Positions 1 through 64,000 of a stretch of DNA of 64,000 nucleotides are shown piece by piece (position 1 is the first letter of the stretch; the number at the start of each line of letters is the position of its first letter). The notes beneath the pieces are model-generated. The model saw only the letters and a program-made list of their open reading frames with translations, was not told where the DNA came from and ran no database searches. Position numbers and translations under genes: made by a program. The stretch is from contig CM046338.1 of the NCBI GenBank assembly GCA_025403435.1, positions 17,359,316 to 17,423,315 of the forward strand. The letters run 5' to 3'. This DNA is from Artocarpus heterophyllus. Its lineage: Eukaryota > Streptophyta > Magnoliopsida > Rosales > Moraceae.

Positions 1-410
1 ATAAAAATTCACTAATGACTTTGCTAGATCGCCGACGGTTGGGAAGTATTGTATTTACGATGTAAATACAAGAATTCACCGACGACTTTGTCGGACCGCT
101 TACAGTCGACAAATATAATATCTATGGGGAAGTACCGTATTTATCATGTATATAAAAAAAAATTATTGAAGACTTCACCGGATCGTCGACAGCTGGAAAA
201 TACAATATTATAAGTTAATTTTGAAAATATTATGATTTCTTCTACCTTTGTTTTTTTGTCTTTAAAAAAATTGAGGATCAAAATATATAAGTTAATTTTG
301 AAAAATCAAAAAATTACGCGCTTTCTAGAATCGCGTAATTTTCAGTGATGTCCTTGGGTAGGTATAGTTTTCATTCTTCAAACAATGCAAACGGTCGAGT
401 AAAAAATTAT
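1..410. other. AT-rich relic DNA with three degenerate repeat units
   Basis: No gene is seen. About three loose copies of a unit containing 'ttcaccgacgactttg' followed by a 'ggaagta..gta' block occur in the first 210 bases, at a spacing of roughly 70-90 bases. They are too diverged to assign and may be the subterminal part of a decayed DNA transposon. Confidence 0.35.
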
Positions 411-580
411 TTTCCTTTAAAGGAAGTAGAATATTTGGAGTTGTTCACCTATTTCCGTTTAATTGTCAACCGCAATTCTTCAACGCTTTGATTCTTCTAA
501 CTTTCCTTTAAAGGAAGTAGAACATCTGGAGTTGTTCACCTACTTCCGTTTAATTGTCAGCCGTATTTCTTGTTTTTTTA
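411..580. repeat. 91-bp direct tandem repeat (two units)
   Basis: Two adjacent units start at 411 and 502 with the same 14-bp palindrome TTCCTTTAAAGGAA. They continue in parallel through 'gttgttcacctatttccg' / 'gttgttcacctacttccg' and 'tttaattgtca'. The copies differ at a handful of bases. No coding potential is seen. Confidence 0.75.
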
Positions 581-796
581 TAATGAGAAGATCAAACACT
601 TGAAATATATGACGCACCAAAATTTAGGATGATTTAGAGAAGAATTTTAAACGTGTCATTTTTTTTTCAGTCAAAAGGCGGTGTAGAGCCTATCAATGAC
701 TTAGGACATCTAATGTTGGATTAAAGACCACAATATGAAATACAAAATTATATTAAAAATGGAAATTAAAATCATGATTATTACAGAATGTCTGTT

Positions 797-1692
797 AGGG
801 GTATTCACTGTACGGTTTAGACGGTTTTTTTTTTTCTCTAAACCACTAACCAAATCAAAAAAATTTTATTTTAAGACGGTTTAGCTGTTTGATATTTTTT
901 ATAAAACCAAACCAAATCTCGTATAAGCGGTTTCTGTTTAAGATTAACTTTTTAATATTTTATAAAATTTATAAAATGTCTAAAAGTTTGTCTTTCAAAG
1001 TGTTAAGACAAAAGCAAAAACCAAACTAAAAAGTCACAGCAACGTAAATCAAAGTTTACCAATAACCAAGCTAAGAGTAAAAAAAAAAACACAACTAAAA
1101 AACATAAGACAAATAGAATTAAATTTAAAGTTGAATTAAAGCTTTCCATTAGTGTCAATAAATCTCTCCTCCTACTAATATCCTTAATGACACTGTAATG
1201 AGTTTGGCTGACGGCAAGAGAGATGACATGGCAATGACAACATGGGGGTAGGCCGGCAGCAATGTAGAGAGAATAGATGAGGGGAGACTAGGGTTCCATT
1301 CTATGAGTTAGTCTTAATTATTTATGTTGGTTCTTTAATTTGATTTAGTTTTTCTGGGTGTTGATGATACGTGATTATGAGAAGTGTAATTATAAAGTGT
1401 GGAAAAATGCATCTTACGTGGGCAGCACTTCTTGTGATGACCGATGAAAAATAAACAATAATAAAAAATATTATATAAAAAACTATTTTAAAAATAAAAA
1501 TTATCTAATGTGGCAATCTAGCGAGTGGTTTGATGGGAGGTTGGGGTGGTTTGAAAGTTCAAACCATTAACCAAACCACTTACAATATTTATATAAAAAA
1601 CCACCCAAACTGTCCAAAATTAAAACAAAAACCACTAGTTTGATTTGAATTAGGTGGTTTGGGCAAATTAGCGGACTTTTTGAACACCCTTA
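797..1692. mobile_element. hAT-like non-autonomous DNA element
   Basis: The stretch starts with GGGGTATTCACTG and ends with TTTTTGAACACCC. These are imperfect terminal inverted repeats of the 'GGGTGTTCA' type common in plant hAT MITEs. Subterminal 'cggttt', 'accaaacca' and 'ggtggtttg' motifs occur in both orientations near both ends. No transposase ORF is present. I could not find a clean 8-bp TSD, so the exact ends are approximate. Confidence 0.5.
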
Positions 1693-1824
1693 AAATCTGT
1701 CATCTATATATATACAAATGATAAATCTGCAAACATTAATTTAAGAAATCAAGATCTTTAGTCCATATTCCAAAAAAAATAAATAAATAAGCACTACATC
1801 TTTGTATTTTTTCTATACTCATTA

Positions 1825-3991
1825 TGTAACACCCCGAAATTGATTTAATGATATTATAATATAAAATGATGGATTAGTGTGTCATAATTAATATTTTAAA
1901 ATTAATTTAATCATTTAATAAAATTTTGGGTGTAAAGTTGTTTTGGTTGTCTTAATGACTTCTAATTGTTTTTAATTATTTTAAATGTTATTTTGAATCT
2001 TTGGGACACAAAAATTTGTAAAATGTCAAATATATTCTGTTTTACAAAACCATGGCGACACATAGTTTTCATACAGTAAAACTGTCCACTATTTCTCTCT
2101 ATTTATTCTCTCTCCTCTCTCTATCTTTGATTCACTCTCTCTCTCTTTCTCTCTCTCTCCAAGCGCCTCTCTCTCTCTCTCGGTCTCTCTTCTTCTCTCT
2201 CATTTTTCTCTCAAATTTTAACTCCAATCAAGCTTAAGCTTCGGGTTTTGGTGGATTGGAAGCTCGGGAGCTCGATTGAATAACCAAAAACGTGAATTGA
2301 AGGTTAGATTTGAGGTTAGTTTTGAAATTTCTAAACTTTTTTAAATTTTTAATTTTTCATGCATTTTTGAAATCTAAGTTTGTTTGAGCTTAGAAAACCC
2401 TTGATTTGAGTTAAAGGAACTTAGAACAACTAGGATCTATGCTTTGTTTGAAGAAAAACGGATTAGATTTAAGATTTTTCATTTTTTCTCACTTTTCCCT
2501 TTTTTTGGATTTTTGGGATTTTGTATTCAAATCTTGTTTAAATGAGTTCAAAAGTACTCTATTATGTTTTTCTATCATCTATGATTGTTTTCTATGCCTA
2601 GGATTTGAGAAAAATAGGTTAAAACAAAGATTTGAGTTTTGGGTGACCCAAAACCCGTGCCTAGAATTCCTAGAAATTTTTCAGTTCGGCAGGCCGGATT
2701 CATCTGTTCGACAGGCCGAGCAGGCCGGATTCAGCCGTCCGGCAGGCCGAACCTGGGAATGTTCGGCCGACCGAACATGGTCGTCCTGCAGGCCGAACTG
2801 TGCAGTTCAGCCGGCCCAACTAGGGTACCGGTAGGCCGACCGAACAAGGGCAAATTTTGTGATTTTTATCCGTTTTTACTGTTTTGAACCCAACTTTATA
2901 AAATGATTTTAAGGATACAAACGGCACACTACGACATCATGAAATGGTTTAGTAACATAGAATGTCTCAAACTAGATATTGATCGACTTAGTTTGTATCT
3001 AGGATCGTTCGTGGTTCTACAGAGCTAACGTATAGCGGGCTGGGATTACGATGTGGGGCACCGACATGAGTATCTTGGTAGGACTTCTACTCCTTCTTTG
3101 GTAACCCAGTTTCAAATGATTTAGCTTTGAAAAGGGTTTTATCAAAATGTTTTCAACGGTTGATTGAAAATGAATTTACCGGTTATATTTTAACAAATCA
3201 TGAACTAAAATGAACCTCATAATGAATGATAATGAAAACATCTGGTAAATAGATTTTTAATAATGATAGAAATGAACACAAGGGCATGATGCCATATCAG
3301 AGATCGGGTCGTGTAGCGATCGACCTTGGGGGCAGGTCCCGAAACCTAGCTAGGCCACTACGGGGGTGTTATTCAAATGGTTTGCCTAGGAAAAGAAAAT
3401 GACGATATTTTTGGTCGACCAAATAAACTGTTTTGGCTAAGAACGGTTTTACTTAAATTTATTTATTCAAGTTTTCTTTTAAATAATCTCTTGGATAACG
3501 ATATTTCTTTTTTAAATTAAATGATTTCCTAAAAATAGTCCTACTGAGCCTTTCGCTCACATTTTATTTGTTTTCAAACTTCCCCCTCTAGGTGGATTTC
3601 CTCTTAGGTTCAGAGAGGACTCAACGGACAGAACTCTGGAGCAGTAGAAGGGCTAGTAGATTATTTGTAATAATTGAACAATGCATGTAATGTTTTAACT
3701 TTCTTTGTGCTTGGACTGTGGTTGTATTATTATATTGTCAGTACAATGTATATGCATAAGTTGTGGGTCAATGGGACCCATACTCGTTATATTTATTATT
3801 TTATTTCCTGCTTAATGATTTGCTCAATGATCTTATATGTTTAATGATTATGAATTCTTTTACAAAATGGTTTTTAAACCTTTCATACTTTTGTATTTAA
3901 TTTAACCCTTAAACTCATGTTTTTAACTAAATTTTTATTTAATTAAATTAAATCAACCGCCACGTTACCTCCCGTACCCCGGGATGTGACA
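1825..3991. mobile_element. Solo LTR of a Ty3/gypsy retrotransposon, TSD CATTA
   Basis: The 2167-bp unit begins TGTAACACCCCG and ends CGGGATGTGACA (TG...CA, near-perfect short inverted repeats). It is flanked by the perfect 5-bp duplication CATTA (1820-1824 and 3992-3996). No second LTR, primer-binding site or polypurine tract adjoins it, so this is a recombination-derived solo LTR. Inside are a CT-microsatellite (2090-2215), a GC-rich block of 'ggccgga/ggccgaac' repeats (2685-2860), and an ACTGAGC...GCTCA hairpin followed by a pyrimidine tract and CTAGGTGG (3543-3595). The last is typical of Tekay/Del-type gypsy LTRs. Short ORFs inside are not real genes. Confidence 0.9.
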
Positions 3992-3996
3992 CATTA

Positions 3997-5763
3997 TTAA
4001 TGAACATATCTAAAAGTAATTAATATGTTCAATAAGTACGGCATGCATTTAATGATAATTAGATGATACCGTCGTATTAACAAAATAACCATGTCTGACC
4101 CTGCTTGTTTATGTCAAATAATAACCAACGTGTTTTTTCGTTAGTATGAGAGTCTTCGTTTTATGTTTGTTTTCTACAAATAATAACACGATAACGATAT
4201 TATCATTTGCATATAATTACGAGTTGGGAAACACGCAACTACGCGCTTCATATTCTGCTTGTTATATTACTTTGAAATAATACATACACACATCATAAAA
4301 CAATGCAATATAATGGACAGATTTTAAAATACATATAAGATTATGAGGCTGAAAAAGAAAAACATGGAAAGTGGATATGATTTTATATAAAGGAAAAGGG
4401 CAAAAATAAAGAAAGAAAAAGATAATAAAAGAATGAAAAGTAAATGAAAATTAAAAAAAGAGTAAAGTACTAGAATGTCACTTGTCGTAAGTTAGAAAGA
4501 ATATCAAAACAAACGTTCACACTTTTATACAATTATAATAGACATGTCTTGAACCCATAATTTATTGGCCTTTTAACACATATGGCAACACATAAACAGA
4601 AAAATTTTACAAAATTTTGAAAATAATATGAAAATAGTAGAAACTCGTGTCATTAAAATAGTTACTATATAACTATATAGTATAAAATGTGATATTATTA
4701 TATTAATTATTATGTAATTTTTGTTACATCTGTAATATTTTGAACATTTTGCTCTATTTCAAATCCATCGTAAAAATGCTGCCATATAATGTAATTTTCT
4801 GTATTCTTTTACCCGCATGTTGACTAAGCTTACAAACAAGATTAGCCAATAAGGCAAGTTGCTTAGGAAGACAAAACTCATCCTACATAGAACTGTTGAT
4901 ATCCTAAAAGCTGTTTCCTTTTTACTTATTTCTTGTTGGAATAGATCAATGGTCTTGTTATATTACTTTCAAATAATAAAATAAAATGAGTACCTAACCT
5001 GTAGTCTAATCTTCCCAACATCTCATGACCCACCAAAAGTACTAAGATATATTTTCTTTTTCCTTTTTCAAAAGAAGGCAAACGAGGGATATTAAATGAA
5101 AAATATTATTCCAAATATTCTTTGCAATTTCAAGTCCGATGTCTGTGCACTTTGAAAAATCTGCTTTCACTCTCAAACAATTATTCGCAATCACTTTTTA
5201 TGATCACCCAACCCAGTCTAATCTTATATATCTATTTTAGTTATACTACATCAAATTTAATCAAAAATCGGTTTTTCAAAATTTTCATCAAATCCAATCT
5301 AATGACTCGTGCATCAATTAATCCAATCTACTTTGATATTTAGATTGGCCCAGTTGGTTTAGATCAATCGATTTTGGCCTAGAACCTTTTTATTGAGTAT
5401 TAAATTCGGGAAAATCATAACAAATAGATTTAAAAAAATTTAAAAATTAATATCATATTTACAAACATTGTTAAATAACAAGTTAATTAAGGATTGATTT
5501 TACATTTTTACCCTCTATTTTTCTTACAACTCTGGTCTTTTCCCCATCTTCTTCTTTCTTTTTCTCTCCTCTAACCCTCTCCAATGCTGCCGTCGAGATT
5601 GTTTCCCAAACCGGCTCCGTCGTGAGCCTTGCTTCATTGCAAATTGCCATTGTCGACCACCGAGAAGGAAGACAGCAAATGGCGATCCTCTATGAGACTA
5701 AAAATTTAATAAAATTACAAGACTAGTACACGCAAAAGATTAGACGACGGTCAATGAAGCTGT
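3997..5763. other. Intergenic AT-rich DNA, no gene recognised
   Basis: Strongly AT-rich with scattered stop codons in all frames. The ORF at 5122-5343 is low-complexity and has no family resemblance. A short pyrimidine- and GC-richer patch (5520-5700) looks like gene-derived 5' sequence, but I cannot assign it. It abuts the lipoxygenase fragment and may have been joined to it by rearrangement. Confidence 0.6.
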
Positions 5764-6806
5764 GACACAATGAATCTGAATGCAGCTGCTAGGCAGATCC
5801 TGATTAATGCTGGAGGAGCGCTTGAGTGCACTGTTTTTACCGGAAAGTATTCCATGGAAATGACTTCTGCAAGCTACAAGGAATAGTCATTTCCAGACCA
5901 AGCAATCCTTGTTGATCTGATCAAGAGGTAAATCTTTGTGCTTTACTAACTTTACAGGGACCTCACTTTAGCATGATTTAGGGTCTAACAAATAAAGGAT
6001 TATTTGAAAACAATGGTTCCAAGCTAAACTTCCTTTTTTCGTAAATATTTTCAGGGGAATGGCTGTTAAAGATGAAAACTCTCCACATGGTCTGCGCCTA
6101 CTCATAGAGGACTATCCATATGCTATCGATGGTCCTGAGATCTGGTCAGCCATCAAAACATGGGTCAAGGACTGCTGCTCTTTCTACTACAAAACAGATG
6201 AAATGATTCAAAATGACCATCAGCTCCTATCATGGTGGAAGGAGCAAAGCGAAGTGGGCCATGGGGACAAGAAAGACGAGCCATGGTGGCCCAAAATGCA
6301 GGCACTTGAAGAGCTGATAGAGACATGCACAACCATCATATGGATTGCCTCAGCCCTCCATGCAGCCATCAACTTTGGCCAGTACCCTTATGGAGGGTAC
6401 CCCAAACCGCCCTTCAATGAGCCGTCGTTTGATACCCAAAGAAGGGACTCCCGAGTATGAGGAGCTCAAGACGGACTCAGAAAAGGCCTTCCTGAGAACA
6501 ATCACCAGGCAGCTCCGTCCGGTTCTCAGCCTTGCCCTTGTTGAGATTCTGTCAAGGCATTCTTCTGATGAGGTGTATCTTGGCCAAAGAGACACTCCAG
6601 AATGGACAACAGATGGCGAAGTACTTGAAGCCTTTAATAAGTTTGGAAAGAAGCTAATGGAAATTGAGGAAAAGATTGTAAGGATGAACAAAGATGAGAA
6701 GTTGAAGAACAGAGTTGGGCCAGCAAAGATGCCATACACCTTGTTGTATCCTTCTAGTGAAGGAGGGCTCACTGGCATGGGAATTCCGAACAGCGTCTCA
6801 ATCTAA
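5764..6806 (+). pseudogene. 9-lipoxygenase (LOX1/LOX5-type) C-terminal pseudogene fragment
   Basis: Homology to plant seed-type lipoxygenases begins abruptly at 5764 ([11 protein letters not shown]) and runs to the natural C-terminus GIPNSVSI followed by TAA at 6804-6806. Only about the last third of a roughly 860-residue enzyme is present. The N-terminal PLAT domain and half of the catalytic domain are missing. One intron is recognisable (5928-6054, GT...TTTTCAG) between LIKR and GMAVKD. The iron-ligand region [17 protein letters not shown] and the terminal isoleucine are retained. Disablements: a TAG stop at 5884-5886 where the family has Trp (KEW), and a one-base frameshift near 6410-6430, after which the reading continues in another frame ([16 protein letters not shown]). 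Functional relatives dioxygenate linoleic and linolenic acid. This copy cannot be active. Confidence 0.93.
5928..6054 (+). other. Intron of the lipoxygenase pseudogene
   Basis: The intron is 127 bp, with GTAAAT at the donor and TTTTCAG at the acceptor. It splits an Arg codon (AG|G), restoring the LIKR-GMAV junction of the family. Its retention shows the fragment arose by DNA duplication rather than retrotransposition. Confidence 0.85.
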
Positions 6807-7154
6807 GAAGATTTGTAGAGTTAGACTCTGCTAAATTATTTTGGATGCTGTGAGAGTCTCTAAATTTTTTGAACCAACTTAGTTACTATCCATTTACAGT
6901 GGAATGTTATATGTATGAAAGGTAAAGAAATTGTAGTTGCTGTGCTAAGTTCCAAGTCACATCAAGAGTGTTTGTTCTGAATTAAAAATAAATGTGAAGT
7001 AACAAAGCGGTCAAGTCATGTCGAATAATCAGTTTTTGTAACAAATAGAAAGTGAAATAGCATTAAACCAAAACTAGTTGTTTACATGGCGCATCAGTCT
7101 TCAAGTTTATTCTTGCGGATCTTTGTTCAAGAGCATGTATTTGCAAGTATCTTT
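6807..7154. other. 3' flank of the lipoxygenase fragment
   Basis: AT-rich sequence with no gene seen; the first part may be former 3' UTR. It ends at the TSD TCTTT (7150-7154) of the next element. Confidence 0.6.
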
Positions 7155-7625
7155 TGTTAGAAATTTTCATAAACATAATTATGATTTTTATATATGCATG
7201 AATTCAAATTGTATAAAAAAATATCTAAATGTAAAAATGTAAAGGAAAAAGAAATCTAACCTCCAACCATTGATAAATATAATAAAAATAGATAATATCT
7301 CTGCAAGAATTCATAAAGAAATTTTATTTAAAAGAAAGATAATCTTCTAAACCTTCTGCAACTTAGAAAAATTATATATTTATAAATAATTGTAAGGCTT
7401 AGGGACCTTTTAAATTTTACGTGATATTTATAAACACTCACTATCAGGATGTACGTTACCTTTCATTGAGAAGAGGTACTTTTTTTAAATGTTATAATAG
7501 TTCTAAATATCTTTTTGTTGACACCCTTTAGAAAATACATGTATATTGGACTACTTAAATTTATTTTTATTTATTTATTATCATTTAAAAACTAAATAAA
7601 TAATAATAAATAAATTAAAATAACA
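7155..7625 (-). repeat. Copia-1 3' LTR
   Basis: 471 bp, TGTTAG...AATAACA on the plus strand. It is preceded on the minus strand by a polypurine tract (see 7626-7638). It aligns along its whole length with 13145-13614. Confidence 0.93.
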
Positions 7626-7638
7626 TTCTCCCACTTGG
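7626..7638 (-). other. Copia-1 polypurine tract
   Basis: On the minus strand this reads CCAAGTGGGAGAA, directly upstream of the 3' LTR start TGTTATTTT. This is the usual plus-strand DNA priming site of plant copia elements. Confidence 0.85.
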
Positions 7639-7939
7639 TCCACATATATTTTCTAGATAACCAAAATCGACCAATCTCAAACTTAAGGAATAAACACATG
7701 AATCATGATGATAAATCCTCTTAGAATGAGTATTATCTTCCATGTATTACAATGCATTATATCCCTTAATACTAACTCATAAATAGTAACGTAACTTGTT
7801 GAATAAACCCTATGTTTATTCTTGATCCAACTTAATTGATCTTTCTCAAAATAACTAAATATGTGCACAACTAAATATGAGAAAACATCACAATTGAATA
7901 AGATTTTTATTAAAATAATAAATGTGCGTAGAATGAAAT

Positions 7940-10900
7940 TCACATCATGGAACCAAGTCTCATTCGTACTACATGATCCTTGAAATTCTTTGGTGGCATG
8001 CCTTTAGTTTAAGGATCAACAATCATCAACTCAGTACTTACGTGCTCAATGACTACTTTCTTTTCTTTAACACGTTCTCTTATAGCTAAGTACTTAATGT
8101 CTATGTGTTTACTCCGACTACCGCTCTTGTTATTCTTAGCCATAAACACTGCAGCTGAATTGTCACAGTATAACCTCAATGACCTAGAAATATAATCCAC
8201 AATTCTAAGCCTAGATATAAAACTCTTCAACCATACACCATGCGAAGTACCTACAAATCAAGAAGAAAACTCAGCCTCCATAGTAGAGGTAGTAGTTAAA
8301 GTCTGCTTCACACTTCTCCAAGATACAGCTCCACCGACAAACATGAAAACATAACCAGATGTTGATTTTCACGAATCAACACAGCCAACGAAGTCTGCAT
8401 TAGAATATCTAATCACCTTTGGATTATCAGTTCATTTGTACATGAGCACGTAATCCTTAGTCCCTTGAACGTATCTCATCACCTTCTTTGCAGCTCTCCA
8501 ATAGTCAACACCTAGGTTACTCTGATATCTACTCAACATTACCACAGCAAATGCAATGTCAGGTCTTCTACAGAGCTGAGCATACATTAGGCTTCCAATG
8601 GCTGAAGTACATGGAATGTTTTTTATTTGTTCCCATTCAAGCTTATTTTTCGGGCACTGGTTCAAATTAAACCTATCACCCTTCACTAGAACCTAGTTAA
8701 TGCAAATCTCTTGAGACAAACCCAAAATACCTCGAGATCTATCTCTATGGATCTTAATGCCAATAACATAAGATACCTCTCCCACATCCCTCATATCAAA
8801 GTTCTTTGAGAGAAATTGTTTCACCTCATATAGTAATCCCTTATCATTAGTTGCAAGTAATATGTCATCCACATATAGCACAAGGAAACAAATCCTACTC
8901 CCACTGACCTCTAGTATATACATTGATCCATGATATTCTTTTCAAAACCAAATGAAGAGATAATGTCATGGAACTTCAAATACCACTGACGAGAGGCTTG
9001 TTTCAATCCATATATGGATTTTTTAAGCTTGTAGACTAAATGCTTGCCATCACTAGAGGAATATCCTTCTGGTTGTTTCATATAAACCTTTTCCTTTATA
9101 TCACCATTGAGAAAGGCTGTTTTCGCATCCATTTGATGCAAATCCATATCAAAATAGGAGACCAATGCCATAATGACTCGAAGAGAATCCTTTTTAGATA
9201 CAAGAGAAAAGGTCTCTATATAGTCGATTCATTCTCTTTGAGTGAATCCTTTGGCAACGAGTCTTGCCTTATGTCTTTCAATGTTGCCCAATGAGTCTTT
9301 CTTCATTTTAAAGACTCACTTACATCTAATGGTTTTTACACCATCAGGTAACTTAACGAGATCCTAGACTCTGTTAGATGCTATAGAATCCATTTTGTCT
9401 TTCATGGCGCTGTACCATAAGTCAAAATCCATAGAACTCACGGTCTATGAAAACGTTTCAGGATTTTTTTGGCTCTAAAATTGTAGTCAGGCTCTTGTAG
9501 ATATATAATATAGTCACTAGGCATCACCGATCAACTTTCTCTAGCAGATCTCCTTAATGTTGGTTCAACATTCTCCTCAATAGGTTCCTATATCTGTTGT
9601 TTAGCCGGATCCACTATTCTTGATCAGCAGTCTATGGAACTTGAACGACTTGTTTTTGTTCATCATGCATTTGAACTCTAGGCGTGTTGTGTACAACAAT
9701 CATTTTATCACAAGAAGTGGAAGGTTGAGCATTTATATGATCTTTCTCAGAAATAGTATTCCAAGATCGATTGCTCCCACTAATTAAGTCATTCTTAAGA
9801 AATTTTGAATTCCTTGATTCTACAAATCTACTTCTATGAGATGGACAATAAAATCTAATATCCTTTAGACCGTTTAACATAACCAACAAAATATCCATTT
9901 ACGGTCCTTGGGTCTAGCTTCTTCTATTGTGGATTATAAACTCTTACCTCTTACGAGCATCCCCAAATGCGTACATGTTGCAAACTTGGTTTCCAACCTT
10001 TGAATAACTCAAGAGGCGTCCTTCGGATAGCCTTGGTTGGAACTCGGTTCAATATATACACTGCCGTCTTAAGAGCTTGATCCACAAGAGCTCAGGAAGT
10101 TTGGAGCTTGCAAGCATAGTCTGTACCATGTCCAATAATGTTTAGTTTCTTCTTTTACCTACACCATTTTGGTCTGGAGAACCAGACATAGTGTATTGGG
10201 CAACAATCCCATATTCTTAAAGAAACCTAACAAATGGACCAGGACCTTGTCCATGCACAATATATCTACCATAGTACTCTCCACCTCTATTTGGTCTCAC
10301 GAACTTAATTTGTTTTCTGCATTGTTTCTTTACTTCTGCTTTAAAGACCTTAAAAGCATCTAGTGCTTTATTTTTATTGTTAAGCAAGTAGAGATACATG
10401 TATCATGAGTAGTCATCTATAAAAGTGACAAAGCACCTTTGAGAGTACGCATCCATGTCTGGACTAAAAATATCTATATGTATGATTTCTAATAAATCAG
10501 AACTCATCTTGGCACCCTTATTTGACTTGTTGGTCTGCTTACCCTTAATACAGTCCACATAAGTATCAAAATCAGTAAAATCTAAAGTACTAAGTACTCT
10601 ATCATTTACTAATATCTTAATTCTTTCAATAGTGATATGTCTCAATCTCTGATGCCATAACATAGAGGATTCATTGTTTACAACATAGCGCTTTATGTCA
10701 ACATTTTTATGAACATGCACAATAGTATAATTGGCATCATTTTGTAAATTAAGATGAAAAAGACCATTAGACAAAATACCACATCCAATAAAATCATATT
10801 TATAAAACAAACTGAACGAAGATTCTAAAAAATTAAGGGAATATCTAATTGATATAAGTCTAGAAACTGAAATTAAATTTCTAGAACAACTAGGTATATA

Positions 10901-11886
10901 GAATGTCTTTTCCAAATACAAAACAAGGCCACTACTTAAGACTAGTTTGCACGTTCCTATAGCCTCCACATGTGAGTGTATCTTATTTCCAGAGTAGATG
11001 TCTTGCTCATTTCCCACTGGCTTCCACAAGTCTTGCAATCCCTACAGGAAACTAGTAACATGGATTGTAGAACCGAAGTCAATCCACCATGTTTTATATT
11101 AACATAATCATATTGGGTTCATAATAAACAAATAAGAGTTGAGTACCTTTCTTATTAAGCTACTCCTAGAATTTAGAACAGTCCTTCTTTACGTTCTCCT
11201 TCTTCTTACAAAAAAAGCACTTAAACTCTTTCTTAATATCCGGTTGAGTAGGAACCTTACCTTTCCCCTTTTGCTTGGTCTGAAACTTCTTCTTATTTCC
11301 CTGGGTTGCTAGATTTACTTTCTCTCATTCTTCCATGATGAGTTTTCCCTCCTCCTAAAAACACATGGTCAATAGCTCATTAATTGACCATTTGTCCTTA
11401 TGTGTGTTATAAAAGATCTTAAAGGGACCATACTCCATGGGGAGAGTGTTCAGAATGTACTAAACTAGGAAAGAATCAGACATGTCAACCTCAAGTATCT
11501 TCAATTGAGCCACAATGTCCCTCATGCGCATGATATGCTCACGCACGTCTTTTATACTAGTAAGCTTTAAGATGAAAACTGCATGATCAAGAAGACTCAA
11601 ATTGCTCATTAGTAGTCTTCAGTAATGCTCGAACATGATCATATTGATCAACTGAACCCTTAATCCCAATAGAGATTATGGTCTTTATGAACATAACTAA
11701 GAGGCGATTGGATTGCTCCCATTTTCTATAATGATCAATATCATCTTGAGTGCTGGTCTTAGTGATATGGGGCAATACATCCTTTCTGATGGCATAGTCA
11801 ATGTCCATCCACCCCAAATGAAGGAAAATCCTCTTCTTCCATACTTTATAGTTATCACCCTTAAGCTCAGAAATATCACATTTCAT
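7940..11886 (-). pseudogene. Copia-1 gag-pol polyprotein, degenerate
   Basis: Read on the minus strand. Gag starts at 11886 (MKCDISELKGDNYKVWKK) and is open to 11587. A zinc-knuckle remnant CFFCKKKENVKKDC lies near 11170-11220, with the His of CCHC changed to Asn. The protease/integrase zinc region (HQRLRHITIERI, C..C spacing) and the start of the integrase core (IHIDIFSP, FVTFIDDYS) are in 10403-11038. The core continues in 10217-10399 (VRPNRGGEYYG). Reverse transcriptase is spread over 9171-8432 in two or three frames, with MDAKTAFLNGDI and an intact YVDD active site (LVLYVDDILLA). RNase H (YCDNSAAV) is at 8230-8009. Multiple stops and frameshifts break the single long ORF such elements normally have. 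Confidence 0.93.
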
Positions 11887-12580
11887 ATATGATAAATTAA
11901 CATGTTGAATTACTATAATACATCAAACATACATATTCATGTCACAAATTTTGAAGCTAATAACTATATCTCATGTTTTACAGATGTAAATCATGCACAA
12001 AAATTATGAATCAAATGACATATAAAAACTGCCTATGGGCTAAGTTCTTAATTCATATAAATTCAAATACAACCATATGATAAAACTATTAAACTATATT
12101 TTATTTCTTAATCCCTGTGGGCAAATTAAGAAAATAATTTAATAGTTTATCCTAACCAATCATGTTTAATGTAATAAAATTTCCTGTGAGATAAATTTCA
12201 TTATATCAAACATAATTAGTTACAATTAATGTCCGTTTAACTTATAATTTAATATAATCTAAGATGCTATGGCTACTCTCAAATCAATTAAAATTATACA
12301 AATCACTCAAGAGATTTGATTTTTTTTATGCATAAAATATTAATCAAATTGCATGTATCAAAATACAACAACTAAAAAATACATGAAAGAATAAATTATG
12401 CTTAAATTCAACAACATATGTAAAATAAATTTCCAAAATTTTATGTAAACATAAATAATAAAATTTTGAATTTCATTAAAATTAATTTTAGATTTATTAA
12501 AATTAAATTTTTAAAATTACCCAAATTGAAATTCTAAAAAAATTAAAAAAAATTCTTTTTTTGGCCAAAAAATTGCCCTG

Positions 12581-12854
12581 AAAACGATGTGTCGTTTTGA
12601 TATGACAACAACAGGCTCGCCCCAAGTAAAACAATTGGTCGTTTTTCTCAATTGAAAACGACATGTCGTTTTCTACTTAGATTGAGAAAACGACATGTCG
12701 TTTTCTACTTTGAAAACACAACCTCTACCCGAGTAAAACGACGTGTCGTTTTTCTCAATGAAAAAAAAACATGTCGTTTTTCTCAATGAAAAACAACATG
12801 TCGTTTTTCTGTCGAAAAAAGTGCCCTTTAGGGCCAAAATGATATGTTGTTTTT
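12581..12854. repeat. Array of AAAACGACATGTCGTTTT palindromes in the Copia-1 leader
   Basis: Six full copies and one half copy of an 18-bp palindrome (consensus AAAACGACATGTCGTTTT, variants with ATGTGT, ACGTGT, ATATGT) occur at irregular 20-50 bp spacing between the 5' LTR and gag. Spacers share 'tctcaat' and 'ctac' motifs, and the array is bracketed by 'ggccaaaa' and 'ttttggcc'. Each unit could form a hairpin in RNA or bind a dimeric protein as DNA. Confidence 0.85.
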
Positions 12855-13129
12855 GGCCCCTGAAATCGGATTTTCAGCCTGAATTGGTTCTTCTTCACTG
12901 AATTTGACCCAAATGGTTTCAATTGCAGACTTGATTAATTCTATACCCTATGGGCACCAAAATTGACATTTTAAAAACTCAAAAATGTTAGAAAATCAAT
13001 TTCCTAATGATTTCTAATATTGGTTTCATCAAAAATCATCACAAAATGATTTCATATACAACATAGTATTGGGCATTTTGAAAAACTCCATTAAACTCCA
13101 TTCAAACATATCAAGACAGAAAAAACCAC

Positions 13130-13142
13130 GCTTATGATACCA
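13130..13142 (-). other. Copia-1 primer-binding site (initiator Met-tRNA)
   Basis: The minus strand reads TTGGTATCATAAGC just inside the 5' LTR. This matches the plant tRNA-Met-complementary TGGTATCAGAGC except for a small change, consistent with age. Confidence 0.8.
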
Positions 13143-13144
13143 AA

Positions 13145-13614
13145 TGTTAGAAATTTTCGTATACAGAATTATGATTTTCATATATGCATGAATCCGAATT
13201 GCATAAAAAATCATCTAAATGCAGAAACATAAAAGAAAAGAAAATCTAAGTTCCAGCCATTGATAAATGCAGTAAGAATAGAGAATATCTCTGTAAGAAT
13301 TCCTGAAGAAATTTTATCTGAAAAAAAGAGAATCTTTTAAACCTTTTGCAATTTAGAGAAATGGTGTATTTCTGAATAACTGCAAGGCTTAGGGACCTTC
13401 TGAATTTTACGTGATAGTTATAAACACCTACTATCATGGTGTATGTTACTTTTCATTGAAAAAAGGCATTTTTTCTAAAATGTTATAATAGTTTTAAATA
13501 CCCTTTGATTAACACCCTTTAAAAAATACATGTATATTGGACCACTTAAATTTTTTATTTATTTATTATTATTTAAAAACTAAATAAATAATAAATTAAT
13601 TAATTAAAATAACA
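13145..13614 (-). repeat. Copia-1 5' LTR
   Basis: 470 bp, TGTTAG...AATAACA on the plus strand. The right-hand end abuts the TSD TCTTT. The right half of this LTR is also found at 49866-50130, upstream of the second receptor gene. Confidence 0.93.
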
Positions 13615-13945
13615 TCTTTCTATATATACAAGAACTGCATTTGCCTTCCCCCTAATCCCACACAAAAGAAAAACTATAGGTGTTGAAAAATCCATGAAAT
13701 GCTCTTTGAGTGTTCATTTTGCATTGATTCAAGGTACTAACATCTTTCTTTTAGAAAACCAATTAAATTTATATTTGTTATCATTTAAAAACTAAATAAA
13801 TAATAATAAATAAATTAAAATAACATCTTCTGTACATACAAGAACTACATTTTCCTTCCCCCTAATCCCACGCAAAAGAAAAACTATAGGCGTTGAAAAA
13901 TCCATGAGATGCTCTTTGAGTCTTCATTTTGCATTGACTGAAGGT
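13547..13945. repeat. Tandem duplication of LTR tail plus receptor-gene promoter flank
   Basis: The block running from the LTR tail through 'ccttccccctaatccca' to 'ttttgcattgactgaaggt' occurs twice (13547-13739 and about 13768-13945). Because each unit contains LTR sequence, the duplication happened after Copia-1 inserted. The same two-unit arrangement is at 50058-50468 in copy B. Confidence 0.85.
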
Positions 13946-14120
13946 GTTATCACTCATCCCATGTCCATTGACCGGCATGCATATGTGAGATGATTAAGTC
14001 ATAATCTCAAACAGCAAACATAGACATAAGGCTTTATTTATGTAAAAACCAACACTACGATTCCAGTAATCATTCCTGAGAGTTGCAGGACTTTTAAGAT
14101 ATCCCTTCTTTTCCCAAAAA

Positions 14121-16877
14121 ATGAGAAAAATCATTTGCCAAAATCAGTTCCTCATGGTTTACCTCATTTCATTTTGCTTTGTTGTTTCGCATTCCCTTCT
14201 CGCCTTTAGATGCCGCTCCGACCAAAGCTCTGCTTTGCTGCGGCTGAAACGAGAGTCTACAATTCAGAGGCGTTTCTTTGGTGATGCGTCTGAGCCAGTG
14301 AACATGGATACTTGGAAAGAAAATAGTGATTGCTGCTTATGGGATGGTGTGACATGTAATATGTCAACTGGTCATGTGATAAGCCTAGACTTAAGCAAAA
14401 GTGGGCTGCAAGGGCCTTTCCCCTCTAACAGCAGCCTCTTTAGCTTGGACCAACTCGAAGGACTCAATCTCACCTTCAACAACTTCAAGTTTTCTAGAAT
14501 TCCAACCGAGTTCAGTTGACTTTCAAGGTTAACTCATCTCAATCTCTCTAACTCCAAGTTCTCTGGGAACATCCCTTCAGAATTCTCATTGTTGATGGAT
14601 TTGGTTTCACTTGATCTTTCCGGAAACTATTTAGTTTCCAGTTTGCCAGACATAAAAACCCTTGTCCAAAATATGACAAATTTAACGGAACTCCACCTAG
14701 ATGATGTCAACTTTGATTCATCAGTACCCGAATCCCTAGTAAATTTATCTTCGTTGACACATCTCTCTCTTAGTGGATGCAATCTGGAAGGTGAGTTTCC
14801 ACAAGATATCTTCCAATTGCCTCATATTCAAACCATCATTGTGTCATACAACTATGATTTTATCATTGCTCTTCCTCCGTTTGAGTCTGGTAACTTTCTA
14901 AGGCTGTTGGATCTTTCCTTCACAAACTTTTCGGGGGAAATACCCAATTCAATTGGAAAGTTCAAGGCCTTGAATGTTTTAGATCTCCAATACTGTGAAC
15001 TCTCAGGGGCTATTCCTTCTTGGGTTGGGAATCCGAATCAACTCATATTTCTTGACTTATCATACAATAGATTTAACAGTAATCTTCCAGTTATATTGCG
15101 GAACCTTTCTCGGCTCAGGTGTCTTGACCTCTCAGACAAGAAGTTTGACGGTCAATTTCCATCTATGCTAGAATATCTCTCCCAACTCACGTATCTAGGC
15201 CTCTCATCTAACCACTTTAATGGTTCTGTTCCATTGACATTGGACAAAAATTTTCCAAAGCTCGCCGTTCTTAAGCTTGGTTCTAATGAATTTAGTGGTC
15301 GAATTCCATCTTCCATGGGGAACCTTACCCAACTAAGCTATTTGGACCTTTCTGATAACCTCTTCCATGGCAAATTTCCAATATCATTGGAAAATTTAAC
15401 CCAACTTCTCCGGTTGGATCTCTCAGAAAATCAATTTGCAGGTCCAATTCCATCCCATCTCTTTAGAAATTCCAATTCCATGATCAAACTATACTTGTCC
15501 GGGAATTCTTTCATTGGAGTTGTTCCTCCTTTGTTCACAATACCAGAGAAGTTCTTGTTGCTGGATGACAACCGGTTTACGGGCCCTCTCAGTATCAAGA
15601 ATATTTCTTCATCTCAATTGACACTTTTGTCTCTGAACAGAAACCATTTAAGTGGACAAATTCCGAGATCTATGTCAAATTCACAAACCTGAAAGGTCTT
15701 TTGCTTCAGTCCAATCTTTTAATGGGCCATTTTGAGTTTGATATGTTCCTCAAGCTACATGTTCTCGACTTGTCCTATAACAGATTGACAGGAACTCTTC
15801 CCAAATGTTTTGCTAGCTCTCTCTCTCAAGTAAACATACAGGGCAACAATTTTTATGGGAAGATACCTGAAACATACAAAGATGAATGCAACTTGAAAAG
15901 GTTGATCCTTGCCCGAAACCGATTACAAGGGAAGCTTCCACAATCATTGACCAAATGCAGATAATTAAGAACTATAGATCTCGGAGAAAACATATTACAA
16001 GATACATTTCCCTTTTTTTTACAGGCATTACCAAAGTTGGCCGTACTTGTATTAAGATCTAACAAATTCTATGGGCCTATATGGGATCCTGGTAAATTTT
16101 GGAGCTTTGTAGACTTGCGTGTTTGTGACTTCTCCCTTAATTACTTTAGTGGAGATCTTTCATCAGAATACTTTACAAATTGGAGTGTCATGACGGGTGC
16201 TACATATGTTCAAGAACTGTATGAATGGAAAACTGAGGATGCTTACTATCAACACTCTGACAACTTTTATGTATGACTTTGATGATAATGTGCGTCTGCA
16301 AAACTACTTGACCGTCTACAAGACCATTGCTCTATCAAACAACAGATTTCATGGCAAAGTTCCTGATAGCATTGGTGAGATCTCACCTCTAATACTGCTC
16401 AACTTGTCTTCTAAGAAGTTTGAAAGCCTCATCCCATTATCTCTGATGAATGTGGCTTGGCTTGAAGCATTAGATCTCTCCAGAAACAATCTCTCTGGAA
16501 GAATCCCGGACCAATTCATTTCTCTTTATTTTCTTCAACTTCTAAATCTCTCATACAACCAACTAATGGGGCCGATACCACATGGCTACCAGTTTGATAC
16601 ATTTACCAGTGGATCCTACATCGGAAACTTGAAATTATGTGGCTTGTCGTTGTCCCGTGAATGTGAGGACTCTGAAACACCAGTTTTTCATCATAGAAAG
16701 GAACAAGAATCAGAGGACAGTTTTGTCTGGAAATCAATATTATGGGGATACGGATATGGACTCGGGATTGGTTTCATTGCCGGAGTCATCGGCGCGCATA
16801 TCATTATCTCAAAGAAACTCAGCTGATTCGTAGAAACTTATGCTGAGTACATCAGCAGCCACATAGGAAAGCGGTGA
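14121..16877 (+). pseudogene. LRR receptor-like protein (Cf/RLP type) pseudogene, copy A
   Basis: Paralogue of the intact gene at 50646-53408, with the same start (MRKIICQNQF), signal peptide, LRRNT (CCLWDGVTCN), LRRs, island region, membrane segment and C-terminal AKR/GKR-like tail. Disablements relative to the intact copy: TGA at 14517-14519 for CAG (all three bases differ), one-base deletion near 15680 leading to a stop at 15690-15692, GAA to TAA at 15962-15964, one-base insertion near 16257 with a stop at 16274-16276, and TGG to TGA at 16824-16826 just after the membrane segment. Two small in-frame deletions lie near 15530-15550. With several independent lesions, it is a settled pseudogene and not an assembly error. 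The natural end would be TGA at 16875-16877. Confidence 0.95.
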
Positions 16878-17473
16878 TGCTGATCAGATGGACCAAGGTC
16901 CTCTTTTCTAAATTTTACTATTATTGCTTTCTATCTTTATACATATATCATGATAATAATTGTTAGTTTTTGTTTTTTTTTGTTTTGTTTTTTTTTTTTC
17001 CTGTCAGTAGCTACGCAGCAACAGCTACACCAAATTCATAAAACAAAATGAAGTGCAACTTTCTTTACTCTGTTCTTACAACGAAGGCAGCTTCAGAGGC
17101 AAAGAAATTCTCCCAATGGTTTCTTAATTAATAAATGTAGATCTTCCAGTGATGAGACTTTTTTCCACTCCTTTTATTGCAATAGGAATATGTTGAGTTT
17201 TCTATCTTGTTGTGTGTTTTTTGCGATGTCAAACTTTGAGTCTTTGGTACCAATGTGACAGGTGTTTGACATGGATACTGTCACAACTTGATACATGCAT
17301 CACGTACTGTACTTAATCAAAGAGAAATTTACTCTGAGAAAAAAAAAAGATATAAGTAGTCACTATTTATAATGGCCACTCAACTTAATACGAATAAAAA
17401 GTGAGGAGAAGAATGGTAATTTTAGACAAATAACTAATTCAATATTACTATTCTGCCACTCAACTTACTCGAG
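16878..17473. other. 3' flank of receptor pseudogene, no gene
   Basis: Collinear with 53409-53990 downstream of the intact copy, including a poly-T run and 'ctgtcagtagctacgcagca'. No coding content is seen; it probably includes the former 3' UTR. Confidence 0.6.
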
Positions 17474-17616
17474 CTTATTTGACATTAGTTAGTTCTTATC
17501 AACTTTTCAGTTAAGAATAATGTAAAGTTCTTTTATGTTACAATAAAAGCAAAAAAATTACTTTAGTGTAAAACTTTTATATATTACAATATTTACAATT
17601 TTAACCATCATGTCAG
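17474..17616. mobile_element. MITE of the TTTGGCA-ended family, copy A orthologue
   Basis: Contains the 'gtgtaaa.cttttatat.ttacaat' core shared with 43862-44026, 45311-45484, 49797-49865 and 53991-54150. Same position as the copy at 53991-54150, so it predates the segmental duplication. Its terminal motif is eroded. Confidence 0.6.
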
Positions 17617-18109
17617 ATATCGTGGGAGAACGATTCACATGTTGCTACTGGGTGCTTGAGATATAGTCAGCCAGTCAAAAATGGAGATCCACTGCTTGCA
17701 TTTATTGTCCTCTGTTACAAGGATAAGTTACGCAAGAAATCAACTTCGCAAATGGATGTGGTAGAAAAAGTTTTTTAAATCATCTACTTTGACTCAAACA
17801 CGTTGAAAAAAAGGGTCGTTCACACTTCAGTACTAATAAATGCAAAAATAGTGGAACCATGTGAGCTGGGATTGACCAAGCAAACCCTTAATTACTTCTT
17901 TCCAGATAAATGAGACAACCAAATGCCAAGTTGTTCAAATATACATATAATGTCTACTTCAGTAATATTTACGGAAACCATGTGAGGAAATTCATGAAAC
18001 AAATAAATAACACTCTTAACTTTCCAAGATAAATTCTACATCGAACGCAATACCTTTCAACTCATTTCTAATACCTTTCAACTCATTTCTATGAACTTGT
18101 AAGAGAGGT
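17617..18109. other. Receptor 3' distal flank
   Basis: No gene. Collinear with 54151-54638. It holds a private 20-bp tandem duplication of 'atacctttcaactcatttct' near 18050-18092, which is single in copy B. Confidence 0.6.
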
Positions 18110-18690
18110 TGTAATATACCTCTCAAATGTTTAAAGTCAAAGATCACACAAGAAAATTAAAAAACATGTATTTTTTAAGAGTTTGAAATTAATCGTCTAG
18201 TGTCGTAGCACTAGAAATTTGAAGATGTGGTGTTAGAATAGCGCAAAATTCGCTGTCAGGACAAAGAACTCCTGCCAAGTCATTTGGCTGGCATTGTAGC
18301 GTTGGCTGGGCAAGGTTCCACCGCTGCAGTCCTGAGCACTTGGCACTTCAACGCCAGAAAGTTAGTGCTGCGGCTTTTGAAGTGAGTGATTTTGAATTGC
18401 TTCAAAGCATTGTATTATTTGGTTGTATGTTTTAATACAAAATTGAATACTTAGAAGTAGACATTTTTGTTTTGATAGTTGTGTTGTTTCACAAAAGGAT
18501 ACCTTTACGTGAAAAGTTGTATGAGTTGTAATGAATGTGTTCAATCATAAAACGACACCTTTATGCCTTTATGAATACTCTGAAATTTCTAAATTTCATA
18601 TCTTGTTTAGGACTATCATATTATTGATGGTATTTAGGATTTATTGTATCTTGGAGGTAATTTGTTGAAATAGCCCATTAGCAAACTTCA
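18110..18690 (+). repeat. Copia-2 5' LTR, copy A
   Basis: Starts TGTAATATACC and aligns with the 3' LTR start at 39890 (TGTAAGATACATTG) through 'aaaattcg..caaagaac'. The probable end CAAACTTCA at 18690 is followed by TGGTAAGGGC, a degraded Met-tRNA primer site. The right boundary is inferred. Confidence 0.7.
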
Positions 18691-18756
18691 TGGTAAGGGC
18701 AAATAAAACCTCAAGGAAAGTATTCTTGTACAATCTTGAGGTTTTAATTTACTGCA

Positions 18757-20025
18757 ATGGAGGTTGAGAAAAATAGAGCCTCTATCCTCAATCAAATGTC
18801 CAATTTGATCAGTTCATTGCCTATATCTCTTGTTCCTAACTTAGAGCCTCTTTTGGAACCAAAAGATGATGACACCAACACAAGAAAAAAGAGTAAAGAC
18901 AATAAAGTCATGTGTCGGAGTCACATTCTTAACATTCTTTCGGATAGGCTCCGTAATCTCTACAACTCGATGCAATCTTTAGTGAAAATTTGGAATGCAC
19001 TCGAGTACAAGTATAAGACCGAAAAAGAAGGTATAGAAAAACTCCTAATTTTGAAATATTTAGATTTTTCTATGATACATTCAAAGTCTTCTCTTGATTA
19101 AATTCATAAATTACAAGTTCTGGTTACTAAGCTTCGTGAATTAAAAGTAGAAATCTCTAAATCGTTCAAAGTAGGGGCTATCATTGCTAAATTATCCAAA
19201 AATTGGAATGGCTCTATAAGAGGAGATGATAAAACTCTAAAGGAATTGTAGAAATATTTGAGGATCGAAGAAGAGACTACTTGTTGTGATCTTAAAGGAA
19301 AAATTCTGGATTCTTCTAAAGTGAATGTCATAGAAGCAAGTAAATTGCAAAAGAACTTCAAAATCAATAATGACAAGAAGTTCAGAAATGGGAAGAAAAA
19401 GCTTTTCAGAAGTTGTTCCTTTTGTAGAAAGAAAATTGTCAATGGCTGCAAGTACAAGAAGAAGAAGGAAGAAATTGACCCCAACAAAGGCAATGTCATC
19501 AAAGAGAAATCTAAAAAGATTTGTACACTGGTCTTAGAGATGCAAATTAGCATCATCATCAAACTTAACATTACTGTAACTACGAAGTCTTGGGATTGGT
19601 GGCTTGATTCCGGCTACCATTCATGTTTGCAATAACAAGAAATTATTCTTGTCATATGTAGTAGAAAAGGAAGAACAAACGGTTTATTGGGAATCATGAT
19701 GCATAGGTTGTTTTCAAAAAGGAATCGTGGAGATTAAATTTACTTTCAAGAAGAAAATGACATTGAATAATGTATTTTATGTACCCAATATTAGAGAGAA
19801 TATTGTATTTGCCAGTCTTATGAGTAAGAACGGGCTCAAATTTTTACTTGAGATGAAGCCTTTGCAGGAAAGGCGTACTCTTGTGTTGATATGTTCAAAC
19901 TAGTGTTGATAATAATAAAGTGATGAATGATATTGATATTGTTGACTCTTTTAATGTTTGGCATGCATGTTTAGCACATTTAAACTTTAGATCATCAAAG
20001 TATATGCCTAAACATGGTTTGATAA
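18757..20025 (+). pseudogene. Copia-2 gag, protease and integrase N-terminus (copy A), interrupted by CACTA
   Basis: Begins with MEVEKNRASILNQ and a gag of the UBN2 type (HILNILSDRLRNLYNSM, IWNALEYKYKTEKEG), open to 19101. It continues in other frames through 19258-19635 with a degraded zinc knuckle (CSFCRKK...CKYKKKKEE) and the protease motif WWLDSG (DSGYHSCL, frame broken right after). Next are VPNIREN and the GAG-pre-integrase motif FNVWHACLAHLNFRS up to 20020. The CACTA element then splits integrase; the remainder resumes at 36806. Stops and frameshifts are frequent. Confidence 0.88.
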
Positions 20026-20569
20026 TACTACAATGAGTTGAAGCTTAGACGACTTCTAAAAGACGACAGTTTCCATGAAATTGTCATTATATGTGCCTAA
20101 AAAAGGTGCAGCATGGAGACCTCTATCTTGGAAATCTGTATCACGCTTTAGATGACAGTTTCTAAAAAAACATCCTATTATACATTACTTTAGAGACTGA
20201 TGTCTAATCTTAGCACCCTTTTTAATTTCACAAGAAAAATTATATCATACCCATCCGTCTCACTCTTTTTTCCTTTTCCTTCTCCTCTCTTCTACCGCTG
20301 TTATCATCACCTAATCACCCTTGAAGCCCATCGCCCACCCTAGCTATCACTTGCCCTTGCTCTTGCCTCCTTCATCCTTGTTCTTGCCCTCAATTTCGCC
20401 TCCTACTTTCCCTCCATCGCCATCATGCCAAGTCCACCATTGCTCTCATGCTCGCTCTTTTTCATGAAACATTGCCATCGATGCCTCCCTTCCATCTGGT
20501 AGGTTTTATTTTGATTTGTTTGATTGTGCCTATGTGAGTTTGGGTATGTTAGTTTCATTTTTATAATAG

Positions 20570-20745
20570 TTTGTATATTATGTCTATGTGAGTTTAATTT
20601 GTGATTATTTAGTTGTTTTAGAATGATTTATTATTAGGTTGTATTAGGTTGATTTTATGCTAGTTTATATATTGTGTCTATGTGAGTTTAATTTATGATT
20701 ATTTAGTTATTTTGGATTGATTTTATTATTAGGTTTTACTAGTTT
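20570..20745. repeat. Tandem repeat in CACTA 5' region
   Basis: Two units of about 90 bp, each starting 'gtttatatattgtgtctatg' (or close) and running through 'agtttaatttatgattattt' and 'ggattgattttatta'. A matching arrangement is in copy B around 57310-57470, so the repeat predates the segmental duplication. Confidence 0.7.
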
Positions 20746-20958
20746 TGAAATGATTTAATTTATTCTTAGATTTTATGAGATTTGATGAAATTAGTTGAAT
20801 TTGTCTTTATTTGGTGGATTTTAGATGATTTAATTTATTAATATTGAATTTTATTATATTTGATGAAATTATTTGAATTTGTCTTGGCTTTGAGTTTGTA
20901 AAGTTGTTTTATGATTTGAGTATTAAAACTTGTGTTAAAATTTGATTTGATTTTGTAG

Positions 20959-21130
20959 ATGAATAAGAATAGATGTATGCTTATAGGATGAATGATAAAT
21001 ATGATAAATGAGTTGAGGATTTTGTGACTTTTGTGGAGGCTAATGTCAAAGGAAGTATAATTTGTTGTCCTTTTGTATATTGTGAAAATATTAGAAAACA
21101 AATATTGATGATGTTAAGTTTCACTTATAT
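20959..21130 (+). pseudogene. CACTA TNP2 transposase 5' exon (copy A), broken by insertion
   Basis: An ATG at 20959 starts a degenerate transposase-associated region (NKNRCML, then after a stop IICCPFVYCENIRKQ). The reading stops at the nested LTR insertion and continues directly at 33294 (IGLIELIKI..MAW, the family's W-x-W-H-G-E stretch). The equivalent contiguous reading is at 57698-57960 in copy B. Confidence 0.8.
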
Positions 21131-21691
21131 TGTCATAACCCGTCTTTCTCAGGCTGTGATTAAATACTTTTCTTACTTACGTATTTATGAAAAACTTGGG
21201 AATATATTTTTTTATAATATATTTCACATACATACTTAAGCGTCACTTGTAAAACAAATATGTTCATATACTTATATAAACGGACCTTCTTTTAGCATAT
21301 TATTTGTTAAATATTTTCAAAAGAGATTATGTCTTCCTTAACTATACTACAGCTTCTATACATTAAGTTTCAAAATAACTTGAAATACAAAACAACGGAA
21401 ACATAGTTGTGGCAGTTTCCATACCCAGTTTTGCACATTACTTATATTCCTTCGCTAACTCATCAGTGAATTTATTCTTACCTCTTTATAGAAATTCCTA
21501 CAGCATGAAATACTAAGTGAGCTTATGCCCAGTAAGTCCAACATAGCCCACATGTAACATTCACTAATATGCATGATCTACTTAAGCTTTCTTATAAACA
21601 TTCTTTATCCTTATCATGTCTTATCTTTAACTAGGGCCCAAGTGCTTATACCATATATGCACATAGGTCTTCGTGACACTGAGACCATATC

Positions 21692-24052
21692 TGTGACATC
21701 CGTTATTCTCCTAACGGGTATTAAGGTAATTAAATTAATTTTTAGTGTATAAAAAAAAATTGCTTCATTTAAATTTATTTTATAATATTTATTTTTATCT
21801 ATTTTTAAATTTTCTAAAATTCTCGTATATTTATTTAGTATGATTACTAAAAAGCCTTAGAACTTCTAATAAATCTCAAAAATGTCATATTGGCATTATG
21901 TGTGTTAAAGTCTTTAGATGAGACATAAGGATATCTTTTCCAACTACTCTTGACCCTCATTTTCTTTATTTCCTCCGTGACATGCTTCAACATGTCTCCT
22001 CCATAATTGTTTCTATCACTTCTCTTCAAAGACTTCATCTTTTCTTCCTTTCTCTTCCACGGTTCCCACACTCTTCTTCTCATTTCTTTGCTGAAGCAAA
22101 ATACTTAGAGAACTTCTTCAAGGCAGGCATAAAAATCAGCCACCATCACCTCTATTTGAGCAAGAATTTTAGTCATACCGAAGTAAAAGAACCTGTTTTG
22201 AAGCCATTTCAAGCTTCCAACTAACCATAATCCGAGGTTAGAATCTTATGAACAAATTTAGTCTTTCATTTATAAATTTTCTTTTATACTAAAGGATTAT
22301 TCAAATTTGCGTTCTTAAACCTAAGTATATGTTTGTTGCTATTTTAGAGCATATGTATAAAGTCTAAGTGTATATGCCCTAGACAGAAAATTTATAGTGT
22401 AAACTTTGTAATACCTCTATGGGCAGTGGCTACTTCTTGAAATTCTGGGATTAAATTAAAATGAATTTTTTGAATTGGTTTGCATATTTGAAAAGTAGCA
22501 TCCTAAGCTTTCTAACGAGCTATCATAAACCTAAATCAGAGTTGTATTTTATTTTCTAAGAAATTATTCAATTTTCGGATTGGAAACTAGTAAACCTGCC
22601 AGTTTGTTATGGTATACCAGCTGCTAACCTAAATCAAGAACCCATCTTTGCTCACCACCTAATTCTTTAATGTCTTGCAACCTTTCCAATATTATCCTAA
22701 GTGATTGATGAATCTTATTAGGGACTAAAACATATAGATTACTTGTTCACATTTTATATTGTGTTAAGACAAAAATTGTTTACTGTGGTATTCAAAAGAG
22801 ATTTACATAAAAGCTTTAATGGTATACTAGTAAGATAGGTTTACACATGATTTATTTATGAATGTAGTTGTATGTTGTGCTTTAGTTTTAATTGTCCTTA
22901 TGCACGCCTTAGGATCAAGGGAGTATGGAGCTAACGTTAATTGATTCCAGGATTAAAAGATTGTTGATAAGCTTGAAAGGTAGGGATTCTATTACTCATC
23001 TTTTGTGAGGTTTTTATAGAATTAAAATTGATTGTTTTGCCGTAATATATATATATATCTATGTTGAACTGATATTATATGAGTATCACATATAAAACTA
23101 TGACATGGACTCGTCTTGTATTGTTCGACGAGGAACATAATGAATTTACACATGTTATAAATTGAGAAGCATGGTTAGGAAAACTGACTCTATTAATAAT
23201 GATTTAATATAGAGAAATGGTGAGACATGAAGAGGGCGGCGGTTACGTCCTTGGGCATGAATACCCTAAAAGGTAAAATAGGGGGAAGGTGATGACGCTT
23301 CCTTGGGTTAAAAGTCCCATAACACACTGTACAGGAATCGACTTGGTGAGGACTCGGGGCTTGATGTCCCCTCACCGGAACACCCTTGGAATGTTTATAG
23401 GGTGATCAAGTGCGCCCAATTGGGTTTCGATGAGTTGAGTGATACTCTATTTAACATGGATACCTAAGAACAATGATGATTGGTAATATTTGTATAAATG
23501 TGTAATTATGAAACTTGGTAATGATTAACTATGGTATCCATAAGATGTGATCATAATAAACCTCATAATCTGGAATATAATGTAACCTACTAACCATGCA
23601 GGTTTTAATGTGGTAATGATAAAAACCTAAAGGTGAGTAATGGTTTTCTCTACTGAGCATAGTGTTGCTCATTCCCTTATATTTTTACCTTTTCAGGACT
23701 CACTAAGTGTGGGTGGCTACGAGAAAAATAGTTGAGGAAGTGATGTAGCTATATTACATTGAGACTGCTTCAATTGTTGAGAATGTTCTTCATGATAATG
23801 TAAGCATCAATTGTTACTTTCTGTGACTGTATTACAATGCGTTGAGGGTTAAAATGATGATGACGACAGTTTATAATATTAAATTTAAGGTGCTACATTA
23901 AACTGTGGATAAATTGTCGATTATATTTTTATTTTTGATATTGAGAGTTTTTATTTAAGCCCTGGGCAACTTTATTTTTAAGGTTTTACTTTTATTTTTT
24001 ATTTTTATTTTATCTCATTAAAAACTGTTAACCCCTATATAGGGGCGTTACA
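21692..24052 (+). repeat. 5' LTR of the LOG-carrying retrotransposon
   Basis: 2361 bp, TGTGACATCCGTT...AGGGGCGTTACA. Contains a TACTGAGC...GCTCATTCCC hairpin and CAG near 23651-23697. The small ORFs in it (for example on both strands around 21850-22220) recur in the other LTR and look non-coding. Confidence 0.95.
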
Positions 24053-24059
24053 GAATTTT

Positions 24060-24071
24060 TGGTATCAGAGC
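24060..24071 (+). other. Primer-binding site (initiator Met-tRNA)
   Basis: TGGTATCAGAGC, a perfect match to the usual plant tRNA-Met complement, eight bases after the 5' LTR end. Confidence 0.93.
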
Positions 24072-25685
24072 CTAGGTTCGGTTAACCTAGGGAGTGTAGC
24101 ACCATTTAAAAAAAAAAATGCTTTTGAGATGGTTTTGAAGCTAAATTTTCATTGTCATCATCGAAATGAACCTTCACATTGATTTATACAGTCTAGAAGG
24201 ATGTACATAGAAAGACCCTAGAATGAAAATACTAATGGTTATATGAGTACAATAATTATATAGAAGGAAAGTATTAATAGTTATGAGGGAATGGTAATTA
24301 TATGGAATGAATTTATAAGTAGAATGCTTATGAGAGATTCGTATAATATTAGGATCTATAAGCATATAAGCATATCTAATTCGTATAAAACAATGAAAAA
24401 TTTGTGTAGATACGAGGATTTAAGAGCCTTTTGTCTCGTGAAAAACAATAAGAAATATAAGGCTTGATTTATTGATTTTAAAGTTTGGCATAGATATGCC
24501 AAATTTTTCGTAATTGATTCAAACCTAAGTAATGATTATGTGTGGATTCGGTGGAATACATAAGTGTCAATATCTTTTCTTAAAAGTTCTATTTATTTGA
24601 GGAATATGAGATAAGTTGGGAACCTATGGTATTGAATCTTGAGAGAGATAAACATTAGACTTCTGGTCTGTTGAGACGGTGTAAAGGCAAGAATGCATGA
24701 ATCTCAAAGTTGAAATATTTTGTTATGTACATTGTATTTAAGTGTATCAGTGAATCTTTATGAATAGATGTAATAAAAAAAAATGACCAATAGGAGTTTC
24801 CTTAAGTAAATCATAATACTTAAGGCACTTATAATAATTTTGGATAATTACGATAAAATGTTTAAGTTTTAGATGTTTAGATGTGAATCTTTTGGTTACC
24901 TAAGGTTTTGTTATATGAGGAAATTAGATATTGTATAAGTAGAATTGTGGGGATTGTAGATGTTCTTAAGTAGTAACATCAAGTGTCTTTTTTCATTGAT
25001 ATGGTCTATGTTGAAAGACGTAAATCGTATTGATTTCAAGGTTAGTCACATTCTAAACCCTTGGTAGACATGATGATGAATCCATTGATAGATGTTGAGT
25101 ATTATGAATAACATATGGGTGTATGCATTGTTCAATAAGGTTTTGATTAAAACAAAATTAATTGAGTTGCTAGAAGATTATGTTGTTATGAAATGATTTT
25201 AAATACCGTTCAGGAAGATCATTGATTGTCGTTAAATTAGATTTGTTGTTCATAGTTATCTTTATCTATAGTGGACTTTGAATTGGGTTTAAGATTTATA
25301 CAAATTGGTCTACAATTTTATGTTTGTTATTTAACTCGTTCTAAATGTGTTAAGGCCGGAAACAACCTGATCCTTTTCAACTTAGAACATTTGGGCCTAG
25401 TCCAAATCCTAAATCAGTTTGACTCACACTGTCTCTCCCACGTGGTCTCTATACGTGTCATATACAGTGGTTTAATTATTGTTTACATATACGTTTACTG
25501 TGCATAGGAGCTTATTTCTTCGAGCTCACTTTTTCTCTCTTAATTTGTTATTTTCTCTCTAAATCGCAAATCCTCTTCTTTTTCACTAGAAATTCTTCTT
25601 TCCCTCTAAAAGAAGAAGGAATTCTAGGATTCTGCAACTTACTATCTTAATTTTTCCTTTCTATTTACTTTCCTTTCATCTCATC
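24072..25685. other. Retrotransposon internal leader, no ORF recognised
   Basis: AT-rich, stop-dense. No gag motifs are seen in any frame. The last 340 bases before the first ORF become pyrimidine-rich (25520-25680), resembling a 5' untranslated leader. The ORF at 25271-25507 has no family resemblance and is not called. Confidence 0.5.
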
Positions 25686-26207
25686 ATGGACCCAAAGTAC
25701 CAACACCTGAGAAAGTATTTCCCATCACTCTCCCAAAAGATTCTCAGAAAGAAATACAAGGCTAGAATTACTCGGTTGTGGATTCTTATGCGTTTTGGCA
25801 TCCCTTGTGATGTGAGAATGTTGATAGAGGGGAAGATCCGTCCGAGTGACTTCAGTCAAGATGTCGGTTTACCAGGAACAAGTACCAGTCGTAGTGCAAT
25901 AAAAAGAAGAGCTCGCGCCATCGTGGTCGCTTGTAACAAATGTGGAAGACAAAATTGTAACGGTAAATGTACTTCACCTAGTTATATGTCTACGAATAGA
26001 GAGGATAAAATAAGGTTTTGTAAGGATGGACTTTCAAAGGAGAACTTGGATAGCATCCATCCTCCTCTTCACGGTCACCCTAGTGGATATGTTCAAGGAG
26101 CTATTTTTAAACTCTGGCCTAAATTTTATGCAGAAAGACAACGCCTCAGGAATATGGTATTTTTAGATCCTGTTTGCCAAGCCATAAGAAAACTGGATGG
26201 GGAATAA
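25686..26207 (+). CDS. Cys-rich basic protein, possibly plant-virus-type nucleic-acid-binding protein
   Basis: An intact 173-residue ORF starting MDPKYQHLRKY after a pyrimidine-rich leader. The N-terminal half is basic and helical-looking (KILRKKYKARITRLWILM). Next is a linker with KRRARA (about residues 73-80), then a Cys cluster CNKCGRQNCNGKC (CX2CX4CX3C, about residues 83-95) that could bind zinc or nucleic acid. After it come LSKENLDSIHPP and a C-terminal hydrophobic/basic segment. It is not gag: there is no CCHC knuckle and no capsid-like segment. The order of a cellular-looking helical region, an RR-basic patch and a compact Cys cluster recalls the small nucleic-acid-binding/silencing-suppressor proteins of filamentous plant RNA viruses. 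That is inference from architecture only. It could equally be a captured host gene. It lies 600 bp upstream of the LOG-like ORF on the same strand. Confidence 0.5.
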   Translation: MDPKYQHLRKYFPSLSQKILRKKYKARITRLWILMRFGIPCDVRMLIEGKIRPSDFSQDVGLPGTSTSRSAIKRRARAIVVACNKCGRQNCNGKCTSPSYMSTNREDKIRFCKDGLSKENLDSIHPPLHGHPSGYVQGAIFKLWPKFYAERQRLRNMVFLDPVCQAIRKLDGE

Positions 26208-26806
26208 GTCATCGCTCTATAAAGGTTATTTAGTCTTTGCTTATTTGAAGCAGTTTTAGCTGATGTTCAATAGTTTGTGTTTTTCTTTTACTCAGAATAT
26301 TTGCTTTTGTGTTTGAAATAATTATGATTATTAGATTGATACAGTAAGTGTTAATATCTCATTTAATTTATGATTTTCTTAAATATATATATATAATAAA
26401 ATATATTATCTTATCAGACACGTCACATACGGTACAGTAACATGTTTGAATTTTGAAAAAAAACCTTATCCAGATATTTCAAGATTTGTGTCTCAAATTT
26501 CAAAAGTTCTACAGTATTTGTCGTTTATATTGAATTTTTAGACTCGGTGTATATTTGTCAAAAGGTCTACAGTTTTGTCAAGAGGGTCTTCTGTCAAACT
26601 GTTCTCAATTGTCAAAAGTTATACAATTAGAGTTAAATCTTTTTCAAAAAGTGAATCAGATTTTCTGTAAACTATCAATCACCTTAACTTACTTTCTTAT
26701 CCACACAAGATTTTATTTAAATCTTTGGATTACCTACTCGTCTGTCTCTTTAGCCATTTTTGTGTATTTCTCATCTTTAAAATCTCATATAGAACCCGAA
26801 GTCTAA

Positions 26807-27495
26807 GTGGAGCAGACATTAAGCAACCACTTATACAAATCAAATATGTCTACCTCCCAGTCCACGAAGAAAATAAAGAATGTCTGTGTCTTTTATGGTT
26901 CCAGCCTTGGAAAAGATAAAGCTTATTTAGAAGCTGCAAATCACTCAGGGCAAGTCCTAGCATGCAGGAAGATTAACATAATCTATGGGGGTGGTAGTAT
27001 AAAAATAATGGAAAATATGACGCTAGCAGCTAGGTCTGGTGACGCTACAGTTGTAGGAATTTGGCCTCATATTCCAGCTGAAGGAAACCCTTATAAGGAA
27101 GCCATAGGTAAGGGAAAAGGAGTCAGGAGCATCCCTAGAAATTTTAAAGACATAATCTATAATTCTGATGCTTTTATAGCATTACCTGGTGGTCTAGGTA
27201 CTCTTGAGGAAATATTCGTAGTCGCTTGTGGGCAATTGTTGGGCTTTTATTCCAAACCTTTGGGACTGCTGAATGTAAATGGTTTTTATGACGGTCTTTT
27301 GAAATTTCTAGATTACGCTGTGGAAGAAAACATACTACAGAATCGGAGAGACAAATCTTTGTTACTGCTTCAACAGCTGAGGAATTGATAGATAAAATGC
27401 AAATTATACATCCAGAATCCGACACTGCAACATCCAAGCTTGAATGGGAAAAGGAAAGCCGAGAGCGGCCAATTGATTTGAATCTCCATCTGTAA
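26807..27495 (+). pseudogene. LOG-like cytokinin riboside 5'-monophosphate phosphoribohydrolase ORF, intronless, one frameshift
   Basis: Family members release active cytokinin bases from their riboside 5'-monophosphates in the cytosol. The likely start is the Met at 26846 (MSTSQSTKKIKNVCVFYGSS), since the earlier in-frame Met at 26807 adds residues outside the fold. Visible Rossmann-type motifs are VCVFYGSS near the N-terminus, IIYGGGSI, NSDAFIALPGGLGTLEE (the diagnostic PGGxGTxxE with its Glu), and KPLGLLNVNGFYD. The usual second-glycine GLMG and RKAEMA motifs are altered (SIKIMEN, PRNFKDII), so catalysis is doubtful. Frame is lost near 27343-27350, and the family C-terminus (RQIFVTAS, TAEELIDKM) continues in another frame to TAA at 27493-27495. 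Plant LOG genes have several introns and this copy has none, implying capture through RNA. Confidence 0.85.
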
Positions 27496-27630
27496 TCTTT
27501 TGGTTTTATCTATGGCATGTAGGCATGTGTGTCCGTATTTCGTGTGTTACGAATAACAGTTTGTCTTGTATTCTGTGTTTCTTGTGGTACGTCGTTGTTC
27601 AATCTTTTAGATTCATTGAGCCTAATGCCG

Positions 27631-27673
27631 GGATGGCTGGATACGGAGTACTTGATGCTCTCGAAGCGCATCC
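27631..27673 (+). ncRNA. Structured RNA hairpin unit 1 downstream of the LOG-like ORF
   Basis: A 43-nt unit closed by GGATG/CATCC with an inner hairpin GAGTA-cttga-TGCTC. It shares most positions with the second unit at 27734-27777, including 'tacggagt' and 'ctctcgaa'. The paired bases differ between units in a way that keeps pairing, so a conserved RNA fold is likely. The function is unknown. Confidence 0.55.
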
Positions 27674-27725
27674 TACTTAAGATCCGATCTTTTGTTTATC
27701 GATGTTTTTGTATTCCCTAAGCATG

Positions 27726-27785
27726 CATGATATGGATAGCTGGTATACGGAGTGCCTTGTACTCTCGAAACGTATCCATATCATG
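27726..27785 (+). ncRNA. Structured RNA hairpin unit 2 with 13-bp outer stem
   Basis: Perfect inverted repeat CATGATATGGATA (27726-27738) and TATCCATATCATG (27773-27785). It encloses an inner hairpin GAGTG-ccttg-TACTC and the shared 'ctctcgaa' segment. The closing pair GGATA/TATCC replaces GGATG/CATCC of unit 1. Confidence 0.6.
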
Positions 27786-28442
27786 TTTGTAATGTGTAAT
27801 ATTCTGTTAATATTATGTGGAAGTACCAAAGTCAGTTATAGGGATATTCCATATGAAATATGAGTATGTTATTTGGGTTGAATGTTTGTGTCATGAGGAT
27901 AGCTGTTTAATGAAAAATATGTCGGGTTTGTCTGCAACTCTGAGATTCCGTTTAATATCTCTATGAATAAGTTTAATGTATGGTTTTGAATAGAAGTGTT
28001 TGTGATATATGTTTTATGATTATGTTTTAGTTTATTAGTTGAGGTATGAAATCAAATATATTTGACTTTTCCTTACTCAAAAAGGAAAAGGAACCTAAAG
28101 ATGAAGTATATAAAATTTCTCTGGCAATCTCCTTAAATGTGATTGTAAATCACAGTCCATGGACAATGAAGGACTGGAATCATGTTATGGTCAATATATA
28201 TGTCTGATCAGATTCCTAGACCATTATATAGTGTTATAAGTTGAAACTTGTCAGAAATACTCTCATTGAGGGATTTAGAATTTAGAGTAAGATTTATTAT
28301 GCAAGTAACCAACTGGAGATACGATGACTTAAATTTGGAGGACAAACAACATTAACGGTTTAGACTCGGAACTAGAATCATAATGGAATCAAAATTTTTG
28401 CTATTATTGCTAGAATTGAAATTCCGAGGACGAAATTTCTTT
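27786..28442. other. Retrotransposon 3' internal region
   Basis: No ORF recognised. The end of the stretch ('gaattgaaattccgaggacg') is the conserved pre-PPT sequence of Tekay-type gypsy elements. Confidence 0.6.
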
Positions 28443-28456
28443 AAGGGGGGTAGAGT
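28443..28456 (+). other. Polypurine tract
   Basis: AAGGGGGGTAGAGT immediately before the 3' LTR start TGTGACATCC. Confidence 0.93.
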
Positions 28457-30830
28457 TGTGACATCCGTTATTCTCCTAACGGGTATTAAGGTAATTAAAT
28501 TAATTTTTAGTGTATAAAAAAAATTGCTTCATTTAAATTTATTTTATAATATTTATTTTTATCTATTTTTAAATTTTCTAAAATTCTCGTATATTTATTT
28601 AGTATGATTACTAAAAAGCCTTAGAACTTCTAATAAATCTCAAAAATGTCATATTGGCATTATGTGTGTTAAAGTCTTTAGATGAGACATAAGGATATCT
28701 TTTCCAACTACTCTTGACCCTCATTTTCTTTATTTCCTCCGTGACATGCTTCAACATGTCTCCTCTATAATTGTTTCTATCACTTCTCTTCAAAGACTTC
28801 ATCTTTTCTTCCTTTCTCTTCCACGGTTTCCACACTCTGCTTCTCATTTCTTTGCTGAAGCAAAATACTTAGAGAACTTCTTCAAGGCAGGCATAAAAAT
28901 CAGCCACCATCACCTCCATTTGAGCAAGAATTTTAGTCATACCGAAGTAAAAGAACCTGTTTTGAAGCCATTTCAAGCTTCCAACTAACCATAATCCGAG
29001 GTTAGAATCTTATGAACAAATTTAGTCTTTCATTTATAAATTTTCTTTTATACTAAAGGATTATTCAAATTTGCGCTCTTAAACCTAAGTATATGTTTGT
29101 TGCTATTTTAGAGCATATGTATAAAGTCTAAGTGTATATGCCCTAGACAGAAAATTTATAGTGTGAACTTTGTAATACATCTATGGGCAGTGGCTATTTC
29201 TTGAAATTCTGGGATTAAATTAAAATGAATTTTTTGAATTGGTTTGCATATTTGAAAAGTAGCATCCTAAGCTTTCTAACGAGCTATCATAAACCTAAAT
29301 CGGAGTTGTATTTTATTTTCTAAGAAATTATTCAATTTTCGGATTGGAAACTAGTAAACCTGCCAGTTTGTTATGGTATACCAGCTGCTAACCTAAATCA
29401 AGAACCCATCTTTGCTCACCACCTAATTCTTTAATGTCTTGCAACCTTTCCAATATTATCCTAAGTGATTGATGAATCTTATTAGGGACTAAAACATATA
29501 GATTACTTGTTCACATTTTATATTGTGTTAAGACAAAAATTATTTACTGTGGTATTCAAAAGAGATTTACATAAAAGCTTTAATGGTATACTAGTAAGAT
29601 AAGTTTACACATGATTTATTTATGAATGTAGTTGTATGTTGTGCTTTAGTTTTAATTGTCCTTATGCACGCCTTAGGATCAAGGGAGTATGGAGCTAACG
29701 TTAATTGATTCCAGGATTAAAAGATTGTTGATAAGCTTGAAAGGTAGGGATTCTATTACTCATCTTTTGTGAGGTTTTTATATAATTAAAATTGATTGTT
29801 TTGCCGTAATATATATATATATATATATATATATATCTATGTTGAACTAATATTATATGAGTATCACATATAAAACTATGACATGGACTCGTCTTGTATT
29901 GTTCGGCGAGGAACATAATGAATTTACACATGTTATAAATTGAGAAGCATGGTTAGGAAAACTGACTCTATTAATAATGATTTAATATAGAGAAATGGTG
30001 AGACATGAAGAGGGCGGTGGTTACGTCCTTGGGCATGAATACCCTAAAAGGTAAAATAGGGAGAAGGTGATGACGCTTCCTTGGGTTGAAAGTCCCATAA
30101 CACACTGTACAGGAATCGACTTGGTGAGGACTCGGGGCTTGATGTCCCCTCACCAGAACACCCTTGGAATGTTTATAGGGTGATCAAGTGCGCCCAATTG
30201 GGTTTCGATGAGTTGAGTGATACTCTATTTAACATGGATACCTAAGAACAATGATGATTGGTAATATTTGTATAAATGTGTAATTATGAAACTTGGTAAT
30301 GATTAACTATGGTATCCATAAGATGTGATCATAATAAACCTCATAATCTGGAATATAATGTAACCTACTAACCATGCAGGTTTTAATGTGGTAATGATAA
30401 AAACCTAAAGGTGAGTAATGGTTTTCTCTACTGAGCATAGTGTTGCTCATTCCCTTATATTTTTACCTTTTCAGGACTCACTAAGTGTGGGTGGCTACGA
30501 GAAAAATAGTTGAGGAAGTGATGTAGCTATATTACATTGAGACTGCTTCAATTGTTGAGAATGTTCTTCATGATAATGTAAGCATCAATTGTTACTTTCT
30601 GTGACTGTATTACAATGCGTTGAGGGTTAAAATGATGATGACGACAGTTTATAATATTAAATTTAAGGTGCTACATTAAACTGTGGATAAATTGTCGATT
30701 ATATTTTTATTTTTGATATTGAGAGTTTTTATTTAAGCTCCGGGCAACTTTATTTTTAAGGTTTTACTTTTATTTTTGATTTTTATTTTATCTCATTAAA
30801 AACTGTTAACCCCCATATAGGGGCGTTACA
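28457..30830 (+). repeat. 3' LTR of the LOG-carrying retrotransposon
   Basis: 2374 bp, near-identical to 21692-24052. The main length difference is an expanded AT microsatellite at about 29808-29836. Confidence 0.95.
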
Positions 30831-30994
30831 ATATCATAACCTTAAACTCCCCTTGAATTGGGAGTTGATACAACACTTTCCTATATTTTTGGTGTTGCAT
30901 TTACCAATTCGATTATTATAGTTATCATATCATGCATGAGGTCATATTCACATATTAAGTGCAAAGACCTAAACACTCCAACTAAATAGTACAC

Positions 30995-31145
30995 ACAGAT
31001 ATATATTTTTATATACTCACAGGTATACATATTAATGCACACACAAGTACACATATTACTATACACACAGGTATACATTTTGTTGTACATACTCAGGTGT
31101 TCATTTTGATATACACATAGGTATATAAATACGTACATGTAAATC
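30995..31145. repeat. Minisatellite of about 37 bp inside the outer solo LTR
   Basis: Four to five diverged units with 'acacacaggtatacat' and 'tatatactcacaggtata' themes. It lies within the older solo LTR, not in the young element. Confidence 0.7.
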
Positions 31146-33293
31146 ACATTCAATACCCACTATTCCATACTGTAGGTGGGGTTGGTACTTACTTGTTTAA
31201 GCTACTATACAAGCCGACCTCAGTTCTCTTTTTCCTAATCTTCTAGGGTCCTATGTGGCCAATTACAACGCTATTAGCTAAATTTTCACTATTTCATCTG
31301 TGCATTAATACAAAATGTTCATTAACCGAAGGATCGGGTTGCATTACTGTCTATAACTCCGATAATCACGGATTCTCTCTATCCGTTCTTACTCTATCTT
31401 ATTGTCTCTAACGAAAAGCAAAGATCTTACTAATAATCCCTTCTTCCTATTTTGAACGTTCCGAAACTGTTTGGGACACTTGTTGGAAAAAAGACGATTT
31501 TGCCCTCAGTGGGCCTTTAAAATTTCTCAAACCTGTTTTTGCTATTTTAACGAAAATTGTTACTTATTAGCTTTTAAAAAACACTCCGAGGTGTTGGGTT
31601 TTCTTATTTTACATTAATGCCCCAGTTTAATAAAACTTTGCAATTACGTCCTCATTTGAAAATTTTGACAATTTTACCCCTGGAACCAAAAATAATTTCT
31701 TTAATCCAAAATATTTCATTTTTCGTAAGGATCAAATTTTCTCAAAATAGCATACCCAAAATCCTTTTGCAAAATGACGTTTCTGCCCTTTAAAATTTTT
31801 TATAATTTTAACAAATTTTGTAAAATCTATAACTCACCAACGAATGTGATTTTCAATGAACCATCTGCGATTCCTAACAGTTTTGTCAAGATCTACAACC
31901 TTTGTGTTTTGACTTTTTCAAAATTCCTACTATACAGGGGAGTTTTTAGTCATTTTTCAAATCTGTCAAGAATGTAATTTTATTTGCAATTTAGTCCTTA
32001 GGCCATTTTTGTAAAAATCAGTTTTAAAACAACATTCTAGCCACTGTTTATGTAATTCCATATCCTTCTCCAACAATTCTCATGCCAAATCACCATTCTT
32101 TGCAAAACTAATATCAGAATTACAAAACTAACCTACTTTTGCATCAACCAACACTTTTCACATTTAAACCCTAATTTCAACAACACCATCATATCATAAA
32201 CCATATACTTAAGAAATTCAGGCCATTCTCTTGCTTAAATACCCACATGCCTTATTAAATGTTCAAAATCAAAATAAAACCAAATAAACTTTAAGTTTGG
32301 GGGTTAAAACTTACCCAAAAGAAAAACTTGTGATTCTTAGTCCTCCAAGGGCTCCTTTGAAAATTTTCCTAAGCACTTTTCACATGAGAATATCTTGAAT
32401 CAAATTTCCCCCTTAACCCAAGAGAAAACCCTAGGAGAACTTGGAAAAAGTTTAGATTTTTACCTCAAAAGTTGATAAAATCCTTTGAACTTTGCTTCTT
32501 GAATTCAATTGGCGTCAATTTTGCAAAGATTTGAAGTTGGAAAATTTTTGGAGAAATGCTTCTATGGCTGCCCATTGTGGGGAGAAATAAATGAAAGAAA
32601 ATTGTTTCTTAAGCCTTTAATTAAGGCTTATCTTATAAGAGATTTTTTTTAAATGGGTGAGTCATCTTCTAGTCATCATGAAGGGTAACCTAATGGCTTA
32701 TTGTGATTGGGCCACATTAGGTGGTATGGTGGCCCAATCGAATTTTGTCAAAGTGTCCACTTTACTTTTTCCTACACAGTGTAATTTTTTCGCCATACAG
32801 TATTTTTCCTATACTGTTGAGTTAAAACTGATAAAAATGTACACTTAAACAGTATAACATATCCTACTATGTCTTTGGTTTACTTTTAGAATCCAAACAT
32901 AACATTTCTTATATCTGTGTTTTTACTTAGCAGTATACTTATACTACATCGACCCCTTTTTCACTATTCTAGGGTTTTGGCAGACTTTCTACCTTATTTA
33001 TATCTTAATTACCTATCCATTTATATCACAATTAAAATATTACAATTCTATAATTAATTGTGATATAAAATTTATTTCATGGATATTATTTACAAATTTC
33101 AAAGTACTTAAACTCACAAAATCTATATTTTACAATATCCAACATTACATCAAGTCTACAGTGAAATTTCCTATTAACACTGTTTATTGTAGTTTATCGT
33201 AATTTTACAAAAAGATAATTTATGAAGGTAAATTCATTAATTAGATCAAATTAAATATTATATTTTATTAATGAATTTTCCTTGGTCATTACA

Positions 33294-36224
33294 TATATCG
33301 ATATAGGATTGATCGAACTTATCAAAATAGATATGGCATGGTGAGGGAGTCCCTACTTTATCATTGGCAGTGAAGGGAAATGTCCATGTTAGTCATGTTG
33401 ATGAGGAAGATGAGGATAGTAACATGGTTGACATGATGAATGATATGGAAGAAGACTTTGTGCACCGAATAGAGTTATTTGAGACGATGATGGAAGATGT
33501 GAAGACACTGTTGTATAGCGAGTGTTCAGAATATACCAAACTATCTAGTTTGACTATATTATGGAATTTGAAGGCATCAGATGGGTGGCCAAATTCAAGT
33601 TTCACAAAACTTTTATACAATTTTTACATAATGCATTTTTGGATAATAATAAAGTGTTAGTAACTGTGTATGAGACAAAGAAGGCATTTAATACTCTAGG
33701 AATAGAGTATGAGAAGATACATGCTTGCCCGAATAATTGTGTGCTTTAACAGAAAAAGTGTGGAGACTTGGATGAATGCCCTATGTGCAATGAGTCTAGG
33801 GGGAAGAAAGCTAAGAAAAAGTCGGGAGGGAAAAAAGACGCATTGACAAAGGCGTTATAGTGCATTCTAATAGAATCTCATTTGAAGTGATTGTTTTGGA
33901 ATATAGCTCATGTAAATGATTTAAAGTGGCACTATAATAGGAGGATTGATGATGCCATATTGAGACATCAGACTGATTTGCCATAGTGGAAGACATTTGA
34001 TGCAAAGAATCTAGAATTTTCATCTTTCTTTAACCATGGATGGAATGAATCCTCATAGTAATTTAACTAACAAGCATAGTACTTAGCCCAACATACTTAT
34101 CAACTACAATAGTCTACCAAACTTGTGCACGAAGCGGAAGTTCTTGATATTAACTTTGTTAATCTTTGGACCTAACCAACTAGGAAATAACATTGACGTG
34201 TATCTAACACCATTGGTCAATTAGTTGAGAATATTGTAAGAAAGTGGTATACAAGTACAAAATGCTTTTTACGAGGAGACATTCATCCTCTGAACAATAT
34301 TGATATGGACTATTAATGACTTCTTTATATATGAAAACATATCCAGGTATTCTGTTAAGAGTTCACTAAGTTGTTCTATTTGCATGACAGAGATATCTTT
34401 GTTTTAGTTAAAGCTTGGTAAAAAGACAATTTATGACGGTCACAGATGGTAGCCAAAAAAACCATTTAATGGCAAGACTAAAGAAATACAAGCTCCAAGA
34501 CCTTTGACAGGTTAGCAAGTGTTTGAAATGGTGAGAAATATCAAAGTGGTCTTTAGGAGGAGGAAAAATAAAAAAAGAATGAGTTGGTGGGAGAAGGGCC
34601 CTAAAAAAAAAGTCAATTTTCTTCCAACTTCCATATTAGAGTACTTTTTTTGTTCATTGCTGCTTGGATGTCATGCACAGTGAAAAGAATGTTTATGAAT
34701 CGACAGTAGTTATGTTGCTTGACATTCCCAGCAAAACCAAAGACGATCTCAATATTGGGTCTTGTCGATATAAATATAATAGGTGATTTAGCTCCCAAGA
34801 AGGCAAAGTACACCTTATTGAGACAAGATAAGAAAAAGTTTTGTGAATGGCTTATTTCGGTCAAAGTTTCAAAGGGTATTCTTCCAACTACAAAAACTTA
34901 GTGTCAATGAACAATTTGAAGCTTGGTAGCATGAAGACACATAATTGTACCACTTTAATGCAATGACTGTTGCCACTTACGTTACATGGACTTCTCCATC
35001 GGAGGTGGGATATGCATTTATAAAGTTTTGTCTCTTCTTCAACTCCATATGCTTTAAGGTGATGATCCAATGAAGCTAGAGACCATACAAACAGAGTTGG
35101 TGAAGACCATGTGTGTGATTGAGAAGTACATTCCATGATCGTTTCTCGACCTTATGATTTATTTAACAATACATTCAGTATGTAAAGTTGGCTTTTGGGC
35201 TGGTGTACTTGAGGTAGATATACCCTTTTTGAAAGATATATAAAGATTTTAAAGGGTTATATCAAGAATCAAAATAGGCTAGAGGGTTGCATTGTAGAAA
35301 TTACATAGCCAAATAAACCATAAAATTTTGCTTGGAGTACTTTTCTAATGTCGAAGCAATCGGTTTGCCAAGGAAGGTTAAAATTGAGCCTAAAGCAATA
35401 TGTTGCAATGCTCCATCGTTAGTTTTTCATGAGAAATAGGAGTAGGCATGTCTTTACATTTTGCACAATACCCATGTAGTTGAACCATTTGTAGAGGTCC
35501 ATATGAAGGAAATAAAATATGCAAACCCTAAAAGAGAAAGAAATGAGAAATTGTTGTAATATGAACACAAGCAGCACATTTAGAGAGTGGATACGAGCAC
35601 ACATATATGCCATGGCTCTTGAGTCTCAAGGAGAAGGTGTCTCACGAGACTTCTTTAAGTTGGCCAGAGGACCCTCATTCACGATTATGAGATATATTTT
35701 GTATTCAATTAATGGTTATATCTTCTACATTTGCAAAAGAGATGAGAAGCACCCGGTGGTCTAAAATAGTGGCGTATGTCTTTGTGCCAATTCCATGGAT
35801 GTTTCCTTCCAAAAGACAAGAATCATATATATAGAATAATGACTACTATGGTTATGTTGAGGACATATAGGAATTTGACTTTTATGGACTACGAGTGACA
35901 CTTCTTAAGTGCAAGTGGGCTAACAATAACTACGTAAAAATTGATAATGATGACATTACAATGCTAGACTTTAAAAGATTGGGCTATAAGAATGATCCGT
36001 TTATCATGGCGTCACAAACAAAACAATTTTTCTATACAAGGGATCCTAAGGATTTAGAGTTGTCATTAGTCGTACCAATAAAACAAAGAGCAATTTTTGA
36101 TGGTGATGAGGAGGATGACGAATGCAATGATTTTCCATCTTTTATCAAAGGATTGCCATCAGTGAAGGAGGTTGATATTTTTTACGATGAGGAAGCACAC
36201 TTAGTCTGTTTAGAAGTTGAATAG
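33294..36224 (+). pseudogene. CACTA TNP2-like transposase remainder (copy A)
   Basis: Resumes the transposase after the nested insertion. An open stretch at 33364-33660 carries the HVSHVDEEDEDSN linker and the family-like MMEDVKTLLYSECSEYTKLSSLT. The DDE core between 33880 and 34330 is recognisable only in fragments (WTINDF-type text, VRKWYT). C-terminal portions are clearer: WIRAHIYAMALESQ and SINGYIFYICKRDEKHPVV (35519-35764), then LKCKWANNNYVKID, LGYKNDPFIMASQTKQFFYT and an acidic tail ending at 36224. Many stops make it non-functional. Confidence 0.88.
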
Positions 36225-36805
36225 ACACGTGTTAAAAACCCTAATAAAGGTAAGAGTAAATAGTAATCATGTTATACTGTATGTTACTATGTTGTATTTC
36301 ATTCTGTCATTGTTATATTGCATTTTACTTGATTTATTGTATTTTTATTTAAGCCATTTCATTGCTTGAATAATTATGATTAGTGTGAAAGTTATTTTAG
36401 TTTAACTTATATTTATTTTGAATATTTTACTTATTACAAATGTTTATTTTGTAAGTGTAGAATATAGTAATCAAAACCAATGAATTGTAAGGCCAAATAA
36501 TAGATAGATCACAGAATATTAAAGACCACCATGGAAAATACACATAAACCAATATATATATATATATATATATATATAGATTGCAATTGAAAGAACGTTA
36601 GATGGCAGTTTTCCATGGAAACCTTCGTCTAATGTAGCTACACTTGTGCCACTGGCAAACCAAGTAGATTTAGACAATGCTTTAAAGCCATTGTGGAAAG
36701 TAAACATATACTATAATGTTGGATTAGACAATGGTTTGGCTAACCACTGTCTTATCTTTAGATGATAGTTTTTAATCGTCATCTAATACTCAGTCTTTAC
36801 TAGTG
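36225..36805. other. CACTA 3' terminal region with subterminal repeats
   Basis: Non-coding. Contains a TA microsatellite (36551-36579) and several 'ttagatg(a/g)cagttt' motifs in both orientations before the right terminus ACTAGTG. Confidence 0.75.
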
Positions 36806-39383
36806 TAAATTGCAAAAATGATAGCCATAATAAATATGAAATTTGCATACAAGCAAAGATAACAAAGAATACATTTTCTAAAGCCTAACATTGTACAAAA
36901 TTATTGGATTTAATTCATACCAATATTTGTTAGTATAATAGAATTTCAAAAAGAGGAGTTAAAAGAAACTTTATCACTCTCATTGATGATTGTTGTAGAT
37001 ACACTTATGTGTGATTAATAAGAAAAACAAAATGAAGCTTTTGACAAGTTTAAACTTTTTAAAACTGAAGTTAAGAACCAAAAATAAAGAAAAATAAAAA
37101 TTGTTCAAAGCGATAGAGGTGGTGAATATTTTTCTAATGAATTTAATGCCTTCTATGAAGAACGTAATATTATTTACTAAAAATTAACCCCTTTTTACTC
37201 TTTAACAAAATAGTTTGGCTAAAAAAAGAGTAGTATCTTCATGCATATGATTAATATTATGTTTCTAAATGCTAAATTACTAAATAATCTCTTGGGAGAA
37301 GCATTGCTTACTACAAGGTCATGTTAATAATAGGATCACATCAATAAAAACACATGTATCTCTATATGAAGTATGAAAAGGAAGAAAGCCAAAATTGATG
37401 TGTTTAAGAGTATAAGGCTATTAAAACTTCTATAGAGTGCATGACCCTAAATTATTGAAGTTAGGTGCATAAGGAATTAAGTGTGTTTTTATAAGATACG
37501 CTAAAAATTTCAAGGCATATAGGTTGTTAAACATAGATTCTCATGTAGTTGTAGAATCAAGAGATGTTGAATTTAATGACAATAAATTTAGTAATGCTTT
37601 TACCACTAAATTAGAATCTAGTATTAATCAACCATGTGATTTAGCTCTCAATACCTCCACTAACAATAAAAGAAAAGAGTCTATTACATCTTTTGAAAGA
37701 AGGAGAAATCAACGGGAAAGGAAAGAGAAGATATTAGCTCCAGAGTTTATTTCATCTCAAGCTTTAGCCTTCTAGTTGTGAGAGATAAAAAGAGTATACT
37801 TAATAAAATGTCATTGTTACTATCTGTTGAAGAAGATCTAAAGGCATTTAGTGAAGCCATTTCATCGAGAGATGCTTCCTTTTGGAGATATGTTATTAAC
37901 GATAAAATGGATTCAAGAATGTCTAACCAAACATGGATCTTGGTTGATCTCCATCTGAGATCAAAAACCGGTAAGTAACAAGAGAGTGTTTAGAAGAAAG
38001 TACAACATCAATGGGACAATTCAAACTTTTGAGTCTAGAATAGTAGCCAAGGGTTTAAAACAAAACTATGGTATAGACTACTTTGATAGATATGCTTCGA
38101 TTGCTAGACTAACTTCTATAAGAGTGTTGTTTTCAATTGCATCAATATACAATTTACATGTGCTCTAAATGGGTGAGAAGACAACTTTTTAAAATGGTGA
38201 TTTGATAAGGAAATTTACATGGAACAGCCCAAGGGTTTTGTGTTTCTTGTAAAGGAGAAGAAGGTATACAAGTTAATTACATCGTTTTAGGGTTTAAAGT
38301 AAGCACACCAAAACAGTGGCATGAAAAACTTGATTCCGTTATTTTATCTCATAGTTTTAAACATAACAATGCTAATAAATGTATTTATTCTATATTTATA
38401 AAAGATTTTGGTGTGATTATTTGTTTGTATGTTGTTGACTTGCTTATCTTTGGAACTAACATACAAGGGTTTAATGGAATAAAAAGTATCTAATTTTACA
38501 ATGTTAGATGAAAGATCTTGGTGATGAAGTTATTATCTTAGGTGTTGAAGTGAAGAAGCATAATGGAGGTTACTAATTATGTCAATTTCATTATATTGAG
38601 AAAGTGTTTTTAAATTAAATCATTTGAAGTTTAAAGAAGCAAATACCCTATTTGATTCTAGTATTCAAATACTAGAAACTTTTGGTAGAATAGTAGCACA
38701 ACTAGAGTATGCTAGTGCAATTAGTAGCTTAATATATGCAATACATTGCCCAAGACCAAACATTGCTTTTGTTATGTGCAAAATGTCAAGGTTCACGATT
38801 AATCCAAGTGTGGAATATTAGAATGCAATTAGAAGCATATTTGGTTATCTTAAAAGGACCATTAATTTAGGTATAACGAATCCTGCAGGTACTAGAAAGG
38901 TACTCAATGCTAGTTGGATAACTAGTACAAGTGATAATAAATCTACTTCATGTAAAATTTTTACAATTGCAGAAGGAGCTATATCTTGGGCTTTCAAGAA
39001 ACTTTATATAACTCACTAACAATGCAGTCTGCGTTTATAGCACTTGCAGTAGCAGATAAGGAAGCAAAATGGATGAGGAATTTGTTGTTTGACATAGAGT
39101 TGTGGCCACAACATATGCCATCGATTTCTTTATCCTACGATAAAGAAGACACTATGTCTAAAACTTATAATAAGTGTATAATGGAAACTCCACACATATT
39201 GGCTTGAGACATGAGTATATGAAACAATTAATAATAGATGGTGTTATACATGTTTATCTTACGATGAATAAGAACCTAGAAGATCCTTTGACAAAAGGTC
39301 TATTTAGAGAGTTAGTCAAGGACACATATAGTGGAATAAGACAAAAACTTTTCTTTGAAAGAATCACTAATGATGGTAACTAA
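36806..39383 (+). pseudogene. Copia-2 integrase, reverse transcriptase and RNase H (copy A)
   Basis: Continuation of the polyprotein interrupted by CACTA: integrase zinc/core (YEICIQAKITKNTF, IVQSDRGGEYFSNEF near 37090-37140), then a linker. Reverse transcriptase follows from about 37778 (RRKYNINGTIQTFESRIVAK, IDYFDRYASIARLTSIRVL). The active-site Tyr-Val-Asp-Asp is degraded to YVVD near 38430. RNase H and the C-terminus (LADKEAKWMRN-type text, KNLEDPLTKGL at 39270-39300) follow. Stops and frameshifts occur throughout. Confidence 0.88.
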
Positions 39384-39876
39384 CTGTGTAGTAGTTGTAC
39401 CGTTATTCTACAATTTAATGGGTAAGAATGAGTCACTGATAAGTGATCGGTTGGCACTAAAACTTATTTATCCCGTCCAAGATGTTCACCAAATAGCTAC
39501 GTGTTGAGGTTGAGTATATATTCTTAATGAAATTCAAGTCTCAAGTAGCTAGAGACATGAATTGAAACTTCATCTAAGTAAAGATAATAATGATGTCATT
39601 TCTTACAAGATCGTGGTTTAGTCTTGTAAATGTTCATGAATCCAAGATAGAGCGCACAACCATAATAGTACTAAATGATTATAACTTAATTTGAAACTGA
39701 GATAGCTCATATGTGTTGGATTCTCTATATTTGCTTAAGAGACATGGTTTAATACATAGCACACCTTTGTCTTGTGAAAATAATTTGAAGTATATTCAAT
39801 AATTGAAAGTTTAAAATCAAAAGATACAATCTTGTATGTATGAGTTTATCATTGATGAATCTAGAGAAATGTTACA

Positions 39877-39889
39877 ATTTAGTGGGGGT
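39877..39889 (+). other. Copia-2 polypurine tract
   Basis: ATTTAGTGGGGGT directly before the LTR start TGTAAGATAC at 39890. Confidence 0.75.
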
Positions 39890-40056
39890 TGTAAGATACA
39901 TTGCAATATGTTTCTCAAATTTTTAAAGTCAAAGGTCACATAAGAAAGTTAGAAAACATACATTTGTTAAGTAATTGGAATCAGGGTCTAGCACCATGGT
40001 GCTGGAAATTTGAAGTTGTGGTGCTGGAATGGTGCAAAATTCATGTCTAGACAAAG
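39890..40056 (+). repeat. Copia-2 3' LTR, truncated
   Basis: Aligns with the first part of the 5' LTR (18110 onward) through 'gtgcaaaattc' and 'gacaaagaac'. Homology is lost at about 40056, so the right part of the LTR is missing. Confidence 0.75.
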
Positions 40057-40219
40057 AACCCAACGCCTCGACTAAGACTGCAACAAGATAGCCCCAATTA
40101 AGAGTAGTTGTCTTATGGCCTTATGTTTGCCACAATTATGTCTAGACTTACCATTTTTACACGTTGCCCTGTGCCCTTCCAATTATAGACTAATTGTCAC
40201 AGTCTATACATATTGATGG

Positions 40220-41290
40220 CACAGGCATCCGTTATCTTGGAATATCCTCTAAGAAATGGGTACCCATTTTGCCTATTCACCACATTTATCTAAGGCAATA
40301 AATTTAGATTCTGATATGGATCTAGCTATAATAGTTTGTTCAAAGAATTTCCATGATGCAACTACACCTCTCAGTTTGAACACATATCTACGGGTTGACT
40401 TTATCCAACATCCAATTTACATCAATATGCTCTTCAAGAATAACAAGATATTTGGTATAATACAGCCCATAATTACAAGTATACTGTAAGTATCTTGGTA
40501 CTTTAACTATTGTTTTTCGATGGTCAGCTGCCGGATTAATCGTGTGTCTTCTCCGTTACTAACAGCATCGGTTATGTCTAGTCTTGTACAACTCATTAAG
40601 TACGTCAAACTTCCTATCACTCTTGAGTACTCCACTTGAGAGACACTCTCACCATTGTTCTTGTAGAAATGTAGACTTATGTCTATTAATGTTCTAACCA
40701 TGCCAGAATCATCCTTGTTAAATTTTTCAAGAATCTTGTCTACATAATGCGACTGACATAGAATAAGGCCATATGATGTTTTTGAAATTCTAATTCTTAA
40801 TATATCGACTAGTCCTATTTCTTTATCATTATTACCAACAATAAGAATTTCACCTACATAAAGACACAATATGGCATAGCCATTTTCTATGAACGCATTT
40901 GTCACACTCATTAATTTTGAATCAATATTCTAGCATAACACTGTCAAATTTTTTATGCCTTTGTTTCGGTACTTCTTTTAAGCCATATAATGACTTCATC
41001 AATTTTTAGACTTTCTTTTCTTGTCTCGGAGCAGAAAAATTCTCAAGTTGCTCCATGTCGATTTCTTCATCTTAATCTCTATTTTAAAAGGCTGTTTTCA
41101 CAACCATTTTATGTACTTCTAGATCTCATAAAGCAGCAATTGCGATTATCATCTTTATGGAATTTGTAACCCACTGGCTTACATTCTGGAGGGAGATCCA
41201 CCAATTCCAAAGTTTGATTTTGCACGATCGCGTCAATTTTACTTTTGATGGACTTTTTCTAAGGAGCCTTTAGAAGAATTAGCAGCTTCT
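40220..41290 (-). pseudogene. Copia-3 reverse transcriptase and RNase H remnant
   Basis: Minus-strand relic of a third copia lineage. RT text near 41090 (MVVKTAF, DEEIDMEQLENF) and KLMKSLYGLKEVPKQRHKKFD is followed by an open segment 40911-40507 (ILCLYVGEILIVGN, LCQSHYVDKILEKFNKDD, EYSRVIGSLTYLMSCTRLDI). RNase H fragments ([17 protein letters not shown]) reach about 40250. The catalytic YVDD is YVGE. No LTRs were recognised around it. The plus-strand ORF at 40256-40489 is its shadow. Confidence 0.85.
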
Positions 41291-42489
41291 TTAAAGCTTT
41301 GAGGTTCACCTTTCAGTAAATAGGTTATAAATTTCTTGGCCTTAAAAATTCTTTTTCTAGGCCATTTTTTAACATCACTTCAAAATACTTTTTCTAAGCA
41401 AAACGATACTTCAAAATGCTTCTCCTAAGCTATTTTCCAACATTACTATGCTCAAACCATGTAATGCAAGTGAAAATGGAACCAACAACTGTCTAATATC
41501 TTATGCACAATATAATAAGGCCATTCTTGATAAAGAAACAAATACTAGACATTAACGTTACACAATATTATATCTGATTGCTAGAACCATGTAAACATCA
41601 TGATAAAAATTATCCCAAAGGACAAAAAAAGAGAGAGAGAGAGGGAGAGAGAAAGAAACCGAAAGGCTACGCTTAATAAATTATATGGAAGCACCGTATT
41701 ATAATACACTATAATAGTAACACAATATTTGATATGACCACTATATTGTAAATCAACACAAAAGATAAATTAAGACGACTTATATTCTTTTATAGAATAC
41801 GATTCATGTTCGCCGTTTTGTATTATGGGAAATTTTTATAAATGTGATATTTTAAAACTTACTATTAATAAATTTACATTAAATATAGTACAACTTAAGC
41901 TTATAATATAAGTAAAAATATGACACTACTTTTTAAGAGCACTACTTTTTAAGTTTGATGTGAATAAACATAGTTTTTAAAAGTATAATGCAACATGTAA
42001 TTTTCTTTTATATTATGTTATTTCATACCGGGTACATGGTTTATGTCGAAGTTGAATCCAACACGGCATTGGACTGAGCCCTATAACTTTTTTAATAGTT
42101 GAGGGCAAATTTATATTTTGTAAGTTACATTTGACCACTATCTTTTAAAAAATTATATTTGTCCCTATATAATTTTTGAAAGCTACATCTTGAACCGTCA
42201 ATTTAAAAAAGGAACATATATATATACACACACACACATATATATTTTTTTATTTTTTTGAAAAATTACATTTTGATCCCTTAATTTTAAAAAATTACAT
42301 TTAACCCCTTATTAAATATGTCAACATAACTACCCTTTGCTTTATTAAAGGGGCCGAGATAATAATCATCTAATTACTCTGGAGCCACCCTAACATAGTA
42401 TATATACAAAAATTCATCTAAACTAAGAGGCACTCATGGATGTGCCATAAAATCCACAATCATGAGAATATATACAAAAAAATTGGGGA
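41291..42489. other. AT-rich relic DNA, no gene
   Basis: Contains a GA microsatellite (41630-41657), a TA/CA run (42220-42243) and repeated 'aaattacatttgacccctta'-like phrases (42100-42320). No coding signal is seen. Confidence 0.6.
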
Positions 42490-43040
42490 CCAATTACGTG
42501 GGGCACATCCTTATTTGACGTTTCTGCCATAGACAACGAGGCTTCTAAGAGACGTCGGCACTTTGATGCTCATTCGGGATAACGAATTCGAACTATCTTT
42601 CGTCAAAATGATTGTCCTTGAAGGTTGCTGTGGGTCTCCCTTTGTCTGATGGACGTCAGGATTTCGCTCGCCTTTGTAGATATGCGTTCTCTGATGGCCA
42701 TGGCTTCGGCTCATCTTCCCGAGCGGCAAATCCTTTTCTACAATCACAAGAGCTAGGTGCCGACCCTTCTTCGGCCACTAAGATGGGGACACTGTAAAGC
42801 ATCTCGAGCACACTGTTCATCAACGGCACAACGCTGAACTTGTCAATGTCCCTAAAGATAGGGTCATCATCGTGTCCAGCTACTTCGCCTTGACCGGAAG
42901 GTTTGGCGGAGTCATGTAAATCAGGTCAGACTCGTGAAGAATACTTGACCTCTCGACCACTAAGGGATGCCTTGACAATTTGAAGGCCAAAATGCGTCTG
43001 GACAAGCCTAGATACAAGTAAGTAGTTCCTATCCTAGTGT
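42490..43040. other. GC-richer fragment of unknown origin
   Basis: Base composition rises sharply compared with both flanks. Short ORFs exist on both strands (42511-42747 minus, 42612-42797 plus), but neither shows a domain I recognise. The texture resembles the GC-rich leader/gag region of a Tat-type gypsy element such as the one at 59033-64000. I cannot demonstrate homology by reading. Confidence 0.3.
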
Positions 43041-43861
43041 TTTTGTTATTCTTCTAACCTATAATTTTCCACACAAAAAAAAGTGTAGAAAATGTAAAAA
43101 GCAACATTAAATAAGAAGGAATACAGAAGGAAAGTCAGAACTTACCAATGAGAAAAATTAAACAAGCTTCGAAACAGAAGTTGAAAATTTCTAAGTAGAA
43201 AAAAGAACTTGATTCCTGGTCTAAAAACTTAAGTTGAAGAACACGGTAATTGTAAAAGATGGATTTGGGAATATTTTGGCAGAGCCTAGGTGTGGAAACT
43301 GCGATTAGGATGAAAAGTTTGGGTTTTAAAATGCTTTATATAGGTAGTTCAAGAGAATTGATCCTAGCTGTTGGATCAAGAAACCACTCACCTGACGGTA
43401 GAGATTAAGGGCTTCTAGAGGTCGCCATTCAATGGTCCAAATTTTAGGTGAAAAAAACGTGTATCGATCCAACGGTCAAGATTGAATTGTGCAACAATAA
43501 AGCAATAGCTAATGTCATGACATGATAGCTGTGTTAAGGAAGTGAGTGTTGGGCTGCGCGACGAGATTGAAAACTAGGGACCGAAACATTGCATTTGTCA
43601 AACCGTTCTCTACGAAGAAAGCTAAAAAAGTCAAGCATTGTCAGCCATTAAAGACGGGAGACTTAACCATGCCTCGACCTTATGAGCCCAAAGAAATTTA
43701 AAAAGTCACGTCACCCTAGGGCAGTTGTTATGAGTAATTTCGATGGCCTAATAGGTCGCGCTCAAAGGCCAACTAGAGCCTACAAATGTGGTTCTAACAT
43801 AGGGGTCCAGGCTACATAATAGGCGAGACTTGTTAGCCTTGTTGGACGGACGAGATTAAAA
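43041..43861. other. Relic DNA with a possible TATA box, no gene
   Basis: Includes 'gctttatataggtag' (about 43332) followed by moderately GC-rich sequence, which could be an old gypsy LTR. No boundaries were found. Confidence 0.3.
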
Positions 43862-44026
43862 CCCTGTTTGGCATAAGACAGTCTGAGTTATTATTTTATT
43901 TATGAACAATATAAAACTCTTATATGGTACAATAAAATAAAATAAAAAAATTACTACAGTGTAAGCTCTTACATGCTACAATAAAAACAGTTCTAACCAA
44001 AAGTTTTCACCACCGTACCAAACACC
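43862..44026. mobile_element. MITE of the TTTGGCA-ended family
   Basis: Starts CCCTGTTTGGCATAAG and ends GTACCAAACACC, giving short inverted termini TGTTTGG/CCAAACA. The core 'gtgtaagctcttacatgcta' is shared with four other copies in this window. No ORF. Confidence 0.65.
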
Positions 44027-44600
44027 TTATAAGTCAGACAAAACACGATCGACATGATGAAATGACCAAATTCAAGGATTGACCTCATTTGAATATCAAT
44101 TGGGGAACTACCAAATTCCCCCTATCCTAGAGACTCTGCAAATTACGAAGATAAGGGACCTTTTGATAGACTTGTAGCAACACTTCTGGCAAAGCACTTC
44201 TACAAAGGACTCTAACCAACAATCCTTCTATGTTATTTATTTCCTCAAATCTTTATGTACATGGACAAAACTCAACTAATCATTTACCCCTTGAATCTCC
44301 TAACTATTAAAGTGTAAAGTTAGTAATCACCAATAAAGACAAGTGATTAAAGCTTTATCTAAAATTTTTACTAAAACAATCTAAGAATAAATGAGATTTC
44401 TAAGCATTTATTTAGAGAATATATGAGAGAAGATGGAAATCTATCAAGACAAGTTTTATTTTACATTTTAGATTATTTCATCGCAAAGTCCCTTATTTTA
44501 TCATTGGAAAACTATATTTATAACACGTATAAATAGAGTATCATTTATTTACCAATATAATTAAATGATCAGTACCTTGTTCGTTTTTCCAAGTCCAAAA
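44027..44600. other. AT-rich, no gene
   Basis: Nothing recognisable beyond simple AT-rich sequence. Confidence 0.5.
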
Positions 44601-45265
44601 TAATGTCTTTAAAAAAGATAGAATTAACTTTTGTTAAGAAGTTATAGATTCTATATCTATGAATTATACTCTCATCGATTGTGGTCATGCCTCAGACATA
44701 TTAACATGAGAATTTTTTATCATCAGAATTCTTGCCTTTAGAATATTAAAAGACATGAGTGATAGACATAGAGTCATGTATTCACTTCAAGATTAAGATA
44801 GATATATAAATGATCATCAATCAGTATTAATTTAGTCAAACAAAATTAATAAAATTATACTTTAATTTTAGTCTGATATATATCTGTAGCTAGATATATC
44901 AATCTCTATCTTGGAGTCACCACTCTGACAATCAAAATAAGTCATCTCTCTTACTATTGGAAGTAGTTGCCTATTACAATTTTACTGAGAATAAAATGCC
45001 CCTCTTCACTCCATAAATTACAGACTATATATGTAGACTATCAAACTTACAATCATACAAGTTTCCGCATATAAATCCTATACATGTACAATCCAAGATT
45101 TAATATTAATCATGTTGGTAATTTTAATTTGCTTGATATACAATCAACATTAATATGAATGTAACAAAGCCATGTATCAATTCATGAAATAAATTCATTA
45201 TTCATTATTATCTAAAATGTCTAAAACACATACAAGATATATTTTTTTAGGAACAAGTCCCAACA
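44601..45265 (-). repeat. Probable copia LTR fragment
   Basis: The right end reads AACAAGTCCCAACA, so the minus strand begins TGTTGGGACTTGTTCC, a common start of copia LTRs. The interior is AT-rich with no ORF. The left boundary and TSD could not be found, so the start given is approximate. Confidence 0.4.
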
Positions 45266-45310
45266 AAAAAATTATCAAAAATAAAATTGCTTAACTTTAT
45301 TTTGGATACA

Positions 45311-45484
45311 TATTTGGCCAAGTGGTGTGATGGGACCATGGTTTTCACTACAAAGTCAGTTATAAACAGTGTAAAATTCTCACATGCTACAGTAACAATA
45401 AAAATTGATACAATATAAAGCTCTCATATACTATAATAAAAATGATTCTAACTAACGGTTTTCACAACTCTTTCAAACACCCTC
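45311..45484. mobile_element. MITE of the TTTGGCA-ended family
   Basis: Begins TTTGGCCAAG and ends TTTCAAACACCCT, with the shared core 'agtgtaaaattctcacatgc' in between. More diverged than the copy at 43862. Confidence 0.55.
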
Positions 45485-45614
45485 GTAAAAGTGAACCTGC
45501 TGTGGAGGATCAAGGTGATCTTAAAAGGTGGTGATGGGTTGTTGATATCGAGGATCACATGACTTCTTTTTTCATATTTTAAAGATTTAAAAAATGAAAT
45601 TCGTGAAGTGGGTG

Positions 45615-45925
45615 AGGATTATTTTTGTAAATAAAAGGAGTACAAGAATTAATGAAGTTTTTAATGGGCGCATGCATATATCTTAAGTGAACACCTGAAT
45701 CATGCATTGATTAGCAATTAATAAAAGTGGCTAATTTGATTTAATATTTGTCCCATCAGTTTCTTTTCGAATTGAAACTCCCACCGGCTTAATGCGCCAC
45801 CATGTTGTATTTCTTTTTTATAAACTTTCTTCAGATCTTCAATTTGCGGACACTCCTCTCCCCTTTGCTCTACCTTATTTTGCTGTCTCTTACTCCGTTA
45901 ATTTTTAGGTACTTTCCTTCTTTTT
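45615..45925 (+). repeat. Duplicated promoter/first-exon-like block, copy 1
   Basis: Parallels 48326-48690: 'tttgtaaataaaaggagtac', 'catatatcttaagtgaacac', 'catgcattgat', 'gaaactccca', then a well-framed ATG (GCGCCACCATG, 45802) and a hydrophobic reading up to TTTTTAG|GTACTT at 45909. It looks like the 5' end of a duplicated gene whose body is gone. Confidence 0.55.
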
Positions 45926-45954
45926 TTTTACCTCTCTATTTTCTTATATAACGA

Positions 45955-46035
45955 AATGATCTGAAGAAAGTTAGTGAAAAAAGCAAAGGAGAGTACCTGG
46001 AAATTAGCGGAATAAGAGAAAGCAATCATGTTAGC
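45955..46035 (-). repeat. Inverted copy of the first-exon block
   Basis: The minus strand reads 'tctcttattccgctaatttc' and 'caggtactctcctttgc' followed by 'aactttcttcagatcat'. This repeats parts of 45826-45925 in inverted orientation and could form a large hairpin with it. Confidence 0.6.
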
Positions 46036-46849
46036 ATTTCTTTTTTTATAGACTTGTGGATGAAATTAGTGGTGGAAGAGAAAGCAATCGTGTTGATTTA
46101 AAGAAAGTTTCGTTCATGGCATAGATTAGTTATTAGACACATATAAAAAATTTGTTTGACAGGGTTTCAAAAAAAATTAAGTTTAGATTGAAGGAAATTA
46201 TTTCAACGGTATGCTTAGGAAAAGAAACATTTATGAGGTCATATTCGCAGAGAAGGAAAAACAAGAATGTGCAAGACATCAAGGGAAAGCAGCAAAAGAA
46301 AGGGAAAAAAAAAAAAAAAGGAAGCAGAAAAGTGAGGAGGAAAAAAATGGACCAAAAAATGTATGTAATTAGGAAGAAATGGAGGACTAAAAATCTGAAA
46401 AAAAAGACAAAAAAAATAGCAAAAAAAAAAAAGACGAGACGTCTGGTCTTTGTGGAGATCTATTAATTATTTTTTGATATACATATTAAATAATCTATTG
46501 GCTACATATAAAAAATATAATCTGTAGGGGTATTTAAAAAAAGATAAATATAACAGGTTTAATTTAAATAAAAGATAAACTTTCTCTTTTCCTTGTCTGG
46601 TGGAGGCGCATATATGTGTGTGTGGTGCTAATGTGTAGTCATGAGAGGGAAAAATACTCTCGTCACCAATTCTATTTGTTTCCAACTTTCAAATTTCCAA
46701 TTTAAAAAAAAAAATCACATTTATCAACGTTAGATACATCTGGAAACACAAAACTTAGTCAAGTCTTGGACTACACATGAAACCATGCCCTATGCTGTGA
46801 CAAGCCTCGCGCATGCAGTAGGTGGGACCCGTTGTTATCTTCTAAAATT
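46036..46849. other. Purine-rich and AT-rich sequence, no supported gene
   Basis: 46152-46466 is an open reading frame rich in Lys because of poly-A runs. It has no domain and is probably fortuitous. The rest is AT-rich. Confidence 0.5.
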
Positions 46850-47942
46850 TGTTATTATTTATCATTCTTAAATAATTTCATTATTCAATAATTATAAATT
46901 AATTCATAATTAATGAGTAATACTCAATTTAAAATTCCATAATTCTAAATTAATTAAATAAACTAATAATTTCATTGTCCAAATAAGGTTTGCAATGATG
47001 GTAGGGGACTAATAGACTTATAATTTTAAGCTCCAATAAACCAATATATTAATTTAACTCTTTAATTTATATATTACGCTTTTATTAATTCTAATATTAC
47101 TCCATTGAAAATTAGAATTGCACTCTTGATATTATAGATATAATTACTTATATTTTAGAGTTGTCTATTTGATATACTCATTGGTTATAAATTGTTCATG
47201 AATAAATAATTCATAATTAGAGCTAGGTGAAACCCCTTCATCTCTCTAATTACATTTGTATCCTTGAGTGTATTGATTCTCTAATGAATAATATATTCAT
47301 TAACTTAAGAGTTATTTATCTACTTCTCGTTAAAGAATAAATAGATTTCATATTGTAATATTAACATTCTCGACTATTTACTTCACTATGCCTTTAAAAT
47401 ACAAGCAATATAATTAGATTCTCGAATTCGTAACAAGTAAATTAAAAGACATAATTCCATGAATAAGAGTATGCTATTATGATCATCATATTTATGATTA
47501 TTGATCGATATGATTAGAATTTGCTATATTTTAACAGAAATTATTTAGCGTTCATATCACATCATGTTACGATCCTACATAATCTCATCATATACAATGC
47601 ACTCGTTTAATGACTCATTACATTAATGGTTTAGATAAGACTGTTCTATTTTTAAAGAAACAACATGCACTATTAATGCTCAATTTAAAATTTCAAATTT
47701 TAATTGAATAACTAATTATATGCTGTTGGCCATTTTAGTTATCATCCTTAATATTATCCTATTAGATAAAGCACTTATATATAATATTTAAGTTCATATA
47801 GATAATTATGGAATTTTAACTATATTCATAAAGTATTTAAAATATTTACACACAAATATATATATGATGAAAATTTTGCTTATTTATATATAATTTTTTC
47901 ATTACAAAAACATCACATGCTTTAAGACATCTATTTCTAACA
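46850..47942 (-). mobile_element. Solo copia LTR, probable 6-bp TSD AAAATT
   Basis: The minus strand begins TGTTAGAAATAGATGTC and ends AATAACA. On the plus strand the unit is TGTTATTATT...TTTCTAACA. AAAATT lies on both sides (46844-46849 and 47943-47948). It is 1093 bp with no ORF, and no second LTR is nearby. Confidence 0.7.
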
Positions 47943-47948
47943 AAAATT

Positions 47949-48325
47949 AACAAGTTCAAATTTCATATGCATGTATCATAAGCTAACAATCAAATCATAA
48001 TAAAACTAATACAACAAAAATCCTCTTATTCAATACAAGATAAGATTTTTAATCTCCAACTTTAAACATCTCTATTCAAGCATGCAAGATCCATCGTCTA
48101 AAGTACAAGTTTAAATATATAAATATATATATATATATATAGATGGTATGAATTCGGATTATGATAGGTCAAGAAAACCTTAACCTGAACCCACCCAGGA
48201 TGGTTGGGTTCGAGTATAATGGGTTATATTTGGAAGATTAATTTGACTTTTTTTTTTTCACCTTAATCACATGAACTTAGTTGTCTTTATTCAAAGGCAA
48301 AAAAAATTGAAATTGGTGTAGTAGG
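47949..48325. other. AT-rich, no gene
   Basis: Contains an AT microsatellite at about 48117-48140. Nothing else is recognised. Confidence 0.5.
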
Positions 48326-48690
48326 TCAGGATTAGTTTTGTAAATAAAAGGAGCACAAAGATTAGTTAACTTTTTTAATAGGCCCATGTAGTTGAGGTGC
48401 TGCTCGTGATAACAAAAAATATTTCTCTGGTTTTATGTACGGACTTAATTATACATATATCTTAAGCAAACACTTGGATCATGCATTGATAAACATGCAA
48501 TAAAAGTGCCCAATTTAATTAAATATTTGTTTCTATCATTTTCTTTTGAAATTGAAACTCCCAACTATTTATTGCGCCGCCATGTTCCACATTCTTCAGC
48601 CTTCAATTTGCAGGTCCTCCTCTCTCCTGTGTTCTACCTTTGCTTTCTCTGGCTCCGCTAATTTTCAGGTACTTCCCCCCTTTTTTTTCT
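48326..48690 (+). repeat. Duplicated promoter/first-exon-like block, copy 2
   Basis: Second copy of the block at 45615-45925. An ATG at 48582 in a favourable context (GCCGCCATG) opens 29 codons rich in Ser and hydrophobic residues (MFHILQPSICRSSSLLC...). They end at a plausible splice donor TTTTCAG|GTACTT (48669), which would fit a 5' exon encoding an organelle-targeting peptide. No following exon is recognisable. Confidence 0.45.
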
Positions 48691-49322
48691 ATTTCTTTTT
48701 CAATGAAATGATCACCTTACATTGGCGTTTAATTTCTTTTTTTTTTTTTCCTGGAAAAAGGGTAATCTTACATTACTTCCATCCTCAAATTGACTACATT
48801 TCTAACTTTGATTTTTATTTTGGGTTTTTATTATTTTGTTACTTGTGTTTTAAGGAAATATCACATTCACTTGTTTAAAAAAACTAAAGATGGTACCCTA
48901 TAACTTTTAAAAGAATCATCTTTTTTACCCTGAAATTTCCTCCTTATCCTTTCACTAAAGAACCTCAAATTAATTTTGTAAAGCAATAATAAAAAATCAA
49001 AATATATATCAAACAAAACTCGTAAAAAATCATATATGTTGATTCATTCAATTTTTTTATATTACTTGTACTTTTTTCTTTTATAATTTTAACAAGATAA
49101 TATAAGATTCATTAATAAAAAGGCTAATAAGAAATTTTCATGTCATAAAACATAAATTCAATGTATCAAGATGGTATTTTTAAAAACTATAAGGACGCAT
49201 TTTTTATGAATTTCAAACATTAAAGTATCAAAGCGATGTATCTGTAAAACAACACAAGATATCAAAATGATAATAACCCTTTTATTTTTAAATGTTACGC
49301 TAAGAAAAAAAAAGAAAAATAT
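48691..49322. other. AT-rich, no gene recognised
   Basis: Poly-T-rich. It may include promoter remains of the GST fragment that follows, but no TATA box or motif stands out. Confidence 0.45.
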
Positions 49323-49630
49323 ATGGGAGAAGTGAAGCTGATTGGCACAGCCAGAAGCCGTTTCTGCTTCAGGATTGAATGGGCTTTGAAGCTCAAGGGT
49401 GTAGAATATGAGCATATTGTAGAAGATCTAAACAACAAGAGTCCCGCACTTCTAGAATACAACCCTGTATACAAGAAAGTTCCTGTTTTTGTGCACAACG
49501 CAAAGCCATTTGCGAGTCCCTTGTCATCCTTGAATGCATTGATGAAGCGTGGAAACAGAATCCTTTGCTTCCTGAAGATCCACATGAAAGGGCCATTGCC
49601 CGCTTCTGGGTTAAATTTTCTGATGAAAAG
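49323..49630 (+). pseudogene. Tau-class glutathione S-transferase first exon, pseudogene
   Basis: [38 protein letters not shown] and [17 protein letters not shown] form the thioredoxin-fold N-domain of a plant GSTU, with a Ser at the catalytic position region (RSRF). The frame is lost by a one-base deletion around 49512 (KPFA then SPLSS), while the family text [29 protein letters not shown] continues in the other frame. It ends at a good splice donor AAG|GTGTAC at 49630, the usual GSTU exon-1 end. Exon 2 is absent downstream, where a MITE and then the segmental-duplication boundary are met. Functional relatives conjugate glutathione to electrophiles in the cytosol. Confidence 0.9.
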
Positions 49631-49796
49631 GTGTACCTTTTTTTTTCTTTGCTAGAATTGTGCAATTATAAATGAAAGAAGAATCGTAGCGATAACCCAA
49701 GTTTTGTTTGTCCCACGTGAAAAACTTGTAAAGTGTCTTAGCATTTTATGAGCCTTTTCCTTTTTGAATGAGATAATGATGTATGCCTAAAAAGAA

Positions 49797-49865
49797 TGTT
49801 TGACAGGTGATGGTTTGGTTCACATTTTTAGTTATAAATAGTGTAAAGTTATCATATATTTTTTA
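49797..49865. mobile_element. Truncated MITE at the copy B junction
   Basis: TGTTTGACAGGTGATGG followed by 'agttataaatagtgtaaagt' matches the left half of the MITE family at 45311 and 43862. It is cut off where Copia-1 LTR sequence starts. Confidence 0.5.
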
Positions 49866-50130
49866 AAAAGATGGTGTATTTTTAAATAACTGTAAAGCGT
49901 AAGGACCCTCTTAATTTTTCATGATATTTATAAGCATCCACCGTCAAGGTGTACATTACTTTTTATTGAAAAAAAACATTTTTTTCTGAAATATTACAAC
50001 AATTTTAAATATCCTTTGGTTGATACCTTTTAAAAAATACGTGTATATTATTAGACTACTTAAATTTATTTTTATTTATTTATTAACATTTAAAAACTAA
50101 GTAAATAACAATAAATAAATTAAAATAACA
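49866..50130 (-). repeat. Copia-1 LTR fragment at the copy B boundary
   Basis: Matches the right 255 bp or so of the LTR 13145-13614 (13361-13614), followed by the same TCTTT. The left part of the LTR and all internal Copia-1 sequence are missing, so the duplication breakpoint lies inside this LTR. Confidence 0.88.
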
Positions 50131-50468
50131 TCTTTCTATACATGCAAGGACCACATTTTCCTTCCCCCTAATCCCACGCAAAAGAAAACCATAGGCGCTG
50201 AAAAATCCATGAGATGCTCTTTGAGTCTTCATTTTGCGTTGACTGAAGGTACTAACATCTTTCTACCCTTAGGTTGATAATATTGAACACTTAAATTTAT
50301 TTTTATTTATTTATTATTATTTAAAAACTAAATAAATAAATTAAAAAAACATTTTTCTATACTACAAGAACTACATTTTCCTTCCCCCTAATCCCACGCA
50401 AAAGAAAAACTACAGGTGTTGAAAAATCCATGAGATGCTCTTTGAGTCTTCATTTTGCATTGACTGAA
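50058..50468. repeat. Tandem LTR-tail/promoter repeat, copy B
   Basis: Two units, each with 'ttattaaaaactaaataaat'-like LTR tail, 'ccttccccctaatccca' and 'gagatgctctttgagtcttc', matching 13547-13945. They lie 180-590 bp upstream of the receptor ATG and so form part of its upstream region. Confidence 0.82.
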
Positions 50469-50645
50469 GGTATTATCAATCATCCCAAGTCCATTGACCT
50501 GCATGTATGTGTGAAATGATTAAGTCATAATCTCAAACAGCAAACATAGACATAAGGCATTATTTATGTAAAAAATAACACTACGAGTCCAATAATCATT
50601 CTTGAGAGTTGTAGAACTTTAGGATATCCCTTCTTTTCCCAAAAA

Positions 50646-53408
50646 ATGAGAAAAATCATTTGCCAAAATCAGTTCCTCATGGTTTACCTCATTTCATTTT
50701 GCTTTGTTGTTTCGCATTCTCTTCTCACCTTTAGATGCCGCTCCGACCAAAGCTCTGCTTTGCTGCGACTGAAACGAGAGTTTGCAATTCAGAAGCCTTT
50801 CTTTGGTGATGCGTCTGAGCCAGTGAAGATGGATACTTGGAAGGAAAACAGTAATTGCTGCTTATGGGATGGTGTGACATGCAATATGTCAACTGGTCAC
50901 GTGATAAGCCTAGACTTAAGCAAAAGCGGGCTTCAAGGGCCTTTCCCCTCTAACAGCAGCCTCTTCAGCTTGGACCAACTCGAAGGACTCGATCTCGCCT
51001 TCAACAACTTCAACTTTTCCAGAATTCCAACCGAGTTCAGTCAGCTTTCAAGGTTAACTCATCTCAATCTTTCTAACTCCAAGTTCTTTGGGAACATCCC
51101 TTCAGAATTCTCATTGTTGATGGATTTGGTTTCACTTGATCTTTCCGGAAACAATTTATTTTCCAGTTTGCTAGACATGAAAACCCTTGTCCAAAATATG
51201 ACAAATTTAACGAAACTCCACCTAGATGATGTCAAATTTGATTCATCAGTACCCGAATCCCTAGTAAATTTATCTTCGTTGACACACATCTCTCTTAGTG
51301 GATGCAATCTGGAAGGTAAGTTTCCACAAGATATCTTCCAATTGCCTCATATTCAAACCATCATTTTGTCATACAACTATGATCTTATTATTGTTCTTCC
51401 TCCGTTTGAGTCTGGTAGCTTTCTAAGGTTGTTGGATCTTTCCTTCACAAACTTTTCGGGGCAAATACCCAATTCAATTGGAAAGCTCAAGTCCTTGAAT
51501 GTTTTAGATCTCCAACACTGTGAACTCTCAGGGGCTATTCCTTCTTGGGTTGGGAATCTGAATCAACTCACATTTCTTGACTTATCATACAACAGATTTA
51601 GCAGTAATCTTCCAGTTACATTGCGGAACCTTTCTCAGCTCAGGTATCTTGACCTCTCAAACAACAAGTTTGACCGTCAATTTCCATCCATGCTAGAAAA
51701 TCTGTCCCAACTCACACATCTAGACCTCTCATCTAACCACTTTAATGGTTCTCTTCCATTGACATTGGACAAAAATGTTCCAAAGCTTACCGTTCTTAAG
51801 CTTGGTTCTAATCAATTTAGCGGTCAAATTCCATCTTCCATGGGGAACCTTACCCAACTAAGCTATTTGGACCTTTCTGATAACCTCTTCCATGGCAAAT
51901 TTCCAATATCATTGGAAAATTTAACCCAACTTCTGTCGTTGGATCTCTCAGAAAATCAATTTGTAGGTCCAATTCCATCCCATCTCTTTAGAAATTCCAA
52001 TTCCATGATCAAACTAAACTTGTCCGGGAATTCTTTCATTGGAGTTGTTCCTCCTTCTTTGTTCACAATACCTTCTCTGAAGTCCTTGTTGCTGGATTAC
52101 AACCAGTTTACAAGCCCTCTCGGTATCAAGAATATTTCTTCATCTCAATTGACACTTCTGTCTCTGAACAGAAACCAATTAAGTGGACAAATTCCGAGAT
52201 CTATATCAAATTTCACAAACCTGAGAGGTCTTTTGCTTGGGTTCAATCTTTTAACAGGCCATTTTGAATTTGATATGTTCCACAAGCTACGTGTTCTTGA
52301 CTTGTCCTGTAACAGATTGACAGGAACTCTTCCCAAATGTTTTGCTAGCTCTCTCTCTCAAGTAAACATAGAGGGCAACAATTTTTATGGGAACATACGT
52401 GAAACATGCACAGATGAATGCAACTTGGAAAGGTTGATCCTTGCCCGAAACTGGTTACAAGGGAAGCTTCCGCAATCATTGACCAAATGCAGAGAATTAA
52501 GAACTATAGATCTCGGAGAAAACATATTACAAGATACATTTCCCTTTTTCTTACAGGCATTACCAAAGTTGGCCGTACTTATATTGAGATCTAACAAATT
52601 CTACGGGCCTATATGGGGTCCTGGTAAATTTTGGGGCTTTGTAGACTTGCGTGTTTGTGACATCTCCCTTAATTACTTTAGTGGAGATCTTTCATCAGAA
52701 TACTTTACAAATTGGAGTGCCGTGACGGGTGCTGCATATGTTCAAGAACTGCGTAAATGGGAAACTGAGGCTGCTTACTATCAACACTCGACGACTTTTA
52801 TGGATGACTTTGATGGTAATGTGTATCTGAAAAACTACTTGACCGTCTACAGGTCCATTGATCTATCAAACAACAGATTTCATGGCAAAGTTCCGGATAG
52901 CATCGGTGAGATCTCATCTCTTATACTGCTCAACTTGTCTTCTAATAAGTTTGAAAGCCTCATCCCATTATCTCTTATGAATGTGGCCTGGCTTGAAGCA
53001 TTAGATCTCTCCAGAAACAATCTCTCTGGAAGAATCCCAGACCAATTCATTTCTCTTTCCTTTCTTGCACTTCTAAACCTCTCATACAACCAACTAATGG
53101 GGCCGATACCACAGGGCTGCCAGTTTAGTACATTTGACAAGAATTCTTACATGGGAAACTTGAAATTATGTGGCTTGCCGTTGTCCCGTGAATGTGAGAA
53201 CTCTGAAACACCGGTTCTTCATCATAGAAAGGAACAAGAATCAGAGGACAGTTTTGTCTGGAGATCAATATTACGGGGATACGGATATGGACTCGGGATT
53301 GGTTTCATTGCCGGAGTCATCAGCGCGCATATCATTATCTCAAAGAAACTCACCTGGTTCATAGAAACTTATGCTGAGTACATCCGCAGCCACATAGGAA
53401 AGCGGTGA
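50646..53408 (+). CDS. LRR receptor-like protein (Cf/RLP class), intact
   Basis: A single-exon 920-residue ORF. Residues 1-27 are a signal peptide (FLMVYLISFCFVVSHSLL). The LRR N-cap carries the RLP signature CCLWDGVTCN (71-80). About 29 extracellular plant-type LRRs (LxxLDLSxNxFxGxIP) follow: some 25, then a non-LRR island at about 675-735 (VQELRKWETEAAYYQ region), then 4 canonical repeats and the C-cap (GNLKLCGLPLSREC). An acidic juxtamembrane stretch (EQESEDS), a membrane helix with small-xxx-small spacing (about 878-899) and a short basic tail without kinase (KKLTWFIETYAEYIRS) complete it. Such proteins sense apoplastic ligands, often pathogen molecules, and in known cases signal with SOBIR1-type kinases. 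The ligand is unknown. The upstream region contains a Copia LTR tail in tandem repeat. The copy at 14121 is dead. Confidence 0.96.
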   Translation: MRKIICQNQFLMVYLISFCFVVSHSLLTFRCRSDQSSALLRLKREFAIQKPFFGDASEPVKMDTWKENSNCCLWDGVTCNMSTGHVISLDLSKSGLQGPFPSNSSLFSLDQLEGLDLAFNNFNFSRIPTEFSQLSRLTHLNLSNSKFFGNIPSEFSLLMDLVSLDLSGNNLFSSLLDMKTLVQNMTNLTKLHLDDVKFDSSVPESLVNLSSLTHISLSGCNLEGKFPQDIFQLPHIQTIILSYNYDLIIVLPPFESGSFLRLLDLSFTNFSGQIPNSIGKLKSLNVLDLQHCELSGAIPSWVGNLNQLTFLDLSYNRFSSNLPVTLRNLSQLRYLDLSNNKFDRQFPSMLENLSQLTHLDLSSNHFNGSLPLTLDKNVPKLTVLKLGSNQFSGQIPSSMGNLTQLSYLDLSDNLFHGKFPISLENLTQLLSLDLSENQFVGPIPSHLFRNSNSMIKLNLSGNSFIGVVPPSLFTIPSLKSLLLDYNQFTSPLGIKNISSSQLTLLSLNRNQLSGQIPRSISNFTNLRGLLLGFNLLTGHFEFDMFHKLRVLDLSCNRLTGTLPKCFASSLSQVNIEGNNFYGNIRETCTDECNLERLILARNWLQGKLPQSLTKCRELRTIDLGENILQDTFPFFLQALPKLAVLILRSNKFYGPIWGPGKFWGFVDLRVCDISLNYFSGDLSSEYFTNWSAVTGAAYVQELRKWETEAAYYQHSTTFMDDFDGNVYLKNYLTVYRSIDLSNNRFHGKVPDSIGEISSLILLNLSSNKFESLIPLSLMNVAWLEALDLSRNNLSGRIPDQFISLSFLALLNLSYNQLMGPIPQGCQFSTFDKNSYMGNLKLCGLPLSRECENSETPVLHHRKEQESEDSFVWRSILRGYGYGLGIGFIAGVISAHIIISKKLTWFIETYAEYIRSHIGKR

Positions 53409-53990
53409 TATTGATTAGATGGACCAAGGTACCCTTTTCTAAATTTTACTATTATTGCTTTCTATCTTTATACATATATCATGATAATAATTGTTAGTTT
53501 TTGTTTTTTTTTTCCTGTCAGTAGCTACGCAGCAACACCTACACCAAATTCATAAAACAAAAAAAAAGTGAAACTTTCTTTACTCTGTTCTTACAACGAA
53601 GGCAGCTTCAGAGGCAAAGAAATTCTGCCAATGGCTTCTTAATTAATATATGTAAATCTTCCAGTGATAAGACTTTTTTCCACTCCTTTTATTGTAATAG
53701 GAATATGTTAAATTTTCTATGTTCTTTTGTGTTTTTTGCCGCGTCAAACTTTCAGTCTTTGGTACCAATGTGACGGGTGTTTTGACATTGATAGCATCAC
53801 AACTTGATACATGCATCACGTACTGTTGTTGACAAAAGGGGAATTTACTCTGAGAAAAGGATGGATATAATTAGCCACTATCTATAATGGCCAGTCAACT
53901 TACTACGAATAAAAAGTGAGGGGAAAATTTGTAATTTGAGAGAAATAACTAATTCAAGATTACTATCTGGCCACCCAACTTACTCGAGTC
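53409..53990. other. Receptor gene 3' flank
   Basis: No gene. Collinear with 16878-17473 and probably includes the 3' UTR. Confidence 0.6.
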
Positions 53991-54150
53991 TGTTTGACAT
54001 TAGTTAATTCTTATCAATTTTTCGATTAAGAATAGCGTAAAGCTCTTATATGTAACAATAAAAACAAAAAAATTACTTTAGTGTAAAGCTTTTACATACT
54101 ACAGTGTTTATAGTTCTAATCAATGGTTCTAATCATCATGCCAAACACCC
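53991..54150. mobile_element. MITE of the TTTGGCA-ended family, copy B
   Basis: Starts TGTTTGACATTAG and ends CATGCCAAACACCC, better preserved than its orthologue at 17474-17616. The core 'gtgtaaagcttttacatact' is shared with the other copies. Confidence 0.65.
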
Positions 54151-54638
54151 TATCCACATAGACTGCGTTTACTGCTAGAGAACAATTCATATGCTGTTAC
54201 TGGGCGCTTGAGTTATGGTCAGCCATTCAAAAATGGAGATCCACTACATTGCATTTGTTGTCCTCTACTACAAGGATAAGTTACGCAAGAAATCAACTTA
54301 GCAGATTCATGTGGTAGAAAAGTTTATTAAATTATCTACTTTGACTCAAACATGTTGAACGTTAAAAGGGACGTTCCACTTCAGTACTTATAAATATAAA
54401 AATAGTGGAACCATGTGAGCTGGGATTGACCAAGCAAACCCTTAATTACTTCTTTCTAGATAAATGAGACGACCAAATACTAAGTTGTTCGAATATATAT
54501 AATGTCTACTTCAGTGATATTTACGGGAACCATGTGAGGAGAAAATTCCACGAAACAAATAAATAATACTCTTATCTTTCCAAGATAAATTCTACATCAA
54601 ACGCAATACCTTTCAACTCATGTCTATAAAAGAGAGGC
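54151..54638. other. Receptor 3' distal flank, copy B
   Basis: No gene. Parallels 17617-18109. Confidence 0.55.
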
Positions 54639-55243
54639 CGTAATATGTCTTTCAAATGTTTAAAGTCAAAGGTCACACATAAAAATTAAAAAACTTGCAT
54701 TTTCTAAGAGTTTGAAATTAATCGTCTTGCTTCGCGGCACTAGAGATTTGAAGCTGTGGTGTTAGAGTAGTGCAAAATTCAATATCGGGACAAAGAACTC
54801 CCTCCGAATCAGTTGGATGGTGCTGCAGCGTTGGCTGGGCAAGATTCCACCACTGCAGTCTTGAGCACTTGGCGTTGCAACGCTAGAAAGCTAGTGCCAC
54901 GGCACCGGCTTGATTTTGCTGATATTTTGAAGTGAGTGATTTTGAATTGCTTTGAACTGTTTTATTATTTAGTTGTATACTTTAATACAAAACCGAATAC
55001 TTATAAGTAGACATTTTTGTCTTAATAGTTATGTTGTTTCACGAAAAAATACATGTACGTAAATGGTTGTATGAGTTGTAATGATTGTGTCTAATCATAA
55101 AAAAGACACCCTTATGTCTTTAGGAATACTCCAAAATTTCTAAATTTTATATCTTTTCCGGACCATCATCATATTATTGATAGTGTTTAGGGTTTGTTGT
55201 ATCTTAGAGGTAATTTACTGAAATAACCCATTAACAAACTTCT
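54639..55243 (+). repeat. Copia-2 5' LTR, copy B
   Basis: Aligns with 18110-18690; the first base pair TG has become CG. Boundaries are taken from copy A. Confidence 0.7.
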
Positions 55244-55377
55244 TTTTAGGGGCAAATAAAACCTCAAGGAAAGTGATCCTATACACCTTAAACCCAAGTC
55301 TTGTTTCATACTTTCTGATTTTCATTTTCAGGTTTCTACCTACATCTTTCAACAATCTTAAGGTTTTAATTTACTGC

Positions 55378-56740
55378 AATGGAGGTTGAGAAAACCAGAG
55401 CCTCTTTCCTCAATCAAATGTCTAACTTAATCGGTTCGATAGAACCAATTTTACCCCTAGAAATCAAAAAGTCGGGGTCATATTCTTAACACTGTTTCGG
55501 ATAGGGTCTATGCAATCTTCAGTGAAAATTTGGAATGCACTCGAGTTCAAGTATAAGACCGAAAAAGAAGGTAAAAAAAATTCCTAATGTTGAAATATTT
55601 AAAATTTTTTATATAGATTAAAAGTTCATTCTTGATCAAATTCATGAGTTACAAGTTCTGGTTACAAAGCTTCGTGAATTAAAGTAGAAATATCTAAATC
55701 GTTCAAAGTAGGAGCTATCATTGCCAAATTACCCCAAAAATTAGAACATTATATAAAGAAACTCCTTCACAGGAGAGATGACAAAACTCTAGAGGAATTG
55801 CAAAAACATTTGAGGATTAAAGAGGAGACTAAGGTCCGTTTGGTAGTATTTTCAAAATAGGTGAAAATGGTTTTGTTTTGAAAAATGTGAATTTTTTAAA
55901 AATTATGCTGAGAGTGTTTTTGAAATTTTTGCCTTAAAAAGCATGCAAAAACATTTCCAAAAATTCTCAAAATAAAACCAAACTAGTGTTGTGATCTTAA
56001 TGGAAAAATTATGGATTCTTCTAAAGTGAATGTCGCAAAAGCAAGTAAATTCCAAAAGAACTTCAAAACCAATAATGACAATAAGTTCAAGAAGTTTGAA
56101 AATGGGTAGAAAAAGCTTTTTAGAAGTTGTTTCTTTTGAGGAAAGAAAATCGCTAGTGGTTGTAGGTACAAGAAGAAGAAGGAAGAAATTAACTCCAACA
56201 AAGCCAATGCCATCAAAGAGAAATCCGAAAAAATTGGTGCAATGGTCATGAAGATGCAAATTTGTATCATCATCAAACTTAACATTGTTATAACTATAAA
56301 GTCATGCAATTGGTGGCTTGATTCCAACTACCATTCATGTTTGCAATAACAAGAAATTATTCTTGTCATATATAGTAGAAAAGAAAAGACAAACAGTTTA
56401 TGGGGAATCATGACGCATTGGTTGTTGTCAGGAAAGGAATTATGGAGAATAAGTTTACTTTCAAGAAGAAAATGATATTGAATAATGTATTTTATGTACA
56501 TGATATTAGAAAGAATATTGTATTTGCTCGTCTTATGAGTAAGAAAGAGCTCAAATTTAGACTTGAGGAGAAGCCTTTACAGGAAAGGCATACTCTTGTG
56601 TTGATATGTTCAAACTAGTGTTGATAATAATAAAGTCATGGATTATGTTTATATTGTTGATTCTTTTGATGTTTAACATGCACGTTTAGCACGTTTAAAC
56701 TTTAGATCATCAAAGTATATGCCTAAACATGGTTTGAAAA
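55378..56740 (+). pseudogene. Copia-2 gag-protease-integrase remnant, copy B
   Basis: Opens MEVEKTRASFLNQ like copy A but is soon disrupted, including a deletion in the first 100 codons. The gag text (IWNALEFKYKTEKEG), zinc-knuckle region (around 56110-56190), protease and pre-integrase parts follow in broken frames. The MITE at 55832-55982 is inserted within it, and the CACTA element cuts it at 56741, at the same site as in copy A. Confidence 0.85.
55832..55982. mobile_element. Tourist-like MITE private to copy B, TSD CTA
   Basis: 151 bp starting AGGTCCGTTTGGTAG and ending AAAATAAAACCAAA, with TTTGGT/ACCAAA inverted termini and ATTTT/AAAAT inside. It is flanked by CTA (55829-55831 and 55983-55985). 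Copy A has the uninterrupted site 'gagactacttgttgtgatc' at about 19270, so this is a clean insertion after duplication. The 3-bp TSD fits the PIF/Harbinger superfamily. Confidence 0.85.
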
Positions 56741-59032
56741 TACTACAACAAGTTATAGCTTAGACGATGCTTGAAAGACAACGATATCTATGAAACTGTC
56801 ATTATATGTGCCTAAAAAATGTGCAACATAGAGACTTCTATTTTGGAAATCCATATCAGACTTTAGATGATAGTTTCTAGAAAAACATTGTATAATACAC
56901 TACTTTAGAAACTGTCGTCTAATCTTAGTAGCCTTTTTAATTTCACAAGAAAAATCATATTGTACCCATTCGTCACACTCTTTTTTCCTTGTCCCTCTCC
57001 TCTGTTCTACCATTGTTGTCGTCGCCTAGTCACCCTTGAATCTCATCGCCCACCCTACATATCACTTGCCCTTGCTCTCAACTCACCCAAGCCCTTGCTC
57101 TCGCCTTCTTCATCCTTGTCCTTGCCCTCACTTTCGTCTGCTACTTTGCCTCCATCACCATCGTGCCGAGTCCACCCTTGCTCTCATACTCGCTTGCTCC
57201 TTTTCATCAAACATCGCCACCAACGCCTCCTGTCTGTTTGGTAGGTTTTATTTTGATTTGTTTGACTGTGTCTATATGAGTTTGAGTATATTAGTTTCAT
57301 TTTTATATTAGTTTGTATATTATGTCTATGTGAGTTTAATTGGTGATTATTTAGTTGTTTTAGATTGACTTTATTATTATGTTGTGTTAGGCTGATTTTA
57401 TGTTAATTTGTATATTGTGTCTATGTGAGTTTTGTGATTATTTTGTTGTTTTGGATTGATTTTAGTATCAGGTTGTATTAGTTTTGAAATGATTTAATTT
57501 ATTCTTAGATTTATGAGATTTGATGAAATTAGTTGAATTTGTCTTTATTTGGTAGATTTGAAATGATTTAATTTATTAATGTTAGATTTTATTATATTTG
57601 ATGAAATTGTTTGAATTTGTCTTAGTTTTGAGTTTGTAAAGTTGTTTTACGATATGAATATTAAAACTTGTGTTAAAATTTGATTTGATTTTGAAGATGG
57701 ATAAGAAATGGATGTATACTCATAGGATGAATGATTAATATGAGAAAGAAATTGAAGATTCTGTGGGTTTTGTGAAGGCTATTGTCATAAGGAAGTATGA
57801 TTCGTTGTCCTTGTGTAGGTTATGAAAATATTAGAAAACAATCATATTATGATGTTAAGTCTCATTTATGTCGATATGGGATTGATTGGACTTATCAAAT
57901 ATGGATATGGCATGGTGAGGAAGTCCCTACTTCATAATTGACAGTGAGGGGAAATGTTCATATTAGCCATGTTGATGAGGAAGATAAGGGTAATAACATG
58001 TTTAACATGATGAAAGACATGGAAGAAGATTTTGTGCACCGGTTAGAGTAATTTGAGACAATGATAGAAGATGCGGACAATGGTTGTATAGTAGGTGTTC
58101 AAAGTATGCCAAATTATCTGGTTTGATTATTTTATAGAATTTGATGGCATTGAGTGGGTGGCCAAATTCAAGTTTCATGAAACTTTTTTAGAATTTTTAC
58201 ATGGTGCATTTTTAGATAATAATAAAGTGCCAGCTACTATGTATAAGACAAAGAAGACGTTTAATACTCTATGAATGGAGTGTGAGAACATACATGCTAG
58301 TTCGAATAATTGTGTGCTCTAATAGAATAAGTGTGAAGACTTGGATGAATGCCTTGTGTGCAATGAATCTAGGGGGAAGAAAGCTAAGAAATGGTTGGAG
58401 GGAAAAAAAGTTCTATTGACAAAGGTGTTATAGTACATTCTAATAGAATCTCATTTAAAGTGATTTTTTGGAATGCAGATCATATAAAGGATTTAACTTG
58501 GTACTATGATAGGAGGATCAATGATGATATGTTGAGACATCTGACTGATTTGTCATAGTGGAAGACATTTTGTGTAGAGAATCTAGAATTTAGTATAGAA
58601 CCTAAGAATCTTCGTCTTGCTTTAACCACAGATAAAATGAATCCTCGTAATAATTTAACTAGCAAGCATTGTACTTAGCCTGTCACACTTGTCAACTACA
58701 ATTGTTCACCAAACTTGTGCATGAAACATAAGTTTTTGATGCTAACTTTGTTGATCTCTGGACCTAACCAACCGAAAAATGACATTAACATGTATCTAGC
58801 ACCTTTGATCAATTAGTTGAGAAGATTGTAGGAAAGTGGTATACAAGTACAAAATGCTTTTTACAAGGAGACCTTCAAACTCTTAACAATATTGATGTGG
58901 ACTATTAATGACTTCTTTGTATATGAAAACCAATCCAGGTATTCTATTAAGAGTTCAATAAGTTGTTCTATTTGCATGACGAAGATATCTTTATTTTAGT
59001 TGAAGCTTGGTAAGAAGACAATTTATGATGGT
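56741..59032 (+). mobile_element. CACTA transposon, copy B, 5' part
   Basis: Begins TACTACAACAAG at the same Copia-2 position as in copy A. Subterminal motifs (56760-56930), a pyrimidine-rich leader, the AT-rich tandem repeat, then degenerate TNP2 transposase from 57698: contiguous SHLCRYGIDWTY..WIWHGEE-like reading across the site disrupted in copy A, then a DDE-core region (LLISGPNQPKNDINMYLAPL near 58740-58810, WTINDFF near 58900). It is cut at 59032 by the gypsy element. Confidence 0.88.
57698..59032 (+). pseudogene. CACTA TNP2-like transposase, copy B, degenerate
   Basis: Same product as 20959-36224 but without the 12-kb interruption. Stops and frameshifts are frequent, so it is non-functional. 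The preserved segments around 58700-58910 match the transposase core of the family better than in copy A. Confidence 0.82.
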
Positions 59033-59662
59033 TGTTGATGCTTACCGTTGTCCGGCGTCGGATCAACACCCACGTGCAGCTGTGCACGTTCTGACCTCTT
59101 CTTAGGCTCACCCCTGACCGGGAGTGTGTACCTGCAAGAGGGATGGTACAGAGAATAGTGGGGTTAGTCAATAGACAAGGGCTCTCTGATGCTCAAGGCA
59201 AGTGTTGCTCGGCAGAGGTCGGTAGCTAGTTAGGTGTGAAGAAGTTTCTCTCTCTAGAATGTCATAAATGCATCCTATTTATAGGTCACCACTTGGATCG
59301 GGTGCAAGATGGGTTTTGCCCATCATCTGGGTGTCACATCAAAGTGTGTCAGGCAATAGGTAACAAGTGTCGCGCCCATCGTCCAATGGATTGGACTCTA
59401 TCAGACGGCAACCCATTTGCCTGGTGTTGGCCTACAAGGGAGAGTAGCAGCCTATATGTATGAGCAACGTGGTCTGACCCGAGCTACCGTACATCCCGAG
59501 GTGGCAGCCTTCTCGGGGCATGCCCTTGGATGCCTGAGAGGAACCTCGGGAAAAGGTATAAAGCATCGGGGACTGACAATAAGCTCCCTAAGGTCTGCTG
59601 AGCTTAATTGCCGACCACCAAAGTTGATGTCCTCAGTGGTGGCGCCGAGCTTACCCTCAACA
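59033..59662 (-). repeat. 3' LTR of the Tat-lineage gypsy element
   Basis: Plus strand TGTTGATGCTTACC...CTTACCCTCAACA, 630 bp with TGTTGA/TCAACA ends. It is followed by the complement of a polypurine tract. The second LTR is outside the window, so the ends rest on termini and the PPT. Confidence 0.85.
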
Positions 59663-59677
59663 TTAGCCCCCCAATTC
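59663..59677 (-). other. Polypurine tract of the Tat element
   Basis: The minus strand reads GAATTGGGGGGCTAA directly before the LTR start TGTTGAGGG. Confidence 0.85.
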
Positions 59678-59888
59678 ACCTGGTCGGTGTTCGGCTAGGT
59701 GGACTATGCCGAGCGGGTGAGGTCGGCTCAAAGAAGGAAGACCAAGCGACACTTGGAAGCGAGGTGAGGTGAAAAGATGCGTGGATCAGACGGGGGACGC
59801 GTGTCGCATCGCGGCCGTCTGCGCGGCTGTTAGGCGTATTAATTGCACCTCCTGGGTTTTCGCGCTCGAGTTTCTCGCCCAAAATGGC

Positions 59889-59896
59889 TATAAATA
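59889..59896 (+). promoter_or_regulatory. TATA box for the antisense gene
   Basis: TATAAATA in a GC-rich setting (ggcTATAAATAgggcc), 149 bp upstream of the ATG at 60038. The following 'cttcattttcag' region would suit a start site about 30 bp downstream. It is positioned to drive plus-strand transcription opposite to the retrotransposon's own gag-pol. Confidence 0.75.
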
Positions 59897-60037
59897 GGGC
59901 CTCCTCCTCTGTAATTTACACTTCATTTTCAGAAACTTCACGCCCGAAGAGTTTTAGCTGCCGAGCTTAAGTTCAATAGCCGAGAACATCATCTCCCGAG
60001 CTCATGCTACCGAAAACCCTAACAGGTAATTTCTTGA

Positions 60038-62538
60038 GTGAAAATGAGTGATTTATCCGACTCCCAAAACATAGAGGTTTCGTGGTCAGAAAGTAGCGAG
60101 GAGAGCAGTAGCTCTTCTTCGACCCAATCCGACGCTGAGGTGGCGTCCCCAAGACGGGACGGGGCCAGTCGGCTGGAGCAGATTCTAAGGGTCGATTCCC
60201 AGACGGTACCCGAGCAGGAGTTCTTAAACATGCTAGACGGGCGTAAGCTTATTAGGTCGTCCAGGGAGCAAGACCCTTATGTGGGGGCGTCGACAGTGGG
60301 CTCCTCCCGAGTTCTTCCAAGGGAGAGGACCGAGCTTGGGGCCCCCGAGGATGCTCCAAGCACCTCTGGTCGGAGTGCTAGGGCCCCCGTACAGGTTGCG
60401 GGGGTGATCACAGTTGATGTCTCCGATGAGGAGCATATAGCCGAGGAGGCAGAGGCGGAGCAGCCAGAGATGGAGCAGGAGATCCAGGTCACCCGCGTGT
60501 GGGGTGTAACGGCATATCGGGTAAGCCGTCCTGGGCAAACCTCAGCGGCGGGCTATACGAGCGCCATCACGGAGTCGCAGTTAGAGACCCTACACGCCGA
60601 GTATGGCATCCCGGCGGATGTGATTCTCGCCGTCCCCGGTGAGGGAGACTCACCTTTAGACGCGCCGGAGGGATTCATCACACTCTACTCCAAGTTCTTC
60701 AAGGTCGGGCTGTGTCTACCATTGCACCGCTTTCTTTGCCGGGCACTCAACAAGTTTAACGTGTGCCTGGCTCAACTGAACCCGAACAGCTATCGGTCGT
60801 TGATCGGGATGTACATCCTATGGAAGTACCACCGGAGTACCGAGATGCCGCTGGAGGCCTTCAAACAAGTATTCAAGATGAAGAAGCTTCCTCGGCAGTC
60901 CGGCTGGTATTACTTCACCGGCTTCAGGAAAGATTTTATCCTGGGCAACCCCGACTCAGACAAGTTATGGAAGTACGAGTGGTTCTACGTCGGGGGAAAC
61001 TTTTTGGCTCGAGCCGGTGAAGCCGTCCCCGAGGATGAGGAAGTGTCGAGGTCATTTGAGCAGGGGCACGTTTGGACCAAGCGTCCTTGGGCACCGAGCC
61101 GCGTAATAGAGGCCTTGGACGAGCTGTTCGAGAAGCCGGACACTTTATCCAGTTACGGCTGGTTTGGAGAGTCTAGCAGCCTTCCCCGAGCTGTCTGTCC
61201 TACCCGGGAGGCCAGGCAGGTTACAGTTGCTCGTCCGAGTACCGCGGACATTCCAGGGCCAAGCACTTCCCGGTCCGGGTGGCCGACGAGGGAGCCTTCT
61301 ACGTCTAATTTTGAGGACTCGTCCAGTGGCTCCTTCGATGCGGGGCCACCTATAGCCGATGAGGACCTCGGGGACGTGATTAGGCTCCTATACCTGTCTC
61401 GCCAACTCCAGATCGGAGGTCAGCCCAGAACTTTATTTTTAATCATCCCCCCCCCTTTTTTATTCCGATCTCGCTTTGACTTGGCATTCCTTGTGCAAAA
61501 ATGACGGCACCGACCTCCTGTGCTGACAGGCGTGCCCAGATGGCAAGCCTAAGAAAGGGCAAGGGCAAGGCAGTCGACGTTGGGAGAAAACGCAAGCAGA
61601 CGTCGATGCCCGAGCACCCAACCTGCACCGGGCAGACCTCCTCATCAGTCCAAGTTCTACCACCCCCACCACAGCCGACCAGGGCCTCACCAGAAGTCGC
61701 TCAAGTAGACGAGGCCGCAAGAGGTTCTTCCGAGGAACTGCAGAAAAGGCGCCCGGACTACCGTGGCATACTTCTCGAGCGCCTCAGAGACTTGGCTCCC
61801 ACGGATGACTTCTTCATGAACATCCAGGGTAAGGACTTCCAGAATTTGTGCAACATGGCCCTCTGAGCCACTGCTTTTGTAAGTATCCGAGCTAATCAAT
61901 AGTTCTTTTCTTGCGATATTTTGTCGAGGACTGACGTCCTAATTTTTGCAGTCGAGCGCCGTTGTACATATGGTGCACTCCATTGGGATGAAGGAGATCC
62001 ACAAGGAGAGAAAGATGCACAAAAAGACCCTCCTAAAGAAGTTGGACTCTGACAAGAAGCTTAGTGAGAGAACATTGAGCTAGATCAAGCCAAGGAGTCT
62101 CTCAAACAATCCCAGGAGGAAGCTCGAAAGGCAAAGGCCGAGGCCGAGGGTATGTCGAGGCTGCTCCAGGAGGCGAAAGATAAAGCTGCACGGCTTGAGG
62201 GACAGCTGTCAACCCTACAAGCGGAGCACCAATAATTTGTGGCCAGGTTCCCCGATCGCTTAGCCAGTGCGGTCGAGGAGTTTAAGACATCCCCGGAGTA
62301 TGCTGATCTCTACTACGACGGCATGACAGACCTCCGCGATCATCTGATAGAAAAGCACCCTGAGGCAGCTGGATTCGACTGGTCAGTCATCGTCGAGCCA
62401 GACCAAGAAGGTGCCGAACAACAGCAGGGTGTCGAGGAAGAGGTCATCGTGATAGACGGTGACGACGACGGGGATGAGCAGGTCACCGAGGGAGGCGGGG
62501 ACGAGGATGCGGCTGGGGACGAGACCCAGGCCGATTGA
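60038..62538 (+). pseudogene. Antisense ORF (aORF) of Tat/Retand element, 'putative gypsy type transposon' family, three exons
   Basis: Exon 1 (60038-61418) encodes an acidic Ser-rich N-terminus (SSEESSSSSSTQSD) and, from about residue 190, the plant domain catalogued as putative gypsy-type transposon/Transposase_28 (ESQLETLHAEYGIP, FITLYSKFFKVGLCLPLHRF, SWYYF-type WYYFTGFRKDF). Exon 2 is about 61530-61878 (RAQMASLRKGKGK...). A canonical intron GTAAGT...TTTTTGCAG (61879-61951) leads to exon 3 (61952-62538), with coiled-coil text (AKESLKQSQEEARKAKAEAE) and an acidic tail. Lesions: TGA at 61864-61866 (CGA site), a frameshift near 62068, and TAA at 62233-62235. The exon 1-2 splice (GT at 61419, AG at 61529) is one base out of phase as read. 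The protein's function is not established for the lineage. Confidence 0.85.
61879..61951 (+). other. Intron 2 of the antisense ORF
   Basis: 73 bp, donor TTTT|GTAAGTATC, acceptor TAATTTTTGCAG|TCG. The flanking readings are in phase 0, continuing KDFQNLCNMAL..ATAF into SSAVVHMVHS. Confidence 0.85.
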
Positions 62539-62598
62539 ACCTCTTCTTTTTTGTATTCGGGCTCGGGAGGTGCCCGGTTTCCTTGTACCTCCCTGATG

Positions 62599-62604
62599 AA
62601 TAAA
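62599..62604 (+). terminator. Poly(A) signal of the antisense gene
   Basis: AATAAA 61 bp after the stop at 62536-62538, in the plus-strand sense. Completes a TATA-ATG-introns-stop-AATAAA unit. Confidence 0.65.
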
Positions 62605-63283
62605 GATTCCCCGTTTTTCCTTCATTGTTTTCTTACGTGCAATTTTGTTTTCTTTTACATCCCACGTAATTTTCAAAGTTAGACACTTCTCAGGGAGGAT
62701 CCCGGGTTGGGAACCAGCTATCCCGACTTAATCCGAGTAATCCGAGTGGTCATCCTTCTCGATCACTCCGAGGATGTAGGTTTAGTACCTATGTTGTCGA
62801 GTTAATCCGAGTAGTTCTCCTTACCTGCTTAGTTATCCAAGCAGGTTTATGTTTCTGATCTCGGTCGGGCGGAATATAAACGGCGTATAACTACCATTAC
62901 CTTTGTTGCCCCCCGTAGACTTGTTTAAGTTTTAAAGAAACTTTACAAGTGTAGGACTAGTCGGACACGTAAATGTGCCGAGCAACTTAAAGGCTTGTCT
63001 GTACGGCGACAGACGTATGATCGATATACCGACCAGCCCCTCCACCCGATTTAACAAGGATGACTCTCCCCGGATGGGAGTTAGCGTCCTGTCTTCCGAG
63101 CTGGAGTTGTGGCATCTTGGACATACTTTTTCTCTTAAATACATTACTCAAGTGGAATGATATTTGGGAAGTCATGCTCCATTAAAGTAATATTTACATG
63201 GACTTTTCTAGCCCTGCTCCGCAAGTCCAGTTACAAAAGAATTGTGACCAGAGGTCAAAGAAAAAGGAGTCTGGCTCTGAATT
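62605..63283. other. Spacer between the antisense gene and integrase
   Basis: Non-coding. Contains short repeats of 'ttaatccgagta' (62730-62815). The small ORFs here have no family resemblance. Confidence 0.5.
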
Positions 63284-64000
63284 TTAAAAATAGAACCTTT
63301 TTAAGAGCTCAGTAGTCCATGGATGCCCGAGCTGATTCTCCTCCATATCGATCAACCTGTAAGTGCCTGGTCGAACGATACCTTCGACTCTAAAGGGACC
63401 TTCCCATTTTGGACCAAAGGACCCGAGACCAGGTTGTTGAACCGTGACCTTCTTCATCACTAAGTCACCGACTTGAAAGCTTTTCGGCTGTACCTTTTTA
63501 TTGTAATACCGAGCTACTACCTGGTTTCGAGCTGCGTTACGAATTGATGCTCTATTCCTTTTCTCTTCCAGTAGATCGAGCTCGGTCAACATGAGCTCCT
63601 CGTTCAGAGCCTTTTCGTATCGCTCAACCCTTAAGCTCGGTAATCCTACTTCGGCTGGAATGACAACCTCTGCCCCGTAGACCAAGGAGAACGGTGTCTC
63701 GCCAGTCGCAGCTCGGGTAGTTGTCCGGTCTGCCCAGAGCACTTGGGGTAGCTCGTCAATCCACGCACCCTTAAGCACCTTGAGTTTTTTCTTCAGGTTA
63801 TCCTTAATTGTCTTGTTCACGGCCTCAACCTGGCTGTTACTCTACAGATAGCTTGGGGAGGAGAAAACCTTCTTAATGCCCAGCTTCTCGCATAGATGAC
63901 GTAGACCCGATGAGTCAAACTGTTTAGCATTGTCAGTCACAATAGTGTGCGGGATTTCGAACCGGCAGACGATGTTTTTTCATACAAAGTTGGTACACTT
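63284..64000 (-). pseudogene. Integrase C-terminal part of the Tat element
   Basis: Minus-strand reading enters at the window edge in the integrase core: FEIPHTIVTDNAKQFD (second catalytic Asp) and SNSQVEAVNKTIK (catalytic Glu), with in-frame stops near 63975 and 63838. It then runs open from 63820 (MNKTIKDNLKK) through WIDELPQVLWADRTT, TGETPFSLVYGAEVVIPAE, and the GPY/F module FGPKWEGPFRVEGIV..GTYRL to HPWTTELLKRFYF and stop at 63284-63286. This is the retroviral-type integrase of Ty3/gypsy Tat elements. It cannot be translated through in one piece because of the two stops. Confidence 0.92.

Follow-up and report, generated by a model that had tools for sequence, protein, structure and literature searches.

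The window, by which we mean the whole stretch of 64,000 nucleotides analysed from Artocarpus heterophyllus, contains a 9.1-kb sequence that is a young LTR retrotransposon without recognisable gag or pol. Both LTRs end in TG...CA, and the target-site duplication ATATC flanks the element on each side. Its features are as follows.

21687 to 21691, no strand: left target-site duplication, ATATC
21692 to 24052, plus strand: 5' LTR, 2361 bp, from paired-LTR alignment and BLAST
24060 to 24072, plus strand: primer binding site TGGTATCAGAGCC, which we take to be of the tRNA-Met type
25686 to 26207, plus strand: Cys-rich ORF of 173 aa, intact, from a plant family akin to the nucleic-acid-binding/cysteine-rich proteins of flexiviruses
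26846 to 27388, plus strand: open portion (180 aa) of the LOG-like ORF, with PGGLGTLEE
27334 to 27495, plus strand: remainder of the LOG-like protein, read in a different frame and closing with the LxLxL tail IDLNLHL
28443 to 28450, plus strand: polypurine tract AAGGGGGG
28457 to 30830, plus strand: 3' LTR, 2374 bp, from paired-LTR alignment and BLAST
30831 to 30835, no strand: right target-site duplication, ATATC

The primer binding site and the polypurine tract lie at the places expected for an LTR retrotransposon. The LTRs align over 2360 columns with 22 substitutions, namely 18 transitions and 4 transversions; there are also 2 gap events, and a 14-bp AT microsatellite accounts for one of them. 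The K2P distance is 0.0094, and BLAST gives 98.4% identity over 2375 columns with gaps counted. Thus, the LTR pair of about 1% divergence, the polypurine tract and the duplication described in an earlier sequence-only reading are real. That reading also called the primer binding site perfect; TGGTATCAGAGCC is present and presumably matches initiator tRNA-Met, but the word is generous, since we take the ungapped fit to be limited to 13 bases. Substitution rates of 1.3e-8 and 4e-9 per site per year are used for dating LTRs, and the insertion would be about 0.36 Myr old at the former or 1.2 Myr at the latter. Assignment to the Tekay type, made from terminal motifs alone, is tentative.

The interior was scanned against Pfam in six frames, with X placed at stops. 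It gave LOG-type domains (PF03641, 5.7e-19; PF18306, 5.9e-10) and one further match below threshold (PF04455, E 0.24). The same scan found no gag, reverse transcriptase, RNase H, integrase or chromodomain, no other viral domain, and no domain in the Cys-rich ORF; neither the gag nor the pol of an autonomous Ty3/gypsy element is recognisable. Both ORFs lie on the sense strand of the element, and their stop-to-stop frames (205 and 193 aa) are longer than any in 500 base-composition shuffles of the interior, where the longest sense frame reached 165 aa. An interior with two sense ORFs in the absence of gag and pol motifs, as had been described, is borne out. With its long LTRs and such an interior, the element presumably resembles LARD-type non-autonomous LTR elements, from which it differs in carrying two identifiable accessory ORFs.

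The LOG identity proposed for the second ORF passed the family HMM (PF03641, E 2.1e-20, with 73.7 bits where the cut-off is 27), and the ORF is intronless. The frame changes near 27334, and the final 53 residues are read in another frame to 27495. An intact relative of 216 aa, P0001 (8 members on 12 contigs), is 90% identical to the LOG-like query over 91%. The LOG fold and the PGGxGTxxE motif are present. In CgLOG numbering, Glu122 is retained in both the window copy and P0001, whereas the proposed catalytic Arg99 is Asn in both, and all five named residues of the prenyl pocket differ in both (Met96 to Ile, His97 to Pro, Lys100 to Phe, Glu125 to Val or Ile, Trp129 to Gly). In CgLOG, alanine at the crucial residues, S19A excepted, nearly abolishes activity according to the passages concerned (PMC4979012). 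Judged from these residues, the protein of this lineage has probably lost enzyme activity. The loss appears clear for the window/P0001 lineage only: elsewhere in the LOG-like clade, Arg99 is retained by 109 of 120 members, Glu122 by 118, Met96 by 116 and Trp129 by 117, and three of the five pocket residues are mostly changed in the wider clade. In the LOG tree, the window copy and P0001 sit on a very long stem of 1.06 changes per column, and the LxLxL C-terminal tail is common in the clade.

The Cys-rich ORF is the more interesting part of the element, and its kinship was missed in the sequence-only reading: judged by its family members, it is related to the nucleic-acid-binding proteins (NABPs) of flexiviruses. 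It has a basic patch, IKRRAR, followed by the four-Cys cluster CNKCGRQNCNGKC, and shares both features with the CRP/NABP families of alpha- and betaflexiviruses (PF05515, PF01623). Precomputed annotation places PF01623 in 13 of its 14 phmmer relatives, with PF05515 too in some. When eight relatives were scanned individually, six scored above the curated threshold for either Viral_NABP or Carla_C4, the best with 34.2 bits against 23, but P0121 (92% identical to the ORF over 80%) and P0125 missed both models. The window's own ORF also reached neither PF05515 nor PF01623, and its sole Pfam match was MCM_OB, below threshold (E 0.021). The viral link passes through relatives at about 50-60% identity.

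A profile search with the ORF gave 856 proteins at E <= 1, and all 7 organism-named entries among the best 120 come from plant records, whose contigs measure 16-150 Mb. In the family tree, whose rows were selected at a length of at least 170 aa, 72 of 118 are exactly 182 aa. The fold search against BFVD separated 14 matches at a probability of at least 0.41 from the remaining 35 at 0.09 or less. Twelve of these 14 top-ranking matches are named, all presumably from flexiviruses: ten labelled nucleic-acid/RNA-binding or silencing suppressor, one NBP and one "15kDa protein". The model is weak (pTM 0.51), the best E is 4e-3 with none at or below 1e-3, and the 14 matches have TM-scores of 0.23-0.39 when normalised by query length. 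The PDB search gave no useful match (best E 3.0), and among IMG/VR sequences no relative was confirmed. As shown by its relatives, the protein belongs to a widespread plant family matching the flexivirus NABP/CRP families. Its plant members differ from the viral ones in being encoded in chromosomes and in a retroelement, and in being mostly 182 aa long. A zinc-knuckle remnant of Gag was rejected as the source of the ORF, since the six frames hold no gag and the profile family is of the NABP type.

One other locus, L001, lies on a contig that we regard as a plant contaminant in a bacterial MAG. There, an integrase frame at 104-1594 (rve 2.4e-16, H2C2 1.4e-12) is followed by an NABP ORF at 1799-2344, in sense and directly behind the Ty3/gypsy integrase; this is one locus, without LTRs. 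The Viral_NABP match covers residues 36-123 of its protein and 114-205 of the 227 profile positions. Between the window and L001, the Cys-rich ORFs differ at 44, 30 and 57% of first, second and third codon positions, with dN 0.48 and a saturated dS of 4.86. An accessory ORF of the Athila/Tat type would lie in sense between pol and the 3' LTR; the L001 ORF stands behind the integrase in a locus without LTRs, and the window element has no pol.

We consider it reasonably probable that the element is a young LTR retrotransposon of the Ty3/gypsy type, non-autonomous, with accessory genes in its interior in place of gag-pol. The element would be transcribed from its own LTR, and an autonomous relative would provide packaging and reverse transcription of its RNA in trans, a step suggested by the young LTRs alone. 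The Cys-rich protein would be a nuclear nucleic-acid binder that aids elements, most likely by dampening RNA silencing in the manner of viral NABP/CRPs, several of which are silencing suppressors in the passages concerned (PMC12172455). It would be a virus-type accessory protein, perhaps a silencing suppressor. The LOG-like protein may have departed from cytokinin metabolism in this lineage, where its active site is eroded; three of the five pocket residues are mostly changed across the wider clade. The clade would have retained it for some other role, of which the LxLxL tail is the mark; the window copy of the ORF appears to be decaying.

A more general form of this reading can be offered only tentatively. 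Plant Ty3/gypsy elements as a class may have, among their accessory genes, a homologue of the cysteine-rich silencing suppressor of flexiviruses; non-autonomous relatives may have shed gag-pol but kept this homologue, alongside a LOG-fold protein that may recruit the TOPLESS co-repressor through its LxLxL tail. If true, a single family of anti-silencing proteins would be common to retroelements and RNA viruses, and the elements would possibly be its older reservoir.

Of the alternatives, the one that survives best, though still doubtful, is that the interior consists of recombinant fragments (an accessory ORF and a captured LOG) without present function, moved by means of intact termini and packaging signals. 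Many elements of the non-autonomous type carry no functional genes, the LOG-like frame is broken though the element is young, and L001 has no blastn match better than E 0.6 to the interior outside the Cys-rich ORF. However, the Cys-rich ORF is intact and its family shows near-constant length and codon-like constraint. Furthermore, P0001 and P0121, from other public assemblies that may belong to the same species, are 90-92% identical copies of the LOG-like and the Cys-rich protein, respectively. Slightly less probable is a role of the Cys-rich protein as a nucleocapsid-like chaperone or as a packaging factor of the element rather than as a silencing suppressor; it would then resemble viral NABPs through shared nucleic-acid binding. 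The basic patch and four-Cys cluster would suit such a role in an element that has no recognisable gag of its own; against it, the Viral_NABP match of the L001 protein exceeds a bare zinc knuckle, and that protein goes with an element that bears pol and so would possess a gag already.

The sequence-only reading had proposed a mobile element able to alter host cytokinin, which supposes that the element retains a working LOG enzyme and shifts host cytokinin to its own benefit. The fold, the motif, Glu122 and the intact P0001 are compatible with this, but the broken frame in the window copy, the replacement of Arg99 and of the whole prenyl pocket even in P0001, the effect of alanine changes in CgLOG (PMC4979012, passages concerned) and the very long window/P0001 stem make it very improbable. 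Cytokinin activation by the element was rejected for this lineage on the active-site residues and the broken frame. Least credible is a plain endogenous viral element, in which a flexivirus fragment integrated once and was later caught by an LTR element: homology to viral NABPs favours it, but the 856 relatives at E <= 1 of near-constant length, with plants as the source of all 7 named among the best 120, the interior without another viral domain by Pfam, and the L001 copy behind an integrase all speak against it.

Some parts of this picture have precedents. Steinbauerova et al. reportedly described, in 2011, two Athila-like elements with extra ORFs similar to LOGL4. LOG/YgdH domains are recorded in plant Gypsy elements of Citrus sinensis, C. 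clementina and Populus trichocarpa (the last without filter) in the relevant passages of a later paper (PMC9289625, citing Steinbauerova et al., 2011). A LOG-type domain in a plant Gypsy element is thus already known. Those elements share with ours a LOG-family domain inside a Gypsy-type LTR element, but in the same passages their consensuses are built around reverse transcriptase, which the window element does not show, and the window LOG has an eroded active site. The terms "carla" and "NABP" are absent from the main text of that paper by term search. Extra ORFs, often 3' of pol, are likewise described for Athila, Tat/Retand and Tekay, and the flexivirus NABP relative is not named in the passages concerned (PMC7264820; PMC6317226; PMC11963269; PMC11728184). 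There, the Tekay ORF is proposed as a modulator of RNA silencing (PMC11728184), and the large survey counted only extra ORFs of at least 250 codons, so that a 182-aa ORF lies below its limit (PMC6317226). Insect retrotransposons with viral helicase domains also carry a plus-RNA-virus domain, with weak silencing suppression reported, but they are LINEs and some LTR elements with another protein, as far as the passages concerned go (PMC6338049; PMC5563155; PMC4686597). Among flexivirus-like plant sequences, betaflexivirus replicase is the only one named in the relevant passages (PMC3136472). A link between NABPs and retroelements is described in no title or abstract among the best literature matches.

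Many of the extra ORFs in plant LTR elements have no known source or function, according to the passages concerned (PMC7264820). A large family of near-constant length akin to viral silencing suppressors offers one such ORF a function that can be tested. It also makes one ask in which direction the gene passed between RNA viruses and retroelements. A second test case is the LOG clade with the LxLxL tail, of an enzyme fold maybe repurposed by mobile elements. As a minor observation, the interior also contains direct repeats, e.g., 27641-27673 and 27745-27777.

Sequence comparison and a Pfam scan bore out the first description of the element at 21692-30830, namely an LTR pair with target-site duplication, PBS and PPT, and no gag-pol domains. 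It would be a non-autonomous LTR element acting as the carrier of a broken LOG-fold gene and an intact protein of viral type.

Features of the element
21692-30830, LTR retrotransposon; the target-site duplication ATATC flanks both ends
LTRs of 2361 and 2374 bp, which begin TGTGACATCC and finish GCGTTACA
24060-24072, PBS
25686-26204, Cys-rich ORF, 173 aa, intact
28443-28450, PPT

The LTRs differ by 22 substitutions over 2360 aligned columns (K2P 0.0094) and, besides these, by one 14-bp AT-repeat difference. In the six-frame Pfam scan the 4.4-kb interior yielded LOG-type domains, whereas gag, RT, RNase H, integrase and chromodomain all gave no match. Upstream of the PPT lie two copies, 79% alike, of a 33-nt repeat (27641-27673 and 27745-27777). 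The element is itself nested inside an outer insert roughly 3.0 kb long (window 21131-33293, compared against 57867), which is bounded by TGTCATAACCC...CATTACA with TATAT at either side and is missing from a paralogous segment. This outer insert looks like a solo LTR.

The Cys-rich protein has 14 relatives at E <= 1. In the aligned set of 15, Carla_C4 is matched at E <= 0.1 by 13/15 and Viral_NABP by 12/15; the window protein matches neither of these flexivirus families at that threshold, and its only Pfam match is a sub-threshold one to MCM_OB (E 0.021). When eight relatives were scanned singly, six passed the curated cut-off of Viral_NABP and/or Carla_C4 (P0122, P0124, P0126, P0127, P0128 and the protein of contig L001), and the closest relative, P0121, and P0125 reached neither. 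The top score is that of the L001 protein (34.2 bits against the Viral_NABP cut-off of 23, profile positions 114-205 of 227). A profile search with the family returned 856 proteins at E <= 1; among the best 120 of them no virus is the source organism, and the seven with a named organism (Xanthoceras, Populus (2), Acer, Rhamnella, Hibiscus and Orobanche) sit on contigs of 16-150 Mb. In the tree (118 rows, made up of proteins of at least 170 aa plus the window and L001; P0121 and P0123 were too short and left out), P0122 is the partner of the window protein with support 100/99, and 72 of the 118 rows are exactly 182 aa long. Four cysteines and a basic patch of KKRRAK type are among the positions that at least 90% of the 126 aligned rows retain.

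The predicted model of the Cys-rich protein is moderate (mean pLDDT 73.6, pTM 0.51), and a PDB fold search with it gave no useful match. In the viral fold database BFVD, the top 14 matches lie at probability >= 0.41. Two are nameless and 12 named, ten of which are labeled nucleic-acid/RNA binding or RNA silencing suppressor; the other two are an NBP and, from Cherry mottle leaf virus, a 15kDa protein. The viruses of all 12 are flexiviruses. The other 35 matches lie at probability <= 0.09, one being a silencing suppressor of Chrysanthemum virus B. This model-based result supports the Pfam link to flexivirus proteins without being proof alone, because no E falls to 1e-3 or below (the lowest is 4e-3) and the TM-scores are low.

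The virus-type protein appears also to follow pol in at least one further Ty3/gypsy element. A pattern scan of genome contigs gave 103 matches, of which one locus, L001, was confirmed.

Features of contig L001
1-3330, whole contig of 3330 bp (DAIEQH010000041.1), filed under a Candidatus Nomurabacteria MAG
1799-2344, NABP-like ORF, 182 aa, in the same direction as the integrase frame and after it
near 2600, purine tract TTGGGGGG, after the NABP-like ORF

The integrase frame, 496 aa long, carries a zinc-binding domain and a core domain, matches no chromodomain and presumably resembles Athila-type integrases. No LTR is seen within the 3330-bp contig. L001 is probably plant DNA contaminating the MAG, because it has a Ty3/gypsy integrase and its ORF has plant relatives. 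By blastn, the window and L001 show clear DNA similarity in the NABP ORF only (other matches E >= 0.05); tblastx adds an integrase match at the window end, 63647-63988. Differences between the two NABP ORFs by codon position (44, 30 and 57%; dN 0.48, dS saturated) fit constraint at the protein level.

Several viral NABP/CRP members are described as silencing suppressors, and one additionally as a transcription factor (PMC12172455). Since several viral members suppress silencing, a putative anti-silencing role may naturally be inferred, by analogy, for the Cys-rich protein. Extra ORFs are well known in plant LTR elements (PMC7264820), and a Tekay aORF has been proposed as a modulator of silencing (PMC11728184). 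The threshold stated in the main survey of extra ORFs is at least 250 codons, so that a 182-aa protein would escape it (PMC6317226). A link between flexivirus NABPs and plant retroelements was not found in titles or abstracts among the matches listed.

The sequence-only reading had also proposed a LOG-like ORF; its family assignment stands (PF03641, 2.1e-20 in Pfam; closest PDB relative Arabidopsis 2a33), but the frame is broken in the window copy. This copy is 90% identical up to residue 163 to its closest relative, P0001 (216 aa, intact; 90% identity with 91% of the query covered; 8 members on 12 contigs). The final 53 residues lie in a different frame and are still 98% identical to P0001, so the break looks recent. 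LOG structures are the top matches to the predicted fold of P0001 (mean pLDDT 74.7). In CgLOG, Arg99 and Glu122 are catalytic, and Met96, His97, Lys100, Glu125 and Trp129 belong to the prenyl pocket (PMC4979012). In the same numbering the window has Ile96, Pro97, Asn99, Phe100, Val125 and Gly129 and retains Glu121 and Glu122; P0001 agrees at the positions compared, save Ile125. The window gene is broken and probably non-enzymatic. Among the relatives, Arg99 is found in 109/120, Glu122 in 118, Met96 in 116, Trp129 in 117, His97 in 16, Lys100 in 4 and Glu125 in 3, counts that apply to the nearest clade and not to LOGs at large, because these 120 (P0001 included) are the best of 1789 proteins at E <= 1e-3.

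In the same best 120 of 1789, LxLxL occurs inside the final 11 residues of 78, and 96 are at least 195 aa long. LxLxL is the form in which the EAR repression motif binds TOPLESS co-repressors; the tail itself may bind them. A midpoint-rooted tree with 100 rows (the window, 97 relatives at least 190 aa long and two PDB LOGs, the last being partial stretches whose own C-terminal ends fall outside the tail comparison) places the two Arabidopsis LOGs and the tail-less P0068, P0115 and P0118 on one side. The other side holds 95 rows (support 100/99): 82 with the tail in a slightly wider pattern, 12 without, plus the window. The tail does not strictly go along with the pocket change, since P0052 has both Lys100 and the LxLxL tail. 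In the P0001 model the tail is of low confidence (residues 194-216 below 50). Some Populus members of the clade sharing this C-terminal LxLxL (P0002-P0120) are annotated LOGL10, and the clade possibly consists of retroelement genes annotated as host LOGs. For two Citrus species and, when unfiltered, Populus trichocarpa, YgdH domains are reported within Gypsy consensuses (PMC9289625).

Elsewhere in the window, duplicated segments at 13352-18721 and 49862-55274 are 83-91% identical and contain open frames that look LRR receptor-like by eye; the latter segment holds one of 950 aa, the former two pieces, 390 and 210 aa long. A Transposase_28 ORF (60044-61501, +) is antisense to the integrase-like piece at 63647-63988 (-), an arrangement described in Retand elements. 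A fragment at 10406-11041 (-) has gag-pre-integrase and Pol beta-barrel domains and is presumably of Ty1/copia type.
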